From NCBI RefSeq assembly GCF_900101015.1, contig NZ_FNFZ01000003.1:1-64000 (forward strand): a DNA stretch of 64,000 nucleotides. Reading direction: 5' to 3'. The position numbers and the translations under genes were made by a program. This DNA is from Sarcina sp. DSM 11001. Its GTDB lineage: Bacteria; Bacillota; Clostridia; Lachnospirales; Lachnospiraceae. Of this stretch, positions 1 to 64,000 are shown piece after piece; position 1 is the first letter of the stretch; every line of letters begins with the position of its first letter. The notes below the pieces were generated by a model that worked only from the letters and a program-made list of their open reading frames with translations, was not told the origin of the DNA and did no database searches.

Positions 1-45
1 TGTTAACTTCCAGTAATTTTTAACCCTCAATCTTAAACAGCTGCG

Positions 46-279
46 TCAGTCTTCGTTCGGATTCGAATCTCCAACAAGGAACGCCATGATCTCTTCGTAT
101 GACTTTGCGCTCTCCTCGATCGCTTTAAGTAGCTCCTGTTTCTGAAGTTCGAGTTTTTTCTTCTGGAGTTTATTGAGTTCCTCCACAGCTGCATCGTATT
201 TATCCTTCGCCTGGAACACCGCAGCCTTAGCTTTCTCAATCTTCTCGTCGAGCGGGATGGTCCTTCTTGTCCTTGCCAT
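46..279 (-). CDS. Small coiled-coil accessory protein of the IS element
   Basis: This 77-residue, highly charged protein is inside the IS, 43 bases downstream of the transposase stop and on the same strand. An AAGGAGG site 8 bases before the ATG supports the start. The middle of the protein (about residues 11-60) is an uninterrupted Lys/Glu/Gln-rich heptad-like helix, so it probably forms a coiled coil. No catalytic motif is visible. Because it lies within the inverted repeats it travels with the IS and may bind DNA or help the transposase, but that role is inferred from position only. Confidence 0.6.
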   Translation of the reverse strand: MARTRRTIPLDEKIEKAKAAVFQAKDKYDAAVEELNKLQKKKLELQKQELLKAIEESAKSYEEIMAFLVGDSNPNED

Positions 280-322
280 GGTGTGATCCTCCTTAAACGG
301 ATGCTGCGTCAGAAACGGCTTT

Positions 323-2038
323 CTATTCAGCTGCTTCCTGCTCGATACGGACCAGTTCGGCGCTGAGCTCTTTCGCTTTGAGTTTGATGTCCTGGGCAGT
401 CATTCCGAATGCTTTTAATATTGCCTTTTGTGTCGCAGTGACTGCATGGTCAAGACGGTATTCGTTGTCAGGGCTCTTTATCATTTCGATCTTTTCCAGT
501 TCCCTCAGCGCTGCCGGGACCGTCATGAAGTTAAGCTTTTTGTCGTTCCTGATCATCTCTTCCTTCAGACGGTTGTAAATCTGGTTCCTGATGATGAGAG
601 CTACGAACTCGATGAAAACCTTTGTGTCAACTGATTCACTGCCATATACGCGTTCCGCCCTGTCCCCGAGATAGGATTTATCACCGCGGAAGAGTTTTTC
701 CGAGCTGTCCCTGCCCTTGTAGAGCGTCAGCGCATCTTCTGCCGACATCTTGTCAGAGGTAATGATGACAAAATAACCGCAGAGCATGATCTCCTGGTCA
801 ATGACATCTATTCGTTCTCTTGCGCAGCTGAAGGCTTCATCGTCTTTGCCTTCATGAAAATAGATCAGGTCAAAGTATTTTGCGTATTTTCCGGTCGGCC
901 GGACCTGAAGGCCCTGCCAGGACTTCAGCTGTTTCGCCATCTGGTCGATGTCCTGTTCCAGTTTTGCCCGCTCCGCCGCGTGTTTTCCTTCACTGTAAAA
1001 AATATGGAAGTACCGCTTCTTCTCATCTGAAGGATACAACTGACGCCTTACTGTTGTCCCGTTTACCCTGAATGCCCGGATGCTGGTCGCGCGGCTCTGC
1101 TCAAATGTCCCATGGACTTCCAGGATGAGTTCCCTGACGAGTTTCTTCATCCCTTTGACCATGATGACGAAATCATAGCCTTTGCTGTCCATGAAGTGGA
1201 TATTCCCCTTGCTGAAATATCCACGATCCAGGATAAAACCGATATGTCTGTAGCCGTAGCCTTCCGCTTTCTCCAGCATAAACTGGAGTTGTGATATGTC
1301 CACGATGCTGCCCGGATAGGCTTCATAAAAGAGGGGTTCCCTGTTGTCCCGGTCATAAGCGACCGAGTAATTAAATACAGGCTTGTCAGACCCCTCTTTG
1401 GAATGACCGGTCTCGGCCAGGTCGATCTCGCCTGCCTGGCAGACCTTGTTCGTGGAATCATAGGAAATATAGATCTTCTCCCGGTGGTCTCTTTTTGCGT
1501 TCCATTCATTCAGGAATGCGATGCGCTGGTCATCTGTTTCCTTCCCCAGGAAATCAGATATCTTCGAATCGCTGTAGACCTTCATCTCCTCAGTCATGAG
1601 CGGATGGTTATACGCATAAGACGGGTAATACTGTGCAGCATTCCCCTCCGTCATGATGGAATACACTGCCAGGTCCATGAACAGCCCGGCGTCCTTTCCG
1701 ATGATCTTTGCGATCATACGGTCAAGAAAGTATTCACTGATCACTTTCCGGATCACGAAGTAGGCTCCGACATGCAGGCAGCTGCTGCGCTCAGGGCCTT
1801 CCGCCTCGTCTGGAAGTAACACCTCCGGAAAAAAACGGAGAAAGTTTGTATTCGGCGCCATCATTCCCGGGCGGTCATCAATGGCCTTTCCGATACAAAC
1901 CCGCTTTGGCTTGTTATATTTCTTTTTGGCATCGTATATCCGCCCGGTCTCATAGTAAATATACGGAGTGTTCCTGATCCTCTTGACGGACAGTTTTCCA
2001 GTTCCCACTGGCATCGGAACGGTGAGATTAAGGTACAT
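323..2038 (-). CDS. IS1634 family DDE transposase
   Basis: A 571-residue transposase of the IS4/IS1634 superfamily that would cut and rejoin the ends of the surrounding IS. Visible features fit an RNase H-like DDE fold: a first Asp in SYDSTNKVCQ (about residue 194), a second in the LDRGYFSKGN segment (about 267-276), and the C-terminal YKGRDSSEKLF segment (about 442-452), which matches the Y-R-E-K signature of the superfamily. Length is normal for the family and there is no frameshift, so the copy looks intact and potentially active. It is transcribed leftwards together with the small accessory ORF. Confidence 0.9.
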   Translation of the reverse strand: MYLNLTVPMPVGTGKLSVKRIRNTPYIYYETGRIYDAKKKYNKPKRVCIGKAIDDRPGMMAPNTNFLRFFPEVLLPDEAEGPERSSCLHVGAYFVIRKVISEYFLDRMIAKIIGKDAGLFMDLAVYSIMTEGNAAQYYPSYAYNHPLMTEEMKVYSDSKISDFLGKETDDQRIAFLNEWNAKRDHREKIYISYDSTNKVCQAGEIDLAETGHSKEGSDKPVFNYSVAYDRDNREPLFYEAYPGSIVDISQLQFMLEKAEGYGYRHIGFILDRGYFSKGNIHFMDSKGYDFVIMVKGMKKLVRELILEVHGTFEQSRATSIRAFRVNGTTVRRQLYPSDEKKRYFHIFYSEGKHAAERAKLEQDIDQMAKQLKSWQGLQVRPTGKYAKYFDLIYFHEGKDDEAFSCARERIDVIDQEIMLCGYFVIITSDKMSAEDALTLYKGRDSSEKLFRGDKSYLGDRAERVYGSESVDTKVFIEFVALIIRNQIYNRLKEEMIRNDKKLNFMTVPAALRELEKIEMIKSPDNEYRLDHAVTATQKAILKAFGMTAQDIKLKAKELSAELVRIEQEAAE

Positions 2039-2199
2039 ATAGCCCCTCCTTATTGAGGGTTAATTATCCCTTAATCATTATCCCATATTCAGTCTGTTTT
2101 TGCAAGAAAAGTCGTTGAAATCCCGCATATTTACTGGCTTTTTTGTTGGAAATGGCACTGCCTCTCAGTTTGAGGGTTAATTATTCTGGAAGTTAACAT

Positions 2200-2890
2200 T
2201 CAAAAATGCTTTCTTAAAAACGAGAGCCTCTTTTTCACGGAATTGATCACGATCCGGGTATCAAGGGCCATATCATAACCGTGAAAGGTACCTTTCGTGT
2301 CATTCCATTCCACCTTTGCGCCTGCCTTTTCCAGTCTTTGTCCGTACAAAATCCCTTCATCGTGAAGGCAGTCAAATTCCGCGGTTTCGATATAGGTATC
2401 GGGAATACTCGAAGGGAGGGCGTTGTGCATCGGGAGCGCCTCTTTTTTGAGATCATCTTTCAGGGCACAGCCCGTTTTGTCTTCAAAAGCTCCCTTATTC
2501 TGATCCCCGAAATAGATATCCCACATCAGGGACATATATGTGGAGTCCCAGAAGGGCGTGTCCGTATATTTTCTCATAGACTGCGTTCCCATGTCCGCAT
2601 CCGTCAGGGGATAGACGAGCATTTGCAGGCAGGGCTTTATTAGCTTTTCTTTCTCGTAGCCGTTACAGACCAGGGCAGCGATAGTCCCGCCCGCACTGTC
2701 TCCTGCAAGTCCTATCCTGTCTGCGTCGATCCCGAGTTCCTCCGCGTGATCCGCCGCGTATTTGTACAGGGATCTGACATCCTCCACCGCAGCCGGATAA
2801 GGATAGTCCGGGGCCAGATGATAATCCGGGAAAAAAACCTTGCATTTTGCCTTTGCGGCATAAATGCAGGCCAGCCTTTTGTGATAAGTC
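2200..2890 (-). pseudogene. 5'-truncated HSL-type alpha/beta hydrolase
   Basis: The reading frame encodes the C-terminal three quarters of a hormone-sensitive-lipase-like esterase. It reads through a conserved DYHLAPDYPYPAA block (near 2790-2835), the nucleophile elbow GDSAGG, an Asp box (EFDCLHDEG) and a C-terminal FHGYD His box, so the catalytic triad is present. The upstream HGGG oxyanion region is missing: in frame, a TAA stop lies just before 2890, with no usable start near a ribosome binding site. A GTG at about 2787 would give 195 residues against about 300 for the family. The break coincides with the end of the neighbouring 164-aa gene, suggesting a deletion junction. The stop codon (2200-2202) lies directly against the IS end. 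Confidence 0.7.
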
Positions 2891-3383
2891 AGGGGCCTTC
2901 CTTAATGACTTCTGTTGTCTCCGGGATCCTGCGGAGGATATAATCCCTTACCATTTCATAGTCCCCGTCCGGAATGAAAACGATTCCCTTCCCGAATTTC
3001 GCCTCCAGCCTGATCTTTTCAGGAGTCAGAACGACCCTCTTCAGTTTATCGTACTCCATGACCCTTGTACTTTTACCTGTCCCGATCCTTATGTATTCGT
3101 CGTTCATCCAGTAGAATTCGTCCCAGGCGCCCAGTTTTTTGAAAATCAGGACAACGCCTGCCGCGACAGCCATAACGCCAAGACACGACAGCAGGGTGAT
3201 CTTCAGCGCCCACGGGTCCATGAACATCGCCATCAGGATAAGCAGGGCGCATATCCCTCCGCATACACCTAAAGTGAGCCTGTAGGAAAACTCGGCAGTA
3301 GAATCGTCAACAGGGCAGCGCCAGCACCAGGTCCCGTCCTCCAGCCGGGTCACTCTATCTTTAAAATCCTTATAATCCAGCAT
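2889..3383 (-). CDS. Two-helix membrane protein with YcxB-like tail (hypothetical)
   Basis: A 164-residue protein with a polar N-terminal segment of about 35 residues, two adjacent hydrophobic helices (about residues 36-56 and 62-82), and a C-terminal beta-rich domain containing a phrase like MEYDKLKRVVLTPEKIRL. This layout resembles YcxB-like or PH-like membrane proteins of Firmicutes, but the match is by eye only. It is followed at once by the truncated hydrolase frame, overlapping it by a few bases, so its 3' end may itself be a rearrangement junction. No function is assigned. Confidence 0.6.
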   Translation of the reverse strand: MLDYKDFKDRVTRLEDGTWCWRCPVDDSTAEFSYRLTLGVCGGICALLILMAMFMDPWALKITLLSCLGVMAVAAGVVLIFKKLGAWDEFYWMNDEYIRIGTGKSTRVMEYDKLKRVVLTPEKIRLEAKFGKGIVFIPDGDYEMVRDYILRRIPETTEVIKEGP

Positions 3384-3492
3384 CCGATCACCTCCATCCG
3401 GGAAAAGCTTCCAGTGTGCCGTCTCACTAGGAAAAGTATCCCCGTTTTTGCTTAAGTTGGCAACTGTTTTTCAAGTACGAGCCGGCATTAAA

Positions 3493-3534
3493 AAGCCCTG
3501 TGCTATGGAAACGGGGTTCCATTGCACAGGGCTT
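3493..3534 (-). terminator. Intrinsic terminator of the lactose operon
   Basis: The arms AAGCCCTGTGC and GCACAGGGCTT form a long hairpin that is followed, on the minus strand, by a T-rich run. It lies about 100 bases past the stop of the sugar transporter, which is the last gene of the lacZ-transporter unit. Confidence 0.8.
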
Positions 3535-3638
3535 CATGGTGGTCTGCTGTATTTGAGTCCTCAGAGGGGCCTGCGGTGAAGCTCAATACTATTGTCACTC
3601 AATCTCATTGTCACACAAACAAATCGTCCTTTTCAGGA

Positions 3639-5021
3639 TCATTGAGCCAGCTTGCTCCTCAGGTCTTCGTTCGCTTTCTCTACGTTGAGCCTGGTCAGGA
3701 TCAGCGTGATCAGAAGGTTGAAGCACATGGGCATCCACAGATACATTATATGCAGCATGCTCATCGTGGAGGCGGACTGGACAGCAGCGCCGCCCACATA
3801 GCCGCTGAAGGCTAAAAGCCAGCCTGCCAGCGCGGTTCCGATCCCGCCGCCCAGCTTCGTGCCCAGGGATGTGCAGGAATACATGGTTCCATCGACACGC
3901 TTTCCGTGCGTCAGGTAGGTGTATTCCGAACAGGTCGCGATCAAGGCGTTCATGTCGCCCTGAAGCGGGCTCATACCCAGCGCCGCGATGGCGGTACAGA
4001 CCAGCATCAGCGGTACAGAGCCCATATATCCGGCGATGACCACGCCCAGACGGCCGAGCGTGCCGATGATATAGCCCGTCAGGTTCAGCCTGTACATCCC
4101 GCCGAACTTCATCACCAGGGTCGGTGTGAACAAAAGACCGATGATCATCGGTATATTGATGAACCATGAGAATACACCAAGCAGGTTGGCATTTTTGAGG
4201 ACATAGGTCATATAGTAAATGCCCATGTTCAGTGTTGCGGAATAGATCTGCATCAGGATATAGGAAGCGCAGATCATCAGATAGTACTTGTTATTGATCA
4301 GAAGCTTAAAAGCATCCGCCAGGGAATATTTCTCTTCCTCTCCCTCTGCGAGTTTGACTTCCTCTCCCTCCGCCAGTTCTTCCGGAGAAAGCTCCCTGAC
4401 AGACATAACGGACAGGGTGTTGGAGATCACACCTACGATCGCGTAGATGATCGCCACGGTCCGCCATGCCGCCGCGCCGCCTCCGAAATAAGCGACCAGG
4501 CCGACCGTAATAGTCTGGATCAGCATGCTGGTGCCGAAGGCGAACATGAAGCGGATGGAACCCATCTGCACACGTTCATTATTATTTTTTGTGATCAGGG
4601 CGGTCAGGGCAGAATAGGCGATGTTGTTGGCTGTATAAAAGCCCGCATTCAGCAGAGTATAGGCGATGAAGAACCATGCATACTGCGCCGTAGCGCTGAT
4701 ATCCGCAGGAATGCAGAAGATCGCCACGAGGCAGACCGCGCAGCCGAAATACCCGTAAAGCATCCAGGGCCGCGCCTTACCCATCTTTGTATTGGTCTTG
4801 TCGATCATGGATCCGAAGAAAATATCGCTGACGCCGTCAAAGAGCTTGGACACTGCGATCAGCGTACCGACGATACCCGCGTTCATGCCCACGGTATCTG
4901 TCAGGAAAATCATGACAAAAGCGGACAGCAGTGCATACACCACGTTGCCGGCGATGTCGCCGGATCCGTAGCCGATCTTGTTAGCCCATGTCAAATACGT
5001 TTTTTCTTTGTTGTCTTTCAC
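3639..5021 (-). CDS. GPH-family sugar:cation symporter
   Basis: A 460-residue polytopic membrane protein of the glycoside-pentoside-hexuronide (GPH) branch of the major facilitator superfamily, which imports galactosides or related sugars with Na+ or H+. The N-terminal KIGYGSGDIAGN segment and the following conserved FLTDTVGMNAG and FDGVSDIFFGSMIDKT motifs are typical. About twelve hydrophobic segments are visible and there is no C-terminal IIA domain of the LacS type. The start is a GTG preceded by GGGGAGG. It lies 42 bases downstream of the beta-galactosidase gene, so lactose or another beta-galactoside is the likely substrate. Confidence 0.85.
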   Translation of the reverse strand: MKDNKEKTYLTWANKIGYGSGDIAGNVVYALLSAFVMIFLTDTVGMNAGIVGTLIAVSKLFDGVSDIFFGSMIDKTNTKMGKARPWMLYGYFGCAVCLVAIFCIPADISATAQYAWFFIAYTLLNAGFYTANNIAYSALTALITKNNNERVQMGSIRFMFAFGTSMLIQTITVGLVAYFGGGAAAWRTVAIIYAIVGVISNTLSVMSVRELSPEELAEGEEVKLAEGEEEKYSLADAFKLLINNKYYLMICASYILMQIYSATLNMGIYYMTYVLKNANLLGVFSWFINIPMIIGLLFTPTLVMKFGGMYRLNLTGYIIGTLGRLGVVIAGYMGSVPLMLVCTAIAALGMSPLQGDMNALIATCSEYTYLTHGKRVDGTMYSCTSLGTKLGGGIGTALAGWLLAFSGYVGGAAVQSASTMSMLHIMYLWMPMCFNLLITLILTRLNVEKANEDLRSKLAQ

Positions 5022-5063
5022 GTGATACCTCCCCTTAATACAATCTATCTTTGGTACGACGCG

Positions 5064-8000
5064 TCAAATCTCCTCCGGCTTCAGCATAAAGGAGAAGCGG
5101 AATGTATCGGCGGAGACTCTGTATTTCGGCAAAAGCTCCGGACCGCAGCTGTACGATCCGATGCCTGCCATCCGGTGGTCGATGCACAGAACCGTGCTGC
5201 CGCAGGGCTCCAGTTCGTAATTGTGCCGTTTTTCTTCCAGTTCCTCCTGCGTGTAGACCGATGCGTTGAAGGAGAACGTGCTGTCCGGATCAGTGTCCGC
5301 AGAGGCTGCCGTCAGGCACAGGCCTTTTCCCTTTACCGTCACGAAGTCACAGTCATAGTGACTCCCGCTCTCCTGTGGCCGGATATAGTCCTCCTGCATC
5401 GAAGCCGCAGTCCCCTTAAAGATTCCGTGATGTCCGGCATGGTGTTTGTCGATGTAGGTCTCCATCGGGCCCATGCCGAAATAGCGGATCTTCTTCATGC
5501 TCCCGCTCAGGAAAAGACGCAGCCCGATCCTGGGCAGGTCTGCGTACTCCGGATCCTTGTCCGCCTGAACATCCAGGAGGATCCTTCCGTCAGCGAAAAC
5601 AGTGACTTTATTGTTCATCCTCAGGACCGGCTGGTTTGACATGGAGGCCACAGACTGACGGATCGAGATTTCCACTGCTTCCGGCGCTTCGCTCCCGTCT
5701 GCTTCCCGCCCCGCCGCCGCGTCAGCCGGCTTCGCCGTTTTCCAGGTCACTTCATAAGCCCTCGTCCCTGTGTGATCCAGGCGCTCCAGCTTCCATAAAT
5801 CCACGCCCGGGACATCGTTGTCGGTCGGCGCGCGCCAGAGATTGAAATCGATCGGGCGGTCAAGAAGCTCCCGGTCATGAACCCTGAGAGAAGTAAACAG
5901 ACCGGAAAGGGTATCCAACTGATAGGTGAAGCCATCGCCCTCAATGGTCAAAAACCGGTCTGTTTCCGTAACCACGGGGACAGCCGCTCCTGCCTGCCGG
6001 CTTTGAGGTCCTGTCTGCGTGCTTTCAGCTCCTGCCTGCATTTTGCCGGCATCCTGCCGTATCCTGTCCGTACCCGCCAGAAGTCCTGCCGCCTTCAGCG
6101 CCCTCGGTTCCGCAGTGGGGATCCGGATCTCGTCAAAACCAAGCTCATGCCCTGCCGGAAGTCCGAAGGTCTCTTTTTTCAAAACATAGGTGACCGTCAA
6201 AAAACATCTGCCCTTGTCCGGTACTGTAAAAGCCAGCGGAATCTCCGCGCAGGCATGAGGCGCTATGGAAGGGATCGCCAGCGGTCCCTCCGCGATCTGT
6301 GATCCGTCCAGGGTCAGGGTCCACGCGGCGCTGATCTTTTCGGCGGGATCCGTAAAGTCCATGTGGTTTTCCACAGTGAGTATCTGTCTGCCGGCATCAT
6401 AGGCGGCACGCAGGGGTCTGTGGACGTTCTTGTACTCCAGAAGACCTGTGTGCGGTGTCCTGTCCGGATAGACCAGGCCGTCCAGGCAGAAATTCCCGTC
6501 GTGCTGCAGCTCACCGTGATCCCCGCCGTACCAGTACATGGCCTTCCCGTTCTCCGTCGTACCCTTATAGACCGCGTGGTCACACCACTCCCAGACAAAC
6601 CCACCGCAGAGCGCCGGATACTGCTCGGTCAGATCCAGATACTCCTTAAAGTCCCCGGGGCCGTTGCCCATCGAATGGCAGTATTCCACCAGAAGCAGAG
6701 GGATGTCCGGATCATTGTCCAGATAGTCCGTGACCTCGTTGAAGCCGGGATACATGCGCCCGTAGAGGTCAATATTCGAGACATCAAACTCCCGGACAGG
6801 ACTCACATAAAAAGCACTCTCATAATGGGTCAGTCTTGTCGGGTCGTTTTCTTTGGTCCAGCGCAGAGCTTCCTCAAAGGTGCGGCCGTAACCGCACTCG
6901 TTGCCCATGGACCATACCAGAATGGAAGGACGGTTCCGGTTCCGGATGACCATGGACCGGATCCTGTCCAGCGTAGGCTCGACGAAATCCGGGTTGTCCG
7001 CGATCCGGAAATGGGCCTTGCGCATCCGCTCCGTGTAATCCTCTTCCCCGAAGGTGAGGGGTCCCGTCCCATGGCTCTCATTATCGGCCTCGTCGATGAC
7101 ATAGAGGCCCAGCTCATCACAGAGCTGATAAAACCAGGGTGAATTGGGATAGTGACTGGCCCTGACCGCATTGAAGTTGTTGGCCTTGATCATGCGCAGA
7201 TCTTTCAGAGCCTGATCCAGGCTGCACACTGCGCCAGTCAGGGGATCCGACTCGTGGCGGTTGACGCCGCGGAAGGTAATGGGCGCCCCGTTCAGGGTCA
7301 GGACGAGGTCTTTGACCTCGACTTTTCGAAAGCCTACCTTCTCGGTAATGACTTCCTTTCTGGTATCAATGACCAGGGTATACAGAACCGGATCCTCAGC
7401 ATTCCAGAGAAGCGGCCGGTCTACCTCAATGGTGACGCACTCTGTGGGGACACCGTTCGCCTCGTCCCGGTTCCCCTCCCTGCCCGGCCGTATGGTATCC
7501 TGATATAGTATTCCTGATCCGTCGGGACTGATCAGGGTCAGGCTGACCGGAACGGGTTTCCGGCTGAAGGTAAAGCGGATATTCAGATCAGCGCGCATAT
7601 AATCATCAGACAGATCTGTTTCGATAACATAGTCCTCGATCCTGTCCGCCGGCCTGTGCAGGAGATAGACGTCCCGGAAAATGCCGGAGAAGCGGAACTT
7701 ATCCTGATCCTCCAGATAGCTTCCGTCGCACCACTTCAGGACCAGGACCGCCAGCAGGTTGTCTCCCTCCTGAATGAGCTCTGTCACGTCGAACTCTGAA
7801 GTGTGATGGGCGATCTGGCTGTAGCCCACATAGGTCCCGTTCAGCCAGACATAGAAACAGGAATCCACTCCCTCGAAATTCAGGAAGGCGCAAGGGGCTT
7901 TGGGATCTCTGTGCCATTCAAAATGGTGAAGGTATGCCCCACATGGATTGTCCTGGGGGACATAGGGAGGATCAAAAGGAAAAGGATAGCGGATATTGGT

Positions 8001-8291
8001 GTACTGCGGGCTGTCATATCCCCGCATCTGCCAGCAGAACGGCACCATTTCCTTTTTCCACCAATTGCCGGGCTCATAGTCCAGCAGATAAAAATGATCC
8101 TGCAGATCATGAATGCTCGGATACCAGGCGAAGCGCCATTCGCACCCGCTCAGCATCTGCAGACGATCCGAACTCTCCCTGTGCCAGGCCAGCCTGTCTC
8201 CACGAGTGGACGAAGGAACATAATAAGCCCTGTCCGGCATGGTATTCTGGTGAAGTACAGAGAGGTCCTCATAGAGTCTCGGTACGATCAA
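5064..8291 (-). CDS. lacZ: GH2 beta-galactosidase (LacZ type)
   Basis: A 1075-residue glycoside hydrolase family 2 enzyme that hydrolyses terminal beta-galactosides, probably in the cytoplasm because no signal peptide is seen. Domain order is sugar-binding (about 40-210), immunoglobulin-like, TIM barrel (about 330-620), then the C-terminal beta-sandwich domains. Diagnostic motifs are GVNRHESDPLTG, the acid/base WSMGNECGYG and the nucleophile segment VEYCHSMGNG. A Gln/Ala/Gly-rich linker near residues 745-785 is low in complexity and unusual. The start is a TTG preceded by AAAGGAGG. It forms a unit with the downstream symporter and diverges from an AraC regulator, which probably controls it. 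Confidence 0.95.
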   Translation of the reverse strand: MIVPRLYEDLSVLHQNTMPDRAYYVPSSTRGDRLAWHRESSDRLQMLSGCEWRFAWYPSIHDLQDHFYLLDYEPGNWWKKEMVPFCWQMRGYDSPQYTNIRYPFPFDPPYVPQDNPCGAYLHHFEWHRDPKAPCAFLNFEGVDSCFYVWLNGTYVGYSQIAHHTSEFDVTELIQEGDNLLAVLVLKWCDGSYLEDQDKFRFSGIFRDVYLLHRPADRIEDYVIETDLSDDYMRADLNIRFTFSRKPVPVSLTLISPDGSGILYQDTIRPGREGNRDEANGVPTECVTIEVDRPLLWNAEDPVLYTLVIDTRKEVITEKVGFRKVEVKDLVLTLNGAPITFRGVNRHESDPLTGAVCSLDQALKDLRMIKANNFNAVRASHYPNSPWFYQLCDELGLYVIDEADNESHGTGPLTFGEEDYTERMRKAHFRIADNPDFVEPTLDRIRSMVIRNRNRPSILVWSMGNECGYGRTFEEALRWTKENDPTRLTHYESAFYVSPVREFDVSNIDLYGRMYPGFNEVTDYLDNDPDIPLLLVEYCHSMGNGPGDFKEYLDLTEQYPALCGGFVWEWCDHAVYKGTTENGKAMYWYGGDHGELQHDGNFCLDGLVYPDRTPHTGLLEYKNVHRPLRAAYDAGRQILTVENHMDFTDPAEKISAAWTLTLDGSQIAEGPLAIPSIAPHACAEIPLAFTVPDKGRCFLTVTYVLKKETFGLPAGHELGFDEIRIPTAEPRALKAAGLLAGTDRIRQDAGKMQAGAESTQTGPQSRQAGAAVPVVTETDRFLTIEGDGFTYQLDTLSGLFTSLRVHDRELLDRPIDFNLWRAPTDNDVPGVDLWKLERLDHTGTRAYEVTWKTAKPADAAAGREADGSEAPEAVEISIRQSVASMSNQPVLRMNNKVTVFADGRILLDVQADKDPEYADLPRIGLRLFLSGSMKKIRYFGMGPMETYIDKHHAGHHGIFKGTAASMQEDYIRPQESGSHYDCDFVTVKGKGLCLTAASADTDPDSTFSFNASVYTQEELEEKRHNYELEPCGSTVLCIDHRMAGIGSYSCGPELLPKYRVSADTFRFSFMLKPEEI

Positions 8292-8469
8292 GATTGGAAC
8301 CTCCTTTCACGTTTTTTTGCCAGTTTCCTAATGAAAGCATATCGAAAAAGGAGTCCAAACCATATGAACGATTCGATACAAAACCTGCACTATAAGATAA
8401 AGAAAGAAGTAAGTGTGGAAATAGTAAGGGAAAATTTAATAGAATGTAGATATCCCGAAATAGGAGGTC
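8292..8469. promoter_or_regulatory. Divergent lacZ / araC-type intergenic region
   Basis: This AT-rich 178-base gap separates lacZ (minus) from the AraC-family gene (plus) and must hold both promoters and the regulator's binding site. Two similar stretches, ATCGAAAAAGGAG and TTCGATACAAAACC, lie about 30 bases apart and could be half-sites, but I would not assign them firmly. Confidence 0.5.
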
Positions 8470-8478
8470 ATGACACTT

Positions 8479-9360
8479 ATGTATGTGAATTCCGGCTATC
8501 TGTTTCATTCCAGAGTGCCGTTTAAAGAAAAGAAAAAGCCTCTGCGGATCCTGAGTGCAGGTACCTATCAGCTGTACACCAGACCGCTGCTCCCTACCTG
8601 GAGGCCAAAAGGCAGGGTCGACTGGCAGATCATTTATATTGCAGCCGGAGAGGGGCATTTCTTCTTCGATGGGAAGGAAGTCATCGTACCCGCCGGCAAC
8701 ATGGTGCTGTATCAGCCAAAGCAGCAGCAGAAATACCACTATCTGGGCAAAGACAGGACTCAGGTGTGGTTTGTCCACTTTACAGGGCGGGAAGTCCGCA
8801 GCATTCTGAGGCACTCTGAGATTCCCCTGGACGGCTACATCCTTCACACGGGCATCTCCCGCGAATATGAGGATCTGTTCAGAAGGATGCGGGACGAACT
8901 TGTAAAGTGCTCGTGGGGTTACGAGGAGATGCTGGTCTGCCTCTTCCGCGAACTGCTGCTGACCATACACCGGCGGATGACGGAGAGCATCCCGCGGATC
9001 TCCGGCTTCATCCAGGATGAGATGACCCGCGCCAGATATTACTTCGAGGAGCATTATAATGAAGATATCAGCATAGAGCAGTACGCTGCTTCACGCAGCA
9101 TGTCCACGAGCTGGTTCAGCAGGAGCTTTCGAAGCGCCACGGGCACATCACCCATGCAGTATATCCTTCAGATCCGGATCCGGAACGCCCAGACGCTTCT
9201 GGAGACCACGGATGATTCGATCAGCAACATAGCGTCGATTGTCGGGTATGACAATCCCTTGTATTTCAGCCGCCTTTTCAGCCGGGCGAAGGGCGTCTCT
9301 CCCACCGGTTACAGAAAAATCTACCGGGAGAAATTCCTGACGGAGATCGATAACGGCTGA
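8479..9360 (+). CDS. AraC-family transcriptional regulator of the lactose genes
   Basis: A regulator of about 293 residues with an N-terminal cupin-like sensing domain (roughly 20-130) and a C-terminal double helix-turn-helix AraC domain. The latter is recognised by YFEEHYNEDISIEQYAA, then SWFSRSFRSATGTSPMQYI and IGYDNPLYFSRLFSRAKGVSPTGYR-like segments near the end. Two ATGs are possible. The first (8470) is only two bases from AGGAGG, so the second (8479, 11 bases away) is preferred. It is divergent from lacZ, the usual arrangement for a sugar-responsive activator of the adjacent operon. Confidence 0.85.
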   Translation: MYVNSGYLFHSRVPFKEKKKPLRILSAGTYQLYTRPLLPTWRPKGRVDWQIIYIAAGEGHFFFDGKEVIVPAGNMVLYQPKQQQKYHYLGKDRTQVWFVHFTGREVRSILRHSEIPLDGYILHTGISREYEDLFRRMRDELVKCSWGYEEMLVCLFRELLLTIHRRMTESIPRISGFIQDEMTRARYYFEEHYNEDISIEQYAASRSMSTSWFSRSFRSATGTSPMQYILQIRIRNAQTLLETTDDSISNIASIVGYDNPLYFSRLFSRAKGVSPTGYRKIYREKFLTEIDNG

Positions 9361-9389
9361 CAGGCCCGGCCTGCAGACAGCAAACGAAG

Positions 9390-9508
9390 CTATACCCGCC
9401 CTGCAGAAATAACAGGGTAGGTATAGTATCCCGCGCAGCCGTGAGCAAAAAATTATGCTGCTTAAGGAAAAGCCAAAAAGCTCTTTCGATAAGCAGCATA
9501 ACTATACC
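9390..9508. terminator. Bidirectional hairpin region with mutually exclusive stems
   Basis: This lies between the converging AraC and ABC-transporter genes. CTATACC (9390-9396) can pair with GGTATAG (9420-9426), continuing CCCTG/CAGGG. The same GGTATAG can instead pair with CTATACC at 9502-9508, outside a 12-bp perfect stem TTATGCTGCTTA / TAAGCAGCATAA (9453-9464 and 9490-9501). A similar CCCTG..CAGGGT..GTATAG segment recurs near 14702-14727. It is probably a shared 3' terminator. Confidence 0.5.
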
Positions 9509-9562
9509 AATCACCGCAGAATGTATTATGAAGGTATTGTTTTCCGGAATATCTCCGGTCTT

Positions 9563-9614
9563 TAAGCCTGATGGGAAGCGAATGTGTTTTTAAGCCCGAC
9601 GGGAAGCGAATGTT
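9563..9614. repeat. Direct tandem duplication at a gene 3' end
   Basis: Two adjacent copies of about 26 bases (TTAAGCC.GA.GGGAAGCGAATGT) lie one inside the last codons of the ABC ATPase gene and one just beyond its stop codon. Confidence 0.75.
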
Positions 9615-10771
9615 CTTCTCCCCTTTTTTGCCGATTCACTGACTATGATCCGAATACGGTTACGGAGTTCTCCCTCCTGTCTGGTATATGTCATGTCCTC
9701 GGCGTAGCTGTTGATGATCCTCGCAGAAACCGGAAGCCAGTCGTCCTGTTTCTCTGTGCCAACCGGACTCTTTGCTTTTTCCATAAGAAGGGATTTCAGA
9801 TCCAGCTCTGTTCCTCCATATTCAACATTCAGAACTATGCTGTCCTTTTTGCACTCCATCCTGAGATGGATATGAAGCGGGTCTTCCAGAAGCACAAACA
9901 AAACATTATTAATGAGTTCATCCAGAAGCAGAACAGAATTGTGCCAGATATTTCCGATGGATTTCGCCTGGGTCATCTGTTTATATATCTTTTTCACAAG
10001 AACTTCGAAATCATAATCGCGGCTCAGGATCTCTTCCTCAAGTACAAAGAGCTTTTTAACAAACTGAAGCGTCTTGTCCTTCTTCGGATTTTCAAAGATC
10101 TCCTCAGGTGTGCCTTCTTCATATATAATTCCTTCATCCATATAGAAGATGCGGCTGCTGATATCTCTTGCGAAAGCCATGTCATGTGTCACTATGAGAA
10201 TCGTGATCCCGGAAGAAGCCAGGTCCTTGATAACTACATTGACTTCATCCACCATCGTGGGATCAAGCGCACTTGTCGGCTCATCAAGGAGGAGGACCTC
10301 CGGATCCATGGCCATGGCCCGCGCGATGGCTACGCGCTGCTTTTGTCCGCCGGACAACTGACCGGGATACTGGAGATAAAAGTCAGTTAATCCCACCTGC
10401 TCAAGCAGACCCATTCCCCTCTTATAGGCTTCCTTTCTATCTTTTTTCAAAAGCCTCATCTGGGGCAGCATGATATTTTCAATCACTGTCATGTGATTAA
10501 AGAGATTAAAGGACTGGAAAACCATACCAACCCTTTTTCTGAGTTTTATCAGATCATAGCCTTTTTCGGTGATCTTCTCATCCTGAAAATAAATATCTCC
10601 TTCCGTAGGCGGATCCAGCATGTTAAGACACCGGAGAAATGTTGATTTTCCCGTTCCGGAGGGTCCGATCACAGCAATGACATCTCCCTTGTTGATGACT
10701 GCATTCAGGTTATGGATCGGTTCAAGATCATTTTCATATTTTTTAGAAATGTTTACTACCTTAATCATCAC
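9590..10771 (-). CDS. Polar amino-acid ABC transporter ATPase with a C-terminal GHKL-like extension
   Basis: A 393-residue ATPase energising the adjacent importer. The first 240 residues are a GlnQ-like ABC domain: Walker A GPSGTGKST at 36-44, signature LSGGQKQRVA, Walker B LLLDEPTSALDP. The final 150 residues are not found in ordinary GlnQ proteins. They contain LLDELINNVL (like a GHKL N-box), a VEYGGTELD segment where a G1 box would be, and a closing strand-helix-strand pattern, so I read them as a degenerate HATPase-like module. It overlaps the upstream permease gene by 11 bases, indicating translational coupling. Confidence 0.85.
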   Translation of the reverse strand: MMIKVVNISKKYENDLEPIHNLNAVINKGDVIAVIGPSGTGKSTFLRCLNMLDPPTEGDIYFQDEKITEKGYDLIKLRKRVGMVFQSFNLFNHMTVIENIMLPQMRLLKKDRKEAYKRGMGLLEQVGLTDFYLQYPGQLSGGQKQRVAIARAMAMDPEVLLLDEPTSALDPTMVDEVNVVIKDLASSGITILIVTHDMAFARDISSRIFYMDEGIIYEEGTPEEIFENPKKDKTLQFVKKLFVLEEEILSRDYDFEVLVKKIYKQMTQAKSIGNIWHNSVLLLDELINNVLFVLLEDPLHIHLRMECKKDSIVLNVEYGGTELDLKSLLMEKAKSPVGTEKQDDWLPVSARIINSYAEDMTYTRQEGELRNRIRIIVSESAKKGRRTFASRRA

Positions 10772-12368
10772 TTTCTACCCCCTTAAGGATTGTGTCTTTG
10801 CTGCGCGTTGCAGGATCGACTAACTTTTGGACATTGTTGATCAGCCAGCCCAAGATCCTGCCAATGACATAATAGATAATGGCGACAGAAATCAGGGAGA
10901 AGAAAGCATCAAATGTGCGGTTTCTGACCATATCGCCGGCTCTCGTCAGGTCCTGTACGGCAATATAGCCTACCACAGCTGTAGCCTTAAGCAGAGATAC
11001 CAGTTCACCCTTAAAAATCGGCAGGATATGCATCAGGGCCTGCGGCAGAATTATCAGGAAAAATGCCTCATTGTCAGAGAATCCCAGGGCATATGAGCCT
11101 TCCGTCTGCCCCTGATCAACTGCACCCGTTCCTGTTTTCAGCATACTGTATACAGAAATTCCAAAAGTCAGCGTGAATGCAATGATCGACACAATGATGC
11201 CCGAAATATTACTCTTTCCAAAGATAATATAGAAGAGGACCATCAGGAGTACGACTGCCGGGATCCCCGTAATGATTCCGGTTATAGTATCTACAACTCC
11301 CTGTACCTTTTTCCCCGTCTTTCTGCAGAGGAAGTACAGGAGAAACCCAAGCACACAGCCAAAGAGCATGGATGAAAAGGTGATCAGCAGGGTGTTTAAA
11401 AGTCCTGTCAGAAATACACGCCATCTTTCTTCCTGGATAAAAGTTCTGTAGAAGCTATTATAGACAGAGGAAAGGAAGCCGCCATCCCCGTTCTCCTCAT
11501 CCTGCACGGTTTCCTCTGTCCGCAGAAGAGACTCATCTACATTCTTTTTCAATACAACAAGCACGGATCCGCCGGAATAAAAAGGATCGCTAAAGTCAAT
11601 CTTCTTCAGACGTTCCTCTGTGATCGACATGCTCCTGCCGGCCAGATCAGCCTTACCGCCCTGAAGAGCCGGAATCAGACCGTCAAAAGCACATTCTGTG
11701 ATTTTGACCCTGTAATCCATTTCACGCGCCACGTGCAGCACATAATCGATTGCATAACCCACAGGCGTTCCCTCAGGGCCCAGATAGGACATAGGAGGTG
11801 TTCCCGTGTTTACCCAATATTCAAGCGTTCCGTTTTTTCCTTCCCAGTCCTGGGGAATCAGTTTTTTAACCGACTCATCTTTCCCCATCCATTTGGATTT
11901 CATTTCCTCATCAAGGCCTTCGCTCCTAAGCCTGCCCATTGCCTCATTAAATGGCTCCACCAGCGGGCTGCCTTTGCGAAATCCGAAACCGTAATTGTCC
12001 TCCCGGATAACCTCGGGAAAAATCATCAGCTCATCGTGCTCTGCGACAATTATCTCGGCAACTGGCATATCCCCAATCATGGCATCACTTTTCCCGGACA
12101 AAACAGACGCGATAGAATCAACATCCGTGTTCTGATGCAGGATTTTTACATCCCCTTTAATTATTTCATTGTCCTCAAGATGAACATCAAAAGTTGTCCC
12201 CGAGAGCATCGAGATTGTTTTCCCCTTAAAATCAGCGAGGGTTTTAATCTTTCCCGAGCTTTCCTCCGCATAGACCGGGGGAACAGCACACCGCATGATA
12301 ATCAATATAATTGCTATAAGCAGCAATATCGGATTTTTGAAGTGCCTGACAGCCTGTTTTGTCTCCAA
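10761..12368 (-). CDS. Fused substrate-binding protein / permease of an amino-acid ABC importer
   Basis: A 535-residue fusion. An N-terminal hydrophobic signal or anchor (about 12-33) is followed by two partial family-3 solute-binding modules (about 38-165 and 180-295). The second carries typical phrases such as GYAIDYVLHVA and SITEERLKKIDFSDPF. From about residue 318 there is a His/Glu/Gln/Arg-type permease domain with several membrane helices and a coupling-loop segment with A..LGFSDNEAFFLIILPQA. Together with the downstream ATPase it makes a complete importer for polar amino acids. The specific substrate cannot be read from sequence. Confidence 0.88.
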   Translation of the reverse strand: METKQAVRHFKNPILLLIAIILIIMRCAVPPVYAEESSGKIKTLADFKGKTISMLSGTTFDVHLEDNEIIKGDVKILHQNTDVDSIASVLSGKSDAMIGDMPVAEIIVAEHDELMIFPEVIREDNYGFGFRKGSPLVEPFNEAMGRLRSEGLDEEMKSKWMGKDESVKKLIPQDWEGKNGTLEYWVNTGTPPMSYLGPEGTPVGYAIDYVLHVAREMDYRVKITECAFDGLIPALQGGKADLAGRSMSITEERLKKIDFSDPFYSGGSVLVVLKKNVDESLLRTEETVQDEENGDGGFLSSVYNSFYRTFIQEERWRVFLTGLLNTLLITFSSMLFGCVLGFLLYFLCRKTGKKVQGVVDTITGIITGIPAVVLLMVLFYIIFGKSNISGIIVSIIAFTLTFGISVYSMLKTGTGAVDQGQTEGSYALGFSDNEAFFLIILPQALMHILPIFKGELVSLLKATAVVGYIAVQDLTRAGDMVRNRTFDAFFSLISVAIIYYVIGRILGWLINNVQKLVDPATRSKDTILKGVESDD

Positions 12369-12539
12369 TTCCTTTACCTCCTAATTGTAGTCTCTTATTT
12401 CCCTGTTATGGAAATGGCCCGTTTCAAAGCCTGGATTACCAGAAACCCGTTAGATTCTATCATAAAAAAGGATTCCATTCCATAAGATTAATATATCTGC
12501 CAAAACGAATATATCTCCCTTTTCCCGGTTTCTAACCTG

Positions 12540-12689
12540 TTACACCGGTTCCTTCCGCTTTATCTGAGCACACGGACCAAAAAGCGGCAAAAAAACTGAA
12601 CTGAGAGTGAAACCGCCATAGAACAAAAAGTCCTCTGAACAACACCAATCGTTGCTCAGAGGGCTTTTCAAGTCACCGGAGGGATTACA
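12540..12689. repeat. 150-bp dispersed repeat, copy 1
   Basis: Nearly identical to 15840-15989 in the same orientation, and both copies are exactly 150 bases long. It starts TTACACCGGTTCC, ends GGGATTACA, and contains a terminator hairpin in its second half. It sits immediately 3' of the symporter gene. The non-hairpin half codes for nothing obvious. Confidence 0.9.
12626..12668. terminator. Terminator inside repeat copy 1
   Basis: CCTCTGAACAAC and GTTGCTCAGAGG pair around a short loop. A-rich and T-rich runs flank the stem, so it can work on either strand. On the minus strand it would end the symporter transcript. Confidence 0.75.
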
Positions 12690-12698
12690 CACTTCTTG

Positions 12699-14342
12699 TT
12701 ATTTCGAGTTTAAAATATTCAAGTCAATCTGCCCCTCATTTTTTGCGACAACGGTCGTCACGACCGCGTCCCCGAGACAGTTGCTCATACAGATAAACAT
12801 ACCTATGATCGGCCCGATTCCTATTACCAGTGTAACAGACTCCACAGGTACATTCAGCTGTGTCAGAAGGAAAGATGTCAGGATCACACCGGAGCCGGGT
12901 ACTCCCGGTGCCCCCAATGAAAGGATGACGATGGTTGCTGCCAGCGAGACCAGCATCCCGGCAGATGCGCTTACACCGCAGATTTTCGCCAGCGCCAGTG
13001 TCTGTACCCCCAGCAGGATGCAGGTACCGTCCATGTTCAGCGTAGCCCCCAGGGGGATAGACATCCTGTAGATCTTCGGGGAAACACCAAGCCTGTCTCT
13101 GCAGGCATCCATATTGATGGGGATCGCAGCATTGCTGGAGGCAATGGAAAAGACCTCCAGCATTACAGGGAAATATTTCTTAAAAAAGGACAGGGGATTG
13201 AGTTTTACAAGGAAAAGGATCAGGAAATAGACCAGCATCATGCAGACCAGGCCGAAGAGGAAGGTTCCCATAATCCCCAGGAGCGACAGCAGGGAAGAAA
13301 TCCCCGTTTTCAGAACCAGGGAAAGAATAGAGCAAAATACCGCCAGGGGGGTAACCTTCATGATGATGCCGGTGATCCGGAGGAACAGTTCATTACATGC
13401 TTCAAAAAGTTCTTTGAGAACGCGTGAACGTTCTCCGATCAGTCCGGCGGCAATTCCGCACAGGATCGCTTCGAACAAAAGCTGCAGCATGTTGCCCTCA
13501 ATGAAAGGGCCTATAAAATTGGTCGGAACAATACCGACAATGATATCCTTGAGGGACAGATTCAGGGACTGAGTCGGGACAGATACTTCAGCTCCGATAA
13601 AGCTGGATGCCAATGCGGGATCTCCGGGGCGGAATATGCCGAAAACTATGATTCCTAAAACGGCCGCTATTATGGAGGTGATCAGATAAAGGGCAAGGAT
13701 TTTTCCGCCGATCCGTCCGAATTCAGACGGGCTTCCCAGCTGTGAGATGCAGGAAATAATCGAGAAGAAAACAACTGGTGCGGCAATCATTTTAAGCGCA
13801 TTCATGTACAGGGTCTTAACCGGTGTAAGCAGATTGAGATCCAGGGCAGTGTTCCATTTTCCGGGGAGAGCGGCAGACATAATGATACCAAGCAGAATAG
13901 CAGCAATCAGGGCTCCGAGAGTCAGATACAACGATTTGGTATGGTGTTCCACTGTCAAATGGACGATATTTCTTCCGTACCTGTGCTGGTATTTAAGATC
14001 CTTCCGGAAGGATTGCAGAATCAATTGCCGTATTGCGTCTCCGGAATCAAAATCTTCATCGTCCCAGAATTCAGTCAGATGAGCATCCTGTGCCGTCTCA
14101 AAATCATACTCCGGACCCTTTGCGGAAAAAAAGGCGTTAACCGGCCCGAAAAAGGAATAGACAGAAACCTCCAGTTTCCCTTTGCCGGATGAGTGTGCGA
14201 CCAGATCCGTCAGGGACTCTTCCGCAATCAGAACGGCCTTTGACTGTTCCTTTTCCCCGATACCTTTCTTTGCCAGATATTCCCGGACTAGTTCTGTACC
14301 TGCAGTGATCCCCTCACTGTTTAATTCGAAAAATCTGATCAT
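12699..14342 (-). CDS. Dicarboxylate/amino acid:cation symporter with N-terminal GHKL-like domain
   Basis: A 547-residue protein. Residues about 170-547 are a DAACS (GltP/SstT-like) transporter with many membrane helices and the motifs ASSNAAIPI, MSIPLGATLNMDGT and SLGAPGVPGSG. The first 150 residues are soluble and unusual. An IAEESLTDLV segment resembles the GHKL N-box, and a later GDAIRQLILQSF..RYGRNIVHLTV pattern resembles the end of that fold. An ATG at 14342 with AAGGGG before it is the preferred start. The open frame continues upstream to 14573, but that part is the decayed remains of another gene. It is separate from the ABC importer but shares the odd extra module with it. Confidence 0.85.
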   Translation of the reverse strand: MIRFFELNSEGITAGTELVREYLAKKGIGEKEQSKAVLIAEESLTDLVAHSSGKGKLEVSVYSFFGPVNAFFSAKGPEYDFETAQDAHLTEFWDDEDFDSGDAIRQLILQSFRKDLKYQHRYGRNIVHLTVEHHTKSLYLTLGALIAAILLGIIMSAALPGKWNTALDLNLLTPVKTLYMNALKMIAAPVVFFSIISCISQLGSPSEFGRIGGKILALYLITSIIAAVLGIIVFGIFRPGDPALASSFIGAEVSVPTQSLNLSLKDIIVGIVPTNFIGPFIEGNMLQLLFEAILCGIAAGLIGERSRVLKELFEACNELFLRITGIIMKVTPLAVFCSILSLVLKTGISSLLSLLGIMGTFLFGLVCMMLVYFLILFLVKLNPLSFFKKYFPVMLEVFSIASSNAAIPINMDACRDRLGVSPKIYRMSIPLGATLNMDGTCILLGVQTLALAKICGVSASAGMLVSLAATIVILSLGAPGVPGSGVILTSFLLTQLNVPVESVTLVIGIGPIIGMFICMSNCLGDAVVTTVVAKNEGQIDLNILNSK

Positions 14343-14389
14343 ATTTTTCCCCTTGTGCGCAGCGTAACCGGCCCACGTCCTGTCTGACA

Positions 14390-14480
14390 GCTTCAATACT
14401 GCACAAAAGCTTTCCAGTTCATCCCGGTTTTCTCTTTTATTATCTCTTTTTATTTTAATCAAATCATCTGTTGTGCTTAT
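14390..14480 (-). pseudogene. Vestige of a small HTH regulator gene
   Basis: This stretch aligns by eye with the intact 66-residue HTH gene at 21424-21624: CAAAAGCTTTCCA, TTCATCCCGGTTTTCTC and AATCAAATCATCT are shared. The start codon is changed from ATG to ATA, and a one-base shift occurs near the middle. It lies in frame ahead of the symporter and makes that open frame look falsely longer. A palindrome upstream is also shared. Confidence 0.7.
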
Positions 14481-14492
14481 ACGTTCACACTG

Positions 14493-14507
14493 ACATGCAT
14501 TGCATGT
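14493..14507. promoter_or_regulatory. Palindromic operator-like site ACATGCATTGCATGT
   Basis: A perfect 7+1+7 palindrome upstream of the vestigial HTH gene and the symporter. It corresponds in position to ACACGCATTGCGTGT at 21637-21651, with compensating changes in both arms, as expected of a protein binding site or paired stem. Confidence 0.55.
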
Positions 14508-14573
14508 TGAAAATATATTTCCGGAAATCAGAACAATGCTGATGAACATATCTCCTTTTCTCAAGGTTTCCAA

Positions 14574-14882
14574 CTGCTGTTTTGATTATATCATATCAGA
14601 TTGAGACTATTCATTTTTTCTCATACCTGTGGCCATGGGCGAGTGCCCGGAAACTGCGGATAACCCTTACACCACTGTCTGTGACAGGTAAAAACACTTT
14701 CACCCTGCCGGGATAACAGGGTGTGTATAGCAGCTCGCGGAAGATGAAGACTTTATTTTTTTAGTGCAGATATTCTCTAATAATTTCTTAATCTTTCTCT
14801 GGTATTCTGCTAAGGATTCAGAGGATCAAAGTTATTCAGTATACAGAGTAAAAAAACAAGAAGAATGAAGGAGGGATATTCT
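14574..14882. other. Intergenic region between symporter and PepSY gene
   Basis: No gene is seen. Near 14702-14727 there is a CCCTG/CAGGGT hairpin followed by GTGTATAG, resembling part of the structure at 9397-9427. The last hundred bases are AT-rich and should hold the promoter of the PepSY gene. Confidence 0.5.
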
Positions 14883-15797
14883 ATGAGAAAATCTATGAGA
14901 AAAAAAATAACAGGATTCCTTGTTGGAACACTTATGCTAACCCTTGTTGCCGGAACGGCTGCTTTTGCTTCTGAGAACAATGGCGGGGTTTCTGCAAAAA
15001 CAGCAGAGAAGGAAAAGCAGGCCATTGAGATGGAGGATGCAGCTAAAATCGCGCTTGAAGATGCAAAAGTCACAGAAGCCGACGCGGTCATTTACAAAAG
15101 GATATGGGAATACAGCGATAATGCTGAGATCTTTGAGATCGATTTCCTCATTCCCGGCCAGGTGAAATATGAATATGAAATTGCCGCAAATACCGGGGAA
15201 ATACTGGAAAATGACAAAGAGAACTGGGAGACCGACGATGACCGGGAATATAAAGACCTGACATCGGACAAAACGTCAGATCCTGAGAAAGTGAGTAAGG
15301 CGCTGGAAGAAGCGGCGGACACTGCTATAAAAGATGCCGGAGTGAAGAAGGAAGATGTGACCATTTGCAAACTGGGGACCGATTATGAAAACGGCAGGGA
15401 AGTCTATGTTGTCGAATTCCTGGAAGAAGGCAAAACAAAGTACGAGTATGAAATTGCCACAGCAGACGGCAGTATTGTCTTCCACGAAAAGGAACTGTGG
15501 GAAAAAGAAGACGACTTTGAGTACCAGGGCCTGCTCCATCCCGAGACTGTCACGGAGAAGAAAGACGGGGAAAGCTCCGCTGCGATTTCAAAAACAAAAG
15601 CAAAGGAAATCGCCCTTGGGGATGCTAATCTGTCTGAAAATGATGTGACGATCACAAAATGCCGTATGGATTACGACGACGGCGCGGCAAAGTACGAAGT
15701 GGAATTTCGTACCCCGGACGGGTATGAGTATGAGTACGAAATCGATGTGGAAACCGGAAAGATCCTGGATAAGGATGTCGAGCTTGGTGACGATTAA
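14883..15797 (+). CDS. Secreted protein with three PepSY-like repeats
   Basis: A 304-residue protein with a basic N-terminus and a hydrophobic signal segment (about 9-29, ending TAAFAS), so it is exported. Three repeats of about 75-80 residues follow. Each has an A..IAL.DA...E element and a hairpin ending in YEYEI....G.I, the PepSY pattern. PepSY domains are thought to inhibit proteases or modulate cell-envelope functions. The chosen ATG has AAGGAGG eight bases upstream. An ATG 18 bases earlier overlaps that ribosome binding site and is unlikely. The protein is strongly acidic (repeated D/E clusters). Confidence 0.85.
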   Translation: MRKSMRKKITGFLVGTLMLTLVAGTAAFASENNGGVSAKTAEKEKQAIEMEDAAKIALEDAKVTEADAVIYKRIWEYSDNAEIFEIDFLIPGQVKYEYEIAANTGEILENDKENWETDDDREYKDLTSDKTSDPEKVSKALEEAADTAIKDAGVKKEDVTICKLGTDYENGREVYVVEFLEEGKTKYEYEIATADGSIVFHEKELWEKEDDFEYQGLLHPETVTEKKDGESSAAISKTKAKEIALGDANLSENDVTITKCRMDYDDGAAKYEVEFRTPDGYEYEYEIDVETGKILDKDVELGDD

Positions 15798-15839
15798 GCA
15801 GAATGTATTCTGCAGTGTCCCCATGCCATCTTCGGCCTA

Positions 15840-15989
15840 TTACACCGGTTCCTTCCGCTTTATCTGAGCACACGGACCAAAAGCGGCAAAAAAACTGAAC
15901 TGAGAGTGAAACCGCCATAGAACAAAAAGTCCTCTGAACAACACCAATCGTTGCTCAGAGGGCTTTTTCATATCACTGGAGGGATTACA
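15840..15989. repeat. 150-bp dispersed repeat, copy 2
   Basis: Second copy of the 150-bp unit at 12540-12689, differing at a handful of positions: a shorter A run near the start, a longer T run in the terminator and a few substitutions. It lies between the converging PepSY and thioredoxin genes, directly 3' of the latter. Confidence 0.9.
15926..15968. terminator. Terminator inside repeat copy 2
   Basis: The same CCTCTGAACAAC / GTTGCTCAGAGG hairpin as copy 1, here shared by the convergent PepSY (plus) and thioredoxin (minus) genes. Confidence 0.75.
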
Positions 15990-16019
15990 ATTTTCACATT
16001 CTTCAAAAATGCGTCCCTG

Positions 16020-16868
16020 TTACTTCTTTTCAATAGTTATCATTTTGAGTCCGGAATCCAGGCCGACTGTGATCTCATCTGCTTTGCTGGTATATTCCTC
16101 AGGAAGGTTCAGAATTTCGACATTCAGGTTCTGGGCGTCCTCTGTGTAATAGCTGGCCATTCCGTCTTCACCGGTTGTAAGTACCTCGTCGACTGTATCG
16201 GAGAACAGATGAATCTGTATGTCAGGAAAAAGCTTATTGTCTTTGTCCCTGACAAGAAAAGTGTAGGAAGCAATCTGTTTTCCCTTGTAATCGCCGCCCA
16301 TTAATGATGTGACGATCTTCTCGAATTCTTCCCCATTCTGGAATGCGCCCGACCTGCCATAAGCAATATTGCCGTTTCGGTCAATAATGTAGGTGGTGGG
16401 AAAACCGCCCACTGTCAAAGAGTCGATCGATTCGTTTTTCATTCCGACCGGGAAAGTAAGCCTGTGTTCCTCTTTGTATTTGATCATATCGTCCATGCTG
16501 TCCAGAGTAAGGTCTCCGGATACGGCAACTATTTCCATCTTATCTTTGTATTTCTCGTAGACAGCTTCCATCTCCGGGAATTCCTTTTCGCAGGGACCGC
16601 ACCAGGAAGCGAAAATATTGAGGACGACGACTTCATGATCCTGAAGCAGTTCAGAGAGTTTTGCTTCCGAACCGTCTGTAAGCGGAAGCGCGAAATCCGG
16701 CGCCTTCTGTACGAATGATGAAGACAGGTCAGGGGCTCCCATACTTTCGATCTTGCTTTGGACGAAAGCTCTGAGAGCAAAATAGCCTGCAGCTCCCAGC
16801 ACAACCAGCACGATCAGGATAATCAGGATCACTCTTCCGGCACCGCCTTTTTTCTTGTTCTGTTCCAT
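16020..16868 (-). CDS. Membrane-anchored TlpA-like thioredoxin with extra C-terminal domain
   Basis: A 282-residue protein with one N-terminal membrane helix (about 12-33) and a thioredoxin-fold domain (about 55-190). The domain contains the redox motif ASWCGPCEKE and the cis-Pro segment GGFPTTYIIDRNG. It probably reduces or oxidises disulphides outside the cell membrane. About 75 residues after the fold (SYTFLVRDKDNKLFPDIQ onward) form an additional beta-rich module resembling a carboxypeptidase-regulatory or Cna-like fold, not typical for TlpA. The ATG has AAAGGAG upstream. The gene is transcribed towards the 150-bp repeat, which terminates it. Confidence 0.85.
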   Translation of the reverse strand: MEQNKKKGGAGRVILIILIVLVVLGAAGYFALRAFVQSKIESMGAPDLSSSFVQKAPDFALPLTDGSEAKLSELLQDHEVVVLNIFASWCGPCEKEFPEMEAVYEKYKDKMEIVAVSGDLTLDSMDDMIKYKEEHRLTFPVGMKNESIDSLTVGGFPTTYIIDRNGNIAYGRSGAFQNGEEFEKIVTSLMGGDYKGKQIASYTFLVRDKDNKLFPDIQIHLFSDTVDEVLTTGEDGMASYYTEDAQNLNVEILNLPEEYTSKADEITVGLDSGLKMITIEKK

Positions 16869-17157
16869 TTTTAAAAAAACTCCTTTTCAATGAGGGATTG
16901 TATCCATCCCATTTCGAGATGTTATCTTCTGCCTTCCATTATATTTGGTGTCATACACGGTGTCTACCCTCATGGATATCAAGACCATGCTTGTAACGCA
17001 GCACCGAGAATAGGAGTAACCAGAAATATCTTGAACAGGAGAATTCAATGACTCTGTCTCGCCCGAAATCTGTCTTCTATGATATAATTGGCATCTAAGC
17101 TAATCAGTATCTAATAAGAAAGTACAGGCAGTGTTGTAATCGCATGTATTTGAGAGA
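16869..17157. other. Gap with no intact gene
   Basis: Two very short open stretches (from an ATG near 16975 and another near 17048) end in stops within 15-20 codons. No RNA structure or repeat stands out. Confidence 0.4.
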
Positions 17158-17627
17158 GAGTCATTTATGAACAAAAAAGTCATTTCTTTAAGCTGAAAAT
17201 ATCCAAGGATTGGCTTAATACGGACGAAACGACAGTCTATCCGGATGCGGTCGAGGCGGAGGTCTACAGGGACGACGAACAGATCGCGGATGTAAACCTC
17301 ACGAAGCAGGGCGATAGCTGGACTACGGCGGAAGTCACCGAAGATGCGCAGGGGAATCCGCTGAAGCGCGTCGACCCTGACACTCAGCACAAATACATCT
17401 ACTCGGTGAAGGAAAAACCGATAGACGGCTTTACCTCGGAAGTAGAGAAGACAAGTGATGAAGGGGATGAGATCGATTTCACGATGAAGAACACCTGGGT
17501 CGGTCCGGATTACGTGAACGTGAAAGGACAGGTGTTCTGGACGGGTGATGAGGGTAAAGAGGACCTGCGCCCGGACAGCGTGAAGATCACGGTAGTGAAC
17601 AGCGACAGAAACAGCAGTAGAGATTAA
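17158..17627 (+). pseudogene. Fragment of a Cna-B repeat surface protein
   Basis: The open frame lacks a start codon near any ribosome binding site. It reads KLKISKDWLNTD, then a typical Cna B-type beta-sandwich (EAEVYRDDEQIADVNL, SWTTAEVTEDAQGNPL, HKYIYSVKEKPIDGF) and the start of a second domain (NVKGQVFWTGDEG), and stops at 17627. There is no signal peptide, no cell-wall sorting signal and no full repeat series, so it is a broken piece of a larger pilin- or adhesin-type gene. Its base use is more GC-rich than its flanks, suggesting transfer and decay. An apparent ATG-less 5' end supports truncation. Confidence 0.7.
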
Positions 17628-17700
17628 GGGCTTTCAAAACTGGCTGATAAATAACTGAAAATGCCATCCGTCTTTCCATTTGCCGCAAACGATTTATCAA

Positions 17701-17730
17701 TTGACATCGGAAAGTACCAAAGTATATAAT
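17701..17730 (+). promoter_or_regulatory. Near-perfect sigma-A promoter upstream of nadE
   Basis: A TTGACA -35 box (17701-17706) and a TATAAT -10 box (17725-17730) are separated by 18 bases. Transcription would start near 17737, only about a dozen bases before a terminator hairpin. Confidence 0.75.
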
Positions 17731-17748
17731 CAGCGGTGTAAAGGCAAG

Positions 17749-17784
17749 GGCGTCTTTGAGTGAAACAACTCAGAGACGCCTTTT
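17749..17784 (+). terminator. Leader terminator before nadE
   Basis: GGCGTCTTTGAGT (17749-17761) pairs with ACTCAGAGACGCC (17768-17780) around a GAAACA loop and is followed by TTTT. It lies between the strong promoter and the nadE start, so it could attenuate nadE or yield a very short RNA. Confidence 0.7.
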
Positions 17785-17820
17785 ATCTATTAACAAAAAA
17801 ATCTGATCAAAGAGGAAAAC

Positions 17821-18564
17821 ATGTTTGACGCAACAATTACAAAAGAGGAATGTGTTTTGTGGATCCGGGAATTTTTCGAAAAGAACGGTCCGGACTGTAA
17901 CGCAGTGATCGGAATCTCCGGAGGAAAGGATAGCTCTGTCGTAGCTGCTCTCTGTGCAGAAGCTTTGGGAACAGAGCGTGTGATCGGTGTCCTGATGCCA
18001 AACGGGATACAAAGCGATATCGACGCAGCACAGCTTCTGGTAAACCATCTCGGTATCAGACATTATACAATCAACATCCGGGACTCTGTAGAAGGACTGA
18101 AAAAAAACATTCCCTTCGAACTGTCCCGTCAAAGTGAAATCAACCTTCCTGCAAGAATCCGTATGGCAGCGCTTTATGCGGTCTCGCAAAGTAATAACGG
18201 CCGGGTCGCGAACACCTGCAATCTTTCCGAAGACTGGGTGGGCTACGCTACAAGATATGGGGACGGGGCAGGCGATTTCAGCCCCTGCTGTCTGCTGACA
18301 GTACAGGAAGTCAAAGCAGTCGGAAGAGTCCTGGGATTACCGGAGACGCTCATTGAGAAGACTCCGATCGACGGCCTCTCCGGAAAAACGGACGAAGACA
18401 ACCTCGGTTTTACCTATGAAGTGCTTGACCGGTACATCCGGACCGGTATCATTGATGATCCGCAGATACAACATCGGATCAATCTGCTTCATGCCGCAAA
18501 CCTCTTTAAGCTTCAGCCCATGCCGTCATTCGATCCGCATATCAAAATGAATCTGTCCGAATGA
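17821..18564 (+). CDS. nadE: NH3-dependent NAD+ synthetase
   Basis: A 247-residue enzyme making NAD+ from deamido-NAD+, ATP and ammonia, the last step of NAD biosynthesis. The ATP-pyrophosphatase loop SGGKDSS is at 33-39. The substrate-binding parts RIRMAALYAVSQSN and VANTCNLSEDWVGYATRYGDGAGD, and the IEKTPIDGLSGKTDEDNLGF loop, are typical. No N-terminal glutaminase domain is present, so ammonia or a separate glutaminase is needed. AAAGAGG precedes the ATG. purF follows 30 bases later and may be cotranscribed. Confidence 0.93.
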   Translation: MFDATITKEECVLWIREFFEKNGPDCNAVIGISGGKDSSVVAALCAEALGTERVIGVLMPNGIQSDIDAAQLLVNHLGIRHYTINIRDSVEGLKKNIPFELSRQSEINLPARIRMAALYAVSQSNNGRVANTCNLSEDWVGYATRYGDGAGDFSPCCLLTVQEVKAVGRVLGLPETLIEKTPIDGLSGKTDEDNLGFTYEVLDRYIRTGIIDDPQIQHRINLLHAANLFKLQPMPSFDPHIKMNLSE

Positions 18565-18594
18565 GGAGGAGCATCAGGAAAAAGGAGAACTCGT

Positions 18595-20016
18595 ATGAGT
18601 ATTCATGAAGAATGCGGTGTTTTCGGCGTCTTTGCTGAAAAGCTGATTAATGCGGCAAATATCTGTTACTATGGGTTATATGCCCTGCAGCACAGAGGAC
18701 AGGAAAGCTGCGGAATCGTTGTAAATGACGACGGCCTGTTTGTATCCCATAAGGATATCGGCCTGGTGAGTGAAGTATTCAGCCGGGATACACTTTCTTC
18801 CCTTCCCGAAGGCACAATGGCCGTTGCACATACACGTTATGGAACGACCGGTGGAACAAACCGGAATAACTGCCAGCCGATCGAAGTGAACCATCAAAAA
18901 GGGAGAATGGCCATTGCACACAATGGAAATCTTTCCAACGCGGCAGAACTTCGTTCGGCGCTTGAACTGTCCGGAGCCATTTTCCATACTTCCAGTGATA
19001 CTGAGACCATTGCCTATATCGTCACAAAAGAACGTTTAAACGCGCCTTCTATTGAAGAAGCGCTCAGCCGTGCAATGGGTATTCTGGACGGTGCCTATTC
19101 CCTGGTGCTGATGTCTCCGCAAAAGCTGATCTGTGCCAGAGACCCTTACGGATTCCGTCCGCTCTGTTATGGAAAGACAGAAGACGGCATATATGTAGTC
19201 GCCTCCGAAAGCTGTGCGCTCCATGCGGTCGGGGCTGAATTCATCCGGGATGTGGAGCCCGGAGAAATACTGATATTCAGTAAAGAAGGTGTTCTGTCGA
19301 GACGGGAACACTGCCGGTCGAAAAAGAAAAAGTTCTGTATCTTCGAATATATTTATTTCGCGCGTCCGGATTCTGTCATAGACGGACGGTCTGTACATGC
19401 TGCCCGCATCAATGCCGGAAAGGTTCTGGCGCGGGAACATCCTGCAGATGCGGATATCGTCATCGGCGTTCCGGACTCCGGTCTGGATGCTGCGCTCGGT
19501 TACAGCAGAGAATCGGGTATTCCCTATGGCATAGGGCTGATCAAAAACAAATATATCGGAAGAACCTTCATTGCACCCGTCGACCGCCTGGATCAAGTGA
19601 AGATTAAATTATCTGCTGTCAAAGAAGTAGTGGAAAACAAGAGCATTGTCCTGATAGACGACTCTATCGTCCGGGGTACGACCAGCGGCCGCATTATTTT
19701 ACTGCTTCGTGAAGCAGGTGCAAAAAAGATCCATATGCGTGTTTCTGCTCCACCATTTCTATTCCCCTGCTTTTATGGAACAGATATTGATTCCAGTGAA
19801 AATCTGATTGCCTGTCATCATTCTGTTCCCGAAATTGCAGAAATCATAGGGGCGGATTCCCTCGGCTTTCTTTCGGTCAACAGCCTGGAAAGGCTTTCCG
19901 GAAACGTGGACTATTGCAGCGCATGTTTTGACGGCCATTATCCAACGAAAATACCGGCAGATACCAGAAAGAACCGGTTTGAACAGCGGTTGTCAGAGAA
20001 AACAAGTCTTTTATAA
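18595..20016 (+). CDS. purF: Amidophosphoribosyltransferase
   Basis: A 473-residue enzyme catalysing the first committed step of purine synthesis (PRPP + glutamine to phosphoribosylamine). The N-terminal nucleophile amidotransferase begins MSIHEECGVFG, with the catalytic Cys at position 7 after a short propeptide. The PRPP-binding loop reads VLIDDSIVRGTTSG. Cysteines in KKFCIFEY, IACHHS and DYCSACF match the Fe-S ligands of the Bacillus-type enzyme. AAAGGAG supports the start. It lies downstream of nadE rather than in a large pur operon. Confidence 0.95.
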   Translation: MSIHEECGVFGVFAEKLINAANICYYGLYALQHRGQESCGIVVNDDGLFVSHKDIGLVSEVFSRDTLSSLPEGTMAVAHTRYGTTGGTNRNNCQPIEVNHQKGRMAIAHNGNLSNAAELRSALELSGAIFHTSSDTETIAYIVTKERLNAPSIEEALSRAMGILDGAYSLVLMSPQKLICARDPYGFRPLCYGKTEDGIYVVASESCALHAVGAEFIRDVEPGEILIFSKEGVLSRREHCRSKKKKFCIFEYIYFARPDSVIDGRSVHAARINAGKVLAREHPADADIVIGVPDSGLDAALGYSRESGIPYGIGLIKNKYIGRTFIAPVDRLDQVKIKLSAVKEVVENKSIVLIDDSIVRGTTSGRIILLLREAGAKKIHMRVSAPPFLFPCFYGTDIDSSENLIACHHSVPEIAEIIGADSLGFLSVNSLERLSGNVDYCSACFDGHYPTKIPADTRKNRFEQRLSEKTSLL

Positions 20017-20130
20017 AAGAAACGCCGCACTTCCATAATCCTATGATCCAGCACGACATAATATATAACGTAGTTTTTACATATATCGGGTAGTACGGAT
20101 TCTCCCTTGCCCTTGTTGATGGATAAAATA

Positions 20131-20148
20131 AGCCCTCCACAGAGGGCT
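20131..20148. terminator. Hairpin after purF
   Basis: AGCCCTC and GAGGGCT pair around a four-base loop about 115 bases past purF, with a modest T run. It is probably the purF terminator. Confidence 0.5.
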
Positions 20149-20180
20149 TTACACACTTCATCTGGTGCGTCAGCACCATG

Positions 20181-20210
20181 AAAAAAGCCCACTGCGCTTG
20201 GCAATGGGCT
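20181..20210 (-). terminator. Probable original guaA terminator, now displaced
   Basis: On the minus strand GCCCATTGC pairs with GCAGTGGGC, followed by a run of six T. No minus-strand gene ends close by except across the attachment site at 20299. It would lie about 90 bases past the guaA stop if the two elements were removed. Confidence 0.6.
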
Positions 20211-20298
20211 CCGTCATCATAATTTCGTTATAGGATTATTCGCTGGTCCGATTTGCTAAAATGAGGATAGCGGAGGGTGGGAATTCACAGGCGTTTTC

Positions 20299-20310
20299 TT
20301 ATTCGTACTC
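20299..20310. other. Attachment site core, distal end of element I
   Basis: The 12-base core TTATTCGTACTC is identical and in the same orientation to those at 31213 and 41853. It marks the junction of element I with the purF-side chromosome. Confidence 0.85.
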
Positions 20311-20412
20311 TAAAATCGGATTCCGTTTCTAACCCGTTTGGGTTTTATGAAATATACGATTTTGACTTTCAGTGATACCAGTTATCCTGATTCCACAGGG
20401 TATATGAACTGG

Positions 20413-20447
20413 TGTTATCAAATTGTTATCAGCAGAGTGTTATCAAC
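20413..20447. promoter_or_regulatory. Integrase arm-type sites, element I distal end
   Basis: Three spaced copies of TGTTATCA lie about 110 bases inside the attachment core. The same word occurs twice near the other end of element I (31135-31155). Confidence 0.6.
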
Positions 20448-20494
20448 TCTCAGAGATTTCTCCTTGCAGTTATTAAGAGTCCTGCTGCCATCAG

Positions 20495-20971
20495 TTATTG
20501 TTCACCCGCCTGGGATAGAACATATTCCTTCACGGTCGGACTGATAAACAGACCATCCGTTATAAGCCGGTCAACGAGCGGTTTCACCTTTTCAATGTGA
20601 CCTTCCCTTTTCGCTCGAAGCAGAACTCCCATCGTTCCTGTGACGGTCAGACCAAGGTATTTTGCCGTCTTTTTGGCCATATTATCATCAAGTATCAGCA
20701 GATCAGCACTACATTCCTGTGCCAATGTAATTACCTCTATCTCACCGGCATGCAGGCGCGTACTGAAACTATTCTTTTGACTCTGTATAGGAGCCTTTCT
20801 TACCTTAATCCAGTCAGATTGCTTTACCAACGTGTGCGCTGGCTCACTTATTATCTCAGACAGCACCGCCTCCGGGATGAGAATCTCACCATAGAGTTCT
20901 TTCAGGAGATTCAAATATCCGATATCCGCTAATGCTATGATCGGCGTTGTATTTACGATCACCTTACGCAT
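20495..20971 (-). CDS. DUF3368-type PIN-domain toxin-like protein
   Basis: A 158-residue PIN-fold protein, probably a ribonuclease toxin. The acidic residues expected of the fold are visible: an early Asp in IIALADIGYL, a Glu in the LHAGEIEVITLA segment, and Asp residues in LLILDDNMAKKTA. The phrase GTMGVLLRAKREG is typical of the DUF3368 subgroup. It overlaps the upstream 70-odd-residue UPF0175 gene by eight bases, the standard order for this toxin-antitoxin-like pair. It sits at the distal end of element I, where it could stabilise the element. Confidence 0.8.
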   Translation of the reverse strand: MRKVIVNTTPIIALADIGYLNLLKELYGEILIPEAVLSEIISEPAHTLVKQSDWIKVRKAPIQSQKNSFSTRLHAGEIEVITLAQECSADLLILDDNMAKKTAKYLGLTVTGTMGVLLRAKREGHIEKVKPLVDRLITDGLFISPTVKEYVLSQAGEQ

Positions 20972-21218
20972 TGTTCATCTCCTCGATAAACTCCTGTTCG
21001 TCATCATATTGAAAGATGGAGATTCCGTTAGCTCCCAGGTATCTGATAAACTCTTCCTTGCTCATATCGGCGATTTGCGCACAATACCCCAGAGACACTT
21101 TGCTCTGGGTATAATAGCATAATGCTACAGCTCGTTTTGCAAAAGCCAAAGTATCCTGCTTACTCATTTTAGTGTCATAGAGGACTTCGTTTGGTATAGA
21201 AAAAGCAATTTCGCACAT
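20964..21218 (-). CDS. UPF0175-family antitoxin-like protein
   Basis: An 84-residue protein. AAGGAGGG nine bases upstream selects the ATG at 21218 rather than one seven codons earlier. The segment LAFAKRAVALCYYTQSKVSLGYCAQIADMSKEEF matches the UPF0175 pattern of a small helical DNA-binding domain with a short C-terminal tail that would bind the PIN partner. It is cotranscribed and overlapping with the PIN gene. A 19-base palindrome upstream (21307-21325) may be its operator. Confidence 0.75.
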   Translation of the reverse strand: MCEIAFSIPNEVLYDTKMSKQDTLAFAKRAVALCYYTQSKVSLGYCAQIADMSKEEFIRYLGANGISIFQYDDEQEFIEEMNNA

Positions 21219-21306
21219 ATCGCTCAACCCTCCTTGCATTGAACATCAAATATTCGATGTCTCGAAAACACTAGTGAAACACTTCCTGTTTGTGTTATTA
21301 AATATA

Positions 21307-21325
21307 AGTCAGACAGTGTCTGACT
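21307..21325. promoter_or_regulatory. 19-base perfect palindrome upstream of the toxin-antitoxin pair
   Basis: AGTCAGACA and TGTCTGACT flank a single G. It lies about 90 bases before the antitoxin start in an AT-rich stretch, as expected for an autoregulatory operator. A weaker palindrome, CATCAAATATTCGATG, lies nearer the gene at 21244-21259. Confidence 0.5.
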
Positions 21326-21423
21326 AATTGTATAAGTTAAATACAGTTTTCGCGCATAAAAATATTACTGTGACTGAATCCTTTGCTGTAACGTTCTGCC
21401 TGGTATCTCTCTGTTGCAGGAAA

Positions 21424-21624
21424 TCATTCTTCCCTGCTCTCGTACTGAAAACCTTCCATCTCTACCTTATAGGTCATCAGACGAAGAAGGTACTCGGGCA
21501 TACCACGTTTTCCCAGATGCCAGTCCTGAACTGTACGATACGGAATGTTGAAATACTGAGCAAAAGCTTTCCAATTCATCCCGGTTTTCTCTTTCAGTTT
21601 AATCAAATCATCTATTGTACTCAT
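21424..21624 (-). CDS. Small HTH-like DNA-binding protein
   Basis: A 66-residue protein beginning MSTIDDLIKLKEKTGMNWKAF, followed by IPYRTVQDWHLGKRGMPEYLLRLM, which reads as a Cro/XRE-like helix-turn-helix of the plasmid-borne antitoxin type. It stands alone on the minus strand. A perfect palindrome (21637-21651) just upstream suggests autoregulation. A decayed copy with a matching palindrome lies upstream of the symporter at 14390-14507. No toxin partner is adjacent on the downstream side except the PIN pair about 200 bases away. Confidence 0.65.
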   Translation of the reverse strand: MSTIDDLIKLKEKTGMNWKAFAQYFNIPYRTVQDWHLGKRGMPEYLLRLMTYKVEMEGFQYESREE

Positions 21625-21636
21625 GAGTTTATGCTA

Positions 21637-21651
21637 ACACGCATTGCGTGT
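21637..21651. promoter_or_regulatory. Palindromic operator-like site ACACGCATTGCGTGT
   Basis: A perfect 7+1+7 palindrome directly before the small HTH gene. The corresponding site at 14493-14507 differs in both arms in a compensating way. Confidence 0.55.
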
Positions 21652-21715
21652 CAAAACAATATATTTCCTGAATTCTGATAGGTCCTGATTCATCATCACT
21701 TCTTCTTGAACGAAC

Positions 21716-22567
21716 TCAAGCCCATTCCAATACCTTGAACCAAGGTAAAACAAGGTTTCTCTCCCTTAACGTTTCTCCATATTCCTCCCATACCAGACGC
21801 AACAATTCCATAAAGGGATTTGAATCAGATTCCGCAAGCAACTTTAGATCATATTCATTCCAGTTAATATCTACCAATACTGTCTTGAAGTCCTGATATA
21901 CTGAATCGTCTCTATCCTTACTTCTGTCTTTTGCCTTTAAACAACCATACAGCCGCTCACATTGAACCATTGGAATCACTTCATCCAGAAATCGTTCAGT
22001 AAAGTCAATATACTCTGTATGCCGATAATCACTATCTCCATTTCTGATACATATTCGAGAGCCACCCAAGGTCACTGTTAGTTCATACTCTGCATCAAAG
22101 CTGTATATCCTGTTACTGTAACTTATCCTGTCTGGGACGTTTGTAAATTCGGTTTTTGGAGGCATAATCTTTCCTACCGAAGGCATTTTATCAATATACT
22201 CTCTCATTTTTCGTCGGCCTTTTTTAGTTAAAGTCCACTCATTGATAAAGTACTCATCCTTGCCGTCCATTAATACGTCATAGAGTTCAGAAAGACATTT
22301 ATAAATGTCTTTCGTTTCCTTCTTTAGGTCTTCTGGAAGGTCTGTTCTCTCCCGATAAGGCTTGTCCTTTATTGAAGCCAACCATTCCATTTCGGATTTG
22401 GGAATGTTCGTATTCGAACACATCTCGCCCAATTCCTGTTTTGTATAATATAAAAGGCTGTAATGCCTGCGAGCTGCCTCGATCCAAGCCGGTTGTTCCA
22501 ATTGCTTAATTCTATAGTAGGCTCTCATTCGCACGAGGTATGCCTCATATTCCGTTCGTCTCCGCAT
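21716..22567 (-). CDS. Unknown 283-residue cargo protein
   Basis: I do not recognise this family. The protein is soluble, charged and predicted mostly helical in its first 150 residues, beginning with a tyrosine- and arginine-rich segment (RMRAYYRIKQLEQPAW). The C-terminal half looks beta-rich around TVTLGGSRICIRNGDSDYRH, then acidic. There is no signal peptide, membrane helix or obvious nuclease motif. GAGGG precedes the ATG. It lies between the zinc-ribbon pair and the small HTH gene in the cargo of element I, so a role in defence or element maintenance is possible but not shown. Confidence 0.55.
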   Translation of the reverse strand: MRRRTEYEAYLVRMRAYYRIKQLEQPAWIEAARRHYSLLYYTKQELGEMCSNTNIPKSEMEWLASIKDKPYRERTDLPEDLKKETKDIYKCLSELYDVLMDGKDEYFINEWTLTKKGRRKMREYIDKMPSVGKIMPPKTEFTNVPDRISYSNRIYSFDAEYELTVTLGGSRICIRNGDSDYRHTEYIDFTERFLDEVIPMVQCERLYGCLKAKDRSKDRDDSVYQDFKTVLVDINWNEYDLKLLAESDSNPFMELLRLVWEEYGETLRERNLVLPWFKVLEWA

Positions 22568-22874
22568 CGCTATCCCTCATTGCAGGCCAGTCCCCAAATC
22601 CCCATCTTTAAATTTTAAGTTCTATTACACTTTGGGCATTCTGAATCAATATGCATAAACTTAAATCCATATACAATTCTGCGACGTTTTGATTGTTCAA
22701 TACTGGCTTTCCGCAGAGTACTTGATTATTCGTGTTGGATGGTTAAGAATTTATTATATTTCGTATTCTTTACCAAAAAACCGATAACAATTAGGAATTG
22801 GTCCCCATGAGCTATCGATAAATAACTACATGCTTTACAAGGAATCGTAAAAAATTACAGCTTTTAGAATATGT
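22568..22874. other. Gap with possible decayed coding remnants
   Basis: On the minus strand several short stretches look coding-like, including one that ends with a C-x-x-C pair and a stop near 22625, and another reading NCYRFFGKEYEI. Stops interrupt all frames. It may be the remains of a gene, but no intact gene or RNA is seen. Confidence 0.35.
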
Positions 22875-23357
22875 TCAATCATAGATGCCTTCTGGCTTGA
22901 TTATCATATAATCATTACATCTTGGACAACGAAGCCATGATTTTCTCTTCATCCCAGAATCATCGATTACGGGATTCATATCCTGTTCTGAAATCTGAAT
23001 TGCATGTCTCTTTCCGCATACCGGACAAGGGATGCTTTTTCCTGTGAATGTTCCCCTTCTTCCGTGAATTATGACATAGTTTCCATTAAAGTAGTCATTA
23101 CATGCACTGCAGTAGTACAAGGCGGATAAAACCTCTATTTTCGGATTATTATCAGGCTGATCTGTTTTCTTGTCTTCTGCATTTGTACACTGTTTTAGCG
23201 CATCATAAATTCTCTGAAGTTCAGGATCTGCCTTCCCTTCTTTAAACTGTTCTTCTGTCATCTTTATTACATCTCTGTCACTGAATCCGCCAAATCCAAA
23301 CTGTGGATAAAAAGAATAGCCACAAGTTCCACACGTCATATAATAAATACTGCCCAT
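22875..23357 (-). CDS. Zinc-ribbon protein, second of a paralogous pair
   Basis: A 160-residue protein, started at the ATG with GGAGG upstream (12 codons inside the longest frame). Four pairs of cysteines are spread along it: TCGTCGYSF near the start, YYCSACNDYF in the middle, IPCPVCGKRH and LRCPRCNDYM towards the end. This implies two or more zinc ribbons. Its neighbour 28 bases upstream has the same length and the same cysteine spacing, so the two are diverged duplicates. The family is unknown to me. Nucleic-acid binding or protein-protein roles are the usual fate of such ribbons. Confidence 0.6.
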   Translation of the reverse strand: MGSIYYMTCGTCGYSFYPQFGFGGFSDRDVIKMTEEQFKEGKADPELQRIYDALKQCTNAEDKKTDQPDNNPKIEVLSALYYCSACNDYFNGNYVIIHGRRGTFTGKSIPCPVCGKRHAIQISEQDMNPVIDDSGMKRKSWLRCPRCNDYMIIKPEGIYD

Positions 23358-23385
23358 ACTTTCCTCCGTGTTGCAATAACATGCA

Positions 23386-23904
23386 TCAGTCAAAAAAAGA
23401 CACGCCAGTTAATTCAAGCCTGCCGCCACATTTTGGACAAGATATGTAACCACTCTCCTTATGTTCTTCATCCTTGTTTTTCATTAGAGCATCGAGATTT
23501 ATTGGAGACGCTAAGTTTCCGCATGACGGGCATTTCACGTCGTTCTCTATAAAGACTCCTCTTTTACATTTAATGTTTACTCTTTTGTGGTTGATTAATT
23601 TTTTACAATGATTACATCTATATGGGAACGACATAAGATGAATTCTGGGAAAAGGATTTGCATTAATTCGTTTTTTCTTTTCATCCTGTCTTAAAAAGGC
23701 TGGGACAATGTCTTCTTTTCTTTCTTCATCATCGACACAAGCATTGATAGCATTATAAATAATCTGTATCTCTTTAGGTCCTCCCTGTCTTTCAAAACGC
23801 TTCTTCCATTCTATGTCCTCTAAAAAGCCTTGTCTGCCTTCGCCTAATAACCCATTGAAAGAATATTTGCATTGCTTACAGTTCAAATGAAGTATATTTC
23901 CCAT
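23386..23904 (-). CDS. Zinc-ribbon protein, first of a paralogous pair
   Basis: A 172-residue protein with cysteine pairs in LNCKQCKYSF, YRCNHCKKLI, VKCPSCGNLA and ISCPKCGGRL. This is the same order and approximate spacing as the downstream gene. Both start MG-x-I and share YSF after the first cysteine pair. The middle part (about residues 25-85) is charged and contains EIQIIYNAINACVDDEERK, matching LQRIYDALKQC in the paralogue. The pair is cotranscribed in the cargo region of element I. No enzyme motif is seen. Confidence 0.6.
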   Translation of the reverse strand: MGNILHLNCKQCKYSFNGLLGEGRQGFLEDIEWKKRFERQGGPKEIQIIYNAINACVDDEERKEDIVPAFLRQDEKKKRINANPFPRIHLMSFPYRCNHCKKLINHKRVNIKCKRGVFIENDVKCPSCGNLASPINLDALMKNKDEEHKESGYISCPKCGGRLELTGVSFFD

Positions 23905-24048
23905 TAGTGATAATTCCTCTCAAAATCAGCTCATTTGAATCTTTCAAGATATCAGATAGATGTATATACTCTATAACAAATCGCAAGGGTCATTCACACC
24001 GTCTTCAATTAACATATACCTAAGCCATGATCGATCCTCGTTCAAAAC

Positions 24049-24288
24049 TCACAAAATAGCCAGGCTCGGATTCTCTCTATCAAAAATTTCTTTCTGTTCA
24101 GCGGTTAAATGGTCGGGATAATCCCCCCAATAATTAAATACTTCTTTAAGGTCAAATGAAAACAATAATGGGCCACGTCTGTCCATATCATCAAGCCACC
24201 AAATTGTGTCATCCTCATTCCTTTTTTGAGGATCACCGAACCTATCATTATTTAGGAAAAAGGTTACTTGCGGATTTTTCGAAAACAA
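24049..24288 (-). CDS. Small acidic protein with a DYP..LT..E..IFD.ENP motif
   Basis: A 79-residue protein with a probable TTG start. The core DDTIWWLDD, then LFSFDLKEVFNYWGDYPDHLT and EIFDRENP, is a pattern I associate with a widespread family of small uncharacterised proteins in gut Firmicutes, but no function is known to me. Upstream, the same frame is open for 30 codons ending in a TAA just before this start (about 24301-24393), so the gene may have been longer and acquired a stop. Confidence 0.5.
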   Translation of the reverse strand: MFSKNPQVTFFLNNDRFGDPQKRNEDDTIWWLDDMDRRGPLLFSFDLKEVFNYWGDYPDHLTAEQKEIFDRENPSLAIL

Positions 24289-24586
24289 TATGTCATTCCT
24301 TTATATGATATCCCAACTTCTATTATCAAAGTTTTGTCTTCCTGCTTTGATTTTCTCTGCATCCTCTGGAATGACCCGGATTCTGCTTGTCATTTCAGTA
24401 CTGTCAATTTATCATTCCCTACATAAAGTATGCACCTGAGGAATAAATCAATCCTATAGGCACTTCTATATCCGGTGCCCAACACTAAGGAATGTATCAA
24501 GAGTATCACAGAGGTGATAGCACATCAAGAACTGAGACAATAAGGATAGATAGATTCTTCTATTCATAATCATATTTTTTACTCCG
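24289..24586. other. Gap between relaxase and small acidic gene
   Basis: Contains only a 30-codon open frame on the minus strand beginning MTSRIRVIPEDAEK (ending near 24301), in frame with the next gene but separated by TAA. No RNA or repeat is recognised. Confidence 0.35.
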
Positions 24587-25942
24587 TTACAACGACCACT
24601 CAGTCCTACCTCTCTGCCTCTTCCTCTGGTTTCTCTCCCACTCCTCGCGCTTATCCTGTTCGCCTGCAATCCGCTCCACCTGGTCTTCCCCTACAGCATG
24701 CTCCACCAGCTCCAATGTATGAGACCTCTCATTCAGCAGTTTGTTCTTTTCCTCCAGTTTATTGACACGGTTCAGGAGATGGTCAACTTTCTGCTCAGTC
24801 TTTTTTAGGCTCTTCTGCAGGCGTTCATTCGCCTCAAGGGCATGGATCAGCTGCAGAGTGAGGTTCTTAATTACGTTTTTGAGTGTATTGACAAGCGGTA
24901 GTGCTTTCTTTTCACGATATGTCCCGGCTCCCATCAGGAAATCGGGCTCCGGAAGCTGCCACTTCTTCGCATCATCATATTCGTGAACATTTCTCTCAAA
25001 TGTCCGGATGTACGCTTTTAAGTCATCAGCCTTCTTCTGGTTTTCTTCCACGATTGCTTCTGCTTCTTCCGCCTCCTTCTTTGCCGTTGCTACGGCTTGA
25101 AGGGCTTCTTCTTTTTCCTCCCTGGCTTCAGCTGTTTCCCTGCGTAGTTCAGTCAGTTCGTGATTTGCCTGTGAAAGCTCCATATGCAGTTGCGCAGAGA
25201 CTTTCAGCTGTGCTTCCGTAGTCCGTTCAATATTTTCTTTTTGTCTTTCAAGCTGTTCAACTTCTTTTGTCCGTTCCTTCTTCTTGTAGTCCAGTACAGA
25301 CAGGTGTTCCTCATGGGTACCCTTCTTCTCCCATTCGACACCGTGCGCCAGCATAATCTCTGCCAACCGCTCCTTCTCTGCATTTGCCCACTGGTCCCAC
25401 TCTGTGTCACTGCGGGTGCCTCCCTTAAAGCCAAGGGCTTCCAACGCCTTTTTCAGAGAGACTCTGGTATCAAGGCCTCTTTTGCTGCCTGTCGTATAAG
25501 GAACAAAGTCAATGTGCAGGTGCGGTGTTGCCTCGTCCATATGAAGATGGGCGGAAAAGACACGAAGTGTCGAATTCCTTTTCTGAAATCCCCTCATGTA
25601 CTCATCCAACAGTCTGGCGGCAAATGCCCCGTCCTCAGTTGCAGCGGCGCAGGTATCTTTGTTGCCGATCTGAATGATGATCTCATGAAAAGGCTTCTCC
25701 TGTTTTCCAGAACAGATCTTCTCATAATAATTCTCAATCTTCCTGTCTGACCGCTTCTGCTTCGCATTGTACCTGGCAAGGGCATCATCGAATAATTCGT
25801 GATAGACATCTTTGATATTTTCATTACAATATTCTATGTTCAGGTGACTCCGGGATGGATCTACATTCTCTGCATAGAAGACCCGGCTGTTGTGATTCAG
25901 CGATCCCTTTCCCACCATCACGCTGATTGTGTTCTTGTGCAT
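24587..25942 (-). CDS. MobV-family relaxase, element I
   Basis: A 451-residue mobilisation protein that would nick the element's oriT and lead DNA transfer. The N-terminal 200 residues hold the Pre/Mob domain with the metal-binding signature HLHMDEATPHLHIDF. The rest is a long coiled coil (about 230-420) with a basic tail ending RKRQRGRTEWSL. The start beginning MHKNTISVMVGKGS is chosen for its AAGGAGAGG and its agreement with the element II copy. The upstream block 26065-26426 probably contains its oriT. Almost the same protein is at 35180-36535. Confidence 0.9.
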   Translation of the reverse strand: MHKNTISVMVGKGSLNHNSRVFYAENVDPSRSHLNIEYCNENIKDVYHELFDDALARYNAKQKRSDRKIENYYEKICSGKQEKPFHEIIIQIGNKDTCAAATEDGAFAARLLDEYMRGFQKRNSTLRVFSAHLHMDEATPHLHIDFVPYTTGSKRGLDTRVSLKKALEALGFKGGTRSDTEWDQWANAEKERLAEIMLAHGVEWEKKGTHEEHLSVLDYKKKERTKEVEQLERQKENIERTTEAQLKVSAQLHMELSQANHELTELRRETAEAREEKEEALQAVATAKKEAEEAEAIVEENQKKADDLKAYIRTFERNVHEYDDAKKWQLPEPDFLMGAGTYREKKALPLVNTLKNVIKNLTLQLIHALEANERLQKSLKKTEQKVDHLLNRVNKLEEKNKLLNERSHTLELVEHAVGEDQVERIAGEQDKREEWERNQRKRQRGRTEWSL

Positions 25943-26064
25943 TCGGTCCTCTCCTTCTCCCGATACGGCTTCATAAACACTCGTCTTCAGGGGCATTTTT
26001 TTAAGAATTTGTTACCCGTGAGTAATCCATGCAAATATCTCATCAAGGATGAATCCATCTGCTC

Positions 26065-26426
26065 AGCTCCGCAGGGGGTTTTGTTACTTTTGTCAAAAGT
26101 AACGCAAAAGCACTTTCGACAGCAGAGCCATCAAAAGTGCTTTGCGCTCTCCGAGGGTATGGCCTCGCTTCGCTTCGGCAGTTGACCGCTTCCGCTTTCT
26201 TGAGGGGCAAAAGGGGCAATTTCGATGAGCATACCCGTCCTTTTTTGTTTTCTCAGCCGGTCGCATACGGATACAGTTTGGAACAGCGCTGCTCTCTCAG
26301 TCGGCTCTCCTCAGACAGTACTGGTAAAAAAAGCTTCCGTATGCCCTTCTTTTTTGCCCCTTTTGCCCCTTTCTCTTTCTTTCCAGTGAAGCTTATGCCT
26401 GTCCCATCATATCTGCGATAATTTTC
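26065..26426. other. Conserved origin-like block (oriT/ori candidate), element I
   Basis: This non-coding block between primase and relaxase is nearly identical to 36675-37037 in element II. It starts with a perfect 10+1+10 palindrome (26083-26103: GTTACTTTTG, T, CAAAAGTAAC). A long hairpin follows with GCAAAAGCACTTT and AAAGTGCTTTGC arms (26104-26145). GGGGCAAAAGGGGCAA (about 26204-26219) is answered by its inverted copy near 26353-26368. Position directly upstream of a MobV gene and downstream of a replication gene fits an origin of transfer or replication. Confidence 0.6.
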
Positions 26427-28256
26427 TTAGACCGCCTCAAAAGGGATTACTGCTCCTTTCCGGACCGGTTGGAATCCGTCCAATTTCATCTGCTGGCTGA
26501 TCTGCTTCGGTTCATCTGCCTCCACTTCACTCTTCAAAACAACATCCTTGTATTTAAACACCCCCTGATATTTACTTGTGAAATACCCTTTCCTCTCCAT
26601 GTCAGCAAAGAAGTTGGTCTTCTTTACAGCAGTCCTGTCGTTATCTCTGCAGTAGTCCTCGTAGAGCTGATACATACGGCTCCTGTCGATACGGCTTCCT
26701 TCTTTCCTGCAGATCATTTCATCCAAGAAAGCAAACACACTGTCCGCAGCGATCCTGGCCTTTTTGACGCTCGCGATACTGTTTGCACTTTCTTCTATCC
26801 GGCCATTCTGACAAAGCTCTTCCAGACCCTGGATAGCCCTGTAAACGGCATATTCTCTCTCGCTTCGAATCTTATCCTTCAGATGTATATCCTTCTCAGC
26901 CGCCGGGATCACATGATCCATCTCCAGAATGAGGAGTCTGCGGTAAAAAGCATCTGACTTGTCTTCCACGTTCTTAGGTACGCTGTTGCATGAAAACAAG
27001 AGCTTTGCATGGCTTCGAAACGTGGAGGGGTCCTTTCCTTTCTTCTCATAAAGAAGGACATCCTCTCCGACCGCCTTCTTCACCACATCTGTCTTGTCGA
27101 TGATACCGACCGGAATGTCTCCACATGCGTTTAAGAGCTTCCCGAACAGATTTGTGGCATAGAATCTTTTATTGAGATCCTGCAGTGAAACACTGCAACA
27201 GTTTCTGATTCCGACAAGTTCCTGAATCAGATCGATCAGTACCGATTTGCCTGTTCCTCCATTGCCTGTCAGGATCAGCATCTTCTGCTGGCTGGTATCT
27301 GTACACATGCAATACCCTGCGTACTGCCAGAACATCTTCTGGTCCTCATGGTCGGGAAGGGATTCCGCCAGATAGGACTGGATTACCTTCCCGGCACTAT
27401 TATCCGCCACGACTCCTTCCTTTTTTGCCGGATCAAAATCAAAGGAGATCTGATTAAAACACAGATACTTCGGGTCATGTGGTATCATCATCTTTGCAGC
27501 CGGATCATAAAACCCGTTTCGGAAGTTGATCCAGTGGCCAGGCAGATTGTACACATCGCCAAAAACCCGCTGGACTTCCGGCATGCTGGTCAGGAGTTCA
27601 TAGATCCGGTTAATCGTACCGCTGCGCACGAATTTCCTGTATAAGCAGTCTCTTATTTTCTCTTTCAGCAGATTTCCATTTTTATCCTGTAGATACACGC
27701 CGTTGACGTATACATAGGGAACGCCTTCGAGAACAATAAACGGAACCTCCTTCAGCAGATGCTCTACAATGGCAATATCCAGCGGGCTCGTAGCCTCTCC
27801 GTCTTTGTTCACCTGATGAAAGCAGTTTTTGTCTGCTTCTTCATTGGGAGGCTTTTCGTAGGAGTCAATAAACCGGCGGAGCTTATCCCTGATCTCTTTG
27901 GAATATCCGAGCTTCTCATATCGTTCACAATCCTTGATAAGCATCCAGCCCTCCCGGAAAGCAAGATGCTGTTCACGGAAGAACGCCGCCAGATACAAAT
28001 TTGTTTTCTTCGTGAAACACATTGGGACATACATGTAGTCCAGCCTGCATGTTCCTTTAAATTCTAGTACTGTCAGGTACTCACAGAAGCTCTCCGGATC
28101 AAAGAGATTCTCCTTCCCCTCTTCCAGCGCCACTGCGCGGAATCCTGCGTCAAATATGCTGAGCGCGAGATTGCTGTTGTCGACAATGAAAATATATTTC
28201 TGATCAATCGTCTCCGGTTCTTCTTTCATGTACTGTTCAAATTGGTCTCTAAACAT
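26427..28256 (-). CDS. P4-type primase/helicase (SF3), element I
   Basis: A 609-residue replication protein. The N-terminal region (about 20-130) contains DNSNLALSIFDAGFRAVAL, which looks toprim-like. A D5-type middle follows, then an SF3 helicase with Walker A GNGGTGKSVL near residue 330 and a C-terminal winged-helix region (about 520-590). It would unwind and prime the excised circular element. AGGAGG precedes the ATG. From about residue 130 onward it is almost identical to the element II copy, while the first 130 residues differ clearly, pointing to a recombination breakpoint inside the gene. Confidence 0.85.
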   Translation of the reverse strand: MFRDQFEQYMKEEPETIDQKYIFIVDNSNLALSIFDAGFRAVALEEGKENLFDPESFCEYLTVLEFKGTCRLDYMYVPMCFTKKTNLYLAAFFREQHLAFREGWMLIKDCERYEKLGYSKEIRDKLRRFIDSYEKPPNEEADKNCFHQVNKDGEATSPLDIAIVEHLLKEVPFIVLEGVPYVYVNGVYLQDKNGNLLKEKIRDCLYRKFVRSGTINRIYELLTSMPEVQRVFGDVYNLPGHWINFRNGFYDPAAKMMIPHDPKYLCFNQISFDFDPAKKEGVVADNSAGKVIQSYLAESLPDHEDQKMFWQYAGYCMCTDTSQQKMLILTGNGGTGKSVLIDLIQELVGIRNCCSVSLQDLNKRFYATNLFGKLLNACGDIPVGIIDKTDVVKKAVGEDVLLYEKKGKDPSTFRSHAKLLFSCNSVPKNVEDKSDAFYRRLLILEMDHVIPAAEKDIHLKDKIRSEREYAVYRAIQGLEELCQNGRIEESANSIASVKKARIAADSVFAFLDEMICRKEGSRIDRSRMYQLYEDYCRDNDRTAVKKTNFFADMERKGYFTSKYQGVFKYKDVVLKSEVEADEPKQISQQMKLDGFQPVRKGAVIPFEAV

Positions 28257-28377
28257 GTTCCGTCCCCTCCTCTCTTCATAGTGTTACATGTGAAGATGGC
28301 AGGAAACAGACGAAGAAATCCATTGAACCGGCATTCTATCTTTGATATGATTAAGCTGTGTTTGAACCACATTTGCT

Positions 28378-28419
28378 GACTGCCTGCCGAATGCGCCAAC
28401 ATCCGGATACCAGGCGGTC
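28378..28419. other. 42-bp nested hairpin, element I
   Basis: GACTGCCTG pairs with CAGGCGGTC (one wobble), enclosing CCGAATG / CATCCGG around a CGCCAA loop. The same structure, also 42 bp, lies at 38990-39031 in element II within otherwise diverged flanks. It lies between the MobC-like gene and the primase gene. Confidence 0.65.
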
Positions 28420-28432
28420 ATTTTTTTCATTC

Positions 28433-28759
28433 TCAATGTTCTTCCTCCTTCATTCCTTCCATCACAGATAAGATCATTTTTAATTCTGCAAGCAATTCGG
28501 GATCCATGTCCGATACACTCTCCAGACGACACAGCTGTTCCGCAACTGCCCGCAGTTCTTCTCTCAGTCCCCAAAAGACCTTCGGGTTCCCCTGCACCAC
28601 GACTTCCATGTCCTCCAGCCTCCGCGTGATATATTCCTGCTTGGTAAGTCCGCTGATCCGCACTGCTGCATTGATCCGTTCATTTTCCTCCGGAGATACA
28701 CGGAACGCGACTGTGATGTTTCTCCATCTTCCGTTTCTATCCAGATTCTTTTCTGACAT
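28433..28759 (-). CDS. MobC-like / ribbon-helix-helix mobilisation protein, element I
   Basis: A 108-residue protein with a start chosen at the ATG after GAGGAGGG. The N-terminal RWRNITVAFRVSPEENERINAAV and SGLTKQEYITRRL segments are the strand-helix-helix pattern of MobC relaxosome proteins. The remainder is helical and acidic and ends EGMKEEEH. It probably binds near oriT and assists the MobV relaxase. It follows the integrase and precedes the nested hairpin and primase gene. Confidence 0.75.
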   Translation of the reverse strand: MSEKNLDRNGRWRNITVAFRVSPEENERINAAVRISGLTKQEYITRRLEDMEVVVQGNPKVFWGLREELRAVAEQLCRLESVSDMDPELLAELKMILSVMEGMKEEEH

Positions 28760-28859
28760 TGGTCCACCCTCCTCTTTTAATCGCATCTTTTATATCATTT
28801 TATATGCTGCCATTGAATCCATATTCATTATCCCGATATTGATTGTTCCGCCATGTGTA

Positions 28860-29960
28860 TTAATCTTCGCTCTCATCTCCCGGTTTCTCGCCCCCGAATT
28901 CATTGTCAAGAAAATCAGCCATCGCGTCCTGCTTGTTGGGGAATAAATGGGCATACCGCAGTGTGATCTTCTCCGCACTGTGGCCCACCCGCTTGCCGAT
29001 CTCAAAGGCAGTAAATCCATTGTTGATCAGGAGGGATACATGGGAATGCCGCAGATCATGTATACGGATCCTTTTTACGCCTGCCGCTTTACTACCTGAT
29101 CTCATCGCCTTGGTAAGCCCGTACTTCGTCAGGGGGAACAGCCTGACATCCGGTTCGGCACAATAGATCATCTTTAGATAGTCCTGGATTTCATCACTGA
29201 GAAAAGCAGGGATCCGAATCGTCCTGTTGCCGTATCTGGTCTTTGTTGTCTGGATCAGTTCCTTTCCATCCAGTTTCTGATAATTCTTATTGATACGAAG
29301 AGTCTTCCGTTCAAAATCAAAGTCAGAAGGTGTCAGAGCCAGAAGCTCACCTTCGCGGATCCCACACCAGTACAGAACCTCAAATGCATAGTAATATTCA
29401 GGCCGTTTCATCATTTCATCCGCAAATTTCTGATACTCATCCCTCGTCCAGAAGAGCATCTCCTTACTCTCCTCTTCCCCGATGCTGCCTGCACGTCTGG
29501 CCGGATTGAGCGGAAGCTCATAATATCGGATCGCATGGTTGAACATTGCACTCAGCTGCGCATGAATTGCTTTCTGATACGTCGGGGAAATCGGATTTCC
29601 TTTCGTGTCTTTCATCCTGATAATCTCGTTCTGCCAATTCACAACATCTCTGGTATTGATCTCCGACAGCTTCTTTTTTCCAAGAAACGGCAGGATCTTT
29701 GTACGGATGATATTCTCCTTTGTTTTCCAGGTCGTAAGCTTGACTCTGGGCTTAAGATCTTCCTCGTAAAGGGCATAGAAGCTTTCCAGAGTCATATTTA
29801 CATCCGCCCTCTTCTGCAGCAGGAACTGTTTTTCCCATTCCTGCGCGTCCCGACGTGTCGCAAAGCCTCTTTTGCATTTCTGCTTATAGTTTCCCTGCCA
29901 GTCGGTATAGCGTACCATGACATACCATGTTCCATTTTTCTCATTTTTATGCACTGACAT
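28860..29960 (-). CDS. int: Tyrosine recombinase (integrase), element I
   Basis: A 366-residue integrase that would insert and excise the element at the guaA 3' end. Regions in order: an AP2-like arm-binding N-terminus (GTWYVMVRYTDWQGNYKQKCKRGF), a SAM-like core-binding domain, and the catalytic domain. Catalytic residues are visible in LYWCGIREGELLAL (Arg), HDLRHSHVS (His-x-x-Arg) and GHSAEKITLRYAHLF (His and the Tyr nucleophile). The ATG with GGAGAG at 29960 is preferred over one 15 codons earlier. It overlaps xis by 14 bases. Confidence 0.92.
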   Translation of the reverse strand: MSVHKNEKNGTWYVMVRYTDWQGNYKQKCKRGFATRRDAQEWEKQFLLQKRADVNMTLESFYALYEEDLKPRVKLTTWKTKENIIRTKILPFLGKKKLSEINTRDVVNWQNEIIRMKDTKGNPISPTYQKAIHAQLSAMFNHAIRYYELPLNPARRAGSIGEEESKEMLFWTRDEYQKFADEMMKRPEYYYAFEVLYWCGIREGELLALTPSDFDFERKTLRINKNYQKLDGKELIQTTKTRYGNRTIRIPAFLSDEIQDYLKMIYCAEPDVRLFPLTKYGLTKAMRSGSKAAGVKRIRIHDLRHSHVSLLINNGFTAFEIGKRVGHSAEKITLRYAHLFPNKQDAMADFLDNEFGGEKPGDESED

Positions 29961-30156
29961 GATCGTTCTCTCCTTTCTCTTCTTTTGCTCCATAGATATG
30001 ATCATGAAAGTATTTACGATCCACTCTCCCCCGGATTGTAATGCACCCTAGTTCCTTCAATTCCTGATTCAACTTCTGGATCAGTTTGTAGGCATAGGAT
30101 TTCGATACTCCCAGCTCAGCCGCCACCTGCTCTGCATTCAAAAAGATTTCTTTCAT
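29947..30156 (-). CDS. xis: Excisionase-like small HTH protein, element I
   Basis: A 69-residue protein immediately upstream of the integrase and overlapping it. EQVAAELGVSKSYAYKLIQKLNQEL is a MerR/excisionase-type winged helix, followed by RVDRKYFHDHIYG, a basic hairpin. It is likely to direct excision and perhaps repress int. Confidence 0.75.
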   Translation of the reverse strand: MKEIFLNAEQVAAELGVSKSYAYKLIQKLNQELKELGCITIRGRVDRKYFHDHIYGAKEEKGENDHVSA

Positions 30157-30369
30157 AGCTTTCCTCCTTTTATTTTTCTATTCTAATCGGATTAGATATT
30201 TTAATTATATGTGGTCTTTTTCCGAATGTCAACATTTCTATTCTGTATGAGTTTATTATTACGTTTCTTCCTTATTTGGTTTAGTTTACTTGATTTTCAT
30301 TCCTTTCTCTGCTATGATGAACTAACAAAACGAACGTAAAAAAGGATCAGGGAAATGGAGGATCAATAC

Positions 30370-30972
30370 ATGGCACTTGGTGAACGCCTTAATTTTTTTC
30401 GTCGCAAATGTAATCTCACAATGAATGCTCTTGGCCGTATGCTGGGTTTTGACCCAAAATCCGCAGATGTGCGGATCTCCCAGTATGAGAAGGATGCCAA
30501 AATGCCAAAAGAGGAGCTGATCCACTCTATGGCCGATGTACTGGGCATTTCTCCCATGGCCTTAAAACTTCCCAACATCGATTCTTACGACGCTTTGATG
30601 CACACTCTTTTTGCCCTTGAGGACATCTACGGACTCACAGTCAGCGAAGAAGACGGTAAAGTATCCCTTTATCTGAATCCGGAAGTCTCGAAACCCGGTG
30701 GAACTCTTTCCGCATACTTTCTCTCCTGGGCTAAACAGAAAGACAAACTGATGAACGGAGAGATCTCGCTGGATCAGTACGATGACTGGCGCTACAACTT
30801 CCCCAAAGACGATGATTCCGTGATCCGGGCAAAAGCCATTTCTCCCCAACTCTCCGATGATCTGCTCCAGGGACTTGCAAGCGGCGAACTGACGATCCAG
30901 GAAGCTCCCAAAAAGCGAAAAACCAGAAAAAATTTTGAGAGAAAAGGAATGCCAGGGCAGAGCGAAGAATAG
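30370..30972 (+). CDS. Cro/CI-type regulator, element I
   Basis: A 200-residue protein divergent from xis-int. The start at 30370 has GGAGG eight bases upstream, better than an ATG 15 bases earlier. Residues about 1-60 form a helix-turn-helix (GERLNFFRRKCNLTMNALGR, then SADVRISQYEKDAKMPKEEL). A conserved helical section follows (LMHTLFALEDIYGL). Its counterpart in element II has the same position and architecture but a diverged sequence. It probably represses or switches the integration and mobilisation genes. Confidence 0.75.
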   Translation: MALGERLNFFRRKCNLTMNALGRMLGFDPKSADVRISQYEKDAKMPKEELIHSMADVLGISPMALKLPNIDSYDALMHTLFALEDIYGLTVSEEDGKVSLYLNPEVSKPGGTLSAYFLSWAKQKDKLMNGEISLDQYDDWRYNFPKDDDSVIRAKAISPQLSDDLLQGLASGELTIQEAPKKRKTRKNFERKGMPGQSEE

Positions 30973-31015
30973 TACTTGATCCGCTTCTCCTTACAGCCGA
31001 ATAGCATCACGCAAA

Positions 31016-31067
31016 AAAAGCAGGCTCCCGCCGGACTGTTTCCAGTTCGGTGAGATCCTGCTTTTTA
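31016..31067 (+). terminator. Terminator of the element I regulator
   Basis: AAAAAGCAGG and CCTGCTTTTT close a long imperfect hairpin (further pairs ACTG/CAGT at the tip) about 45 bases past the regulator's stop codon. Confidence 0.75.
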
Positions 31068-31134
31068 CTTCTCCGGGAATATGCCTGCAAGCTGCAAGCC
31101 GCGTATTCGCTCAGAATAATATCAGAATTTCAAC

Positions 31135-31155
31135 TGTTATCATTTTGTTATCAAA
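31135..31155. promoter_or_regulatory. Integrase arm-type sites, element I proximal end
   Basis: Two copies of TGTTATCA lie about 60-75 bases inside the attachment core at 31213, matching the three at 20413-20447 of the same element and unlike the sites of element II. Confidence 0.6.
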
Positions 31156-31212
31156 TCGTATCTTCCAAAGCCTGGGAGCCGCATAAACACTGGCTCTCTG
31201 GAGAGCACTTTA

Positions 31213-31224
31213 TTATTCGTACTC
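31213..31224. other. Attachment site core between elements I and II
   Basis: The 12-base core TTATTCGTACTC is shared with 20299 and 41853. It is the proximal end of element I and the distal end of element II. Confidence 0.85.
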
Positions 31225-31327
31225 GACTATGTTGTTTAATTGCTTTAGCATATATAGTAATGTTTATTATATACTTTAACTTATTTTAATCTTTTTCTCT
31301 TTCCTTCTTCTCGCTCTTCGGATTTTT

Positions 31328-31348
31328 AGTATCAAAATAGTATCAAAG
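31328..31348. promoter_or_regulatory. Integrase arm-type sites, element II distal end
   Basis: Two copies of AGTATCAAA about 100 bases from the core. The same word occurs twice at the guaA end (41776-41796). Confidence 0.6.
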
Positions 31349-31361
31349 GCTAGCCTAAGTC

Positions 31362-32132
31362 TCACCTCTGTTTCAATTTGTGAATTAATACTTCTAATTC
31401 TCTATACATTGCTCTACTATTAATAACTATTCCAAGATTCAGATAATCATTTTTTTCCCTAACCATAGTTGCTGAAATAATTCCAACAAATAACAATCTA
31501 TTGCCAATTGTAATTCCGTCTGTAGTCGGATATGATCCTTGATTGAAAATAAAAACTGGACTCCCACTTGAACCAGGGAATACCCCCGCATCTATTAAAA
31601 AAGTCTCTTCTCCTCGAAAAGAATTCCATATAGGTGTTGCTGTGATACCTTTCCGAACAATCGACAACTTATTCTTCTCGTCATATATACTACTAGGATA
31701 CCCTATGAAGGTTATATTTTCTATAGCAGCTAAATTTTGTTCTTGTTCAATAGACGGAATCATGTTTTGATCTACACTTCTAAAAAAAATATCCACTCCC
31801 GCGCTCTGAAAATTCATAAGTGTTGATGCCAACGGAATAGCAATGACATCTAACTCTCCCAGTTTATTTTCACTAATAATGGACCTATCAAACTGAACGC
31901 GAACAGTCTTATTTGTTGGTTTCCCATGCTCTCCTATATGCAATTCGACAAATCCGGCAAGTGCATCTTCTAGTACGTGATAACTAGTAATAAGAAGAGG
32001 AATGGATTTGTTTTCACCCTCGTCTACAGAAAAAATGAAACCTGTCCCCGCAGATACCGTGTTATCTTTTCTTTGGGCAAAAATAGGCACAGTTGTGTAC
32101 AACAATTGTGTGCTAATGTCTTTAATATTCAT
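31362..32132 (-). CDS. Trypsin-like serine protease in the element II cargo operon
   Basis: A 256-residue protein of the chymotrypsin/trypsin fold without a signal peptide, so probably cytoplasmic. Catalytic residues are recognisable: His in LLITSYHVLED (about residue 52), Asp in GELDVIAIPL (about 96) and Ser in the PGSSGSPVF segment (about 192). No PDZ domain is present, unlike DegP/HtrA. Its ATG overlaps the stop codon of the upstream membrane-protein gene (ATGA), so the two are made together. Position behind a restriction-modification pair suggests a defence role, for example cleaving or activating the membrane partner, but this is inference. Confidence 0.8.
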   Translation of the reverse strand: MNIKDISTQLLYTTVPIFAQRKDNTVSAGTGFIFSVDEGENKSIPLLITSYHVLEDALAGFVELHIGEHGKPTNKTVRVQFDRSIISENKLGELDVIAIPLASTLMNFQSAGVDIFFRSVDQNMIPSIEQEQNLAAIENITFIGYPSSIYDEKNKLSIVRKGITATPIWNSFRGEETFLIDAGVFPGSSGSPVFIFNQGSYPTTDGITIGNRLLFVGIISATMVREKNDYLNLGIVINSRAMYRELEVLIHKLKQR

Positions 32133-32596
32133 TCTATCTTCTCACTCCCCTCAACATATTTTTCTAAATAATTCTCGATTTTTTCAGCAAGTTGCCTTGC
32201 ATCATCAATCTCTTGCCTTCTACAAAAGAAGTATATAACTCCACACGCAAGTCCTAAACATGGACAAATGTTGTATAATATAACGCTCAGGGGACTTAAC
32301 TCGTATTTCACTTTCGAGATTAGAGCACTTATACACGCTCCGATTAATAGCGAAGAAATACTAAGAAACAATTCCGCAAATGAAAACTTGTTTTGTTTAG
32401 CTTTATTGCATAAGTCTGATATTCTCTGCATATCCGAAGCACTGATTACAGATAATTCCTCAGCTTCAGGAACATGTACATTGAAAGTTCGACTGTATTG
32501 TAACTCCGTACTTTTATTGCTGATAACATTTACACTAGGCATTTCTTTCGTTTCGGACGTTGCAACATCCAAAATTTTATCTAAATCATTCTCCAC
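32129..32596 (-). CDS. Two-helix membrane protein partner of the protease
   Basis: A 155-residue protein with a GTG start. The first 75 residues are soluble and polar, ending in a helical segment (MQRISDLCNKAKQNKFSF). Two hydrophobic helices follow (about 80-98 and 109-129), then a charged coiled tail (RRQEIDDARQLAEKIENYLEKY). I recognise no family. It starts 14 bases after the restriction endonuclease stop and overlaps the protease by four bases. Its architecture would suit a membrane-acting effector or an anchor for the protease. Confidence 0.6.
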   Translation of the reverse strand: MENDLDKILDVATSETKEMPSVNVISNKSTELQYSRTFNVHVPEAEELSVISASDMQRISDLCNKAKQNKFSFAELFLSISSLLIGACISALISKVKYELSPLSVILYNICPCLGLACGVIYFFCRRQEIDDARQLAEKIENYLEKYVEGSEKIE

Positions 32597-32610
32597 GAAT
32601 CTTTGTCCTC

Positions 32611-33528
32611 TTATCTTGGTCCCAAAAACTTGTCCCCATTCAAATGAATCATGTGATCCGGCATCTCAGCAAGCCACACCTCAGTTTCCCATGCAAGCTT
32701 CTCTGCAAATTTCTTGTAAGTCTGAAAATCAAGAAAAGCGGTCACAAATATCTTTCCGGCGTGGACATTCTGAGTCATCTCGGTGATTTCAATTATTCGC
32801 TTTGGATCCATCGGTCCTACTGAAGTCACGGATTCAACAAAGTAAATCCAATCCTTATCCTCCCGATATAGAACTACATCGGGCATCTTATCGTGTAACG
32901 TAATCTCAAATCCGAGCTGAGCCAGCTTATCGATATTCTTAACAAGATCCTTTTCGATGGTATCTCCCACATAAAGGCACTCAGATCCAGGTGCAAACCG
33001 AGGTGCAAATTCTTCTATAATTGCCTTTTGTAGAGCATTATGCTTTCCAGGAGAAAACTGGAAATCCTCCCCGTTAATCTTTACAGGCATCATTGTCATT
33101 TTCTTCTTAGACGCATATTTATCTACCAAGCGAGTATGGTACGACAAAAAGCGCTGGAGCCGCTCTGTTTCTCTATCAGTCCCTAAAGAGCGCAACATCC
33201 CAAGAGTTTCTTCCGTGATTCGATAACGGTAATTAGGGCTATTTGTTGCTTTTCCATTATCCTCAATCAATGCAGCATTACGAAAATGATGCATTGCCTG
33301 CTTACGAAATGTTTCTCTGGTATTTTCAGCATAAGCCATTCCGTAATACTCGTTAGAAAACACAATGATATCATGAATGCGAATCCACTCATTAGTTGCT
33401 TTTTTCCAGTCTGATTTAGCCGTTATACCAGCCATCGCTAGTAGACTCAGGCAACAAATATCGGATTGCTGCGCCTTTGGCATTCCTACGTCTGCAAGAA
33501 ACTGACGAGCCTCATCCATCTTACCCAT
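32611..33528 (-). CDS. PstI/BsuBI-family type II restriction endonuclease
   Basis: A 305-residue endonuclease. The C-terminal half carries the family's catalytic stretch: MPDVVLYREDKDWIYFVES with the following VTSVGPMDPKRI. This includes the PD..(D/E)-like acidic residues and matches the BsuBI/PstI C-terminal domain, which cuts CTGCAG. The N-terminal half is a helical DNA-binding domain. AAAGGAGG supports the start, which overlaps the methyltransferase 3' end by eight bases. Recognition of CTGCAG is inferred from family membership. Confidence 0.85.
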   Translation of the reverse strand: MGKMDEARQFLADVGMPKAQQSDICCLSLLAMAGITAKSDWKKATNEWIRIHDIIVFSNEYYGMAYAENTRETFRKQAMHHFRNAALIEDNGKATNSPNYRYRITEETLGMLRSLGTDRETERLQRFLSYHTRLVDKYASKKKMTMMPVKINGEDFQFSPGKHNALQKAIIEEFAPRFAPGSECLYVGDTIEKDLVKNIDKLAQLGFEITLHDKMPDVVLYREDKDWIYFVESVTSVGPMDPKRIIEITEMTQNVHAGKIFVTAFLDFQTYKKFAEKLAWETEVWLAEMPDHMIHLNGDKFLGPR

Positions 33529-35017
33529 ACGCCACCTCCTTTAATATCCTATCGCAATTATCGGTGGAAAGATCATTAGAATCTATTACTTTTTCTCCGA
33601 TTCTGGCAATAGTGGCTGCCGGAGGCACCGGTATGCTGTTTATTTCGGTGCTGTTTACCTGCGTGCTTCCGTTCAGTATTCTGTAATACATGTCAAATAA
33701 TGTTGAATTCAGGAGGGCGTATACCCCATAAGTGGTAGATAAGTCCATCTCGCTCCCATCTGTTTTATCAACAAAATTGATTTTGTTCTGAGTGCCAATA
33801 TATTCATATTCTTTAAAGTCTTCTGGAAGGTAAACGCCACACTGTAACCGACGTCGTTCTTCTTTAGCAGTAAATCGTTTGCAGAAAACATAATTCTTAT
33901 TGCGCTGGATCAGACCTGGCTTTTCATCTATAATCCAGTCAAATTCCTTTCCTGAAGGCTGGTGATTAACTCTTCCATTACGAATATGTTGACTATAAAA
34001 GAGAGGAAGAATATGATCTCCGGGTTCTTTTCGGAGGTCATCCCATTGACGGAAATCAACAACAATCCCTGTCTTCATACGCATTCCTTCATCAGGAAGT
34101 GTTTTCTGATAGGTATTAATTCTTTGAATTATATCAATGTCCTCTTTACTGGTCGGGAGATAAACATACAAATCTCTTCCCGAAACAACAGAGGAATAGG
34201 GGACCTTCAACTCGGAGATCTCGTTGAAATCACTATTGCTTTGGCTGGATGTAATCCTTACTTCATCAGGAACAATCTGCGTCTTCTTCACTTTGACGAT
34301 CATTGTTTCCTGAAGCACTTCCTCTGAACTAAAGACTTTATCTCTGCTCACAAACAGATGTATCTGCAATAGTTTACCTTCTCCCAAGAAGTATTGCCTG
34401 AATGCCTTAAAGTAAGCCCCTGATGTCCAGCTTCTGGGAATGATATACACCATCTCAGCATTGTCTTTTAAATTAAATAAAGACATCGATGCGAACAGAA
34501 AGTACAGGTTTGGTGCCCCATGCACAACCTTCGGCATTGCAAGCGCTGCTGGGTTATCACGCATGACTCTCAGATAAGGAGGATTGCCTATGATAAGGTC
34601 ATACTTTGTCTGCTGTTCACTAGCGAAAAACGTTTCGTTAAAATCATCCTGTTGAGATAAAATATAGTCCTGTTCCCTTATCTCATAACTGAACCGATCT
34701 CCAGCTTTTGATAAAAGGTATACCATATTATTCTTGAGAACCGGCAAAACATCCCCATCCGTTTCATAGCAGGTCAGATGAATGGAACGTTTTTCATCCG
34801 CCTCAAGCAAATGCTCCACTACAGCGGCTGAAAGAATACCTGTTCCTGTTCCTGGATCCAGTATATTGATTTCTAAAGGTAGCCCCTCCAGTTGGAACAT
34901 AGTAGCCATAAACTCAGCTGTCTCTTTAGAAGTGAAAAACTGACCTTTTTTCTTTCGCTTACTCTTCGGCATTTGTTCTAAGAACTTATTGGTTTCATTG
35001 ATTATATATTCCAGCAT
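33521..35017 (-). CDS. N6-adenine DNA methyltransferase (PstI/BsuBI-type modification enzyme)
   Basis: A 498-residue methyltransferase. The SAM-binding motif LDPGTGTGILSAAV lies near residues 53-66 and the catalytic NPPY in DLIIGNPPYLRV near 145. The N-terminal GQFFTSKETAEFMA segment is common in gamma-class adenine methylases. The C-terminal 200 residues would hold target recognition. It is the first gene of a four-gene minus-strand unit (methylase, nuclease, membrane protein, protease). It would protect the host from the adjacent nuclease. Confidence 0.9.
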   Translation of the reverse strand: MLEYIINETNKFLEQMPKSKRKKKGQFFTSKETAEFMATMFQLEGLPLEINILDPGTGTGILSAAVVEHLLEADEKRSIHLTCYETDGDVLPVLKNNMVYLLSKAGDRFSYEIREQDYILSQQDDFNETFFASEQQTKYDLIIGNPPYLRVMRDNPAALAMPKVVHGAPNLYFLFASMSLFNLKDNAEMVYIIPRSWTSGAYFKAFRQYFLGEGKLLQIHLFVSRDKVFSSEEVLQETMIVKVKKTQIVPDEVRITSSQSNSDFNEISELKVPYSSVVSGRDLYVYLPTSKEDIDIIQRINTYQKTLPDEGMRMKTGIVVDFRQWDDLRKEPGDHILPLFYSQHIRNGRVNHQPSGKEFDWIIDEKPGLIQRNKNYVFCKRFTAKEERRRLQCGVYLPEDFKEYEYIGTQNKINFVDKTDGSEMDLSTTYGVYALLNSTLFDMYYRILNGSTQVNSTEINSIPVPPAATIARIGEKVIDSNDLSTDNCDRILKEVAYG

Positions 35018-35179
35018 TTGACTTTATTCCTATGTAATCCATATTCTGTATCAAAATATCTGTATTCGCAAAAGATAGTATAGCATGTCACGAAACCCAC
35101 ATCAAACAAAACCAATTGGTCTGATCCTTAATGGTTTCCTTCTTCTACCGCTTTCCTCCCCATTATGAGATTACTTTCT

Positions 35180-36535
35180 TTACAGCGACCACTCTGCCCT
35201 GCCTCTCTGCCTCTTCCTCTGATTTCTCTCCCACTCTTCTCGCCTGCTCTGTTCATCGGCGATCCTGTTCACCTGTTCCTCCCCAACGGCATGCTCCACC
35301 AACTCCAGTCTATGGGATCGCTCATCCAGAATATTGTTTCTTTCCTCCAGCTTACTGACTCGGTTCCGGAGATGATCTATTTTCTGATCACTCTTTTTCA
35401 GACTCTGTTTTAGGCGGTCGTTTGCCTCCAGGGCATGGATCAGCTGCAAAGTGAGATTCTTGATTACGTTCTTGAGTTTATTGACGAGCGGTAGTGCTTT
35501 TTTTTCACGGTATGTCCCTGCTCCCATCAGGAAATCCGGCTCCGGAAGCTGCCACTTCTTCGCTTCATCGTATTCATAAACATTTCTTTCAAATGACTGG
35601 ATGTACGCCTTTAAGCTATTGGCCTTCTTCTGGCTTTCTTCTTTTACTGCCTCTGCTTCTTCAGCCGCCTTCTTTGCCGTAGCCGCGACCTGAAGGGCAT
35701 TTTCTTTCTCTACCTTCGCCTGAGCGGTTTCCCTGTGCACCTCGGTTAGTTCCTGATTCACCTGTGAAAGCTCCATATGCAGTTGTGCAGAGACCTTCAG
35801 CTGCGCTTCCGTAGTCCGTTCAATATTTTCTTTTTGTCTTTCAAGCAGTTCAACTTCTTTTATCCGTTCTTTCTTCTTGTAGTCCAGTACAGACAGGTGT
35901 TCCTCGTGGGTGCCCTTTTTCTCCCATTCAATGCCGTGTGCCAGCATGATCTCTGCCAGACGCTCCTTCTCTGCATTTGCCCACTGATCCCACTCCGTAT
36001 CGTTGCGGGTGCCGCCCTTAAAGCCAAGGGCTTCCAGTGCCTTTTTCAGAGAAACTCTGGTATCAAGGCCCCTTTTGCTGCCTGTTGTGAAAGGAACAAA
36101 ATCAATGTGCAAATGCGGTGTTGCTTCATCCATATGCAGGTGAGCGGAGAAAACACGGAGTGTCGGATTCCTTGTCTGAAAGCCCTGCATGTACTCATCC
36201 AACAGCCTGGCGGCATAGGCCCCGTCATCAGTTGCGGCGGCGCAGGTATCTCTGTTTCCAATCTGGATGACGAGTTCATGAAAAGGCTTCTCCTGCTTTC
36301 CGGAGCAGATCTTCTCATAATAATTCTCAATCTTCCTGTCTGACCGCTTCTGCTTCGCATTGTATCTGGCAAGGGCATCATCGAATAATTCGTGATAGAC
36401 ATCTTTGATATTCTCATTACAGTATTCTATGTTCAGGTGACTCCGGGATGGATCTACATTCTCTGCATAGAAGACCCGGCTGTTGTGCTTCAGCGATCCC
36501 TTTCCCACCATCACACTGATTGTGTTTTTGTGCAT
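35180..36535 (-). CDS. MobV-family relaxase, element II
   Basis: A 451-residue relaxase, about nine tenths identical to the element I copy. The Pre/Mob domain has HLHMDEATPHLHIDF, followed by a long coiled coil and basic tail. The ATG follows a purine-rich site before MHKNTISVMVGKGS. Differences from the other copy cluster in the coiled coil. It ends 162 bases before the methyltransferase gene that starts the cargo. Confidence 0.9.
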   Translation of the reverse strand: MHKNTISVMVGKGSLKHNSRVFYAENVDPSRSHLNIEYCNENIKDVYHELFDDALARYNAKQKRSDRKIENYYEKICSGKQEKPFHELVIQIGNRDTCAAATDDGAYAARLLDEYMQGFQTRNPTLRVFSAHLHMDEATPHLHIDFVPFTTGSKRGLDTRVSLKKALEALGFKGGTRNDTEWDQWANAEKERLAEIMLAHGIEWEKKGTHEEHLSVLDYKKKERIKEVELLERQKENIERTTEAQLKVSAQLHMELSQVNQELTEVHRETAQAKVEKENALQVAATAKKAAEEAEAVKEESQKKANSLKAYIQSFERNVYEYDEAKKWQLPEPDFLMGAGTYREKKALPLVNKLKNVIKNLTLQLIHALEANDRLKQSLKKSDQKIDHLRNRVSKLEERNNILDERSHRLELVEHAVGEEQVNRIADEQSRREEWERNQRKRQRGRAEWSL

Positions 36536-36674
36536 TCGGTCCTCTCTTTCGTCCCGATGATTCCGATATGGCTATATGAATAATCGTTCTCATCGGCTTT
36601 CTCCCTTCAAAGGCATTGCTCACACCTGTATCTGCATGGAGTCAAATATCCCGTCTTTGATGGATCAGTCTGTT

Positions 36675-37037
36675 CAGCCCCGCAGGGGGTTTTGTTACTT
36701 TTGTCAAAAGTAACGCAAAAGCACTTTCGACAGCAGAGCCATCAAAAGTGCTTTGCGCTCTCCGAGGGTATGCCTCGCTTCGCTTCGGCAGTTGACCGCT
36801 TCCGCTTTTCTCAAGGGGCAAAAGGGGCAATTTCGATGAGCATACCCGCCTTTTTTTGATTTCTCAGCCGGGCAGATGCTGATACAGTTTGGAACAGCGC
36901 TGCTCTATCCGTCGGCTCTCCTCATACAGTACCGATGCAAAAAAAACTTCCGTATGCCCTTCATTTTTGCCCCTTTTGCCCCTTCCTTTTCTTTTCCGTG
37001 AAGCGCAGCCTGCTCACATCATATTCGCTATGATTTC
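36675..37037. other. Conserved origin-like block (oriT/ori candidate), element II
   Basis: Near-identical counterpart of 26065-26426. It has the 10+1+10 palindrome at 36694-36714, the long hairpin at 36715-36756, and the inverted GGGGCAAAAGGGGCAA pair at about 36818 and 36967. Its conservation, in contrast to the diverged integration module, argues for a function shared with the relaxase and primase. Confidence 0.6.
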
Positions 37038-38867
37038 TTAGACCGCTTCAAATGGGATTACTGCCCCTTTCCGGACCGGTTCGAATCCGTCCAATTTCAT
37101 CTGCCGGCTGATCTGCTTCGGTTCATCTGCCTCCACTTCACTCTTCAAAACAACATCCTTGTATTTAAACACCCCCTGATATTTACTTGTGAAATACCCT
37201 TTCCTCTCCATGTCAGCAAAGAAGTTGGTCTTCTTTACAGCAGTCCTGTCGTTATCTCTGCAGTAGTCCTCATAGAGCTGATACATGCGGCTCCTGTCGA
37301 TGCGGCTCCCTTCTTTTCTGCAGATCATTTCATTCAGGAAAGCAAACACACTGTCCGCAGCGATCCTGGCCTTCCGGACACTCGCGATACTGTTTGCGCT
37401 TTCTTCTATCTGGCCATTTTGACAAAGCTCTTCCAGCCCCTGGACGGCCCTGTAAACGGCATATTCTCTCTCGCTTCGAATCTTATCCTTCAGATGTATA
37501 TCCTTCTCAGCCGCCGGAATCACATGATCCATCTCCAGAATGAGCAGCCTGCGGTAAAAAGCATCTGACTTGTCTTCAACATTCTTAGGCACGCTGTTGC
37601 ATGAAAACAGCAGCTTTGCATGGCTTCGAAACGTGGAGGGGTCCTTTCCTTTCTTCTCAAAAAGGAGGACATCCTCTCCGACAGCCTTCTTCACCACATC
37701 TGTCTTGTCTATGATACCGACCGGAATATCTCCACATGCATTTAAGAGTTTCCCGAACAGATTTGTGGCATAGAATCGTTTATTGAGATCCTGCAATGAA
37801 ACACTGCAACAGTTTCTGATGCCGACAAGTTCCTGAATCAGATCGATCAGTACCGATTTGCCTGTTCCTCCATTGCCTGTCAGGATCAGCATCTTCTGCT
37901 GGCTGGTATCTGTACACATGCAATACCCTGCGTACTGCCAGAACATCTTCTGATCCTCCCTGTCGGGAAGGGATTCCGCCAGATAGGACCGAGTCACCTT
38001 CCCGGCACTATTATCTGCCACGACTCCTTCCTTTTTTGCCGGATCAAAATCAAAGGAAATCTGATTAAAACACAGATACTTCGGGTCATGTGGTATCATC
38101 ATCTTTGCAGCCGGATCATAAAACCCGTTTCGGAAGTTGACCCAGTGGCCAGGCAGATTGTACACATCGCCAAAAACCCGCTGGACTTCCGGCATGCTGA
38201 TCAGAAGCTCATAGATCCGGTTGATCGTACCGCTGCGCATGAATTTCCTGTATAAGCAGTCTCTTATTTTCTCTTTCAGCAGATTTCCATTTTTGTCCTG
38301 TAGATATACGCCGTTGACGTATACATAGGGATTGCCTTCGAGAACAATAAACGGGACTCCCTTCAGCAGGTGCTCCACAATGGCAATATCCAGTGGGCTC
38401 GTAGCCTCTCCGTCTTTGTTGACCTGATGAAAGCAGTTTTTGTCTGCCTCTTCATTGGGAGGCTTCTCATAGGAATCAATGAAGCTGCGGAGCTTACCCT
38501 GAATCTCCTTGCGGTATCCGAGCTTCTTATAGCACTCCTGATCTTTGAAGAGCATCCAGCCTTCGCGGAAAAGCAGGTGCAGTTCTCTGAAGCATTCAAT
38601 CAGCCTCTCATTCGATTTCTTTGTCTGACAGGCAGGGACATACATATAATCTGTCATGCATGTCCCTTTTAATTCCAGTCCTGCCAGATACGAACAGAAG
38701 CTGTCCAGGGTAAACAGATTGGTTTTTTCTTCTTCCAGAGCCACAGTCTGAAATCCTGCATCTGCAATACTGAGTGCAAGGTCACTGTTATCTACAATGA
38801 AAATATATTTCTGATCGACTGTTTCCGGTTCAGTCCTCATGTACTGTTCGAACAGCCTTCTGAACAT
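37038..38867 (-). CDS. P4-type primase/helicase (SF3), element II
   Basis: A 609-residue replication protein equal in length to the element I copy. It has a toprim-like N-terminal part (DNSDLALSIADAGFQTVAL), a D5-like middle, an SF3 helicase with Walker A GNGGTGKSVL and a C-terminal DNA-binding region. Residues beyond about 130 are nearly identical to element I, while the first 130 share only the framework. This is consistent with cassette exchange between the two elements. Confidence 0.85.
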   Translation of the reverse strand: MFRRLFEQYMRTEPETVDQKYIFIVDNSDLALSIADAGFQTVALEEEKTNLFTLDSFCSYLAGLELKGTCMTDYMYVPACQTKKSNERLIECFRELHLLFREGWMLFKDQECYKKLGYRKEIQGKLRSFIDSYEKPPNEEADKNCFHQVNKDGEATSPLDIAIVEHLLKGVPFIVLEGNPYVYVNGVYLQDKNGNLLKEKIRDCLYRKFMRSGTINRIYELLISMPEVQRVFGDVYNLPGHWVNFRNGFYDPAAKMMIPHDPKYLCFNQISFDFDPAKKEGVVADNSAGKVTRSYLAESLPDREDQKMFWQYAGYCMCTDTSQQKMLILTGNGGTGKSVLIDLIQELVGIRNCCSVSLQDLNKRFYATNLFGKLLNACGDIPVGIIDKTDVVKKAVGEDVLLFEKKGKDPSTFRSHAKLLFSCNSVPKNVEDKSDAFYRRLLILEMDHVIPAAEKDIHLKDKIRSEREYAVYRAVQGLEELCQNGQIEESANSIASVRKARIAADSVFAFLNEMICRKEGSRIDRSRMYQLYEDYCRDNDRTAVKKTNFFADMERKGYFTSKYQGVFKYKDVVLKSEVEADEPKQISRQMKLDGFEPVRKGAVIPFEAV

Positions 38868-38989
38868 GTCATAATTCCTCCTCCCTTCGTAACATCATTA
38901 CGGCGAAGAAATCGGGAACCGGAAAAAATCCATTGAAGCCAAAAAGTCATTCTGATATGATAATTGTGTGTATTAATATCACAACGATT

Positions 38990-39031
38990 GACTGCCTGCC
39001 GGATGCGCCAACACCCGGAGTCCAGGCGGTC
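38990..39031. other. 42-bp nested hairpin, element II
   Basis: GACTGCCTG / CAGGCGGTC with an inner CCGGATG / CACCCGG-type stem and the same CGCCAA loop. It is the counterpart of 28378-28419 and at the same place between the MobC-like and primase genes. Confidence 0.65.
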
Positions 39032-39044
39032 ATTTTCTTTTTCA

Positions 39045-39383
39045 TCAAAAGATTTCCTCTTCATCCTTCCCTTTCACCTCATTCAATGTATCCGCCACAA
39101 GCCAGATCGTTTCCACCAGATCCGGATCGATTGTCTCTCCTGCAGTAATCCTGCAGAGCTGTTCCAGGATCTCCTTCATCTGATTTCTGAGTGCCTTATA
39201 TATCCTCGGATTCGCCTGTACCTCGATTCTCCACCCAAGCAGCTGACGGATGATATAGTCCTGCTTAGTAAGCCCCGTCAGGCTGACTTTTGTGTCCAGG
39301 ATACGGTTTTCTTCTTCAGACATCCGGAAAGCTACTGTTTTGTTTCTCCATCTGCCCCGTTCATCCCTCGCCTTCTGTGACAT
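39045..39383 (-). CDS. MobC-like / ribbon-helix-helix mobilisation protein, element II
   Basis: A 112-residue protein. The ATG at 39383 is nine bases from AAGGAGG; one two codons earlier is only three bases away. GRWRNKTVAFRMSEEENRIL and TGLTKQDYIIRQL give the strand-helix-helix pattern, followed by an acidic helical tail. It overlaps the integrase 3' end. It is a clear homologue of the element I protein at 28433-28759 but considerably diverged. Confidence 0.75.
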   Translation of the reverse strand: MSQKARDERGRWRNKTVAFRMSEEENRILDTKVSLTGLTKQDYIIRQLLGWRIEVQANPRIYKALRNQMKEILEQLCRITAGETIDPDLVETIWLVADTLNEVKGKDEEEIF

Positions 39384-40464
39384 CGCCATCTTCCTCCTTT
39401 CTCAGTTCTTCCAGCAGTTTTACCATCTCCGTCTGTTTGGACGGAAACAGATGCGAATACCGGTATGTGATATCAATGCTCTCATGACCGACCCTGTCCG
39501 CAATAGCCTGTGCAGAGACCCCCATATTGATCAGCAGGCTGACATGGCTGTGCCGCAGGTCATGGATCCGGATCCTTTTAACGCCTGCCGCTTTCGACCC
39601 CCGGTCCATTTCATGATGAAGATAGTATTTTGTAACTTCGAAAATCCTGCCGTCCGGCTTGATGCCATAGAGACTGTCAATATAGTCACGCATCTCATCC
39701 ACCAGAAATGACGGCATGCCGACTACGCGTACACTCTTTGGTGTCTTGGGATCCGTGATCACATCCGTTCCGTTCAGACGCTGATAGGACTTGGTGATGG
39801 AAACCGCGCCCTTCTCAAAATCGAAGTCATCAGGCGTCAATGCAAGCAACTCTCCTTCACGGATTCCGCACCAATAGAGCATTTCAAAAGCATAGTAGGA
39901 AACGGGCTTGTCCATCATTTCATCCGCAAACTTCTGATACTCTTCTTTGGTCCAGAAGTCCATTTCTTTCTGCTGGTCAGGTCCAAATCCTCCCGCCTTC
40001 TTGGCCGGGTTCTCCCTGAGATTGTAATAGCGGACCGCATGATTAAAGATTGCACTGAGCTGGCTGTGCACCTTATTCAGATAAGTACGGGAATAGGGCA
40101 TGCCTTTTTCATCCCTGTAATTCAGAAGTTCGTTCTGCCATGCGATAACATCCCTGGCCTCAATATCTGCAATCGGTCTCTCACCGAACCAGGGAAGGAT
40201 CTTTGTGCGGATCACATTTTCCTTCGTGATCCACGTGTTCTTTTTGAGCCTGTCCTTCCTGTCGACACAGTACTGCTCAATAAACACAGAGAACTTCATA
40301 TTCAGATCTGCTGCCTTCTGCATGAGGAACTGACGCTCCCAGGCAAGTGCCTCCTTCTTCGTTGCAAAGTTCCGCTTCATCTTTTTCCTGCGGACACCAT
40401 TACAGTCTTCATAATAGAACGAACAATACCATGTTCCTTTTTTCATATCCTTATACGCGGGCAT
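39361..40464 (-). CDS. int: Tyrosine recombinase (integrase), element II
   Basis: A 367-residue integrase with an AP2-like arm-binding N-terminus (GTWYCSFYYEDCNGVRRKKM), a core-binding domain and a catalytic domain with LYWCGIREGELLAL, HDLRHSHVSLLIN and GHESIDITYRYSHLF. The start MPAYKDMKKG follows AAAGGAGG, 21 codons inside the longest frame. It is homologous to the element I integrase but clearly different, matching the different arm-type repeats of the two elements. Both use the same 12-base core in guaA. Confidence 0.92.
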   Translation of the reverse strand: MPAYKDMKKGTWYCSFYYEDCNGVRRKKMKRNFATKKEALAWERQFLMQKAADLNMKFSVFIEQYCVDRKDRLKKNTWITKENVIRTKILPWFGERPIADIEARDVIAWQNELLNYRDEKGMPYSRTYLNKVHSQLSAIFNHAVRYYNLRENPAKKAGGFGPDQQKEMDFWTKEEYQKFADEMMDKPVSYYAFEMLYWCGIREGELLALTPDDFDFEKGAVSITKSYQRLNGTDVITDPKTPKSVRVVGMPSFLVDEMRDYIDSLYGIKPDGRIFEVTKYYLHHEMDRGSKAAGVKRIRIHDLRHSHVSLLINMGVSAQAIADRVGHESIDITYRYSHLFPSKQTEMVKLLEELRKEEDGDVTEGEG

Positions 40465-40465
40465 C

Positions 40466-40660
40466 TTAATCCTCCTTTCTATCTGCAAGTCCGTAGACCT
40501 GCTCCTGGTAATACTTCCTGCTGACACGGCCTGCCACTGTCGTAAATCCCTTCTTTTTCAGCTCATCATTCCATTTGTGGATCATCTTGTAGGCAAGCTG
40601 CTTCGAAATGCCGAGCTCCTGTGCCAGCTCTTCTGCTCTGATAAATACACTTCCTGCCAT
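40466..40660 (-). CDS. xis: Excisionase-like small HTH protein, element II
   Basis: A 64-residue protein ending one base before the integrase start. AEELAQELGISKQLAYKMIHKWNDEL is an excisionase/MerR-type helix-turn-helix with RVSRKYYQEQVYG as the wing. It is equivalent in place and form to 29947-30156. Confidence 0.75.
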   Translation of the reverse strand: MAGSVFIRAEELAQELGISKQLAYKMIHKWNDELKKKGFTTVAGRVSRKYYQEQVYGLADRKED

Positions 40661-40975
40661 TCCTGTTCCTCCTTTCCTGTATTGCAGTGATCAGTGCTGT
40701 CATCATCAGAATGATTGACTTCTGAATCTGATGTCTTACAGTATACTTTACTATATATGCTAATGTCAACATTTAATTTTACTTTACTCGTTAATTTGAA
40801 ATATATTTCTTTACGTATTTTGATGAAGTTTATATTGCTTACAATAGCTTTCTATGATATATTGAAACTGCTCCATACTTCACTACATTGCTTAAAAACA
40901 ATCCAAATTTGTCCTCCTGTTTGCAAAATGGGCACTGATGGACAATTTCGTATTATCACAAGAGAGGAAATAATC
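40661..40975. promoter_or_regulatory. Divergent control region of element II
   Basis: An AT-rich gap of about 315 bases between xis-int (minus) and the regulator (plus). It must hold both promoters and the regulator's operators. No clear palindrome was picked out by eye. Confidence 0.4.
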
Positions 40976-41491
40976 ATGGCTGCTGGAAAACGTATCCGCT
41001 TTTTCAGAAATCTTCGTGGACTTAAGCAGAAGGAACTGGGAACTGCACTCGGATTCAGTCCCTCTACCGCCGAAGCACGCATTGCACAGTATGAAACCGA
41101 GCTCCGTCTTCCCAGAAAAGATTTGTTGACCAAGATCGCCTCCATACTCGGTGTGAGGACAGAAGCGATCAATGTACCGGACATCGACACCATGATCGGC
41201 TTCATGCATACATTGTTCGCGCTCGAGGACATGTACGGCATCAAAATAGGTGAGATCGACGGAGAAGTCTGCCTGCGTCTGGACCGGACAGACGGCCCCA
41301 CCTTTGCCAGAAATCTCGATCTGTTTCTCCCCTGGCTAAGGCAGATGAAAAAGCTTGAAAAGGGAGAGATTACAAAGGAAGATTATGACTGGTGGCGTTA
41401 CAACTACCCGGAAGGGGAGATCGTCAAACCAACACTGAAGCCCCTGAAATCGTCCGGTAATGCAGACAACTCTTCCTCAAATGAAGAGTGA
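40976..41491 (+). CDS. Cro/CI-type regulator, element II
   Basis: A 171-residue regulator with GAGAGG before the ATG. The N-terminal helix-turn-helix reads GKRIRFFRNLRGLKQKELGTALGF, then AEARIAQYETELRLP. The middle MHTLFALEDMYGIKIGEIDGEV segment matches the element I regulator. The C-terminus is Ser/Asn-rich and shorter. It is divergent from xis-int and probably controls them. Confidence 0.75.
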   Translation: MAAGKRIRFFRNLRGLKQKELGTALGFSPSTAEARIAQYETELRLPRKDLLTKIASILGVRTEAINVPDIDTMIGFMHTLFALEDMYGIKIGEIDGEVCLRLDRTDGPTFARNLDLFLPWLRQMKKLEKGEITKEDYDWWRYNYPEGEIVKPTLKPLKSSGNADNSSSNEE

Positions 41492-41606
41492 CGACCATGC
41501 CCTCTCTGATCAGAGGAACAGCTGTCTTCCCGTACTGTGCCGTACTGACCCAGTACCACAGCCCTTGTTCAGGCAGTGTCTGGGTCTCTGGACTTTTCCA
41601 CAACGC

Positions 41607-41652
41607 AAAAAGCCCTCCGAACAACATTGTCGTTGCTCAGAGGGCATTTTTA
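41607..41652. terminator. Bidirectional terminator at the guaA end of element II
   Basis: GCCCTCCGAACAAC and GTTGCTCAGAGGGC pair with two mismatches, flanked by A and T runs. It resembles the hairpin inside the 150-bp repeats. It can end both the regulator (plus) and guaA read-through (minus). Confidence 0.75.
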
Positions 41653-41775
41653 TGTCTTCTGTTATTAATGAATAATCAGCTATGGGGACCGATTGTGTTG
41701 AAAAGATATCTCTTCTTTACAGTCATCTGTCTGGTTCGATACGATTCGGTATCATTCTTCAAACCTGTAAGGAAT

Positions 41776-41796
41776 AGTATCAAAACAGTATCAGAG
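41776..41796. promoter_or_regulatory. Integrase arm-type sites, element II proximal end
   Basis: AGTATCAAAACAGTATCAG contains two copies of the AGTATCA word seen at 31328-31348. They lie about 60-75 bases inside the guaA core. Confidence 0.6.
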
Positions 41797-41852
41797 CGTC
41801 TCCCCCGTGTCCTGGAGCCCAGTGTTTATGCGGGTCTCCGAGATTTTGCAAA

Positions 41853-41864
41853 TTATTCGTACTC
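41853..41864. other. Attachment site core in the guaA 3' end
   Basis: TTATTCGTACTC is the reverse complement of the last three GuaA codons (Glu-Tyr-Glu) plus TAA, so insertion preserves the gene's end. It matches the cores at 31213 and 20299. Confidence 0.9.
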
Positions 41865-42842
41865 CACCGTTGCCGGGGGCTTGGGGGTGAAGTCATAGAG
41901 GACGCGGTTGATGCCGGGAACCTCTGCGATGATGCGCTGCACCAGGTGGTCGATCAGGTCTGCGGGCAGGTGCTCGACAGTGACTTCCATGACGTCGGTG
42001 GTGTTGATGGCGCGGATGATGCAGGGCCAGTCAAAGGTGCGCTTACCGTCTTTGATGCCGGTGGATTTGAAGTCCGGAACGACGGTGAAATACTGCCATA
42101 CTTTGCCTTCGAGGCCGTTCTTTGCGAACTCCTCGCGGAGAATGGCGTCGGATTCGCGGACAGCTTCGAGGCGGTCGCGGGTGATGGCGCCGGGGCAGCG
42201 GACGCCCAGGCCGGGGCCGGGGAAGGGCTGGCGGTTGACCATGCTCTCGGGCAGGCCAAGGGCTTTGCCGACTTCGCGGACTTCGTCCTTGAAGAGGGTG
42301 AGGACGGGCTCTACCAGTTCAAAGCGGGAGGCAATGTCCTCGGGAAGGCCGCCGACGTTGTGGTGAGCCTTGATGCCGGCTTCGCTCTCAAGGATGTCGG
42401 GCCAGATAGTACCCTGTGCCAGGAAGGAGATGTCATCAAGTTTTCTTGCTTCTTCCGCGAAGACGTCGATGAACTCCTCGCCGATGATGTGGCGTTTCTG
42501 CTCCGGATCAGCGACGCCGGCCAGCTTGTCGAGGAAGCGGTCTGTGGCATCGATATAGATGAGGTTTGCTTTCATCTGATTCTGGAAAACCTCGATGACC
42601 TGCTCGGGTTCACCTTTGCGGAGCAGTCCGTGGTTTACGTGGACGCAGGTAAGCTTATCGCCGATTGCCTTGATCAGGAGGGCAGCGACGACGGAGGAAT
42701 CAACACCGCCGGAAAGAGCCAGAAGAACCTTCTTATCTCCCACCTGCTCTGTGATCTCTTTGATCTGTTCGTCGATAAATGCCTGCGCCAGGGCAGGTGT
42801 CGTGATCCGTTCCATATTCTCCGGGCGTCTTCTTGTCTGCAT
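41853..42842 (-). CDS. guaA: GMP synthase, ATP-pyrophosphatase part only
   Basis: A 329-residue protein equal to the synthetase and dimerisation domains of GuaA, which converts XMP to GMP. The P-loop LALSGGVDSSVVAAL is near residues 41-55. Other typical parts are HVNHGLLRKGE, the QGTIWPDILES lid, NRQPFPGPGLGVRCPG and the C-terminal KPPATVEYE. The usual N-terminal class-I amidotransferase (about 190 residues) is absent and not found nearby, so ammonia or a separate subunit must supply nitrogen. A promoter-like TTGCAG..TATATT lies about 215 bases upstream. The 3' end is the integration site of both mobile elements. Confidence 0.9.
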   Translation of the reverse strand: MQTRRRPENMERITTPALAQAFIDEQIKEITEQVGDKKVLLALSGGVDSSVVAALLIKAIGDKLTCVHVNHGLLRKGEPEQVIEVFQNQMKANLIYIDATDRFLDKLAGVADPEQKRHIIGEEFIDVFAEEARKLDDISFLAQGTIWPDILESEAGIKAHHNVGGLPEDIASRFELVEPVLTLFKDEVREVGKALGLPESMVNRQPFPGPGLGVRCPGAITRDRLEAVRESDAILREEFAKNGLEGKVWQYFTVVPDFKSTGIKDGKRTFDWPCIIRAINTTDVMEVTVEHLPADLIDHLVQRIIAEVPGINRVLYDFTPKPPATVEYE

Positions 42843-43250
42843 AGCTTTTGGTCTCCTTTCCGGGCCTGAGCGGGTATCCGATTAATTGGGATCAACTATA
42901 AATTCCTTTTCGATTCACCGTGCATTCTCACTGCGCATTTCGTTCCATACACTGTGAAAATGGATAAATGAATATTGATAAATCCGGATTGCCTTCTCAC
43001 CCCACCGACACTGATAGTCCCGTCGTTACAAACAGTTTTTTTATAAAAAATAAATATAACACATAAACTGAAAACTGCAAGAAAAAAGATTGCTGACAGC
43101 AGTATTTTTTCCTGCCATTTTTTCTGCGCTTCTTCCAGCAGTTTTTTCCTTGCAGTAACTTGTTCTGAAAATCTTAAAAGGATTGACCCTGCAGTTCTTT
43201 GGATTGTGCAGGATTTTCAGTCAGACCATTTTAACAGGATGAAGTATCCC
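42843..43250. promoter_or_regulatory. Long guaA leader and promoter region
   Basis: No ORF is seen. On the minus strand a -35-like TTGCAG (43075-43080) and -10-like TATATT (43053-43058), spaced by 16 bases, would give a leader of roughly 200 nt before guaA. I could not match it to a purine riboswitch or any other known class. Confidence 0.45.
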
Positions 43251-43405
43251 GTCAACTGTTTCCGGTTAGATGGTTTCAGACGGAAAAAACGGCCGTCGAC
43301 TGTTTCCGGCAGGATTGTTTCAGACGGAAGAAAACCGTCCCGTCGGCTGTTTCCGGTCATATTGTTTTAGCGGAAGGAACGGCCTCGTCGACTGTTTTCA
43401 GCGAT
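43251..43405. repeat. Degenerate tandem repeat, about 45-bp unit
   Basis: Three and a half imperfect units start at about 43251, 43295, 43342 and 43387, each beginning GTC.ACTGTTTCCGG and containing GTTTCAGACGGAA. The array runs up to the larE stop codon. Confidence 0.8.
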
Positions 43406-44170
43406 TCACCCCGGGTTCCGCCAGATCATGTTTACAAAGGCATCCCTGTATCCGCTTTTTTTCAACAGGTCTTCTATCTGGTCCCATTTTTCAAAGAGGA
43501 GGTTTTTCTCCTTCTCTGACACTTCCAGGAAGGCATCCTCCCCTTTGTGGCGGACGCGGAGATCCTGAAAGCCCAGCTCATGCAGGGAGGTCTCAGCGGC
43601 TTCAGTCCGCTGAAGGATCCGGTCCGTGATCTTCTCTCCGGAGGGTGTGCGAGTCGCGAGGCAGGCATAGGCCGGCTTGTCCCAGGTGAAGAGTCCTGCC
43701 TCCCGGGATCGTCTGCGGATCTCCGCCTTTGTCAGACCGCAGAGCCTGAGCGGGGACAGCACAGAAAGCTCTTTCAGCGCCCGCATACCGGGACGGTCTG
43801 CTGCATCATCACTGGCATTGGTCCCATCTATGAGGACCTTATATCCGTCTGCCAGAGCCTGCCTGCTCACCGCGCCAAAGATACGTTTCTTGCAATGATA
43901 GCATCTGTCTGGTGGATTGGCCGTGACTTCATCACAGGACAGAATGTCAAGCTCCAGAATAACCGGTTCTACTCCGAGCGAACGGGCCAGACGAAGTGCG
44001 TCCTCCCTTTCAAAGGCCGGCTGAAAGGCGGAGCTCACATAATAAGCTCTGACCTCTGCGCCGCATCGGAGGGCTGCCCACAGCAGGAAGGAAGAATCCA
44101 CACCGCCGGAGAATCCCAGCGCGACTCTTTTATTTTCCAGGAAAAAATCTTCTAATTTCATAAGTTTCAT
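43406..44170 (-). CDS. larE: ATP-dependent sacrificial sulphur transferase LarE
   Basis: A 254-residue PP-loop protein involved in making the nickel-pincer cofactor of lactate racemase. It donates a cysteine sulphur to the nicotinic-acid-derived precursor. The GFSGGVDSSFLL loop is at about 19-30. PDRCYHCKK and the GTNASDDAADRPG loop follow, then YACLATRTPSGEKIT, which holds the conserved cysteine thought to supply sulphur. Length is normal. The other lar genes are not in this window, so a different sulphur-insertion role is possible. Confidence 0.85.
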   Translation of the reverse strand: MKLMKLEDFFLENKRVALGFSGGVDSSFLLWAALRCGAEVRAYYVSSAFQPAFEREDALRLARSLGVEPVILELDILSCDEVTANPPDRCYHCKKRIFGAVSRQALADGYKVLIDGTNASDDAADRPGMRALKELSVLSPLRLCGLTKAEIRRRSREAGLFTWDKPAYACLATRTPSGEKITDRILQRTEAAETSLHELGFQDLRVRHKGEDAFLEVSEKEKNLLFEKWDQIEDLLKKSGYRDAFVNMIWRNPG

Positions 44171-44419
44171 ATTTCAAAAGTTTCATAAGCTTTCATAAGT
44201 CCCTTAGGCTGCTGTGTTCCGTGGCTCCCTGACTGTCGCATCCAGCAGGACGTATCAGTTCTTCCGCAGCCGATAGTGTTTCATCATGGAAAAGAAAAAC
44301 TACCGCAAAAACAATCTGCGAGAAACGGAAGAAGCACAAAAGGAGGAAGGTCCGCGAAGCTGCTGCGGGAGAGGAAATGTAAAGCGTAAGAAATCAAAAA
44401 AGAGGTTCAGCCAACGGTA

Positions 44420-44677
44420 TCAGATGATTCCTTTTTTCTTAAGCCAGCCGGAGGCATAGGGGCAGGTCGCGCGGATCTCGCCGCCCTGTTCTCTGATCTG
44501 GTCCACTGCCATCTGTACCAGCTTGCCTGCAACACCCTGTCCGGCAAGGGTCTCGCTCACATAGGTGTGGTCGATGGTAAAGATGCCGGGCTCATTTTCA
44601 GGAAAAGTGATCTCTGCAAGGATTTTTCCGTTCTCATCTTTGCTTTTGATACTGTGAGGCAATTTGATATACTCCAT
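44420..44677 (-). CDS. Small GNAT-fold acetyltransferase-like protein (YjdJ type)
   Basis: An 85-residue protein, started at the ATG after AAGGAGG. The phrases TIDHTYVSETLAGQGVAGKLVQMAVDQIREQG and CPYASGWLKKK are the acetyl-CoA loop and C-terminal part of the short GNAT family. Substrate is unknown. It lies between larE and a ywlG-like gene, all on the minus strand. Confidence 0.8.
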   Translation of the reverse strand: MEYIKLPHSIKSKDENGKILAEITFPENEPGIFTIDHTYVSETLAGQGVAGKLVQMAVDQIREQGGEIRATCPYASGWLKKKGII

Positions 44678-44797
44678 TTTTTCCTCCTTTTGTGCTGAAA
44701 TGCGAATGGGTGGAGCGATGCAAAAGGGCGGAACCTGGTTCATAAATGTCCGCAGGTGCCCGCCAATGGCTGCAATCATAGCATTAAGGATAGCAGC

Positions 44798-45382
44798 TTA
44801 CAGCAGATCCTCATTATAGACTGCTCTGCTGCCGCCGACGAATTTCGGGCGGCGGCGGGCGCAAATGATGGATGCCTCGCCAATCTTTTTCATCGAGATG
44901 CGAAGGGGGACGACAACGGGGCGGATGTGCATTCCGATGAGGGTCCCGCCGATATCGATCCCGGCATTAGCTTTCTGGCAGATCGTTTCCACGGCGACCG
45001 GATCATCAAAACTCTTATATGCGGTCGTGGCAAAGGAACCTCCCGCCTTCGGCTGGGGAATTACATTGACCTCTTCAAGTCCGTACAGTGTACAGGCTTC
45101 CCGCTCAAGGATCAGAGCGCGGCCAAGATGCTCACAGCACTGAGCGGCAAGATAGATTTTTCTCTCCTGCAGAGCCTGGTTGATCCCCGCAAAAAGCGCA
45201 CCCGCTGCGTCCATGCTGGAATGACTACCGATCTTTTCTCCAAGGACTTCACTCGTGGAGCATCCAACCACGAACAGATCTCCTTTTTTGAGTTTTGCGC
45301 CGTCACAGACTTCTGCGGCTGCCTGATAAGCCTGCCGGCGGATCATGTCCAGTTCTTCACTCTCTACGCTGACCAGTTCCAT
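44798..45382 (-). CDS. ywlG: UPF0340 / YwlG-family protein
   Basis: A 194-residue protein of the conserved TIGR01440/UPF0340 family of unknown function. Recognisable parts are VVGCSTSEVLGEKIGSHSS, AAQCCEHLGRALILE and the C-terminal DIGGTLIGMHIRPVVVPLR..IG.A....RRPKFVGGSRA. GCAGGAGG precedes the ATG. No membrane segment is present. Confidence 0.85.
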   Translation of the reverse strand: MELVSVESEELDMIRRQAYQAAAEVCDGAKLKKGDLFVVGCSTSEVLGEKIGSHSSMDAAGALFAGINQALQERKIYLAAQCCEHLGRALILEREACTLYGLEEVNVIPQPKAGGSFATTAYKSFDDPVAVETICQKANAGIDIGGTLIGMHIRPVVVPLRISMKKIGEASIICARRRPKFVGGSRAVYNEDLL

Positions 45383-45440
45383 TTCTTAGTGCCTCCTGCC
45401 AATTTCTGCTGTTCTCAAAATCTTTCCGGTATATTTCGGG

Positions 45441-45554
45441 ATCTCCTGTTTCCTCAGGACCTTCCTGTTTTCTCAGGATCTCCTGTTTTTCTCAGAATCT
45501 CCTGTTTTTTCAGGATCTCACTGTTTTTCTCAGGATCTCACTGTTTTTCTCAGA
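45441..45554. repeat. Tandem repeat, about 19-bp unit
   Basis: About six imperfect copies of ATCTC.CTGTTTTTCTCAG lie between the ywlG-like gene and the ECF component gene, with no coding sense. Confidence 0.85.
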
Positions 45555-45674
45555 ATTTTTCCTGCATATTTCAGCATCTTTCCGCTTCTTATCGTGTCCC
45601 TGTTGATTTACTCATCCCTGCTGTAATTACCGCAGTCAATTGCTGTAGTCAAATATAGTGCTTATTCTGTCCTG

Positions 45675-46226
45675 TCACCTGCAGAAGATCCTGTTAAAGG
45701 AATCCAGCAATCCTCCCCGGAAGCAAAGCAGCAAAGAACCGGCCACGCCAAGCAGCGCCTGCATTATCTCCATGGGCAGCTTCATCATTGCGTACTCAAA
45801 CGTGCTGTACACATAGATCTTGCCAAGTGTATAGAGGGTCACCATGATCACTGCGCCGACAAGGACCGAGATCAGCGCAGACATTCTGCGGTTCCCCAGA
45901 AGGATATGGCGGAACAGGAAGGCGATCGCCGCTGCCTGCAGACCGTGCGCTGCGAGAGAGACAAACATGGGAAGGGGATAAAAAATAAAATCACCCAGAA
46001 AAGCGCCGATTCCGCCGACGATAAAGGCGGCAAAAGGATCCAGCAACAGGGAGGCTGTGCAGATCACGACATCGTTCAGGTAAAGATGTCCGCCGGGGAC
46101 AGGGATGCCAAAAGCACAAAGCGCGATGTTCATCCCCATGAAGATCGCTGTGACAGTGATCCATTTTACTTTATCTGTTTCCCGCAGAGATCTGATTTGA
46201 GTTTTATGGGCTGTTGTTCCTGTCAT
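45675..46226 (-). CDS. ECF transporter S component (substrate unknown)
   Basis: A 183-residue integral membrane protein with about six hydrophobic helices, typical of the substrate-binding subunit of energy-coupling factor vitamin transporters. The ATG after GGAGG at 46226 is preferred; the longer frame adds 16 residues. GHLYLNDVVICTASLLLDP and FIVGGIGAFLGDF are the family's conserved blocks. No riboswitch was recognised upstream, so the vitamin cannot be assigned. The shared ECF ATPase and T subunits are elsewhere. Confidence 0.75.
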   Translation of the reverse strand: MTGTTAHKTQIRSLRETDKVKWITVTAIFMGMNIALCAFGIPVPGGHLYLNDVVICTASLLLDPFAAFIVGGIGAFLGDFIFYPLPMFVSLAAHGLQAAAIAFLFRHILLGNRRMSALISVLVGAVIMVTLYTLGKIYVYSTFEYAMMKLPMEIMQALLGVAGSLLLCFRGGLLDSFNRIFCR

Positions 46227-46299
46227 TTTCCTGCCTCCTGACAGATAGGATTCTCCCTTATTTCTAAAAACCATCTATACAACAATAATAAAAGACCAG

Positions 46300-46430
46300 A
46301 AATAAGAGCTGTTACAAACTGTTGTATAAGCGGTTTGTAAAATCAGTTTGTAAAAGATGTTATGAAAGCTGTTTGTAAATCTGTCTGTAAAAGAATCTGT
46401 TTGTAAAAGATGTTTATAAATATTGTTTGA
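46300..46430. repeat. Degenerate repeat with GTTTGTAAA words
   Basis: About nine loose copies of a 12-16-base unit (GTTTGTAAAAGAT and variants) lie upstream of the ECF gene. The rest of the gap to 46635 is AT-rich, with one AAACTGGC/GCCAGTTT hairpin at 46570-46597. Confidence 0.65.
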
Positions 46431-46635
46431 ACCCTTACCTTACCAAACAAAAATACTACTAAAATATAATGCTAAAATCCGGAGCTCAGCCGGAACCGTA
46501 AAACAAGTCTTGTCCAGTCTGTCCTTCAGTCCCGGAAAGATACTCATCCACGGCAACAAGTATAGGTGCAAACTGGCCTTATAAAAAGTGCCAGTTTAGA
46601 TGTTTTTAACCAGTCCACTTTGAATTGTCAAAGAA

Positions 46636-46667
46636 AAGCACCCGCAGGGTATACTGACGAGGTGCTT
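46636..46667 (-). terminator. Terminator of the GtrA-family gene
   Basis: AAGCACC and GGTGCTT pair on the minus strand and are followed by TTCTTT, about 40 bases past the gene. Confidence 0.65.
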
Positions 46668-46705
46668 CTCGTGATTATTCTATTTCCGAAAATTATCCGA
46701 AAAGT

Positions 46706-47131
46706 TCAGTCGTGCTTTTCCATAAAGATCTTGCGGGTCACAAAATTATAGACCATGACAATGCCTGTCGCTCCGATCTTTGCCAGGATCTCAGCACCTC
46801 TGGCGGGCAGCAGTGCCTGGAGCTGTGTCCAGTTTCCGTAGATCAGTTCCACACAGATAAAGAGGATCAGCTCATTGAGTCCCAGACCGATTATGCTGAG
46901 GATCAGATAAATGGTAAATTCCCTTTTTCTGGACAGGTCGTCTCTGCGGACAAAGACGTATTTCATGCTGAGCAGATAATTGACAATGACCGAGACGGAA
47001 AAACCGATCACACCTGAGATCAGATAAGGGATCCCTATGAAGTTGCATATCGTATACAGCCCTGTATCGATCACAAAGCACAGGGCGCCGACGACGCCGA
47101 ATTTTAAAAACTGTTGAATGATTGCGCCCAA
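46706..47131 (-). CDS. GtrA-family small membrane protein
   Basis: A 141-residue protein with four hydrophobic helices beginning FLKFGVVGALCFVIDTGLYTIC, the GtrA signature. These proteins are thought to flip or help transfer lipid-linked sugars for cell-surface glycosylation. A TTG start with GGAGAGG upstream is preferred. The open frame continues 30 codons further, but that part is a repeat array. It is not next to a glycosyltransferase here. Confidence 0.75.
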   Translation of the reverse strand: MGAIIQQFLKFGVVGALCFVIDTGLYTICNFIGIPYLISGVIGFSVSVIVNYLLSMKYVFVRRDDLSRKREFTIYLILSIIGLGLNELILFICVELIYGNWTQLQALLPARGAEILAKIGATGIVMVYNFVTRKIFMEKHD

Positions 47132-47154
47132 ATCCTCTTGTCCTCTCCTGTTTT

Positions 47155-47284
47155 CTGTCTCCCGGTTCCGTAACCGTTCAGGATTATTCCTGCTACCGTT
47201 TCCGCGGCCGCTCAGGATCATTCTGTCTCCCGGTTCCGTAACCGTTCAGGATCATTCTGTCTCCCGGTTCCGCGGCCGATCCGG
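47155..47284. repeat. Tandem repeat, 34-bp unit
   Basis: Nearly four copies of exactly 34 bases start at 47155, 47189, 47223 and 47257 (CTGTCTCCCGGTTCCG, then CCG.TCAGGATCATT). The second is the most diverged. Confidence 0.9.
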
Positions 47285-47299
47285 TTTTTCTGTCTTTAA

Positions 47300-47842
47300 T
47301 CAGTATTTATTGATATGTACCTTGCTGAAAGGAAGTTCCTCCATACTCCGGGCAGGAATCTGTTCATCCGGCATACCCAGGGAGAGGATCGCTTCGAGGC
47401 GGCACTCTGAGGGGAACTGCAGGAAGTTGCGAATAAAGTCCTCTGTGCTCTCTCCGTCGATCGCGTCTCTGCCCCTGCCCTGGATCCAGCAGCTTCCCAC
47501 GCCGAGGGCAGAAGCCATCAGGTGCATGTTGGCCATGACAACGCTGCAGTCCTCGATCCAGGTATCCGACAGTTCTTCATTCCCCACCACAATGATGGCG
47601 GCATCCGCGCCTGCCAGCATACGGGAGGATCCCTTCAGGCGGCAGCCGGACAAATTGATCAGCATATTTTTGTCACGGACAACGATCAGATCCCAGGGCC
47701 TTATGGATCTGCTGGAAGCAGAGGAAAGGCCTGCCATGATGATCTGGTTGAGTTTCTCCATCGGCACCGGTTCGCCGGTGTAGCTGCGGATGCTGCGTCT
47801 GTTTAAAAATACATCCATCATTTCCTGATTGTTTTCATTCAT
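47300..47842 (-). CDS. Nitroreductase-family FMN flavoprotein
   Basis: A 180-residue protein of the nitroreductase family, which uses FMN and NAD(P)H to reduce nitro compounds, quinones or similar. MDVFLNRRSIRSYTGEPVP is the typical N-terminal FMN-binding arginine block. RPWDLIVVRD and the LGVGSCWIQGRGRDA region follow. The substrate cannot be predicted. Confidence 0.85.
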   Translation of the reverse strand: MNENNQEMMDVFLNRRSIRSYTGEPVPMEKLNQIIMAGLSSASSRSIRPWDLIVVRDKNMLINLSGCRLKGSSRMLAGADAAIIVVGNEELSDTWIEDCSVVMANMHLMASALGVGSCWIQGRGRDAIDGESTEDFIRNFLQFPSECRLEAILSLGMPDEQIPARSMEELPFSKVHINKY

Positions 47843-48101
47843 ACCTTCAGGTCAACCTCCTGTCTTTTCAGCTTTAATCTGTTCCGGTTTAATCTGTTCC
47901 GGCTGCAGTCCACTTCTTTTTATGCGCCTTATTCTTGTCTGTGTGGATTTTTTACAGCATTACTTTTAGCGATACCTTTTAAAACTTATACCACTCTTTT
48001 TGCGTTTACATCATTTATAACATTTCTTTCTGCACAGCGCAAATCTGGCACAGGTTTTCGCGCAGGAAATGGCACTTCGGGTGATCCGAAATGTCATGCT
48101 G

Positions 48102-48707
48102 TCATGCATAGCGGAACCTGCGGATCGGTTCCATAATGGCCGCCAGCATCAGGGTCTGGACAGGGATCATCACCAGCTCCTTCACAAGCCTTGCGGAAAG
48201 GACCGCGATAAAGCCGTTTCCATATAACATGGACAGCCAGATACTGTTGAGCAGGATGCCGCAGATCACCGTATAGACGATCTGGGCGGCAAGGATCCGC
48301 TGCAGTGTCGGTTTTCTCCCGTGAAGCATTAATCCGAAGATAATGCCGGACACCATGGAAGTGATCGTGAAGCCGGGGAAAAACGGGCCGGTCGGTTTGA
48401 GAAAGTATCCTCCCAGATCAGAGAGGGCGCCCACTGCTCCCCCGATAACAGGTCCGAACAGATATCCAGCGATCGCGACAGGAAGCGAAGCAAACCGGAT
48501 CTCGATGATGTCGGTCAGCGGAATCTTGAAAAAGCCAAGGACAATGGCCGCTGCTGTCAGGAGTCCCGCATTTGTCAAAACATGAATATCACGAAACGGG
48601 GCTGTCAGATCACCCTGGCCGCGGTTTCCCTTTTTTCTCTCTTCGGTATTCTTTGTATTCTTTTTTTCTTCTTCTGCCGTATTCCTGTTGGAACTGTCTT
48701 TGTACAT
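48102..48707 (-). CDS. folT: Folate ECF transporter S component
   Basis: A 201-residue membrane protein. The soluble, charged N-terminal 45 residues precede about six helices with FKIPLTDIIEIRFASLPVAIAGYLFGP and GGAVGALSDLGGYFLKPTGPFFPGFT, the FolT signature. The ATG is preceded by AGGAGG. A tetrahydrofolate riboswitch lies immediately upstream, confirming folate as the substrate. Its ATPase and T partners are not in the window. Confidence 0.9.
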   Translation of the reverse strand: MYKDSSNRNTAEEEKKNTKNTEERKKGNRGQGDLTAPFRDIHVLTNAGLLTAAAIVLGFFKIPLTDIIEIRFASLPVAIAGYLFGPVIGGAVGALSDLGGYFLKPTGPFFPGFTITSMVSGIIFGLMLHGRKPTLQRILAAQIVYTVICGILLNSIWLSMLYGNGFIAVLSARLVKELVMIPVQTLMLAAIMEPIRRFRYA

Positions 48708-48775
48708 AAAAAAGCACCTCCTCTGCAGTATTCTCTCCATTACTACATCGGAGGCGCTCTGACGCTTTAGACGTA
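48708..48775 (-). promoter_or_regulatory. Expression platform of the folT riboswitch
   Basis: GCGCCTCC (complement of 48750-48757) can pair with the ribosome binding site GGAGGTGC (complement of 48714-48721), allowing one G-T pair. Folate binding would therefore probably hide the ribosome binding site. Confidence 0.6.
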
Positions 48776-48891
48776 GCAGCGGGAATCGGCCGCGGAACCG
48801 CAAGGATCAGTGTCATTACAATGGCACTCCTTTTCGTCCTGGTGACAACTCCCTGTTCACCGGGCACTTAACGCTCCGCAGTCTACTCTGC
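48776..48891 (-). ncRNA. Tetrahydrofolate riboswitch
   Basis: Read on the minus strand, it starts GCAGAGTAG, continues through GCGTTAAGTGCC and CAGGGAGTTG, then CACCAGGACGAAAAGG, and closes with TTCCCGCTGC pairing to the start. These conserved segments and their order match the THF riboswitch class. It lies just upstream of folT. Confidence 0.88.
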
Positions 48892-48957
48892 ACGAAATCA
48901 TTTTTTGTTTATAACAAAACTTATTCCGGATTCCGGAATGTCTTACTTCTCAATGTC

Positions 48958-50463
48958 TTACTTCTCAGTGCGGCTGCTCTCTCTCTGGATGACGTCATGT
49001 GCGCCGCCTTCAACAATGCTGGTGGCAGAAACAAGTGTAAGTTTTGCCTTCTGCTGGAATTCGGGGATCGTCAGCGCTCCACAGTTGCACATGGTGGATT
49101 TGACCTTGAGGATGGTCTTCGCGACGTTTTCCTTGAGGGGGCCTGCATAGGGAACATAGGAGTCCACGCCTTCCTCAAAGGTCAGCTTCTTGTCGCCGCC
49201 GAGGTCATATCTCTGCCAGTTGCGGGCGCGGTTGGAGCCTTCACCCCAGTACTCCTTGACAAAGGTGCCGCCCACGAGGAGCTTTTCTGTCGGGCTCTCA
49301 TCGAAACGGGCAAAGTAGCGTCCGAGCATTACGAAGTCCGCGCCCATGGCAAGAGCCAGAGCGATATGGTGGTCATAAACGATACCGCCGTCGGAACATA
49401 CGGGGATGTAAATGCCTGTCTCTTTGTAGTATTCATCGCGGGCCTTGCAGACCTCGATCAGGGCAGTCGCCTGGCCGCGTCCGATACCCTTGGTCTCGCG
49501 TGTGATGCAGATGGAACCGCCGCCGATACCGACCTTGATGAAGTCCGCGCCGCATTCCGCGAGGAAGAGGAATCCCTCCTTGTCCACGACGTTGCCCGCG
49601 CCGACCTTTACCGTATTGCCGTATCTCTCGCGGATCCAGGCAAGCGTCACCTTCTGCCACTCGGAAAAGCCCTCGGAGGAATCGATGCAGAGGACATCGG
49701 CGCCCGCTTCGACAAGGGCAGGTACACGCTCTTCATAGTCCCTGGTGTTGATTCCCGCACCGACGACATAACGCTTATGGGCATCCAGCATTTCACCGGG
49801 GTTCTCCTTGTGCGCATCGTAGTCCTTGCGGAAGACAAAAGAGACGAGCCGGCCGTCACTGCTGATGACAGGAAGCGAGTTGATCTTGTTGTCCCAGAGG
49901 ATATCATTTGCCTCGCTGAGGGTCACGCCCTCGGGAGCGGAGACGATCTTGTCGATGGGGGTCATAAAGGTAGATACCTTTGTGGAGGGAGCCATACGGC
50001 TGACGCGGTAATCGCGGCTGGTGACAATACCCACGAGCCGGCCGCTGGCCGTTCCATCGTCTGTGACCGCAACAGTGGAGTGTCCGGTCCTTTCCTTGAG
50101 CGCCAGAATGTCCATCAGCGTGGCGTCAGGGCAGATATTGGAATCGCTGGGAACAAATCCAGCCTTGTAGCCCTTCGCGCGGGCGACCATGGCCGCCTCG
50201 TCCTCTACAGACTGGGAACCGTAAATAAAGGAAACACCGCCGCTCTGAGCGAGGGCGACCGCCAGACGGTCGCCGGAAACAGACTGCATGATTGCGGAAA
50301 CCATGGGAATCGTGAGCTCAATGGCAGGCTTTTCACCCTTGCTGTATTTTACGAGCGGAGTTTTCAGAGAAACGTTTGCCGGCATGCATTCACAGGATGA
50401 ATATCCGGGAATAAGGAGGTATTCATTAAAGGTGTGTGAAGGTTCATTGATGTAGATTGCCAT
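48958..50463 (-). CDS. guaB: Inosine-5'-monophosphate dehydrogenase
   Basis: A 501-residue enzyme converting IMP to XMP with NAD+, the step before GuaA. The TIM barrel is interrupted by a pair of CBS domains (about 100-220, including [10 protein letters not shown] and [18 protein letters not shown]). The active-site loop is [21 protein letters not shown] with the catalytic Cys. The flap reads [11 protein letters not shown], and the C-terminus has the [16 protein letters not shown] segment. The start MAIYINEPS is 33 codons inside the open frame. Confidence 0.93.
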
Positions 50464-50988
50464 GTGGTCTGTCCTTTTCCTTTCCTTTCCGGGCTTATGC
50501 AGCCCAGGCACATGTCTCCCGGTTTTGGGACGGACACAGCCTCTGCTTTTCAGCCCATTCATTTCTTCTTATCTTTCTGTTAATTTTTCTTCATTTTTTG
50601 GAGATTTCAGCAAGTATACTATCAGGCAAAGAGAAATGCAATACCTGATTTCAAAAATTATTTCCCTGTTTCCGCCTGCTCCTTTCCCTGTTTCCGCCTC
50701 TGATCCCGGTAATGATCCCGGTTATAATCCTGCCCTTTGATCCTCCGGCTCTGATTTTCCGGCAAATCTGATAAAATGCGAAAAGCCCGGTCCTGAAAAT
50801 AATACATTTATACCAGACACATGTTATAATTAATGCTGAGATAAAAAACTCAGAAGCTGGAAATATATGAACTGTGCAGATTATAATCTGCGGTCCCTGC
50901 CTGAAGAAAAAAACAGGGCTTCTAAAGAAGGAAATCCCGGATCCGTCCATCCGGCTGTTGTACTTTGTACCAAAAAGGGGGTGCATTC

Positions 50989-52467
50989 ATGTTAAAAGAT
51001 TTTGTCAAAGCCGCAAAACCTGAAGAAGAACAGATTACAAAGGAAGTAAAACAGGCACGGGAAAAGCTGGCCGTCTATCAGATGAAGATCAAAGAGGCCA
51101 AACTCCCCGTCATGGTGATCTTTGAGGGGTGGGGGTCAGCAGGTAAGGGAAGTGTGATCGGCCGCGTGATCCGCAGTATCGATCCCCGTTTTTTCACTGT
51201 CAAAACAATGGGAGATCCATCACCTCAGGATATGCGCTATCCATTCCTGTACCGCTATATGAAAGAGATCCCTGAGGCAGGAAAATTTGTTTTCTTTGAT
51301 ACTTTCTGGATGGAGGAGGTCACCGGGCAGAAAATGTCCGGCGAGATCGATGAAAAGACTTATGCCAGACGCGTGCGCAGCATCAATACGACCGAGAGAT
51401 CCCTTACTGACAACGGCTATCTGGTGATGAAATTCTTTTTCCATATCAGTAAGAAGACCCAGAAGAAACGTCTCCAGGCTCTTCTGGACGACAAGAGTAC
51501 TGCCTGGCGAGTGGATGAGAATGACATTCTCGAAAACAAAGAGTACAAAAAATATCTGGAGACCTACGACAGGTATCTGGAGGACACAAACCGGTCCGCA
51601 GCCCCCTGGTATATCATCGACGCCTCCGACAAAAAGTGGGCGGAGCTGCAGGTTCTGCGTTTCCTGAATCAGGGGATAGACACCGCGCTCAAGAATCACT
51701 CTCTGGCAGTCCCTATCCTGCAGAATACCTTCCGCCTGAACAAGATACCTCTTCTGTCCGAGATCTCCCTGGCCGACAAGACCATCTCCGACGAAGAGTA
51801 CCGCAAGGAACTCGACAGACTTCAGAAAAAACTCAGGGATCTGCACAACGAGCTGTACCTCAAAAAGATCCCGGTCATCATCGCCTACGAGGGGTGGGAC
51901 GCAGCCGGCAAGGGGGGCAATATCAAGCGCATCACCGCGGCTCTTGATCCCCGCGGATACGAGGTGCAGCCGATCGCAAGCCCCGAGCCTCATGAAAAAG
52001 CCCGGCATTTCCTCTGGCGTTTCTGGACCCGCCTTCCCAAGGACGGACATATTGCCATTTTTGACCGCACCTGGTACGGACGCGTCATGGTTGAGCGACT
52101 GGAAGGCTTCTGCTCGGAGAATGACTGGCAGCGCGCCTACAATGAGATCAACCAGTTTGAAAAGGAACTCGCAGAATGGGGGGCGGTCATTATCAAATTC
52201 TGGGTGCAGATCGACAACGAGACCCAGCTGGCCCGTTTCACCGACCGGCAGAACACACCTGAAAAGCAGTGGAAGATCACGGATGAGGACTGGCGCAACC
52301 GGGAAAAATGGCCCCAGTACGAGCAGGCTGTCGACGAAATGCTCCAAAAGACCAACACATCCTTCGCTCCCTGGTATATACTGGAATCCAATGATAAAAA
52401 ATACGCCCGTATCAAGGCTCTGCGCATAGTAGTAGAAGCCCTGAAAAAGGCAGTCGAGAAAAAATGA
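50989..52467 (+). CDS. pap: Polyphosphate:AMP phosphotransferase (two PPK2 domains)
   Basis: A 492-residue protein of two fused PPK2 domains, which phosphorylates AMP to ADP using polyphosphate. The N-terminal domain has FEGWGSAGKGSVIG, but where the lid/Walker B DRxxY motif is expected it has FDTFWMEEV, so it is likely inactive. The C-terminal domain has AYEGWDAAGKGGNIKR and FDRTWYGRVMVERL and should be catalytic. The ATG at 50989 has AAAAGGGGG upstream. It stands alone on the plus strand. Confidence 0.88.
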   Translation: MLKDFVKAAKPEEEQITKEVKQAREKLAVYQMKIKEAKLPVMVIFEGWGSAGKGSVIGRVIRSIDPRFFTVKTMGDPSPQDMRYPFLYRYMKEIPEAGKFVFFDTFWMEEVTGQKMSGEIDEKTYARRVRSINTTERSLTDNGYLVMKFFFHISKKTQKKRLQALLDDKSTAWRVDENDILENKEYKKYLETYDRYLEDTNRSAAPWYIIDASDKKWAELQVLRFLNQGIDTALKNHSLAVPILQNTFRLNKIPLLSEISLADKTISDEEYRKELDRLQKKLRDLHNELYLKKIPVIIAYEGWDAAGKGGNIKRITAALDPRGYEVQPIASPEPHEKARHFLWRFWTRLPKDGHIAIFDRTWYGRVMVERLEGFCSENDWQRAYNEINQFEKELAEWGAVIIKFWVQIDNETQLARFTDRQNTPEKQWKITDEDWRNREKWPQYEQAVDEMLQKTNTSFAPWYILESNDKKYARIKALRIVVEALKKAVEKK

Positions 52468-52613
52468 TCGGAAATGATCGGGAAAGGCCCGAACCTGCCG
52501 GCATGGCGGGCTGTGTCCCGGAAATAGTTTAACAGCCCGGCAGTCCGACTTCTTTCAAAACCTGCAGCAGTTTCAGCAGTTTGTGCAATAATCCCAAAAC
52601 AGGAGGTAAACCC

Positions 52614-52964
52614 ATGATCCGTAGAGGAAACGAATGTCAGATCGAATACCGCGAACACATGAGAGATGGTGACGGCACTGTCCAGCTGACCAATTTTATC
52701 ACCGGCCCTGCAGAGCTCTGCGGGAAGGGACGTCTTTTTTCCAGGCTTACCCTGAACCCCGGCTGCGGGATCGGCTATCATGTACATGAAGGCGATTCAG
52801 AACTTTTCTTTATTCTCAAGGGAACCGCAGAATACAGCGACAACGGAACCATCTGCCAGGTCTCGGCAGGCGATGTGACGATCTGCCCTCCCGGACAGGG
52901 ACATTCGATCACCAACAAGACAGAGGAAGTTGTGGAGGTCATTGCTCTGGTCGTATATGAATGA
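52614..52964 (+). CDS. Small cupin-domain protein
   Basis: A 116-residue single cupin. The conserved metal-binding first motif is in GIGYHVHEGDSELFFILKG and the second in GDVTICPPGQGHSITN. AGGAGG before the ATG at 52614 supports the start. Members are often sugar-isomerase- or mannose-phosphate-like, but the role here is unknown. It is 150 bases downstream of pap and could share its transcript. Confidence 0.8.
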   Translation: MIRRGNECQIEYREHMRDGDGTVQLTNFITGPAELCGKGRLFSRLTLNPGCGIGYHVHEGDSELFFILKGTAEYSDNGTICQVSAGDVTICPPGQGHSITNKTEEVVEVIALVVYE

Positions 52965-53087
52965 TCCTGTAGATCTCCGGGAAAGGAACTGCGTAAGCTA
53001 CAGCGTATACCTGTATTCCCGCGTACCGTTCAAAATATGAATGACCTTTCGAATTCTTATGAAAGGACTTCTTAAGAGAGGAACCCT

Positions 53088-53306
53088 ATGATCACACTCG
53101 TTGTTACAATCATTCTTTTTATTCTTTTTTTGAGAGTGCTGGCCTTTGTTTTTGCAGCAGGTCTGAAAATACTCGGCTGGATCCTGGGGGCTGCCGGCTT
53201 CCTGATCAGCATTGCTGTCGCCATCTATTTCATCGGATTTTTCTTTGATGCCCTTCCAATCCTGTGCCTGATCGGTGTTTTCCTGATTGCCAACAGGGGA
53301 CGGTAA
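53088..53306 (+). CDS. Small hydrophobic membrane protein
   Basis: A 72-residue protein almost entirely hydrophobic, with two to three membrane segments (about 2-20, 24-48, 50-68) and a short charged end. GAGAGG precedes the ATG. A strong bidirectional hairpin follows at 53400. No family is recognised. Confidence 0.6.
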   Translation: MITLVVTIILFILFLRVLAFVFAAGLKILGWILGAAGFLISIAVAIYFIGFFFDALPILCLIGVFLIANRGR

Positions 53307-53399
53307 GTCCGACGCGCAGCACTTGCAGGCAGGATCCTGACAATCAAATATCCAACCTGTCCGGCCGGAGAGCGATCCGGCGCAATCGTTCAAAAAAAT

Positions 53400-53436
53400 A
53401 TTCGGGAGGGAAGAGCTGAGCTCTTCCCTCCCGAAT
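53400..53436. terminator. Strong bidirectional terminator
   Basis: ATTCGGGAGGGAAGAGCT and its perfect complement form a stem of over 16 bp with almost no loop, A-rich on one side and TCTGTTT on the other. Confidence 0.7.
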
Positions 53437-53440
53437 CTGT

Positions 53441-53620
53441 TTATCCGGAACAAACTTATCCGGAACAAACTTATCCGGATCAACCTTATCCCGATCAGCC
53501 TTATCCAAATCAGCTTATCCGGAACAATCTTATCCCGATCAGCCTTATCCAAATCAGCTTATCCGGAACAATCTTATCCCGATCAGCCTTATCCAAATAA
53601 GTCTTTTCCCGAGCGATCTT
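53441..53620. repeat. Tandem repeat, about 15-bp unit in 44-bp groups
   Basis: Ten or more copies of CTTATCC..A.CA. (14-15 bases), such as CTTATCCGGAACAAA and CTTATCCCGATCAG. Near the middle, groups of three repeat almost exactly every 44 bases. It lies between the small membrane protein and asnS. Confidence 0.9.
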
Positions 53621-53696
53621 ATTCAGCTTTATTCATGCTCTCACCCGATGTCCAGGGGTCAGGTATAAATTATGGCATGGATTTATGATTTATCAT

Positions 53697-55100
53697 TTAC
53701 AGTTCGCAGTTGCCCACCGTGCGGGGGAAGGGCAGGACGTCGCGGATATTGCCCATGCCGGTGAGGTACATGACGCAGCGCTCAAATCCCAGTCCGAAGC
53801 CCGCGTGGCGTACACTTCCGTAACGGCGCAGGTCAAGGTAGAACTGGTAGCTCTCCTTGTCAAGTCCCAGCTCATCCATGCGCTTCTCAAGTTTCTCGAG
53901 GTCCTCTTCACGCTGGCTGCCGCCGATGATCTCGCCGATTCCGGGCACCAGGCAGTCCATAGCCGCAACGGTCTTTCCGTCGTCGTTGAGCTTCATATAA
54001 AAGGCCTTGATCTCCTTGGGATAGTCTGTGACAAAGACAGGGCGCTTGAACTCCTTCTCGGTGAGATAGCGCTCATGCTCGGTCTGCAGGTCGCAGCCCC
54101 AGGATACCTTGTAGTCAAACTCATCGTTGTGCTTTTCGAGGATCCGGACAGCTTCCGTGTAAGTCACATGACCGAAGTCGGAGTTGAGCACATGGTTGAG
54201 GCGGTCCAGCAGACCCTTGTCAATGAACTGGTTAAAGAAGTTCATTTCCTCAGGCGCATTCTCCAGAACATAACGGATGATGTACTTGAGCATGTCCTCA
54301 GCGAGCTGCATGTTGTCCGTGAGATCCGCAAAGCAGAACTCGGGCTCGATCATCCAGAACTCCGCCGCGTGACGTGTCGTATTGGACAGTTCCGCGCGGA
54401 AGGTCGGGCCGAATGTATAGACATTGCGGAAGGCAAAGGCATAGGTCTCGACGTCGAGCTGACCGCTGACGGTCAGGTTGACGGGCTTGCCGAAAAAGTC
54501 CTGGGAATAATCGACCTTTCCATCCTCTGTCATCGGGAGTTCCCCGAGGGGAAGAGTCGTGACCTGGAACATTTCGCCAGCGCCCTCTGCATCGCTCCCG
54601 GTGATGATGGGAGAATGCACATAGACAAAGCCTCTCTCCTGGAAAAATCTGTGGATCGCATAGGCGATCAGCGAACGGACACGGAATACCGCTGTAAATG
54701 TGTTCGCACGGACTCTGAGATGGGGGATCGTGCGGAGATATTCAAACGTGTGGCGTTTTTTCTGCAGCGGATAATCGGGAGATGACGCACCCTCTACCTC
54801 AATCTTTTCTACCTGCATCTCAAAGGGCTGTTTTGCCCTGGGTGTCAGTACGATCGTGCCTGTCGCGATAACCGCAGAACCGATATTCAGTTTTGCAGCC
54901 TGCGCAAAATTCTCCAGTTCATTCGAATAGACCAGCTGCAGAGTCTGAAAACAGCTTCCGTCGTTCAAAGTGATAAAACCGATCTTTTTGGAGTCGCGGT
55001 TCGAGCGGATCCATCCGCCCACAGTCACTTTCTTATCTGCGTATTTTTCTTTATCGGCAAAAAGATCTTTAATCTCAGTAAGACTGTATTCCTGTCTCAT
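53697..55100 (-). CDS. asnS: Asparaginyl-tRNA synthetase
   Basis: A 467-residue class II enzyme charging tRNA-Asn. The N-terminal OB-fold ([26 protein letters not shown]) is followed by the catalytic domain with [20 protein letters not shown] (motif 1 region), [25 protein letters not shown] (motif 2) and [15 protein letters not shown] (motif 3). The start [11 protein letters not shown] is 17 codons inside the open frame and gives the normal length. Confidence 0.93.
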
Positions 55101-55199
55101 GTCAGTAGTAATGTCCTCCCCTTTATTCTGTTTATTCGTTTCCGGCCGCACCCTGACCGGGGCAGGTTCATGAAACGTTTCGTTTATTCTGCCGGCGGC

Positions 55200-56654
55200 T
55201 CAGTTGTCATGAAGCGCCGCCATGTCTGCGGTTACTCCCGTGGAAGCAGATTCAGCAGCCCCCTCCGCTGCAGTCTCTTCTGTGGACGCAGATTCAACGG
55301 CATCTTTATCAGAGGCATCTTCATCAGCAGCTTCCGAAGTCGATGCTGCTTCCGCAGTTTCGCCGGAGGCGGCTTCCTCAGCTGTCTGAGCGGTAGAAGA
55401 GGTCAGTGCGGTATCCGCTTCAGGGCTTTCGTCTTCTGAAGGCTCCTCCACCTCACAGCGGTCATAGAGCCAGTCGAGCACGTTCTTGGTCATCAGGTCA
55501 TCCCTGAGGGATTCTCTGATCAGGCGGCGTACATCCTCTTCTTTTTCCACAGAAGAATCGGAGGCGACGTACTCCGAGATCACTTTCTTTACCTCCTCCT
55601 CGGAAGGATTGAGCTCTCTCTCGTCAGCGATCGCCTGCAGGATCAGTTCCTGCCTGGCGTAATATCTGGCCATCTCGCGGATCATTTCCTCATAATTGTC
55701 CTCCGAAGCGCCATAAACAGCAGCCATGTAGGAAGGAAGATCCATATATCTCATCAGAGCCTGGTACTGGAGTCTCCGGGACTCGAGATTATAATATTTC
55801 TCCACGAGATTCTCGGGGAATTCCTGCTTAAAGGTGCTGCCTTCGATCAGCTTTGTGATGATCGCGGACAGAACAGAGTTCTCGTAGGAAGACTCTCTCT
55901 CTTCAATGATATTGCTGCGGATGTAGTCCTCATAATCCTTCACGGTGCTGACTGCCAGGCCGAAGGAATTCGTGAGATTCTGGCCCTTGACGAAATCGTC
56001 GTTCAGTTCGGGAATGACGTTCTTGACGATCTTGTTGACCGTTACTGTAAAGACGGCATCCTTTCCTGCCAGACTCTGCTCTCCATAATTCTCAGGGAAT
56101 TTCAGTTCCAGATCCCTTGTCTCACCCTTCTTGGCGCCGATCAGGCCGTCTTCAAAGCCCTCGATAAAAGTATCCGATCCGATCTCCAGATCGTAGGTAC
56201 CGCTGCCGCCCTCGATCTCCTCGCCGTCGACCTTGCCGACAAAATCGATCGTCACGATATCGCCTTCCTTGACTTTGCGGTCCACTTCTTCGGTGTAAGC
56301 GCGGTTTTTAAGCTCGAGGCTGATCCTCTCCTGTACTTCGTCATCCGTGGGATCGACAGGTTTTCTGACCTCAACTGTCGTATGTTTATATTTCTCCGGA
56401 AGCTCCACGTAATCCTTTGCCGTGAGCCCGGACAGATAAGCGTCATCCAGTTCTTCCCATGAAAGGACTTCTTCCTCTTCCGCCGCAAATTCTGTCGCTG
56501 CTGTCATTGCTGTCTCTGCAGCGGCTTCTGCTGTCGCCGCAGTCGCTGCGGTATTACCTGCAGCGGCCGGAGCTGTACTCTGAGAACCGCAGCCTGCTGC
56601 AGACAGGCACAGGATCACTGCGCCTGCAATTAATGCAAACATCTTATTTTTCAT
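55200..56654 (-). CDS. Lipoprotein trigger-factor-like peptidyl-prolyl isomerase
   Basis: A 484-residue exported protein. The signal peptide ends in a lipobox LSAAGC with the lipidated Cys at 22. An Ala/Thr/Glu-rich linker follows (about 25-65), then an FKBP-type domain (about 105-215; GDIVTIDFVGKVDGEEIEGG, GSDTFIEGFEDGLIGAKKGE) and a helical domain like the trigger factor C-terminal chaperone arms (about 220-400). The last 80 residues are Ala/Ser/Glu/Asp-rich. The ribosome-binding domain of cytosolic trigger factor is missing. It probably folds exported proteins at the membrane surface. GGAGG precedes the start. Confidence 0.85.
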   Translation of the reverse strand: MKNKMFALIAGAVILCLSAAGCGSQSTAPAAAGNTAATAATAEAAAETAMTAATEFAAEEEEVLSWEELDDAYLSGLTAKDYVELPEKYKHTTVEVRKPVDPTDDEVQERISLELKNRAYTEEVDRKVKEGDIVTIDFVGKVDGEEIEGGSGTYDLEIGSDTFIEGFEDGLIGAKKGETRDLELKFPENYGEQSLAGKDAVFTVTVNKIVKNVIPELNDDFVKGQNLTNSFGLAVSTVKDYEDYIRSNIIEERESSYENSVLSAIITKLIEGSTFKQEFPENLVEKYYNLESRRLQYQALMRYMDLPSYMAAVYGASEDNYEEMIREMARYYARQELILQAIADERELNPSEEEVKKVISEYVASDSSVEKEEDVRRLIRESLRDDLMTKNVLDWLYDRCEVEEPSEDESPEADTALTSSTAQTAEEAASGETAEAASTSEAADEDASDKDAVESASTEETAAEGAAESASTGVTADMAALHDN

Positions 56655-56786
56655 TCCATTCCTCCATGCGGATTTAAGGGGCTGTAAACGAATTTATTGT
56701 TGACAGGCCATAAAGATAATAACTGCTATAGTTTATCACAGGTAAAAAGAACTGAAAAGGGCAGAAATCTGAAAAAAAGGTGAAAC

Positions 56787-56850
56787 TGCCCGGGGCTGCC
56801 CGGGAAGAACCGGTCCTGCCTGGGAAAAGCCAGCCCTGCCCGGGAAGATG
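56787..56850. repeat. Short CCTGCCCGGGAAG repeats
   Basis: Three to four imperfect copies of a CTGCC(C/T)GGGAAG-based unit lie upstream of the trigger-factor gene, with no coding sense. Confidence 0.7.
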
Positions 56851-56870
56851 CGTCATCCTTTACTTCCTCC

Positions 56871-56899
56871 TTGTTTTGGCAGAAAAAGAATGTTAGAAT
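56871..56899 (+). promoter_or_regulatory. Promoter of the membrane-anchored gene
   Basis: TTGTTT (56871-56876) and TAGAAT (56894-56899) with 17 bases between, about 70 bases before the gene at 56971. Confidence 0.55.
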
Positions 56900-56970
56900 A
56901 TCTTTGTTTATAGCTGTTTTTCCCACAGCCAGACTAAAAATATAAATGATTATAAATGGAGGGGTTTATT

Positions 56971-57438
56971 TTGAGCCGTGTAACAATTATTATGCTTATC
57001 ATTCTGGTCATCCTGATCGCAGTTCTTATTTTCCTGTATTTTTATGGAAAGAAGCTGCAGGCGAGACAGACCGAGTCGGAAGCACAGATCCAGGCCATGA
57101 AACAGCCCATGACGCTGCTGGTCATCGATAAAAAAAAGCTGAAGCTGAAGGAATCCGGTCTTCCCGACCAGGTCATCCAGCAGACGCCATGGTATGCGAA
57201 GCGCTCCAAGGTCTGTGTCGTAAAGGCCAAGGTCGGACCACAATTTGTCAATTTTATGTGCGATGATAAAATCTTTGACCTTATACCTGTCAAGAAGCAG
57301 GTCAAGGCTATGGTAAGCGGTATCTACATCGTCGAGGTAAAGGGCCTGCGCGGCCGCCTGCAGACAGACGGAACCCCTAAAAAGAAGTCTCTCCTCGAAA
57401 AGCTTCAGGAAAAGGCAGGCGCAAAGCCCGTCGAATAA
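56971..57438 (+). CDS. Membrane-anchored protein of unknown function
   Basis: A 155-residue protein with a TTG start preceded by GGAGGGG (an ATG five codons earlier overlaps that site). One N-terminal membrane helix (about 5-25) is followed by a short coiled segment and a compact C-terminal domain (about 50-135) rich in beta-forming residues (MTLLVIDKKKLKLKESG, VKAKVGPQFVNFMCDD, VSGIYIVEVKGLRG). I do not recognise the family. The last codons (PVE-stop) are the first unit of a tandem array. Confidence 0.6.
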   Translation: MSRVTIIMLIILVILIAVLIFLYFYGKKLQARQTESEAQIQAMKQPMTLLVIDKKKLKLKESGLPDQVIQQTPWYAKRSKVCVVKAKVGPQFVNFMCDDKIFDLIPVKKQVKAMVSGIYIVEVKGLRGRLQTDGTPKKKSLLEKLQEKAGAKPVE

Positions 57439-57517
57439 AACACCGTCGAGCAGAATACCGTCGAATAGAATGCTATCGAATCAAATTCTGTCGAGCAGAA
57501 TGATCGAATAGAATGAT
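57427..57517. repeat. Tandem repeat, 15-bp unit, starting in a gene's last codons
   Basis: About six copies of CCGTCGA.(T/C)AGAAT begin with the stop codon region of the upstream gene and continue into the gap. Confidence 0.85.
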
Positions 57518-57550
57518 CAAGACATGTTTATTCAAGACTCGCTCCCGTAA

Positions 57551-57585
57551 AAAGTGCAGCCGGCCGTCAGGCAGGCTGCACTTTT
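57551..57585. terminator. Bidirectional terminator
   Basis: AAAGTGCAGCC and GGCTGCACTTT close a hairpin flanked by A and T runs. It ends the plus-strand gene at 56971 and the DUF1934 gene on the minus strand (its stop codon overlaps the T-rich end). Confidence 0.8.
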
Positions 57586-58022
57586 ATTGTCACAGAACAG
57601 ATATGTATATAGTCAGGCTCCATGGTGAGTGTATATTTTACTCTGACATGGATCCTGTCTTTACGGGCTCCTCTCTCAAGAAGAGCGATCTTCTCCGTCC
57701 GGATCACCATAGGGATCCGGCCAAAAGGAGTAGCATAATCGCATTTCACTGCAGGCAGGGAAGGGTCAAATATCATCCTGGTCCTGACAGGGCCGCTGCG
57801 TTCCAGCTCGAGCAGTGTCCGCGACAGAAACAGGCTGATCTCTTCTTCCGGGTCTTCAAGGCTGCAGCAGCGGAATTCATAACCGTCCCCGCTGACAATC
57901 TGCACTCCCCTGTAAACAGAGATCATCTCCTGCGTATTCCCGTCCGGATCCGTCTGTCTCCCCTGAATGGTCAAAAGGACCTGACAGGAATCCGTTTTTT
58001 TATCAGAACCATCGGCTTTCAT
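57567..58022 (-). CDS. DUF1934 / YwiB-family protein
   Basis: A 151-residue protein started at MKADGSDKK after GGGGAG. The segments VLLTIQGRQTDPDGNTQEMISVYRG, RTRMIFDPSLPAVKCDYATPFGRIPM and VKYTLTMEPDYIHICSVTIKV match the lipocalin-like DUF1934 family of Firmicutes, whose function is not established. The open frame upstream (to 58199) is a repeat array and is not included. It follows murI on the same strand. Confidence 0.75.
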   Translation of the reverse strand: MKADGSDKKTDSCQVLLTIQGRQTDPDGNTQEMISVYRGVQIVSGDGYEFRCCSLEDPEEEISLFLSRTLLELERSGPVRTRMIFDPSLPAVKCDYATPFGRIPMVIRTEKIALLERGARKDRIHVRVKYTLTMEPDYIHICSVTIKVQPA

Positions 58023-58035
58023 TCTGCTCCCCTGA

Positions 58036-58200
58036 ACCAGACGCACATCCAGCGGGCACACTTCACGTCTTACACTCTGAAAACAAACGCATATCCCGCG
58101 GACACATTCCTCCGTCTTACACTCTGAAAACAGACGCATATCCCGCGGACATTTTCCCCCATCCCGCACTCTGAAACCAGACGCGTATCCTGCGGACATG
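58036..58200. repeat. Tandem repeat, 47-bp unit
   Basis: About three and a half copies of ACAGACGCATATCCCGCGGACA....CACTCTGAAA, each 47 bases, lie between murI and the DUF1934 gene. The array stays open in one frame but shows no ribosome binding site. Confidence 0.9.
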
Positions 58201-58211
58201 CCGTCTCTGTT

Positions 58212-59087
58212 TCATCTTTTGTCCGCGCCAAAGCCCGGCTCCGGAGAATACTTGTAGATATCTATTTTTTCGGCGGAGAGAATCCCGTACTTAATGATGG
58301 AGTTGGCAAACTGTCTGAACTGGCCTGCCATGTCACTGACATAAAAACGATACTGGGGTTCGGAACTGCCCAGAGCAGGGCGTTCTCCTGCCAGCAGGGA
58401 GTGCTCTTCGAGAAGGCGGCGGAGCTCCACCGCAGTCTCATAGGCAGGGTTGATCAGCGTGACCCCTTCACCTGCCGCCCGCCCGATCGTTTTTCGGATC
58501 AGGGGATAATGTGTGCAGCCCATGATAAGGGTATCGATCTCCTGATCAAGGAGCGAAGCCAGGTAGCGGCGGGCGATCTCATCCGTCACGGGATCTTCCC
58601 ACAGGCCCTCTTCCACAAGAGGCACAAAGAGGGGGCAGGGTTGTCCGAAGACCTTTGCTTCAGGCATGATCTGCCGGATATACTCCGTATATGTACCGCT
58701 CAGGACAGTGGCCTTGGTGCCGATAACACCGATCCGGCCGTTCCTGGTGCTGGAGACGGCTGTCTTGGCCCCCGGGCGGATCACTCCGATCACCGGGACC
58801 GGGCATTCCGGCTCTATTTCCGGAAGAGCATACGCGCTCGCCGTGTTGCAGGCGATAACAATCGCCTTGACATTCTGTTCAAGCAGAAAACGGACGATCT
58901 GACGGGAATAACGGGTAACAGTTTCCCTGGACTTGCTGCCGTAGGGCACCCTGGCCGTGTCCCCGAAATATACGATCTTCTCTTTGGGCATCTGGCGCAT
59001 GATCTCTCTGGCCACTGTCAGCCCTCCGATCCCGGAATCAAACACGCCGATGGGCATTTCTGCATTCAGTTTTCTGTCTTTTTCCAT
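58212..59087 (-). CDS. murI: Glutamate racemase
   Basis: A 291-residue enzyme making D-glutamate for peptidoglycan. IGVFDSGIGGLTVAREIM is the N-terminal signature. The two catalytic cysteines are in IVIACNTASAYALPE and LIMGCTHYPLIRK. Length is slightly above the usual 265 because of a C-terminal extension. No strong ribosome binding site is seen. Confidence 0.93.
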   Translation of the reverse strand: MEKDRKLNAEMPIGVFDSGIGGLTVAREIMRQMPKEKIVYFGDTARVPYGSKSRETVTRYSRQIVRFLLEQNVKAIVIACNTASAYALPEIEPECPVPVIGVIRPGAKTAVSSTRNGRIGVIGTKATVLSGTYTEYIRQIMPEAKVFGQPCPLFVPLVEEGLWEDPVTDEIARRYLASLLDQEIDTLIMGCTHYPLIRKTIGRAAGEGVTLINPAYETAVELRRLLEEHSLLAGERPALGSSEPQYRFYVSDMAGQFRQFANSIIKYGILSAEKIDIYKYSPEPGFGADKR

Positions 59088-59159
59088 ATACGAACACTAC
59101 TCTTCCAACTACGGAGATCCAGGTGCAGAAGCCTCCTGGCGGATTACTCTTTCATCTCC

Positions 59160-59891
59160 TTATTGCTGCATTTTGCGGATCTGGCTGAGGATGTAATCGC
59201 GCTGCCGGTCAATATGATCCCTGGCAGCTCTGGAGGCAGTCTCCGAGTCTCCCTCGAGGACGGCCTGACAAATCACCCGGTGTTCTTCGATAAGCTCTTC
59301 GTAATGAAGATCGTCCCGGATATACTCATAACGGAATCTGTAAATCGTATCGGCCAGACCTGTCATCACCTGATCGAGCCTCCTGTTTCTGGCGGCCGCT
59401 GCGATGACATCGTGAAAATGGACATCGTTCTCGGCGATTTCCTGCTGGTCTCCAAACCTGGTACTGGCTTCAAATGCGTCTCTGGACCGGATAAGCTCCT
59501 TTTTTTCCTCTTCCGTGATCCTCTGACTCGCCAGAGAAGCACACAGCTGGTCAAGAGCACTGCGCACTTCCATCACATCCTGCAGGTCCTCTTCCGTTAT
59601 TCTTGCAACGCGGGCCCCGCTTCCCGGCGTGATCGCCACCAGTCCTTCCAGTTCCAGTTTGCGTATCGCTTCCCGGATCGGCGTTCTGCTCGTCCCCAGG
59701 ATCTTTCCCAGACGTACCTCGGTCAGCCTCTCACCCGGATGCAGTTTCCCCGTCAGGATCAGTTTTCTCAAGGTCAGAAAAGCCGTCTCCCGTAAAGGTA
59801 TGGACTGCTGATCATCCAGCGTCGGCATCGCGTCGGGAATCACAGCCAGAAATTCCTTTTCACTACTTCTCCTCTTTTTCTGCTCTGGCAT
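59160..59891 (-). CDS. GntR-family (FadR/FCD-type) transcriptional regulator
   Basis: A 243-residue repressor. The N-terminal winged helix contains GERLTEVRLGKILGTSRTPIREAIRKLELEGLV, and the C-terminal all-helical FCD ligand domain (about 95-235) has metal-binding histidine positions in NDVHFHDVIAAAA and HRVICQAV. An ATG with GGAGG at 59891 is preferred. The ligand is unknown, and no catabolic operon is adjacent. Confidence 0.85.
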   Translation of the reverse strand: MPEQKKRRSSEKEFLAVIPDAMPTLDDQQSIPLRETAFLTLRKLILTGKLHPGERLTEVRLGKILGTSRTPIREAIRKLELEGLVAITPGSGARVARITEEDLQDVMEVRSALDQLCASLASQRITEEEKKELIRSRDAFEASTRFGDQQEIAENDVHFHDVIAAAARNRRLDQVMTGLADTIYRFRYEYIRDDLHYEELIEEHRVICQAVLEGDSETASRAARDHIDRQRDYILSQIRKMQQ

Positions 59892-59927
59892 AAGCACCTC
59901 CATCAGCAGCTCTTGCACAGCACAATA

Positions 59928-60818
59928 TCACCGGACCGGCCTGCATACAAAGGTCCGGCATCCAGCTGCCATTTCTGTCTGCAGAAAGGCTCCCCTTGCC
60001 ACTTCTGCCATCTGTTCTGTCTCAAAAATGGAATAGACTGTCGGTCCGCTCCCGCTCATACGAGATGCAAGAGCTCCGGCATTTATAAAATAGTCTTCAA
60101 TCCTGCCAATGATTGGAAGACTCCCCCCTGTAATTATCTCCAGTACATTTTCACAGCGGCGCGCAAGCCCCCCCAGGTCGCCCGCTGCAAGGGCCTCGAT
60201 CTGGCCGTCGATATCCGGATGCGGATAGCTCTCCAGGGCATCCAGAGCCCTGTAAACCTGAGCAGTCGAGGCGCCCGCTTCAGGCTTGACCAGTACAATG
60301 GCACATTCCGGCATGGGCGGCAGCGGTGTGAGGATCTCCCCGATCCCTTCCGCCAGCCTGGTCCCTCCGGCAATACAATATGGAATATCCGCTCCCAGCT
60401 TTACCGCCAGCTGCATCAGTTCCCGGTCTGTCACCTCCGGAAGAAGGAGGTCACGGACAGCACAAAAAGCCGCTGCGGCATCAGTGCTGCCTCCGGCTAG
60501 CCCTGCCGCCATGGGGATCCTTTTTGTCAGACGGATCTCCACATCTGCACACAGGTCATAGGTCTCCTTCATCATCCTGACGGCCCGGCAGATCAGATTG
60601 TCTCCGCCGGCAGGTGTAAGCCCGCTCTCATCACAAAGAACGATCACGCCGCCGCTGCCCGGGTCAACGGGTTCTTTCACAGTAAAGGTAAGGGTATCGT
60701 GCAGATCGATCTGCTGCATGATCATCCGAAGCAGATGATATCCATCCTCTCTGGTTCCTGTCACATCCAGACCGAGATTGATCTTCGCAAAGGCGTCCCT
60801 GGTCACTGTTTTTATCAT
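59928..60818 (-). CDS. ispE: 4-diphosphocytidyl-2-C-methyl-D-erythritol kinase
   Basis: A 296-residue GHMP kinase of the MEP isoprenoid pathway. FAKINLGLDVTGTREDGYHLL is the N-terminal substrate-binding block, PMAAGLAGGSTDAAAAF the ATP-binding glycine loop, and MSGSGPTVYSIFE the C-terminal GHMP motif. The ATG at 60818 is 11 codons inside the open frame and follows AAGGGG. It is transcribed ahead of the GntR gene with about 35 bases between. Confidence 0.93.
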   Translation of the reverse strand: MIKTVTRDAFAKINLGLDVTGTREDGYHLLRMIMQQIDLHDTLTFTVKEPVDPGSGGVIVLCDESGLTPAGGDNLICRAVRMMKETYDLCADVEIRLTKRIPMAAGLAGGSTDAAAAFCAVRDLLLPEVTDRELMQLAVKLGADIPYCIAGGTRLAEGIGEILTPLPPMPECAIVLVKPEAGASTAQVYRALDALESYPHPDIDGQIEALAAGDLGGLARRCENVLEIITGGSLPIIGRIEDYFINAGALASRMSGSGPTVYSIFETEQMAEVARGAFLQTEMAAGCRTFVCRPVR

Positions 60819-60854
60819 GCAAACACCCCTTGTCTGCCGCGCAGCGGGCACTTA

Positions 60855-60990
60855 TAGAAAGTTCATAAATACTTATACTTACAAATACTTATACTTACAA
60901 ATACTTATAAATGCGTTTACATAAATGCTTTTAAAATGATTATAGAAAACTTATAAATAAATTTATAAATAACCTTTATAAAAAAGCTTA
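60855..60990. repeat. AT-rich repeat with 16-bp ATACTTATACTTACAA units
   Basis: Two and a half copies of a 16-base unit are followed by looser CTTATAAA-type repeats between pyrD and ispE. Confidence 0.75.
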
Positions 60991-61038
60991 TAAAAAGCTT
61001 GTGAAAAGCCTTGGAAGCCTGGAATCGATGGTACCCGC

Positions 61039-61953
61039 TCAGGAATGAACGATCCCTGTCAGATCTGCGGCGCGCTCTATACCATGGGAGGCGCACCATT
61101 CCTCCATCCCTTTTACGATCCTGACCGTCGTGCAGGGATCGTGGAAATTCATGGCTCCCACAGCGATCGCAGAGGCACCCGCCATCATAAACTCGATGGC
61201 ATCCTCAGCCGTAGCGATCCCTCCCATGCCGATGACGGGGATCGATACCGCCTGGGCTGCCTGCCATACCATACGCACCGCGACCGGTTTGATCGCGGGT
61301 CCCGACAGCCCTCCTGTCTTATTGGCCAGGACAAAAGACTGCCTCTCAATATCTATTTTTATCCCGGTGATCGTATTGATCAGGGAAATCGCGTCCGCAC
61401 CGCCGGCTTCCGCTGCTTTTGCCATCTGTGCGATGTCCGTCACATTGGGAGTCAGCTTCATGATCACGGGCTGCGCCGCCTCTTTTTTTATCCTCTGCGT
61501 GATGTCATACAGCATATCCGGATTCTGACCAAAAGCGATCGCTCCCTCGCGGACATTGGGACAGGACACATTGATCTCAAGCATGTCGACAGCTTCATTC
61601 CGGAGCCTGCGGACCACATCCAGATAGTCCTCGACGCTCCTGCCGCAGACATTGACGATCACCTTCGTGTCCACAGTGCTCAGAAAAGCGAGGTCGCGCT
61701 CCACAAATACCTCGACACCGGGATTCTGCAGTCCGATGGCATTGAGCATACCGGCACTCACCTCAGCGACACGCGGAGTGGGGTTTCCCGGCCAGGGGAC
61801 ATTGGAGACGCCCTTGGTCACGACCGCCCCCAGACACCCGAGATCGATAAATTCCGAATATTCCAGGCCGGAGCCAAAGGTCCCCGAAGCTGTGAGGACA
61901 GGGTTTTTAAAAGTGACGCCCGCAATGGTCACAGACATATCAGGTGCCTTCAT
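61039..61953 (-). CDS. pyrD: Dihydroorotate dehydrogenase, class 1B catalytic subunit
   Basis: A 304-residue FMN enzyme oxidising dihydroorotate to orotate in pyrimidine synthesis, working with PyrK and NAD+. The N-terminal FKNPVLTASGTFGSG, the INVSCPNVREGAIAFGQ active-site region with the catalytic Cys, KLTPNVTDI, and the C-terminal GMGGIATAEDAIEFMMAGASAIAVG FMN-phosphate site are present. GAGAGGAG precedes the ATG. It follows pyrK by 65 bases. Confidence 0.95.
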   Translation of the reverse strand: MKAPDMSVTIAGVTFKNPVLTASGTFGSGLEYSEFIDLGCLGAVVTKGVSNVPWPGNPTPRVAEVSAGMLNAIGLQNPGVEVFVERDLAFLSTVDTKVIVNVCGRSVEDYLDVVRRLRNEAVDMLEINVSCPNVREGAIAFGQNPDMLYDITQRIKKEAAQPVIMKLTPNVTDIAQMAKAAEAGGADAISLINTITGIKIDIERQSFVLANKTGGLSGPAIKPVAVRMVWQAAQAVSIPVIGMGGIATAEDAIEFMMAGASAIAVGAMNFHDPCTTVRIVKGMEEWCASHGIERAADLTGIVHS

Positions 61954-62018
61954 TCTTGCTCCTCTCTCGGAAACTGTAAAAACGTGTATGTAATGAGGTT
62001 TTTTTTGTCAAAATCTCC

Positions 62019-62822
62019 TCAGTCCAGATCTACATCGTCCGCCATAAAGACAGGTCCCTCGACGCAGACTCTCGCATTATTCACGCGGGAATGGGCGTCT
62101 GTGCGGGTCGTCTTTGTCACACAGCCCAGACATACACCGACTCCGCAGGCCATTCTCTCTTCCAGGGACAGGTAAGCGGGGATTCCCTTTTCTCCGGCAT
62201 ATTTTTTGACAGCCCGAAGCATGGGAAGCGGACCGCAGGCACAGATCACATCCGCTGCAGTACCGTCCGCCCGGACCGCGTCCAGTACATTACCCTTTGT
62301 CCCGGCGCTGCCGTCCTCTGTGGCGATCAGGACACGGGCATAGCGTTCCATCTCCTCCCTGAGGAAGAAACTGCTGTCCCTGTATCCCAGTGCCGCGGTG
62401 ACTTCTGTCCCTGTTCCTTCCCGGTCCCCGCTCAGACGGGCAGCCAGTTCCAGCATCGGAGGGATCCCGATGCCGCCTCCCAGAAGGAGCACCCGTTTTC
62501 CCTGAAGTGCGGAGAGATCATATCCGTTCCCCAGGATGCCGAGCATGTCGATCCGGTCTCCTTTCCTGAGATCCGTAAAGGTCCGGGTCCCTTTTCCTGC
62601 GGCGCGGTATACAAAGCGCAGAGCTCCCTTCTCCCCGTCCCACCTGCAGATGCTGATGGGGCGCATGAGCAGCAGGTCCCCGGCTGCGGGGTACAGCCCC
62701 GCAAACTGGCCCGGCAGGATCTTTTCAGGTATATCTTCAGGCGCATAGGCCAATTCAAGTGACCAGATCTCCCCGGTCAGCCTGCGGCTGTCCAGGACTG
62801 TCATCTCAGTCTTTTTTTTCAT
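62019..62822 (-). CDS. pyrK: Dihydroorotate dehydrogenase electron-transfer subunit
   Basis: A 267-residue subunit with a ferredoxin-reductase fold. The FAD site is in LLMRPISICR, the pyridine nucleotide site in VLLLGGGIGIPPMLELA, and a 2Fe-2S cluster is ligated by cysteines in EERMACGVGVCLGCVTKT plus a later Cys. It passes electrons from PyrD to NAD+. The ATG nine bases after GGAG is preferred over a TTG two codons earlier. Confidence 0.93.
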   Translation of the reverse strand: MKKKTEMTVLDSRRLTGEIWSLELAYAPEDIPEKILPGQFAGLYPAAGDLLLMRPISICRWDGEKGALRFVYRAAGKGTRTFTDLRKGDRIDMLGILGNGYDLSALQGKRVLLLGGGIGIPPMLELAARLSGDREGTGTEVTAALGYRDSSFFLREEMERYARVLIATEDGSAGTKGNVLDAVRADGTAADVICACGPLPMLRAVKKYAGEKGIPAYLSLEERMACGVGVCLGCVTKTTRTDAHSRVNNARVCVEGPVFMADDVDLD

Positions 62823-62925
62823 ATGCAATCACTCCAGGATCTGTTCGATTCAGCACGGAACCCGGGGATCCTTCGCGGTTCCCTGTGCAAAAGTCTGAAC
62901 GTGACACAGTCGGTCTTATACCTGT

Positions 62926-63666
62926 CTAAATCAATTCTTTATTGCGCGCATAGGTCTCCATCATGAGATTCCGGACCCTCTCTGAAAGCTCCTTCTGCTC
63001 ATCCCGGCTCAGCGAGTCCGTCTCGATGGGAGCGCCGAATTCGATCACGACACGCGCCGCTTTTATTTTGGGGAAATGGTCTTCCAGAACATCCCCCATG
63101 CCCACGATCGTAACGGGAACGATCGGAGCCTTTGGCTTTGTAGCTATCTTAAAGCTGCCCGCATGGAAGGGAAGGAACTCCCCTTCTGTTTTAGAGCGGG
63201 TCCCCTCCGGGAAGACAAACATCGAATGCCCTTCCTTCATCAGCTCGATCGCGCGCAGGATCACCTTCAGGGCCTGGCGGTTATCCGTTCTGTCCAGAAA
63301 AAGACAGTCGATATCGGTCATCAGAAAGCCCAGCAGCGGGATCTTTTCCAGTTCGATCTTGGCGATAAACCCCACGGGAACCGGAATCAGGGATCCCGCC
63401 AGGATCACGTCGAGCAGGCTCCTGTGATTGCCCACAAAGAGGGCCGCTCTGTCTGTCGGGATATTCTCCGTCCCGATCACAGTCGCTTTGGCCCCGGTCA
63501 TGAGCCAGGCCAGCTTCATCCCGCCCCTGACATAACCGCTGATCAGCTTTGTCGGTCTGCTCCCGCTGATCTTTTCTATGATCCATACGATCACATGCAT
63601 AACAACGCCGAACAACAGCACCAAAAACACAACCGCCAGTGTCAGCACATCACGGATCACCCACAT
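62926..63666 (-). CDS. plsC: 1-acyl-sn-glycerol-3-phosphate acyltransferase
   Basis: A 246-residue membrane enzyme that makes phosphatidic acid. An N-terminal membrane helix (about 5-30) is followed by the catalytic NHRSLLD (NHx4D motif) and the substrate-binding FPEGTRSKTEGEF. It is transcribed towards pyrK with a gap of about 100 bases and may be cotranscribed with it. GGAG precedes the ATG. Confidence 0.9.
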   Translation of the reverse strand: MWVIRDVLTLAVVFLVLLFGVVMHVIVWIIEKISGSRPTKLISGYVRGGMKLAWLMTGAKATVIGTENIPTDRAALFVGNHRSLLDVILAGSLIPVPVGFIAKIELEKIPLLGFLMTDIDCLFLDRTDNRQALKVILRAIELMKEGHSMFVFPEGTRSKTEGEFLPFHAGSFKIATKPKAPIVPVTIVGMGDVLEDHFPKIKAARVVIEFGAPIETDSLSRDEQKELSERVRNLMMETYARNKELI

Positions 63667-64000
63667 ATTATTATTTCTCCATATACAATGTCCTGCCCCC
63701 GGGGCAGGAAAAGCTCAAATTTCAGTTAATTTCGGAAAAAGGATTGTGCGTAAAAACGCTTTTATTCATCAAAATAGTATACCACATGGACACATGATTT
63801 AAAACCAACAAAAATATCCTTCCATATTTGCTCAAATAGATTCAATTGTATATTCCATGTATATTCAATTTTCCTTTCCGGAAACAGGCGCCTCGTTCAG
63901 GACACTGGGCACCCGGATCCGGGGCTTTTTACAGGAAGCCGGGTCTCCACACCAACACGTTTATCTGCAGGTCCTTACGTTTTTCCAAACCTGGAAACCC
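63667..64000. other. Gap at the end of the window
   Basis: No gene is seen. It contains a CCTGCCCC/GGGGCAGG hairpin near 63692 in the plsC leader, an AT-rich stretch around 63780-63880 that may hold the plsC promoter, and a CCCGGATCCGGGG palindrome followed by T near 63912. Confidence 0.4.

Follow-up and report, generated by a model that had tools for sequence, protein, structure and literature searches.

What are a small membrane protein and a trypsin-like protease doing directly behind the genes of a restriction-modification (RM) system? The question is raised by a locus of Sarcina sp. DSM 11001, a gut-type bacterium, within the window, that is, the whole stretch of 64,000 nucleotides analysed. 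Four intact genes lie on the minus strand. The first encodes an adenine-type DNA methyltransferase of the BsuBI/PstI type with an Eco57I/N6_Mtase match (M; 33521..35017, 498 aa), and the second encodes a BsuBI/PstI-family restriction endonuclease (R; 32611..33528, 305 aa) with both the nuclease domain (PF06616 BsuBI_PstI_RE, 4.2e-60) and its HTH domain (PF17728, 2.3e-35). Together with the adjacent adenine methyltransferase, these domains place M and R among the BsuBI/PstI type II RM systems. The third gene has a GTG start and encodes a 155-aa protein (2TM; 32129..32596) assigned to the membrane by its hydrophobic segments and structure model. The fourth encodes a 256-aa HtrA-like trypsin-fold serine protease without a PDZ domain or a signal peptide (31362..32132). 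The M and R genes overlap by 8 bp, 14 bp separate R from 2TM, and the 2TM and protease genes overlap by 4 bp (ATGA), exactly as the earlier note on this DNA had described them; the strand is added here. The arrangement goes beyond a chance juxtaposition: another species of the genus (L031/L140) has the four genes in the same order, and the 2TM-protease pair recurs in seven named phyla. Counts of candidate promoters (15 against 11.5) and terminators (5 against 2.6) are not clearly above those in shuffled sequences.

The protease has a trypsin-fold domain of the HtrA/Deg kind (Trypsin_2, 1.7e-9) and belongs to the candidate defence family PDC-S45, matching its PADLOC model PDLC05022 at 8.1e-69 over profile positions 11-248 of 293. 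The description of a cytoplasmic protease with a full catalytic triad holds: among 116 aligned relatives, all but one, which lacks the Asp, have the complete set His52, Asp95 and Ser189, and the absence of a hydrophobic stretch from the first 45 residues in all 15 examined proteases of its clade fits a cytoplasmic location. The structure model (pLDDT 89.8) consists of one domain, that of the protease, with a single helix closing the chain, and thus the protein is not fused to a sensor or a defence enzyme. Unlike the HtrA/Deg proteases DegS and DegQ, it has no export signal and no match to a PDZ domain in the domain search; identity is 14-24% among the matches listed. A sequence search of the PDB gave nothing at E 0.01.

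Residues 76-94 and 103-121, in the numbering of a 95%-identical copy, form two hydrophobic segments in the 2TM protein. The protein is predicted to have a flexible N-terminal tail, a short helix, a two-helix membrane hairpin and a long C-terminal helix. Confidence in this model is only moderate (mean pLDDT 69.6, pTM 0.45), with block means of 44-57 for residues 1-50 and 79-90 for residues 71-120. In the alignment of 14 membrane proteins only M1 and G86 are invariant, and no conserved cleavage site stands out. Over 14 proteins, lysine and arginine together make up 37/210 positions in the 15 residues before the hairpin, 40/210 in the 15 residues after it and 8/78 in the loop, a weak hint that the tail may be cytosolic like the protease. 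Weak domain matches (DUF2157, 1e-4; VMAP-M14, 0.05) were discounted, as both fall below the curated cut-offs. The members are very divergent, and no SLATT family of two-helix effectors is seen among Pfam matches of 12 of them at E<=0.1. A PDB sequence search gave only chance-level matches, and searches with single membrane proteins, three queries against plasmids and one against phages, gave nothing.

The two halves of the operon differ in age. The block 31321..32619 (minus strand), comprising the 2TM and protease genes, differs from the sister-species copy at 24 positions in 1299 bp and has sharp edges. The identity of this 1.3 kb cassette is 98%, against 91-94% for the adjoining RM genes; it falls to about 73% in the outer flank (40 differences in 148 bp) and to about 91% on the R side. 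Synonymous codon differences number 12/411 in the cassette and 131/803 in M and R (Fisher p 8e-14). As judged by sequence divergence, the cassette has moved as a unit, independently of M and R, and is transferred between unrelated bacteria. The earlier note was right that the pair lies beyond the standard RM system: the two genes follow the RM genes and recur elsewhere as a linked pair. Its picture of an RM operon extended by these genes does not hold, as they are a cassette with a history apart from M and R. On the same grounds, namely the different ages, the occurrence behind other RM types and the contexts free of RM genes, we rejected the possibility that the pair just belongs to this RM system. 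Thus M and R are an ordinary BsuBI/PstI-type RM system, and the 2TM and protease genes are a separate cassette read in the same direction.

The operon lies within an integrative mobilizable element (element A, 31213..41864) that sits at the 3' end of guaA and has the 12-bp att core TTATTCGTACTC at its boundaries. The attachment gene encodes the C-terminal part of GMP synthase (41853..42842, minus strand). On the minus strand the element also encodes a Mob_Pre relaxase (35180..36535), a D5-type primase/helicase-like protein (37038..38867), a NikA-like mobilization protein (39045..39389) and a tyrosine integrase (39361..40527); an HTH-type regulator, assigned by sequence reading, is on the plus strand (40715..41491). 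Element A is also present in L140, at the same site.

The linkage of the two genes was followed in a genome scan for the protease, in which the best 80 of 396 matches comprise the 14 closest loci and another 66. The viral contig L101 and all but one of the 14 closest loci have a match to the 2TM profile directly upstream of the protease or fused to it. The remaining close locus, L027, has no profile match; upstream of its protease the sequence can be read as a shortened open frame that still contains both hydrophobic segments, and stops upstream of the hydrophobic part mark it as a shortened or broken copy. L021, L023 and L101 were outside the input of the 2TM profile and are therefore independent finds. 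Beside the other 66 loci no adjacent match was found, and a single weak non-adjacent one occurs at L090 (E 0.008). Four genomes with the weakest 2TM-profile matches, G360/L137 among them, were excluded. Of the other three, which were inspected, two have many-helix transporter-like ORFs and the third (G332/L138) has a four-segment membrane ORF.

In a tree of 116 proteases, whose bootstrap is not fully settled, the 15 proteases of the pair, from seven named phyla, form one group with support 100/100. Ten rows were omitted before tree construction (L004, L006, L009, L011, L023, L063, L090, L099, L102, L113), being fragments, broken copies or duplicates, or in some cases dropped unnecessarily. The 2TM gene precedes all 15 clade members, 14 by profile and one, the shortened copy, by reading. 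The clade has its own signatures: G183, W169-N170 and a stretch of 17-22 residues where 98 of 101 other relatives have 32-51. The wider family lacks the partner in 101 of the 116 rows, and thus the protease alone is the common form; no 2TM gene was found beside these 101, six of which have less than 470 bp upstream, so that it could be missed there. The 2TM protein evolves faster than the protease (mean distance 0.74 vs 0.51). Distances of the two proteins are strongly correlated over 12 pairs (r 0.91, 0/10,000), but only weakly over the 8 pairs that are left when four close Clostridia are removed (r 0.35, 832/10,000). The window's own pair was the only one seen in 391 genomes of the class and 397 of the family.

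The search for the linked pair beside defence genes, proposed by the earlier note, gave a divided answer: the linkage recurs elsewhere, whereas RM genes adjoin only 3 of the 14 distinct pair contexts. The cassette lies behind three unrelated RM types, namely BsuBI/PstI (the window and L031), a BpuJI-like system with Vsr within another mobilizable element (L021) and type ISP (L029). Other defence neighbours are AbiEii (L019) and a YhcG nuclease (L023). In 9 of the 14 contexts, read mostly by eye over some 4.5 kb upstream and 3 kb downstream, or as far as the contig reached, no RM or defence neighbour was seen, and thus the pair is autonomous rather than an RM subunit.

The slot behind the BsuBI/PstI nuclease varies by locus, being filled by the 2TM-protease pair, by a lone long-form protease or by a GmrSD_N and HEPN pair. 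In one reading the protease serves the RM system, either removing the nuclease until a new host is methylated or destroying anti-restriction proteins of phages. In its favour, the protease family is found immediately behind BsuBI/PstI M and R in two forms: the window and L031 have it together with 2TM, and the actinobacterial loci L054 and L091 have it alone, at a distance of 9 bp from R. It also follows an HsdS gene by 35 bp at L037; at L003/L048, sequence reading places it between a type III-like methylase and a helicase/DUF4391-like pair. However, we consider this service improbable: besides the nine contexts without an RM neighbour, none of the 60 plasmid records listed for the nuclease, out of 86 more, is among the 14 with the protease, and in the only other nuclease-bearing genome among 219 the 1.4 kb following the nuclease contain no protease. 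The analysis did not demonstrate that the wider family is specifically enriched beside defence genes. For the near set of 117 ORFs, the closest ORF up to 1.5 kb away was taken on either side of the 66 unpaired loci, those incomplete or of at least 1500 aa being excluded. The families of this set were taken as the best 25 of 243 from PADLOC and the best 25 of 90 from Pfam, many of these Pfam ones being housekeeping. The far control (70 ORFs) likewise held defence genes (PDC-S06, a DRT reverse transcriptase, DrmC, mad2), and thus general clustering may account for some of the linkage to RM.

Mobile locations of the pair invite another reading, a toxin-antitoxin pair maintaining a mobile element, with a toxic membrane protein that the protease removes. 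The small size of the membrane protein and the tight gene overlap agree with it, as do two different mobilizable elements and an inovirus-type contig carrying the pair. On the other hand, the protease is commonly alone and several copies adjoin housekeeping genes, which leaves this reading little probability. The same housekeeping neighbours, together with the HtrA-like fold, could point to quality control of membrane proteins with no role in defence. This too is hardly likely, as occurrence is sparse and patchy (protease profile A3 at E<=1e-20: 3/391 genomes of the class and 5/397 of the family, the own genome counted), the genes are located on mobile elements and move as a cassette, and the family is already listed as an unvalidated defence candidate for its embedding in immune systems. 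Candidates named by guilt-by-embedding are described as mostly unvalidated (PMC12988326, PMC10855318). The PADLOC model of PDC-S45 is a single-gene one; here one clade is set apart by distinct signatures, a shorter loop and its association with a membrane protein.

The closest proven logic, by analogy, is that of the nuclease-protease pairs (Tuck et al. 2025, PMC12799240): in Hachiman and AVAST, a partner pro-nuclease becomes active when a trypsin-like protease cleaves it. As described there for Hachiman, AVAST, Lamassu and DRT, these pairs share with the cassette a trypsin-like protease, a partner gene upstream and repeated acquisition by unrelated defence systems. However, their partner is an MBL-fold pro-nuclease and their protease is fused to a defence enzyme, whereas here a standalone protease follows a 2TM protein. 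No MBL family was found among Pfam matches of 12 partners at E<=0.1, the model being a two-helix membrane protein. Hachiman and AVAST proteases have a sensor fusion and neither cassette protein does. The words membrane, transmembrane and restriction-modification are absent from the main text of PMC12799240. The CARD-NLR-like LypABC, a lysis-inducing immune-type system, also contains trypsin-like peptidase domains, but fused to ATPase or endonuclease domains, and no 2TM partner is seen in the available part of that report (PMC13236601).

The cassette resembles two further systems. In bacterial gasdermins a protease adjoins a membrane-acting partner, whereas the partner here is a 155-aa helical hairpin with no gasdermin match (Pfam, 12 partners, E<=0.1; model). 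PrrC, a tRNA nuclease forming an RM-embedded second line, is likewise an extra killing module inside an RM operon. However, it is tied to type I RM, whereas the cassette is found behind several RM types and also by itself.

We infer that the pair provides a second tier of defence, either as a membrane effector gated by the protease or as a protease tethered to the membrane. The best explanation as a whole, held tentatively, is a portable cassette forming such a tier, with a membrane hairpin gated by the protease. In the uninfected state the pair would be silent at the membrane. Infection escaping RM would awaken the protease, which would cleave the membrane protein in its tail and so release a hairpin that would damage or arrest the membrane. 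The protease may itself be the effector, because its family lacks this partner in most tree rows. Accepting that, one could see the membrane protein as an anchor and inhibitor holding the protease inactive until membrane stress caused by a phage, or a phage protein, frees it to degrade host or phage proteins. This is rather doubtful: the membrane protein is the faster-changing partner, and one genome that lacks any protease match at E<=1e-5 carries a relative of it in an operon of the Dnd type, flanked by genes for an HSP90-like ATPase and a DGQHR_dnd protein. The 2TM protein is thus not only a tether for this protease. A standalone serine protease activating the hairpin protein, as a membrane counterpart of the nuclease-protease pairs and a fallback behind unrelated restriction systems, with the membrane half reused in a Dnd-type system, is a possibility to which we give only slightly more credence.

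The cassette probably adds a layer of phage defence that is controlled by the protease. The locus also shows an RM operon upgraded through cassette exchange behind the nuclease. The candidate family PDC-S45, until now modelled as a single gene, gains a concrete partner protein. Proteolytic activation in bacteria has so far been shown for nucleases, and also for gasdermins. The pair offers a two-gene case of laboratory size for asking whether such activation is a general way to build bacterial defence modules.

Four intact genes, arranged head to tail and all read from the minus strand, occupy 31362-35017 of the window. In order, they encode a methylase, a nuclease of the BsuBI/PstI family, a membrane protein of 155 aa with two helices (2TM) and a trypsin-fold protease of 256 aa. 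Re-reading of the open reading frames confirms the spacings of the earlier note: an 8-base overlap between methylase and nuclease, a 14-base gap, and a 4-base overlap between the last two genes. The identities of methylase and nuclease are firm (Pfam and PADLOC), and the protease matches Trypsin_2 (Pfam) and PDC-S45, a PADLOC single-gene defence candidate. The domain profile search gave no family match above the curated cut-off for the 2TM protein.

The 2TM gene and the protease recur as a linked pair. A genome scan was made with the protease as the query, and the best 80 of 396 relatives were analysed. Among these, a small membrane-protein gene lies immediately upstream of the protease in the 14 closest loci (L018-L031); wherever the two genes are distinct open frames, the spacing between them is -47 to +5 bp. 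A 2TM profile matches 13 of these 14 upstream genes. The gene is split over two frames in L021, and in L023 (7662-8732) it is fused in frame to a protease without the His-bearing N-terminal part. The upstream frame of L027 is shortened and has no profile match; both hydrophobic segments are present. When run against 5572 ORFs from the loci, the profile recovered these 13 genes and one in the viral contig L101, plus a single weak match that does not adjoin the protease. Linkage of the two genes, for which the earlier note proposed a search, is seen in 13 profile-matched loci and L101. The latter (1-16780) is an inovirus-type contig that also contains Zot and a DUF4062 gene. The pair is rare: in 391 class genomes and 397 family genomes only the window's own copy was found, and the membrane protein is present in 2 of 99 relatives, own genome included.

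A tree was built from 116 proteases. Those with a partner, 15 in all (the window, 13 genome loci and L101), form a single group with support 100/100; the bootstrap correlation was 0.979, not fully settled. The group covers Bacillota, Nitrospirota, Bacteroidota, Pseudomonadota, Spirochaetota, Planctomycetota and Myxococcota. An adjoining 2TM partner is absent from all 101 unpaired rows, but six of these have less than 470 bp of upstream sequence. All three triad residues are present in 115 of the 116 aligned proteases. The paired clade is marked by Trp169-Asn170 and by Gly183, six residues ahead of the serine (glycine in 7 of the 101 others); in addition, one segment is 17-22 residues long in this clade and 32-51 in 98 of the 101 others. 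By the usual rules for serine-protease pockets, Gly183 suggests a small or aliphatic P1 residue rather than Lys or Arg.

The pair occurs in 14 distinct genomic contexts, the window and L031, a locus of a sister species with the same gene order, being counted once. Restriction-modification (RM) genes immediately precede it in three. In the window these are the BsuBI/PstI genes. In L021 they encode a BpuJI-like nuclease, Vsr and two cytosine methylases, on an element that also bears integrase, AAA_25 and Mob_Pre genes; in L029 a type ISP enzyme is encoded directly ahead of the pair. Other defence-type neighbours are AbiEii (L019) and the YhcG nuclease (L023). The remaining nine contexts (L018, L020, L022, L024-L028, L030) contain transposases, unknown or housekeeping genes, mostly judged by visual inspection of about 4.5 kb on the upstream side and 3 kb on the downstream side, or as far as the contig reached; profile scans covered only one neighbour in each of L024 and L025 and two in L030. 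The pair is thus an autonomous module, found often, but not always, behind RM genes.

The 12-bp core TTATTCGTACTC is found at three places in the window (20299, 31213 and 41853) and was absent from all 100 shuffled versions; the copy at 41853 is the 3' end of guaA. The three copies delimit two tandem integrative mobilizable elements of one family, which have a common backbone for mobilization and replication (87% over 3.9 kb) and differ in cargo. The methylase, nuclease, 2TM protein and protease are the cargo of the guaA-adjacent element, and the sister species, a second member of the genus, carries this element at the identical site (L140). The adjoining element (20299-31224) carries a DUF3368 gene, which reads as PIN-like, an unknown protein of 283 aa and two 172-aa zinc-ribbon-like proteins. 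Elsewhere in the window there are a 155-bp repeat, 96% identical (12536-12689 and 15836-15989), and short local direct repeats, 78-88% identical (43249-43397, 45436-45579, 47152-47295, 53431-53622, 58032-58199).

Comparison with the sister copy indicates that the 2TM gene and the protease were exchanged together, separately from the methylase and nuclease. The block 31321-32619 (1299 bp) shows 24 differences; one of its edges falls within the nuclease gene, about 9 bp short of the 3' end, and the other about 40 bp beyond the protease end. The nuclease and methylase are 91% and 94% identical, identity over the remaining element, taken in 200-bp steps, ranges from 76 to 96%, and the 148 bp of the outer flank (31173-31320) contain 40 differences. 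Synonymous codon differences number 12/411 in the pair versus 131/803 in the methylase and nuclease (p = 8e-14). The protease has a dN/dS ratio of 0.12; for the membrane protein it is 0.68, a value based on only 11 changed codons.

In two Actinomycetota loci (L054, L091), a protease of the same family without the 2TM partner lies 9 bp after BsuBI/PstI methylase and nuclease genes. Few genomes have this nuclease family (2 of 219, counting the own genome); in the other one, no protease was found in the 1.4 kb behind the nuclease. Plasmid records number 146 for the nuclease and 14 for the protease, and none of the 60 nuclease records listed is among the 14, which counts against strict coupling. 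In the viral contig L148 (3031-5726), GmrSD_N and HEPN_MAE_28990 genes directly follow the nuclease; thus this position looks like a slot for add-ons. In another viral contig, L147 (4998-7408), a 486-aa protein without Pfam match is encoded 38 bp after the nuclease. Among the 117 nearest neighbours of 66 unpaired loci, the first 25 of 90 families include the BsuBI/PstI nuclease (2), HsdS (2), N6_N4_Mtase (2) and YhcG_C (1), together with many housekeeping families. Since a far-neighbour control (70 ORFs) likewise contained defence genes, no specific defence enrichment beside unpaired proteases is demonstrated.

Across 398 phylum genomes, the 2TM profile matched the own genome and gave one further clear relative (E 4e-16); four weak matches were set aside. 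The clear relative belongs to a Dnd-type operon (L139, 1038-8985, contig C1 of genome G018) that also encodes a DndD-like ATPase (9e-42), an HSP90-like ATPase, a DGQHR_dnd protein (2e-53) and a protein of 677 aa with weak radical-SAM/B12 matches. In G018, the profile of the pair-clade proteases gives no match at E 1e-5, and no second such case was found among 81 genomes centred on this genome.

PDC-S45 is named as a prophage-borne candidate in one paper, PMC12429752, and such candidates are described in PMC12988326 and PMC10855318 as guilt-by-embedding predictions, mostly unvalidated. No description of the 2TM-protease pair was found in the literature searched, preprints being outside its scope; the embedding preprint of Payne et al., cited in PMC13092281, may mention it. 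In the nuclease-protease pairs of Tuck et al. 2025 (PMC12799240; Hachiman, AVAST, Lamassu, DRT), as here, the protease lies behind its partner and the pair is spread among unrelated systems. In Hachiman and AVAST, the trypsin-like protease activates a partner pro-nuclease by cleavage. Here, however, a membrane hairpin takes the place of the partner, and neither protein is fused to a sensor. The authors of that paper leave room for further proteolytically activated classes. Our leading reading is that the pair may be a protease-gated membrane effector; a close second is that a membrane-tethered protease may itself be the effector. Both readings are inferred.
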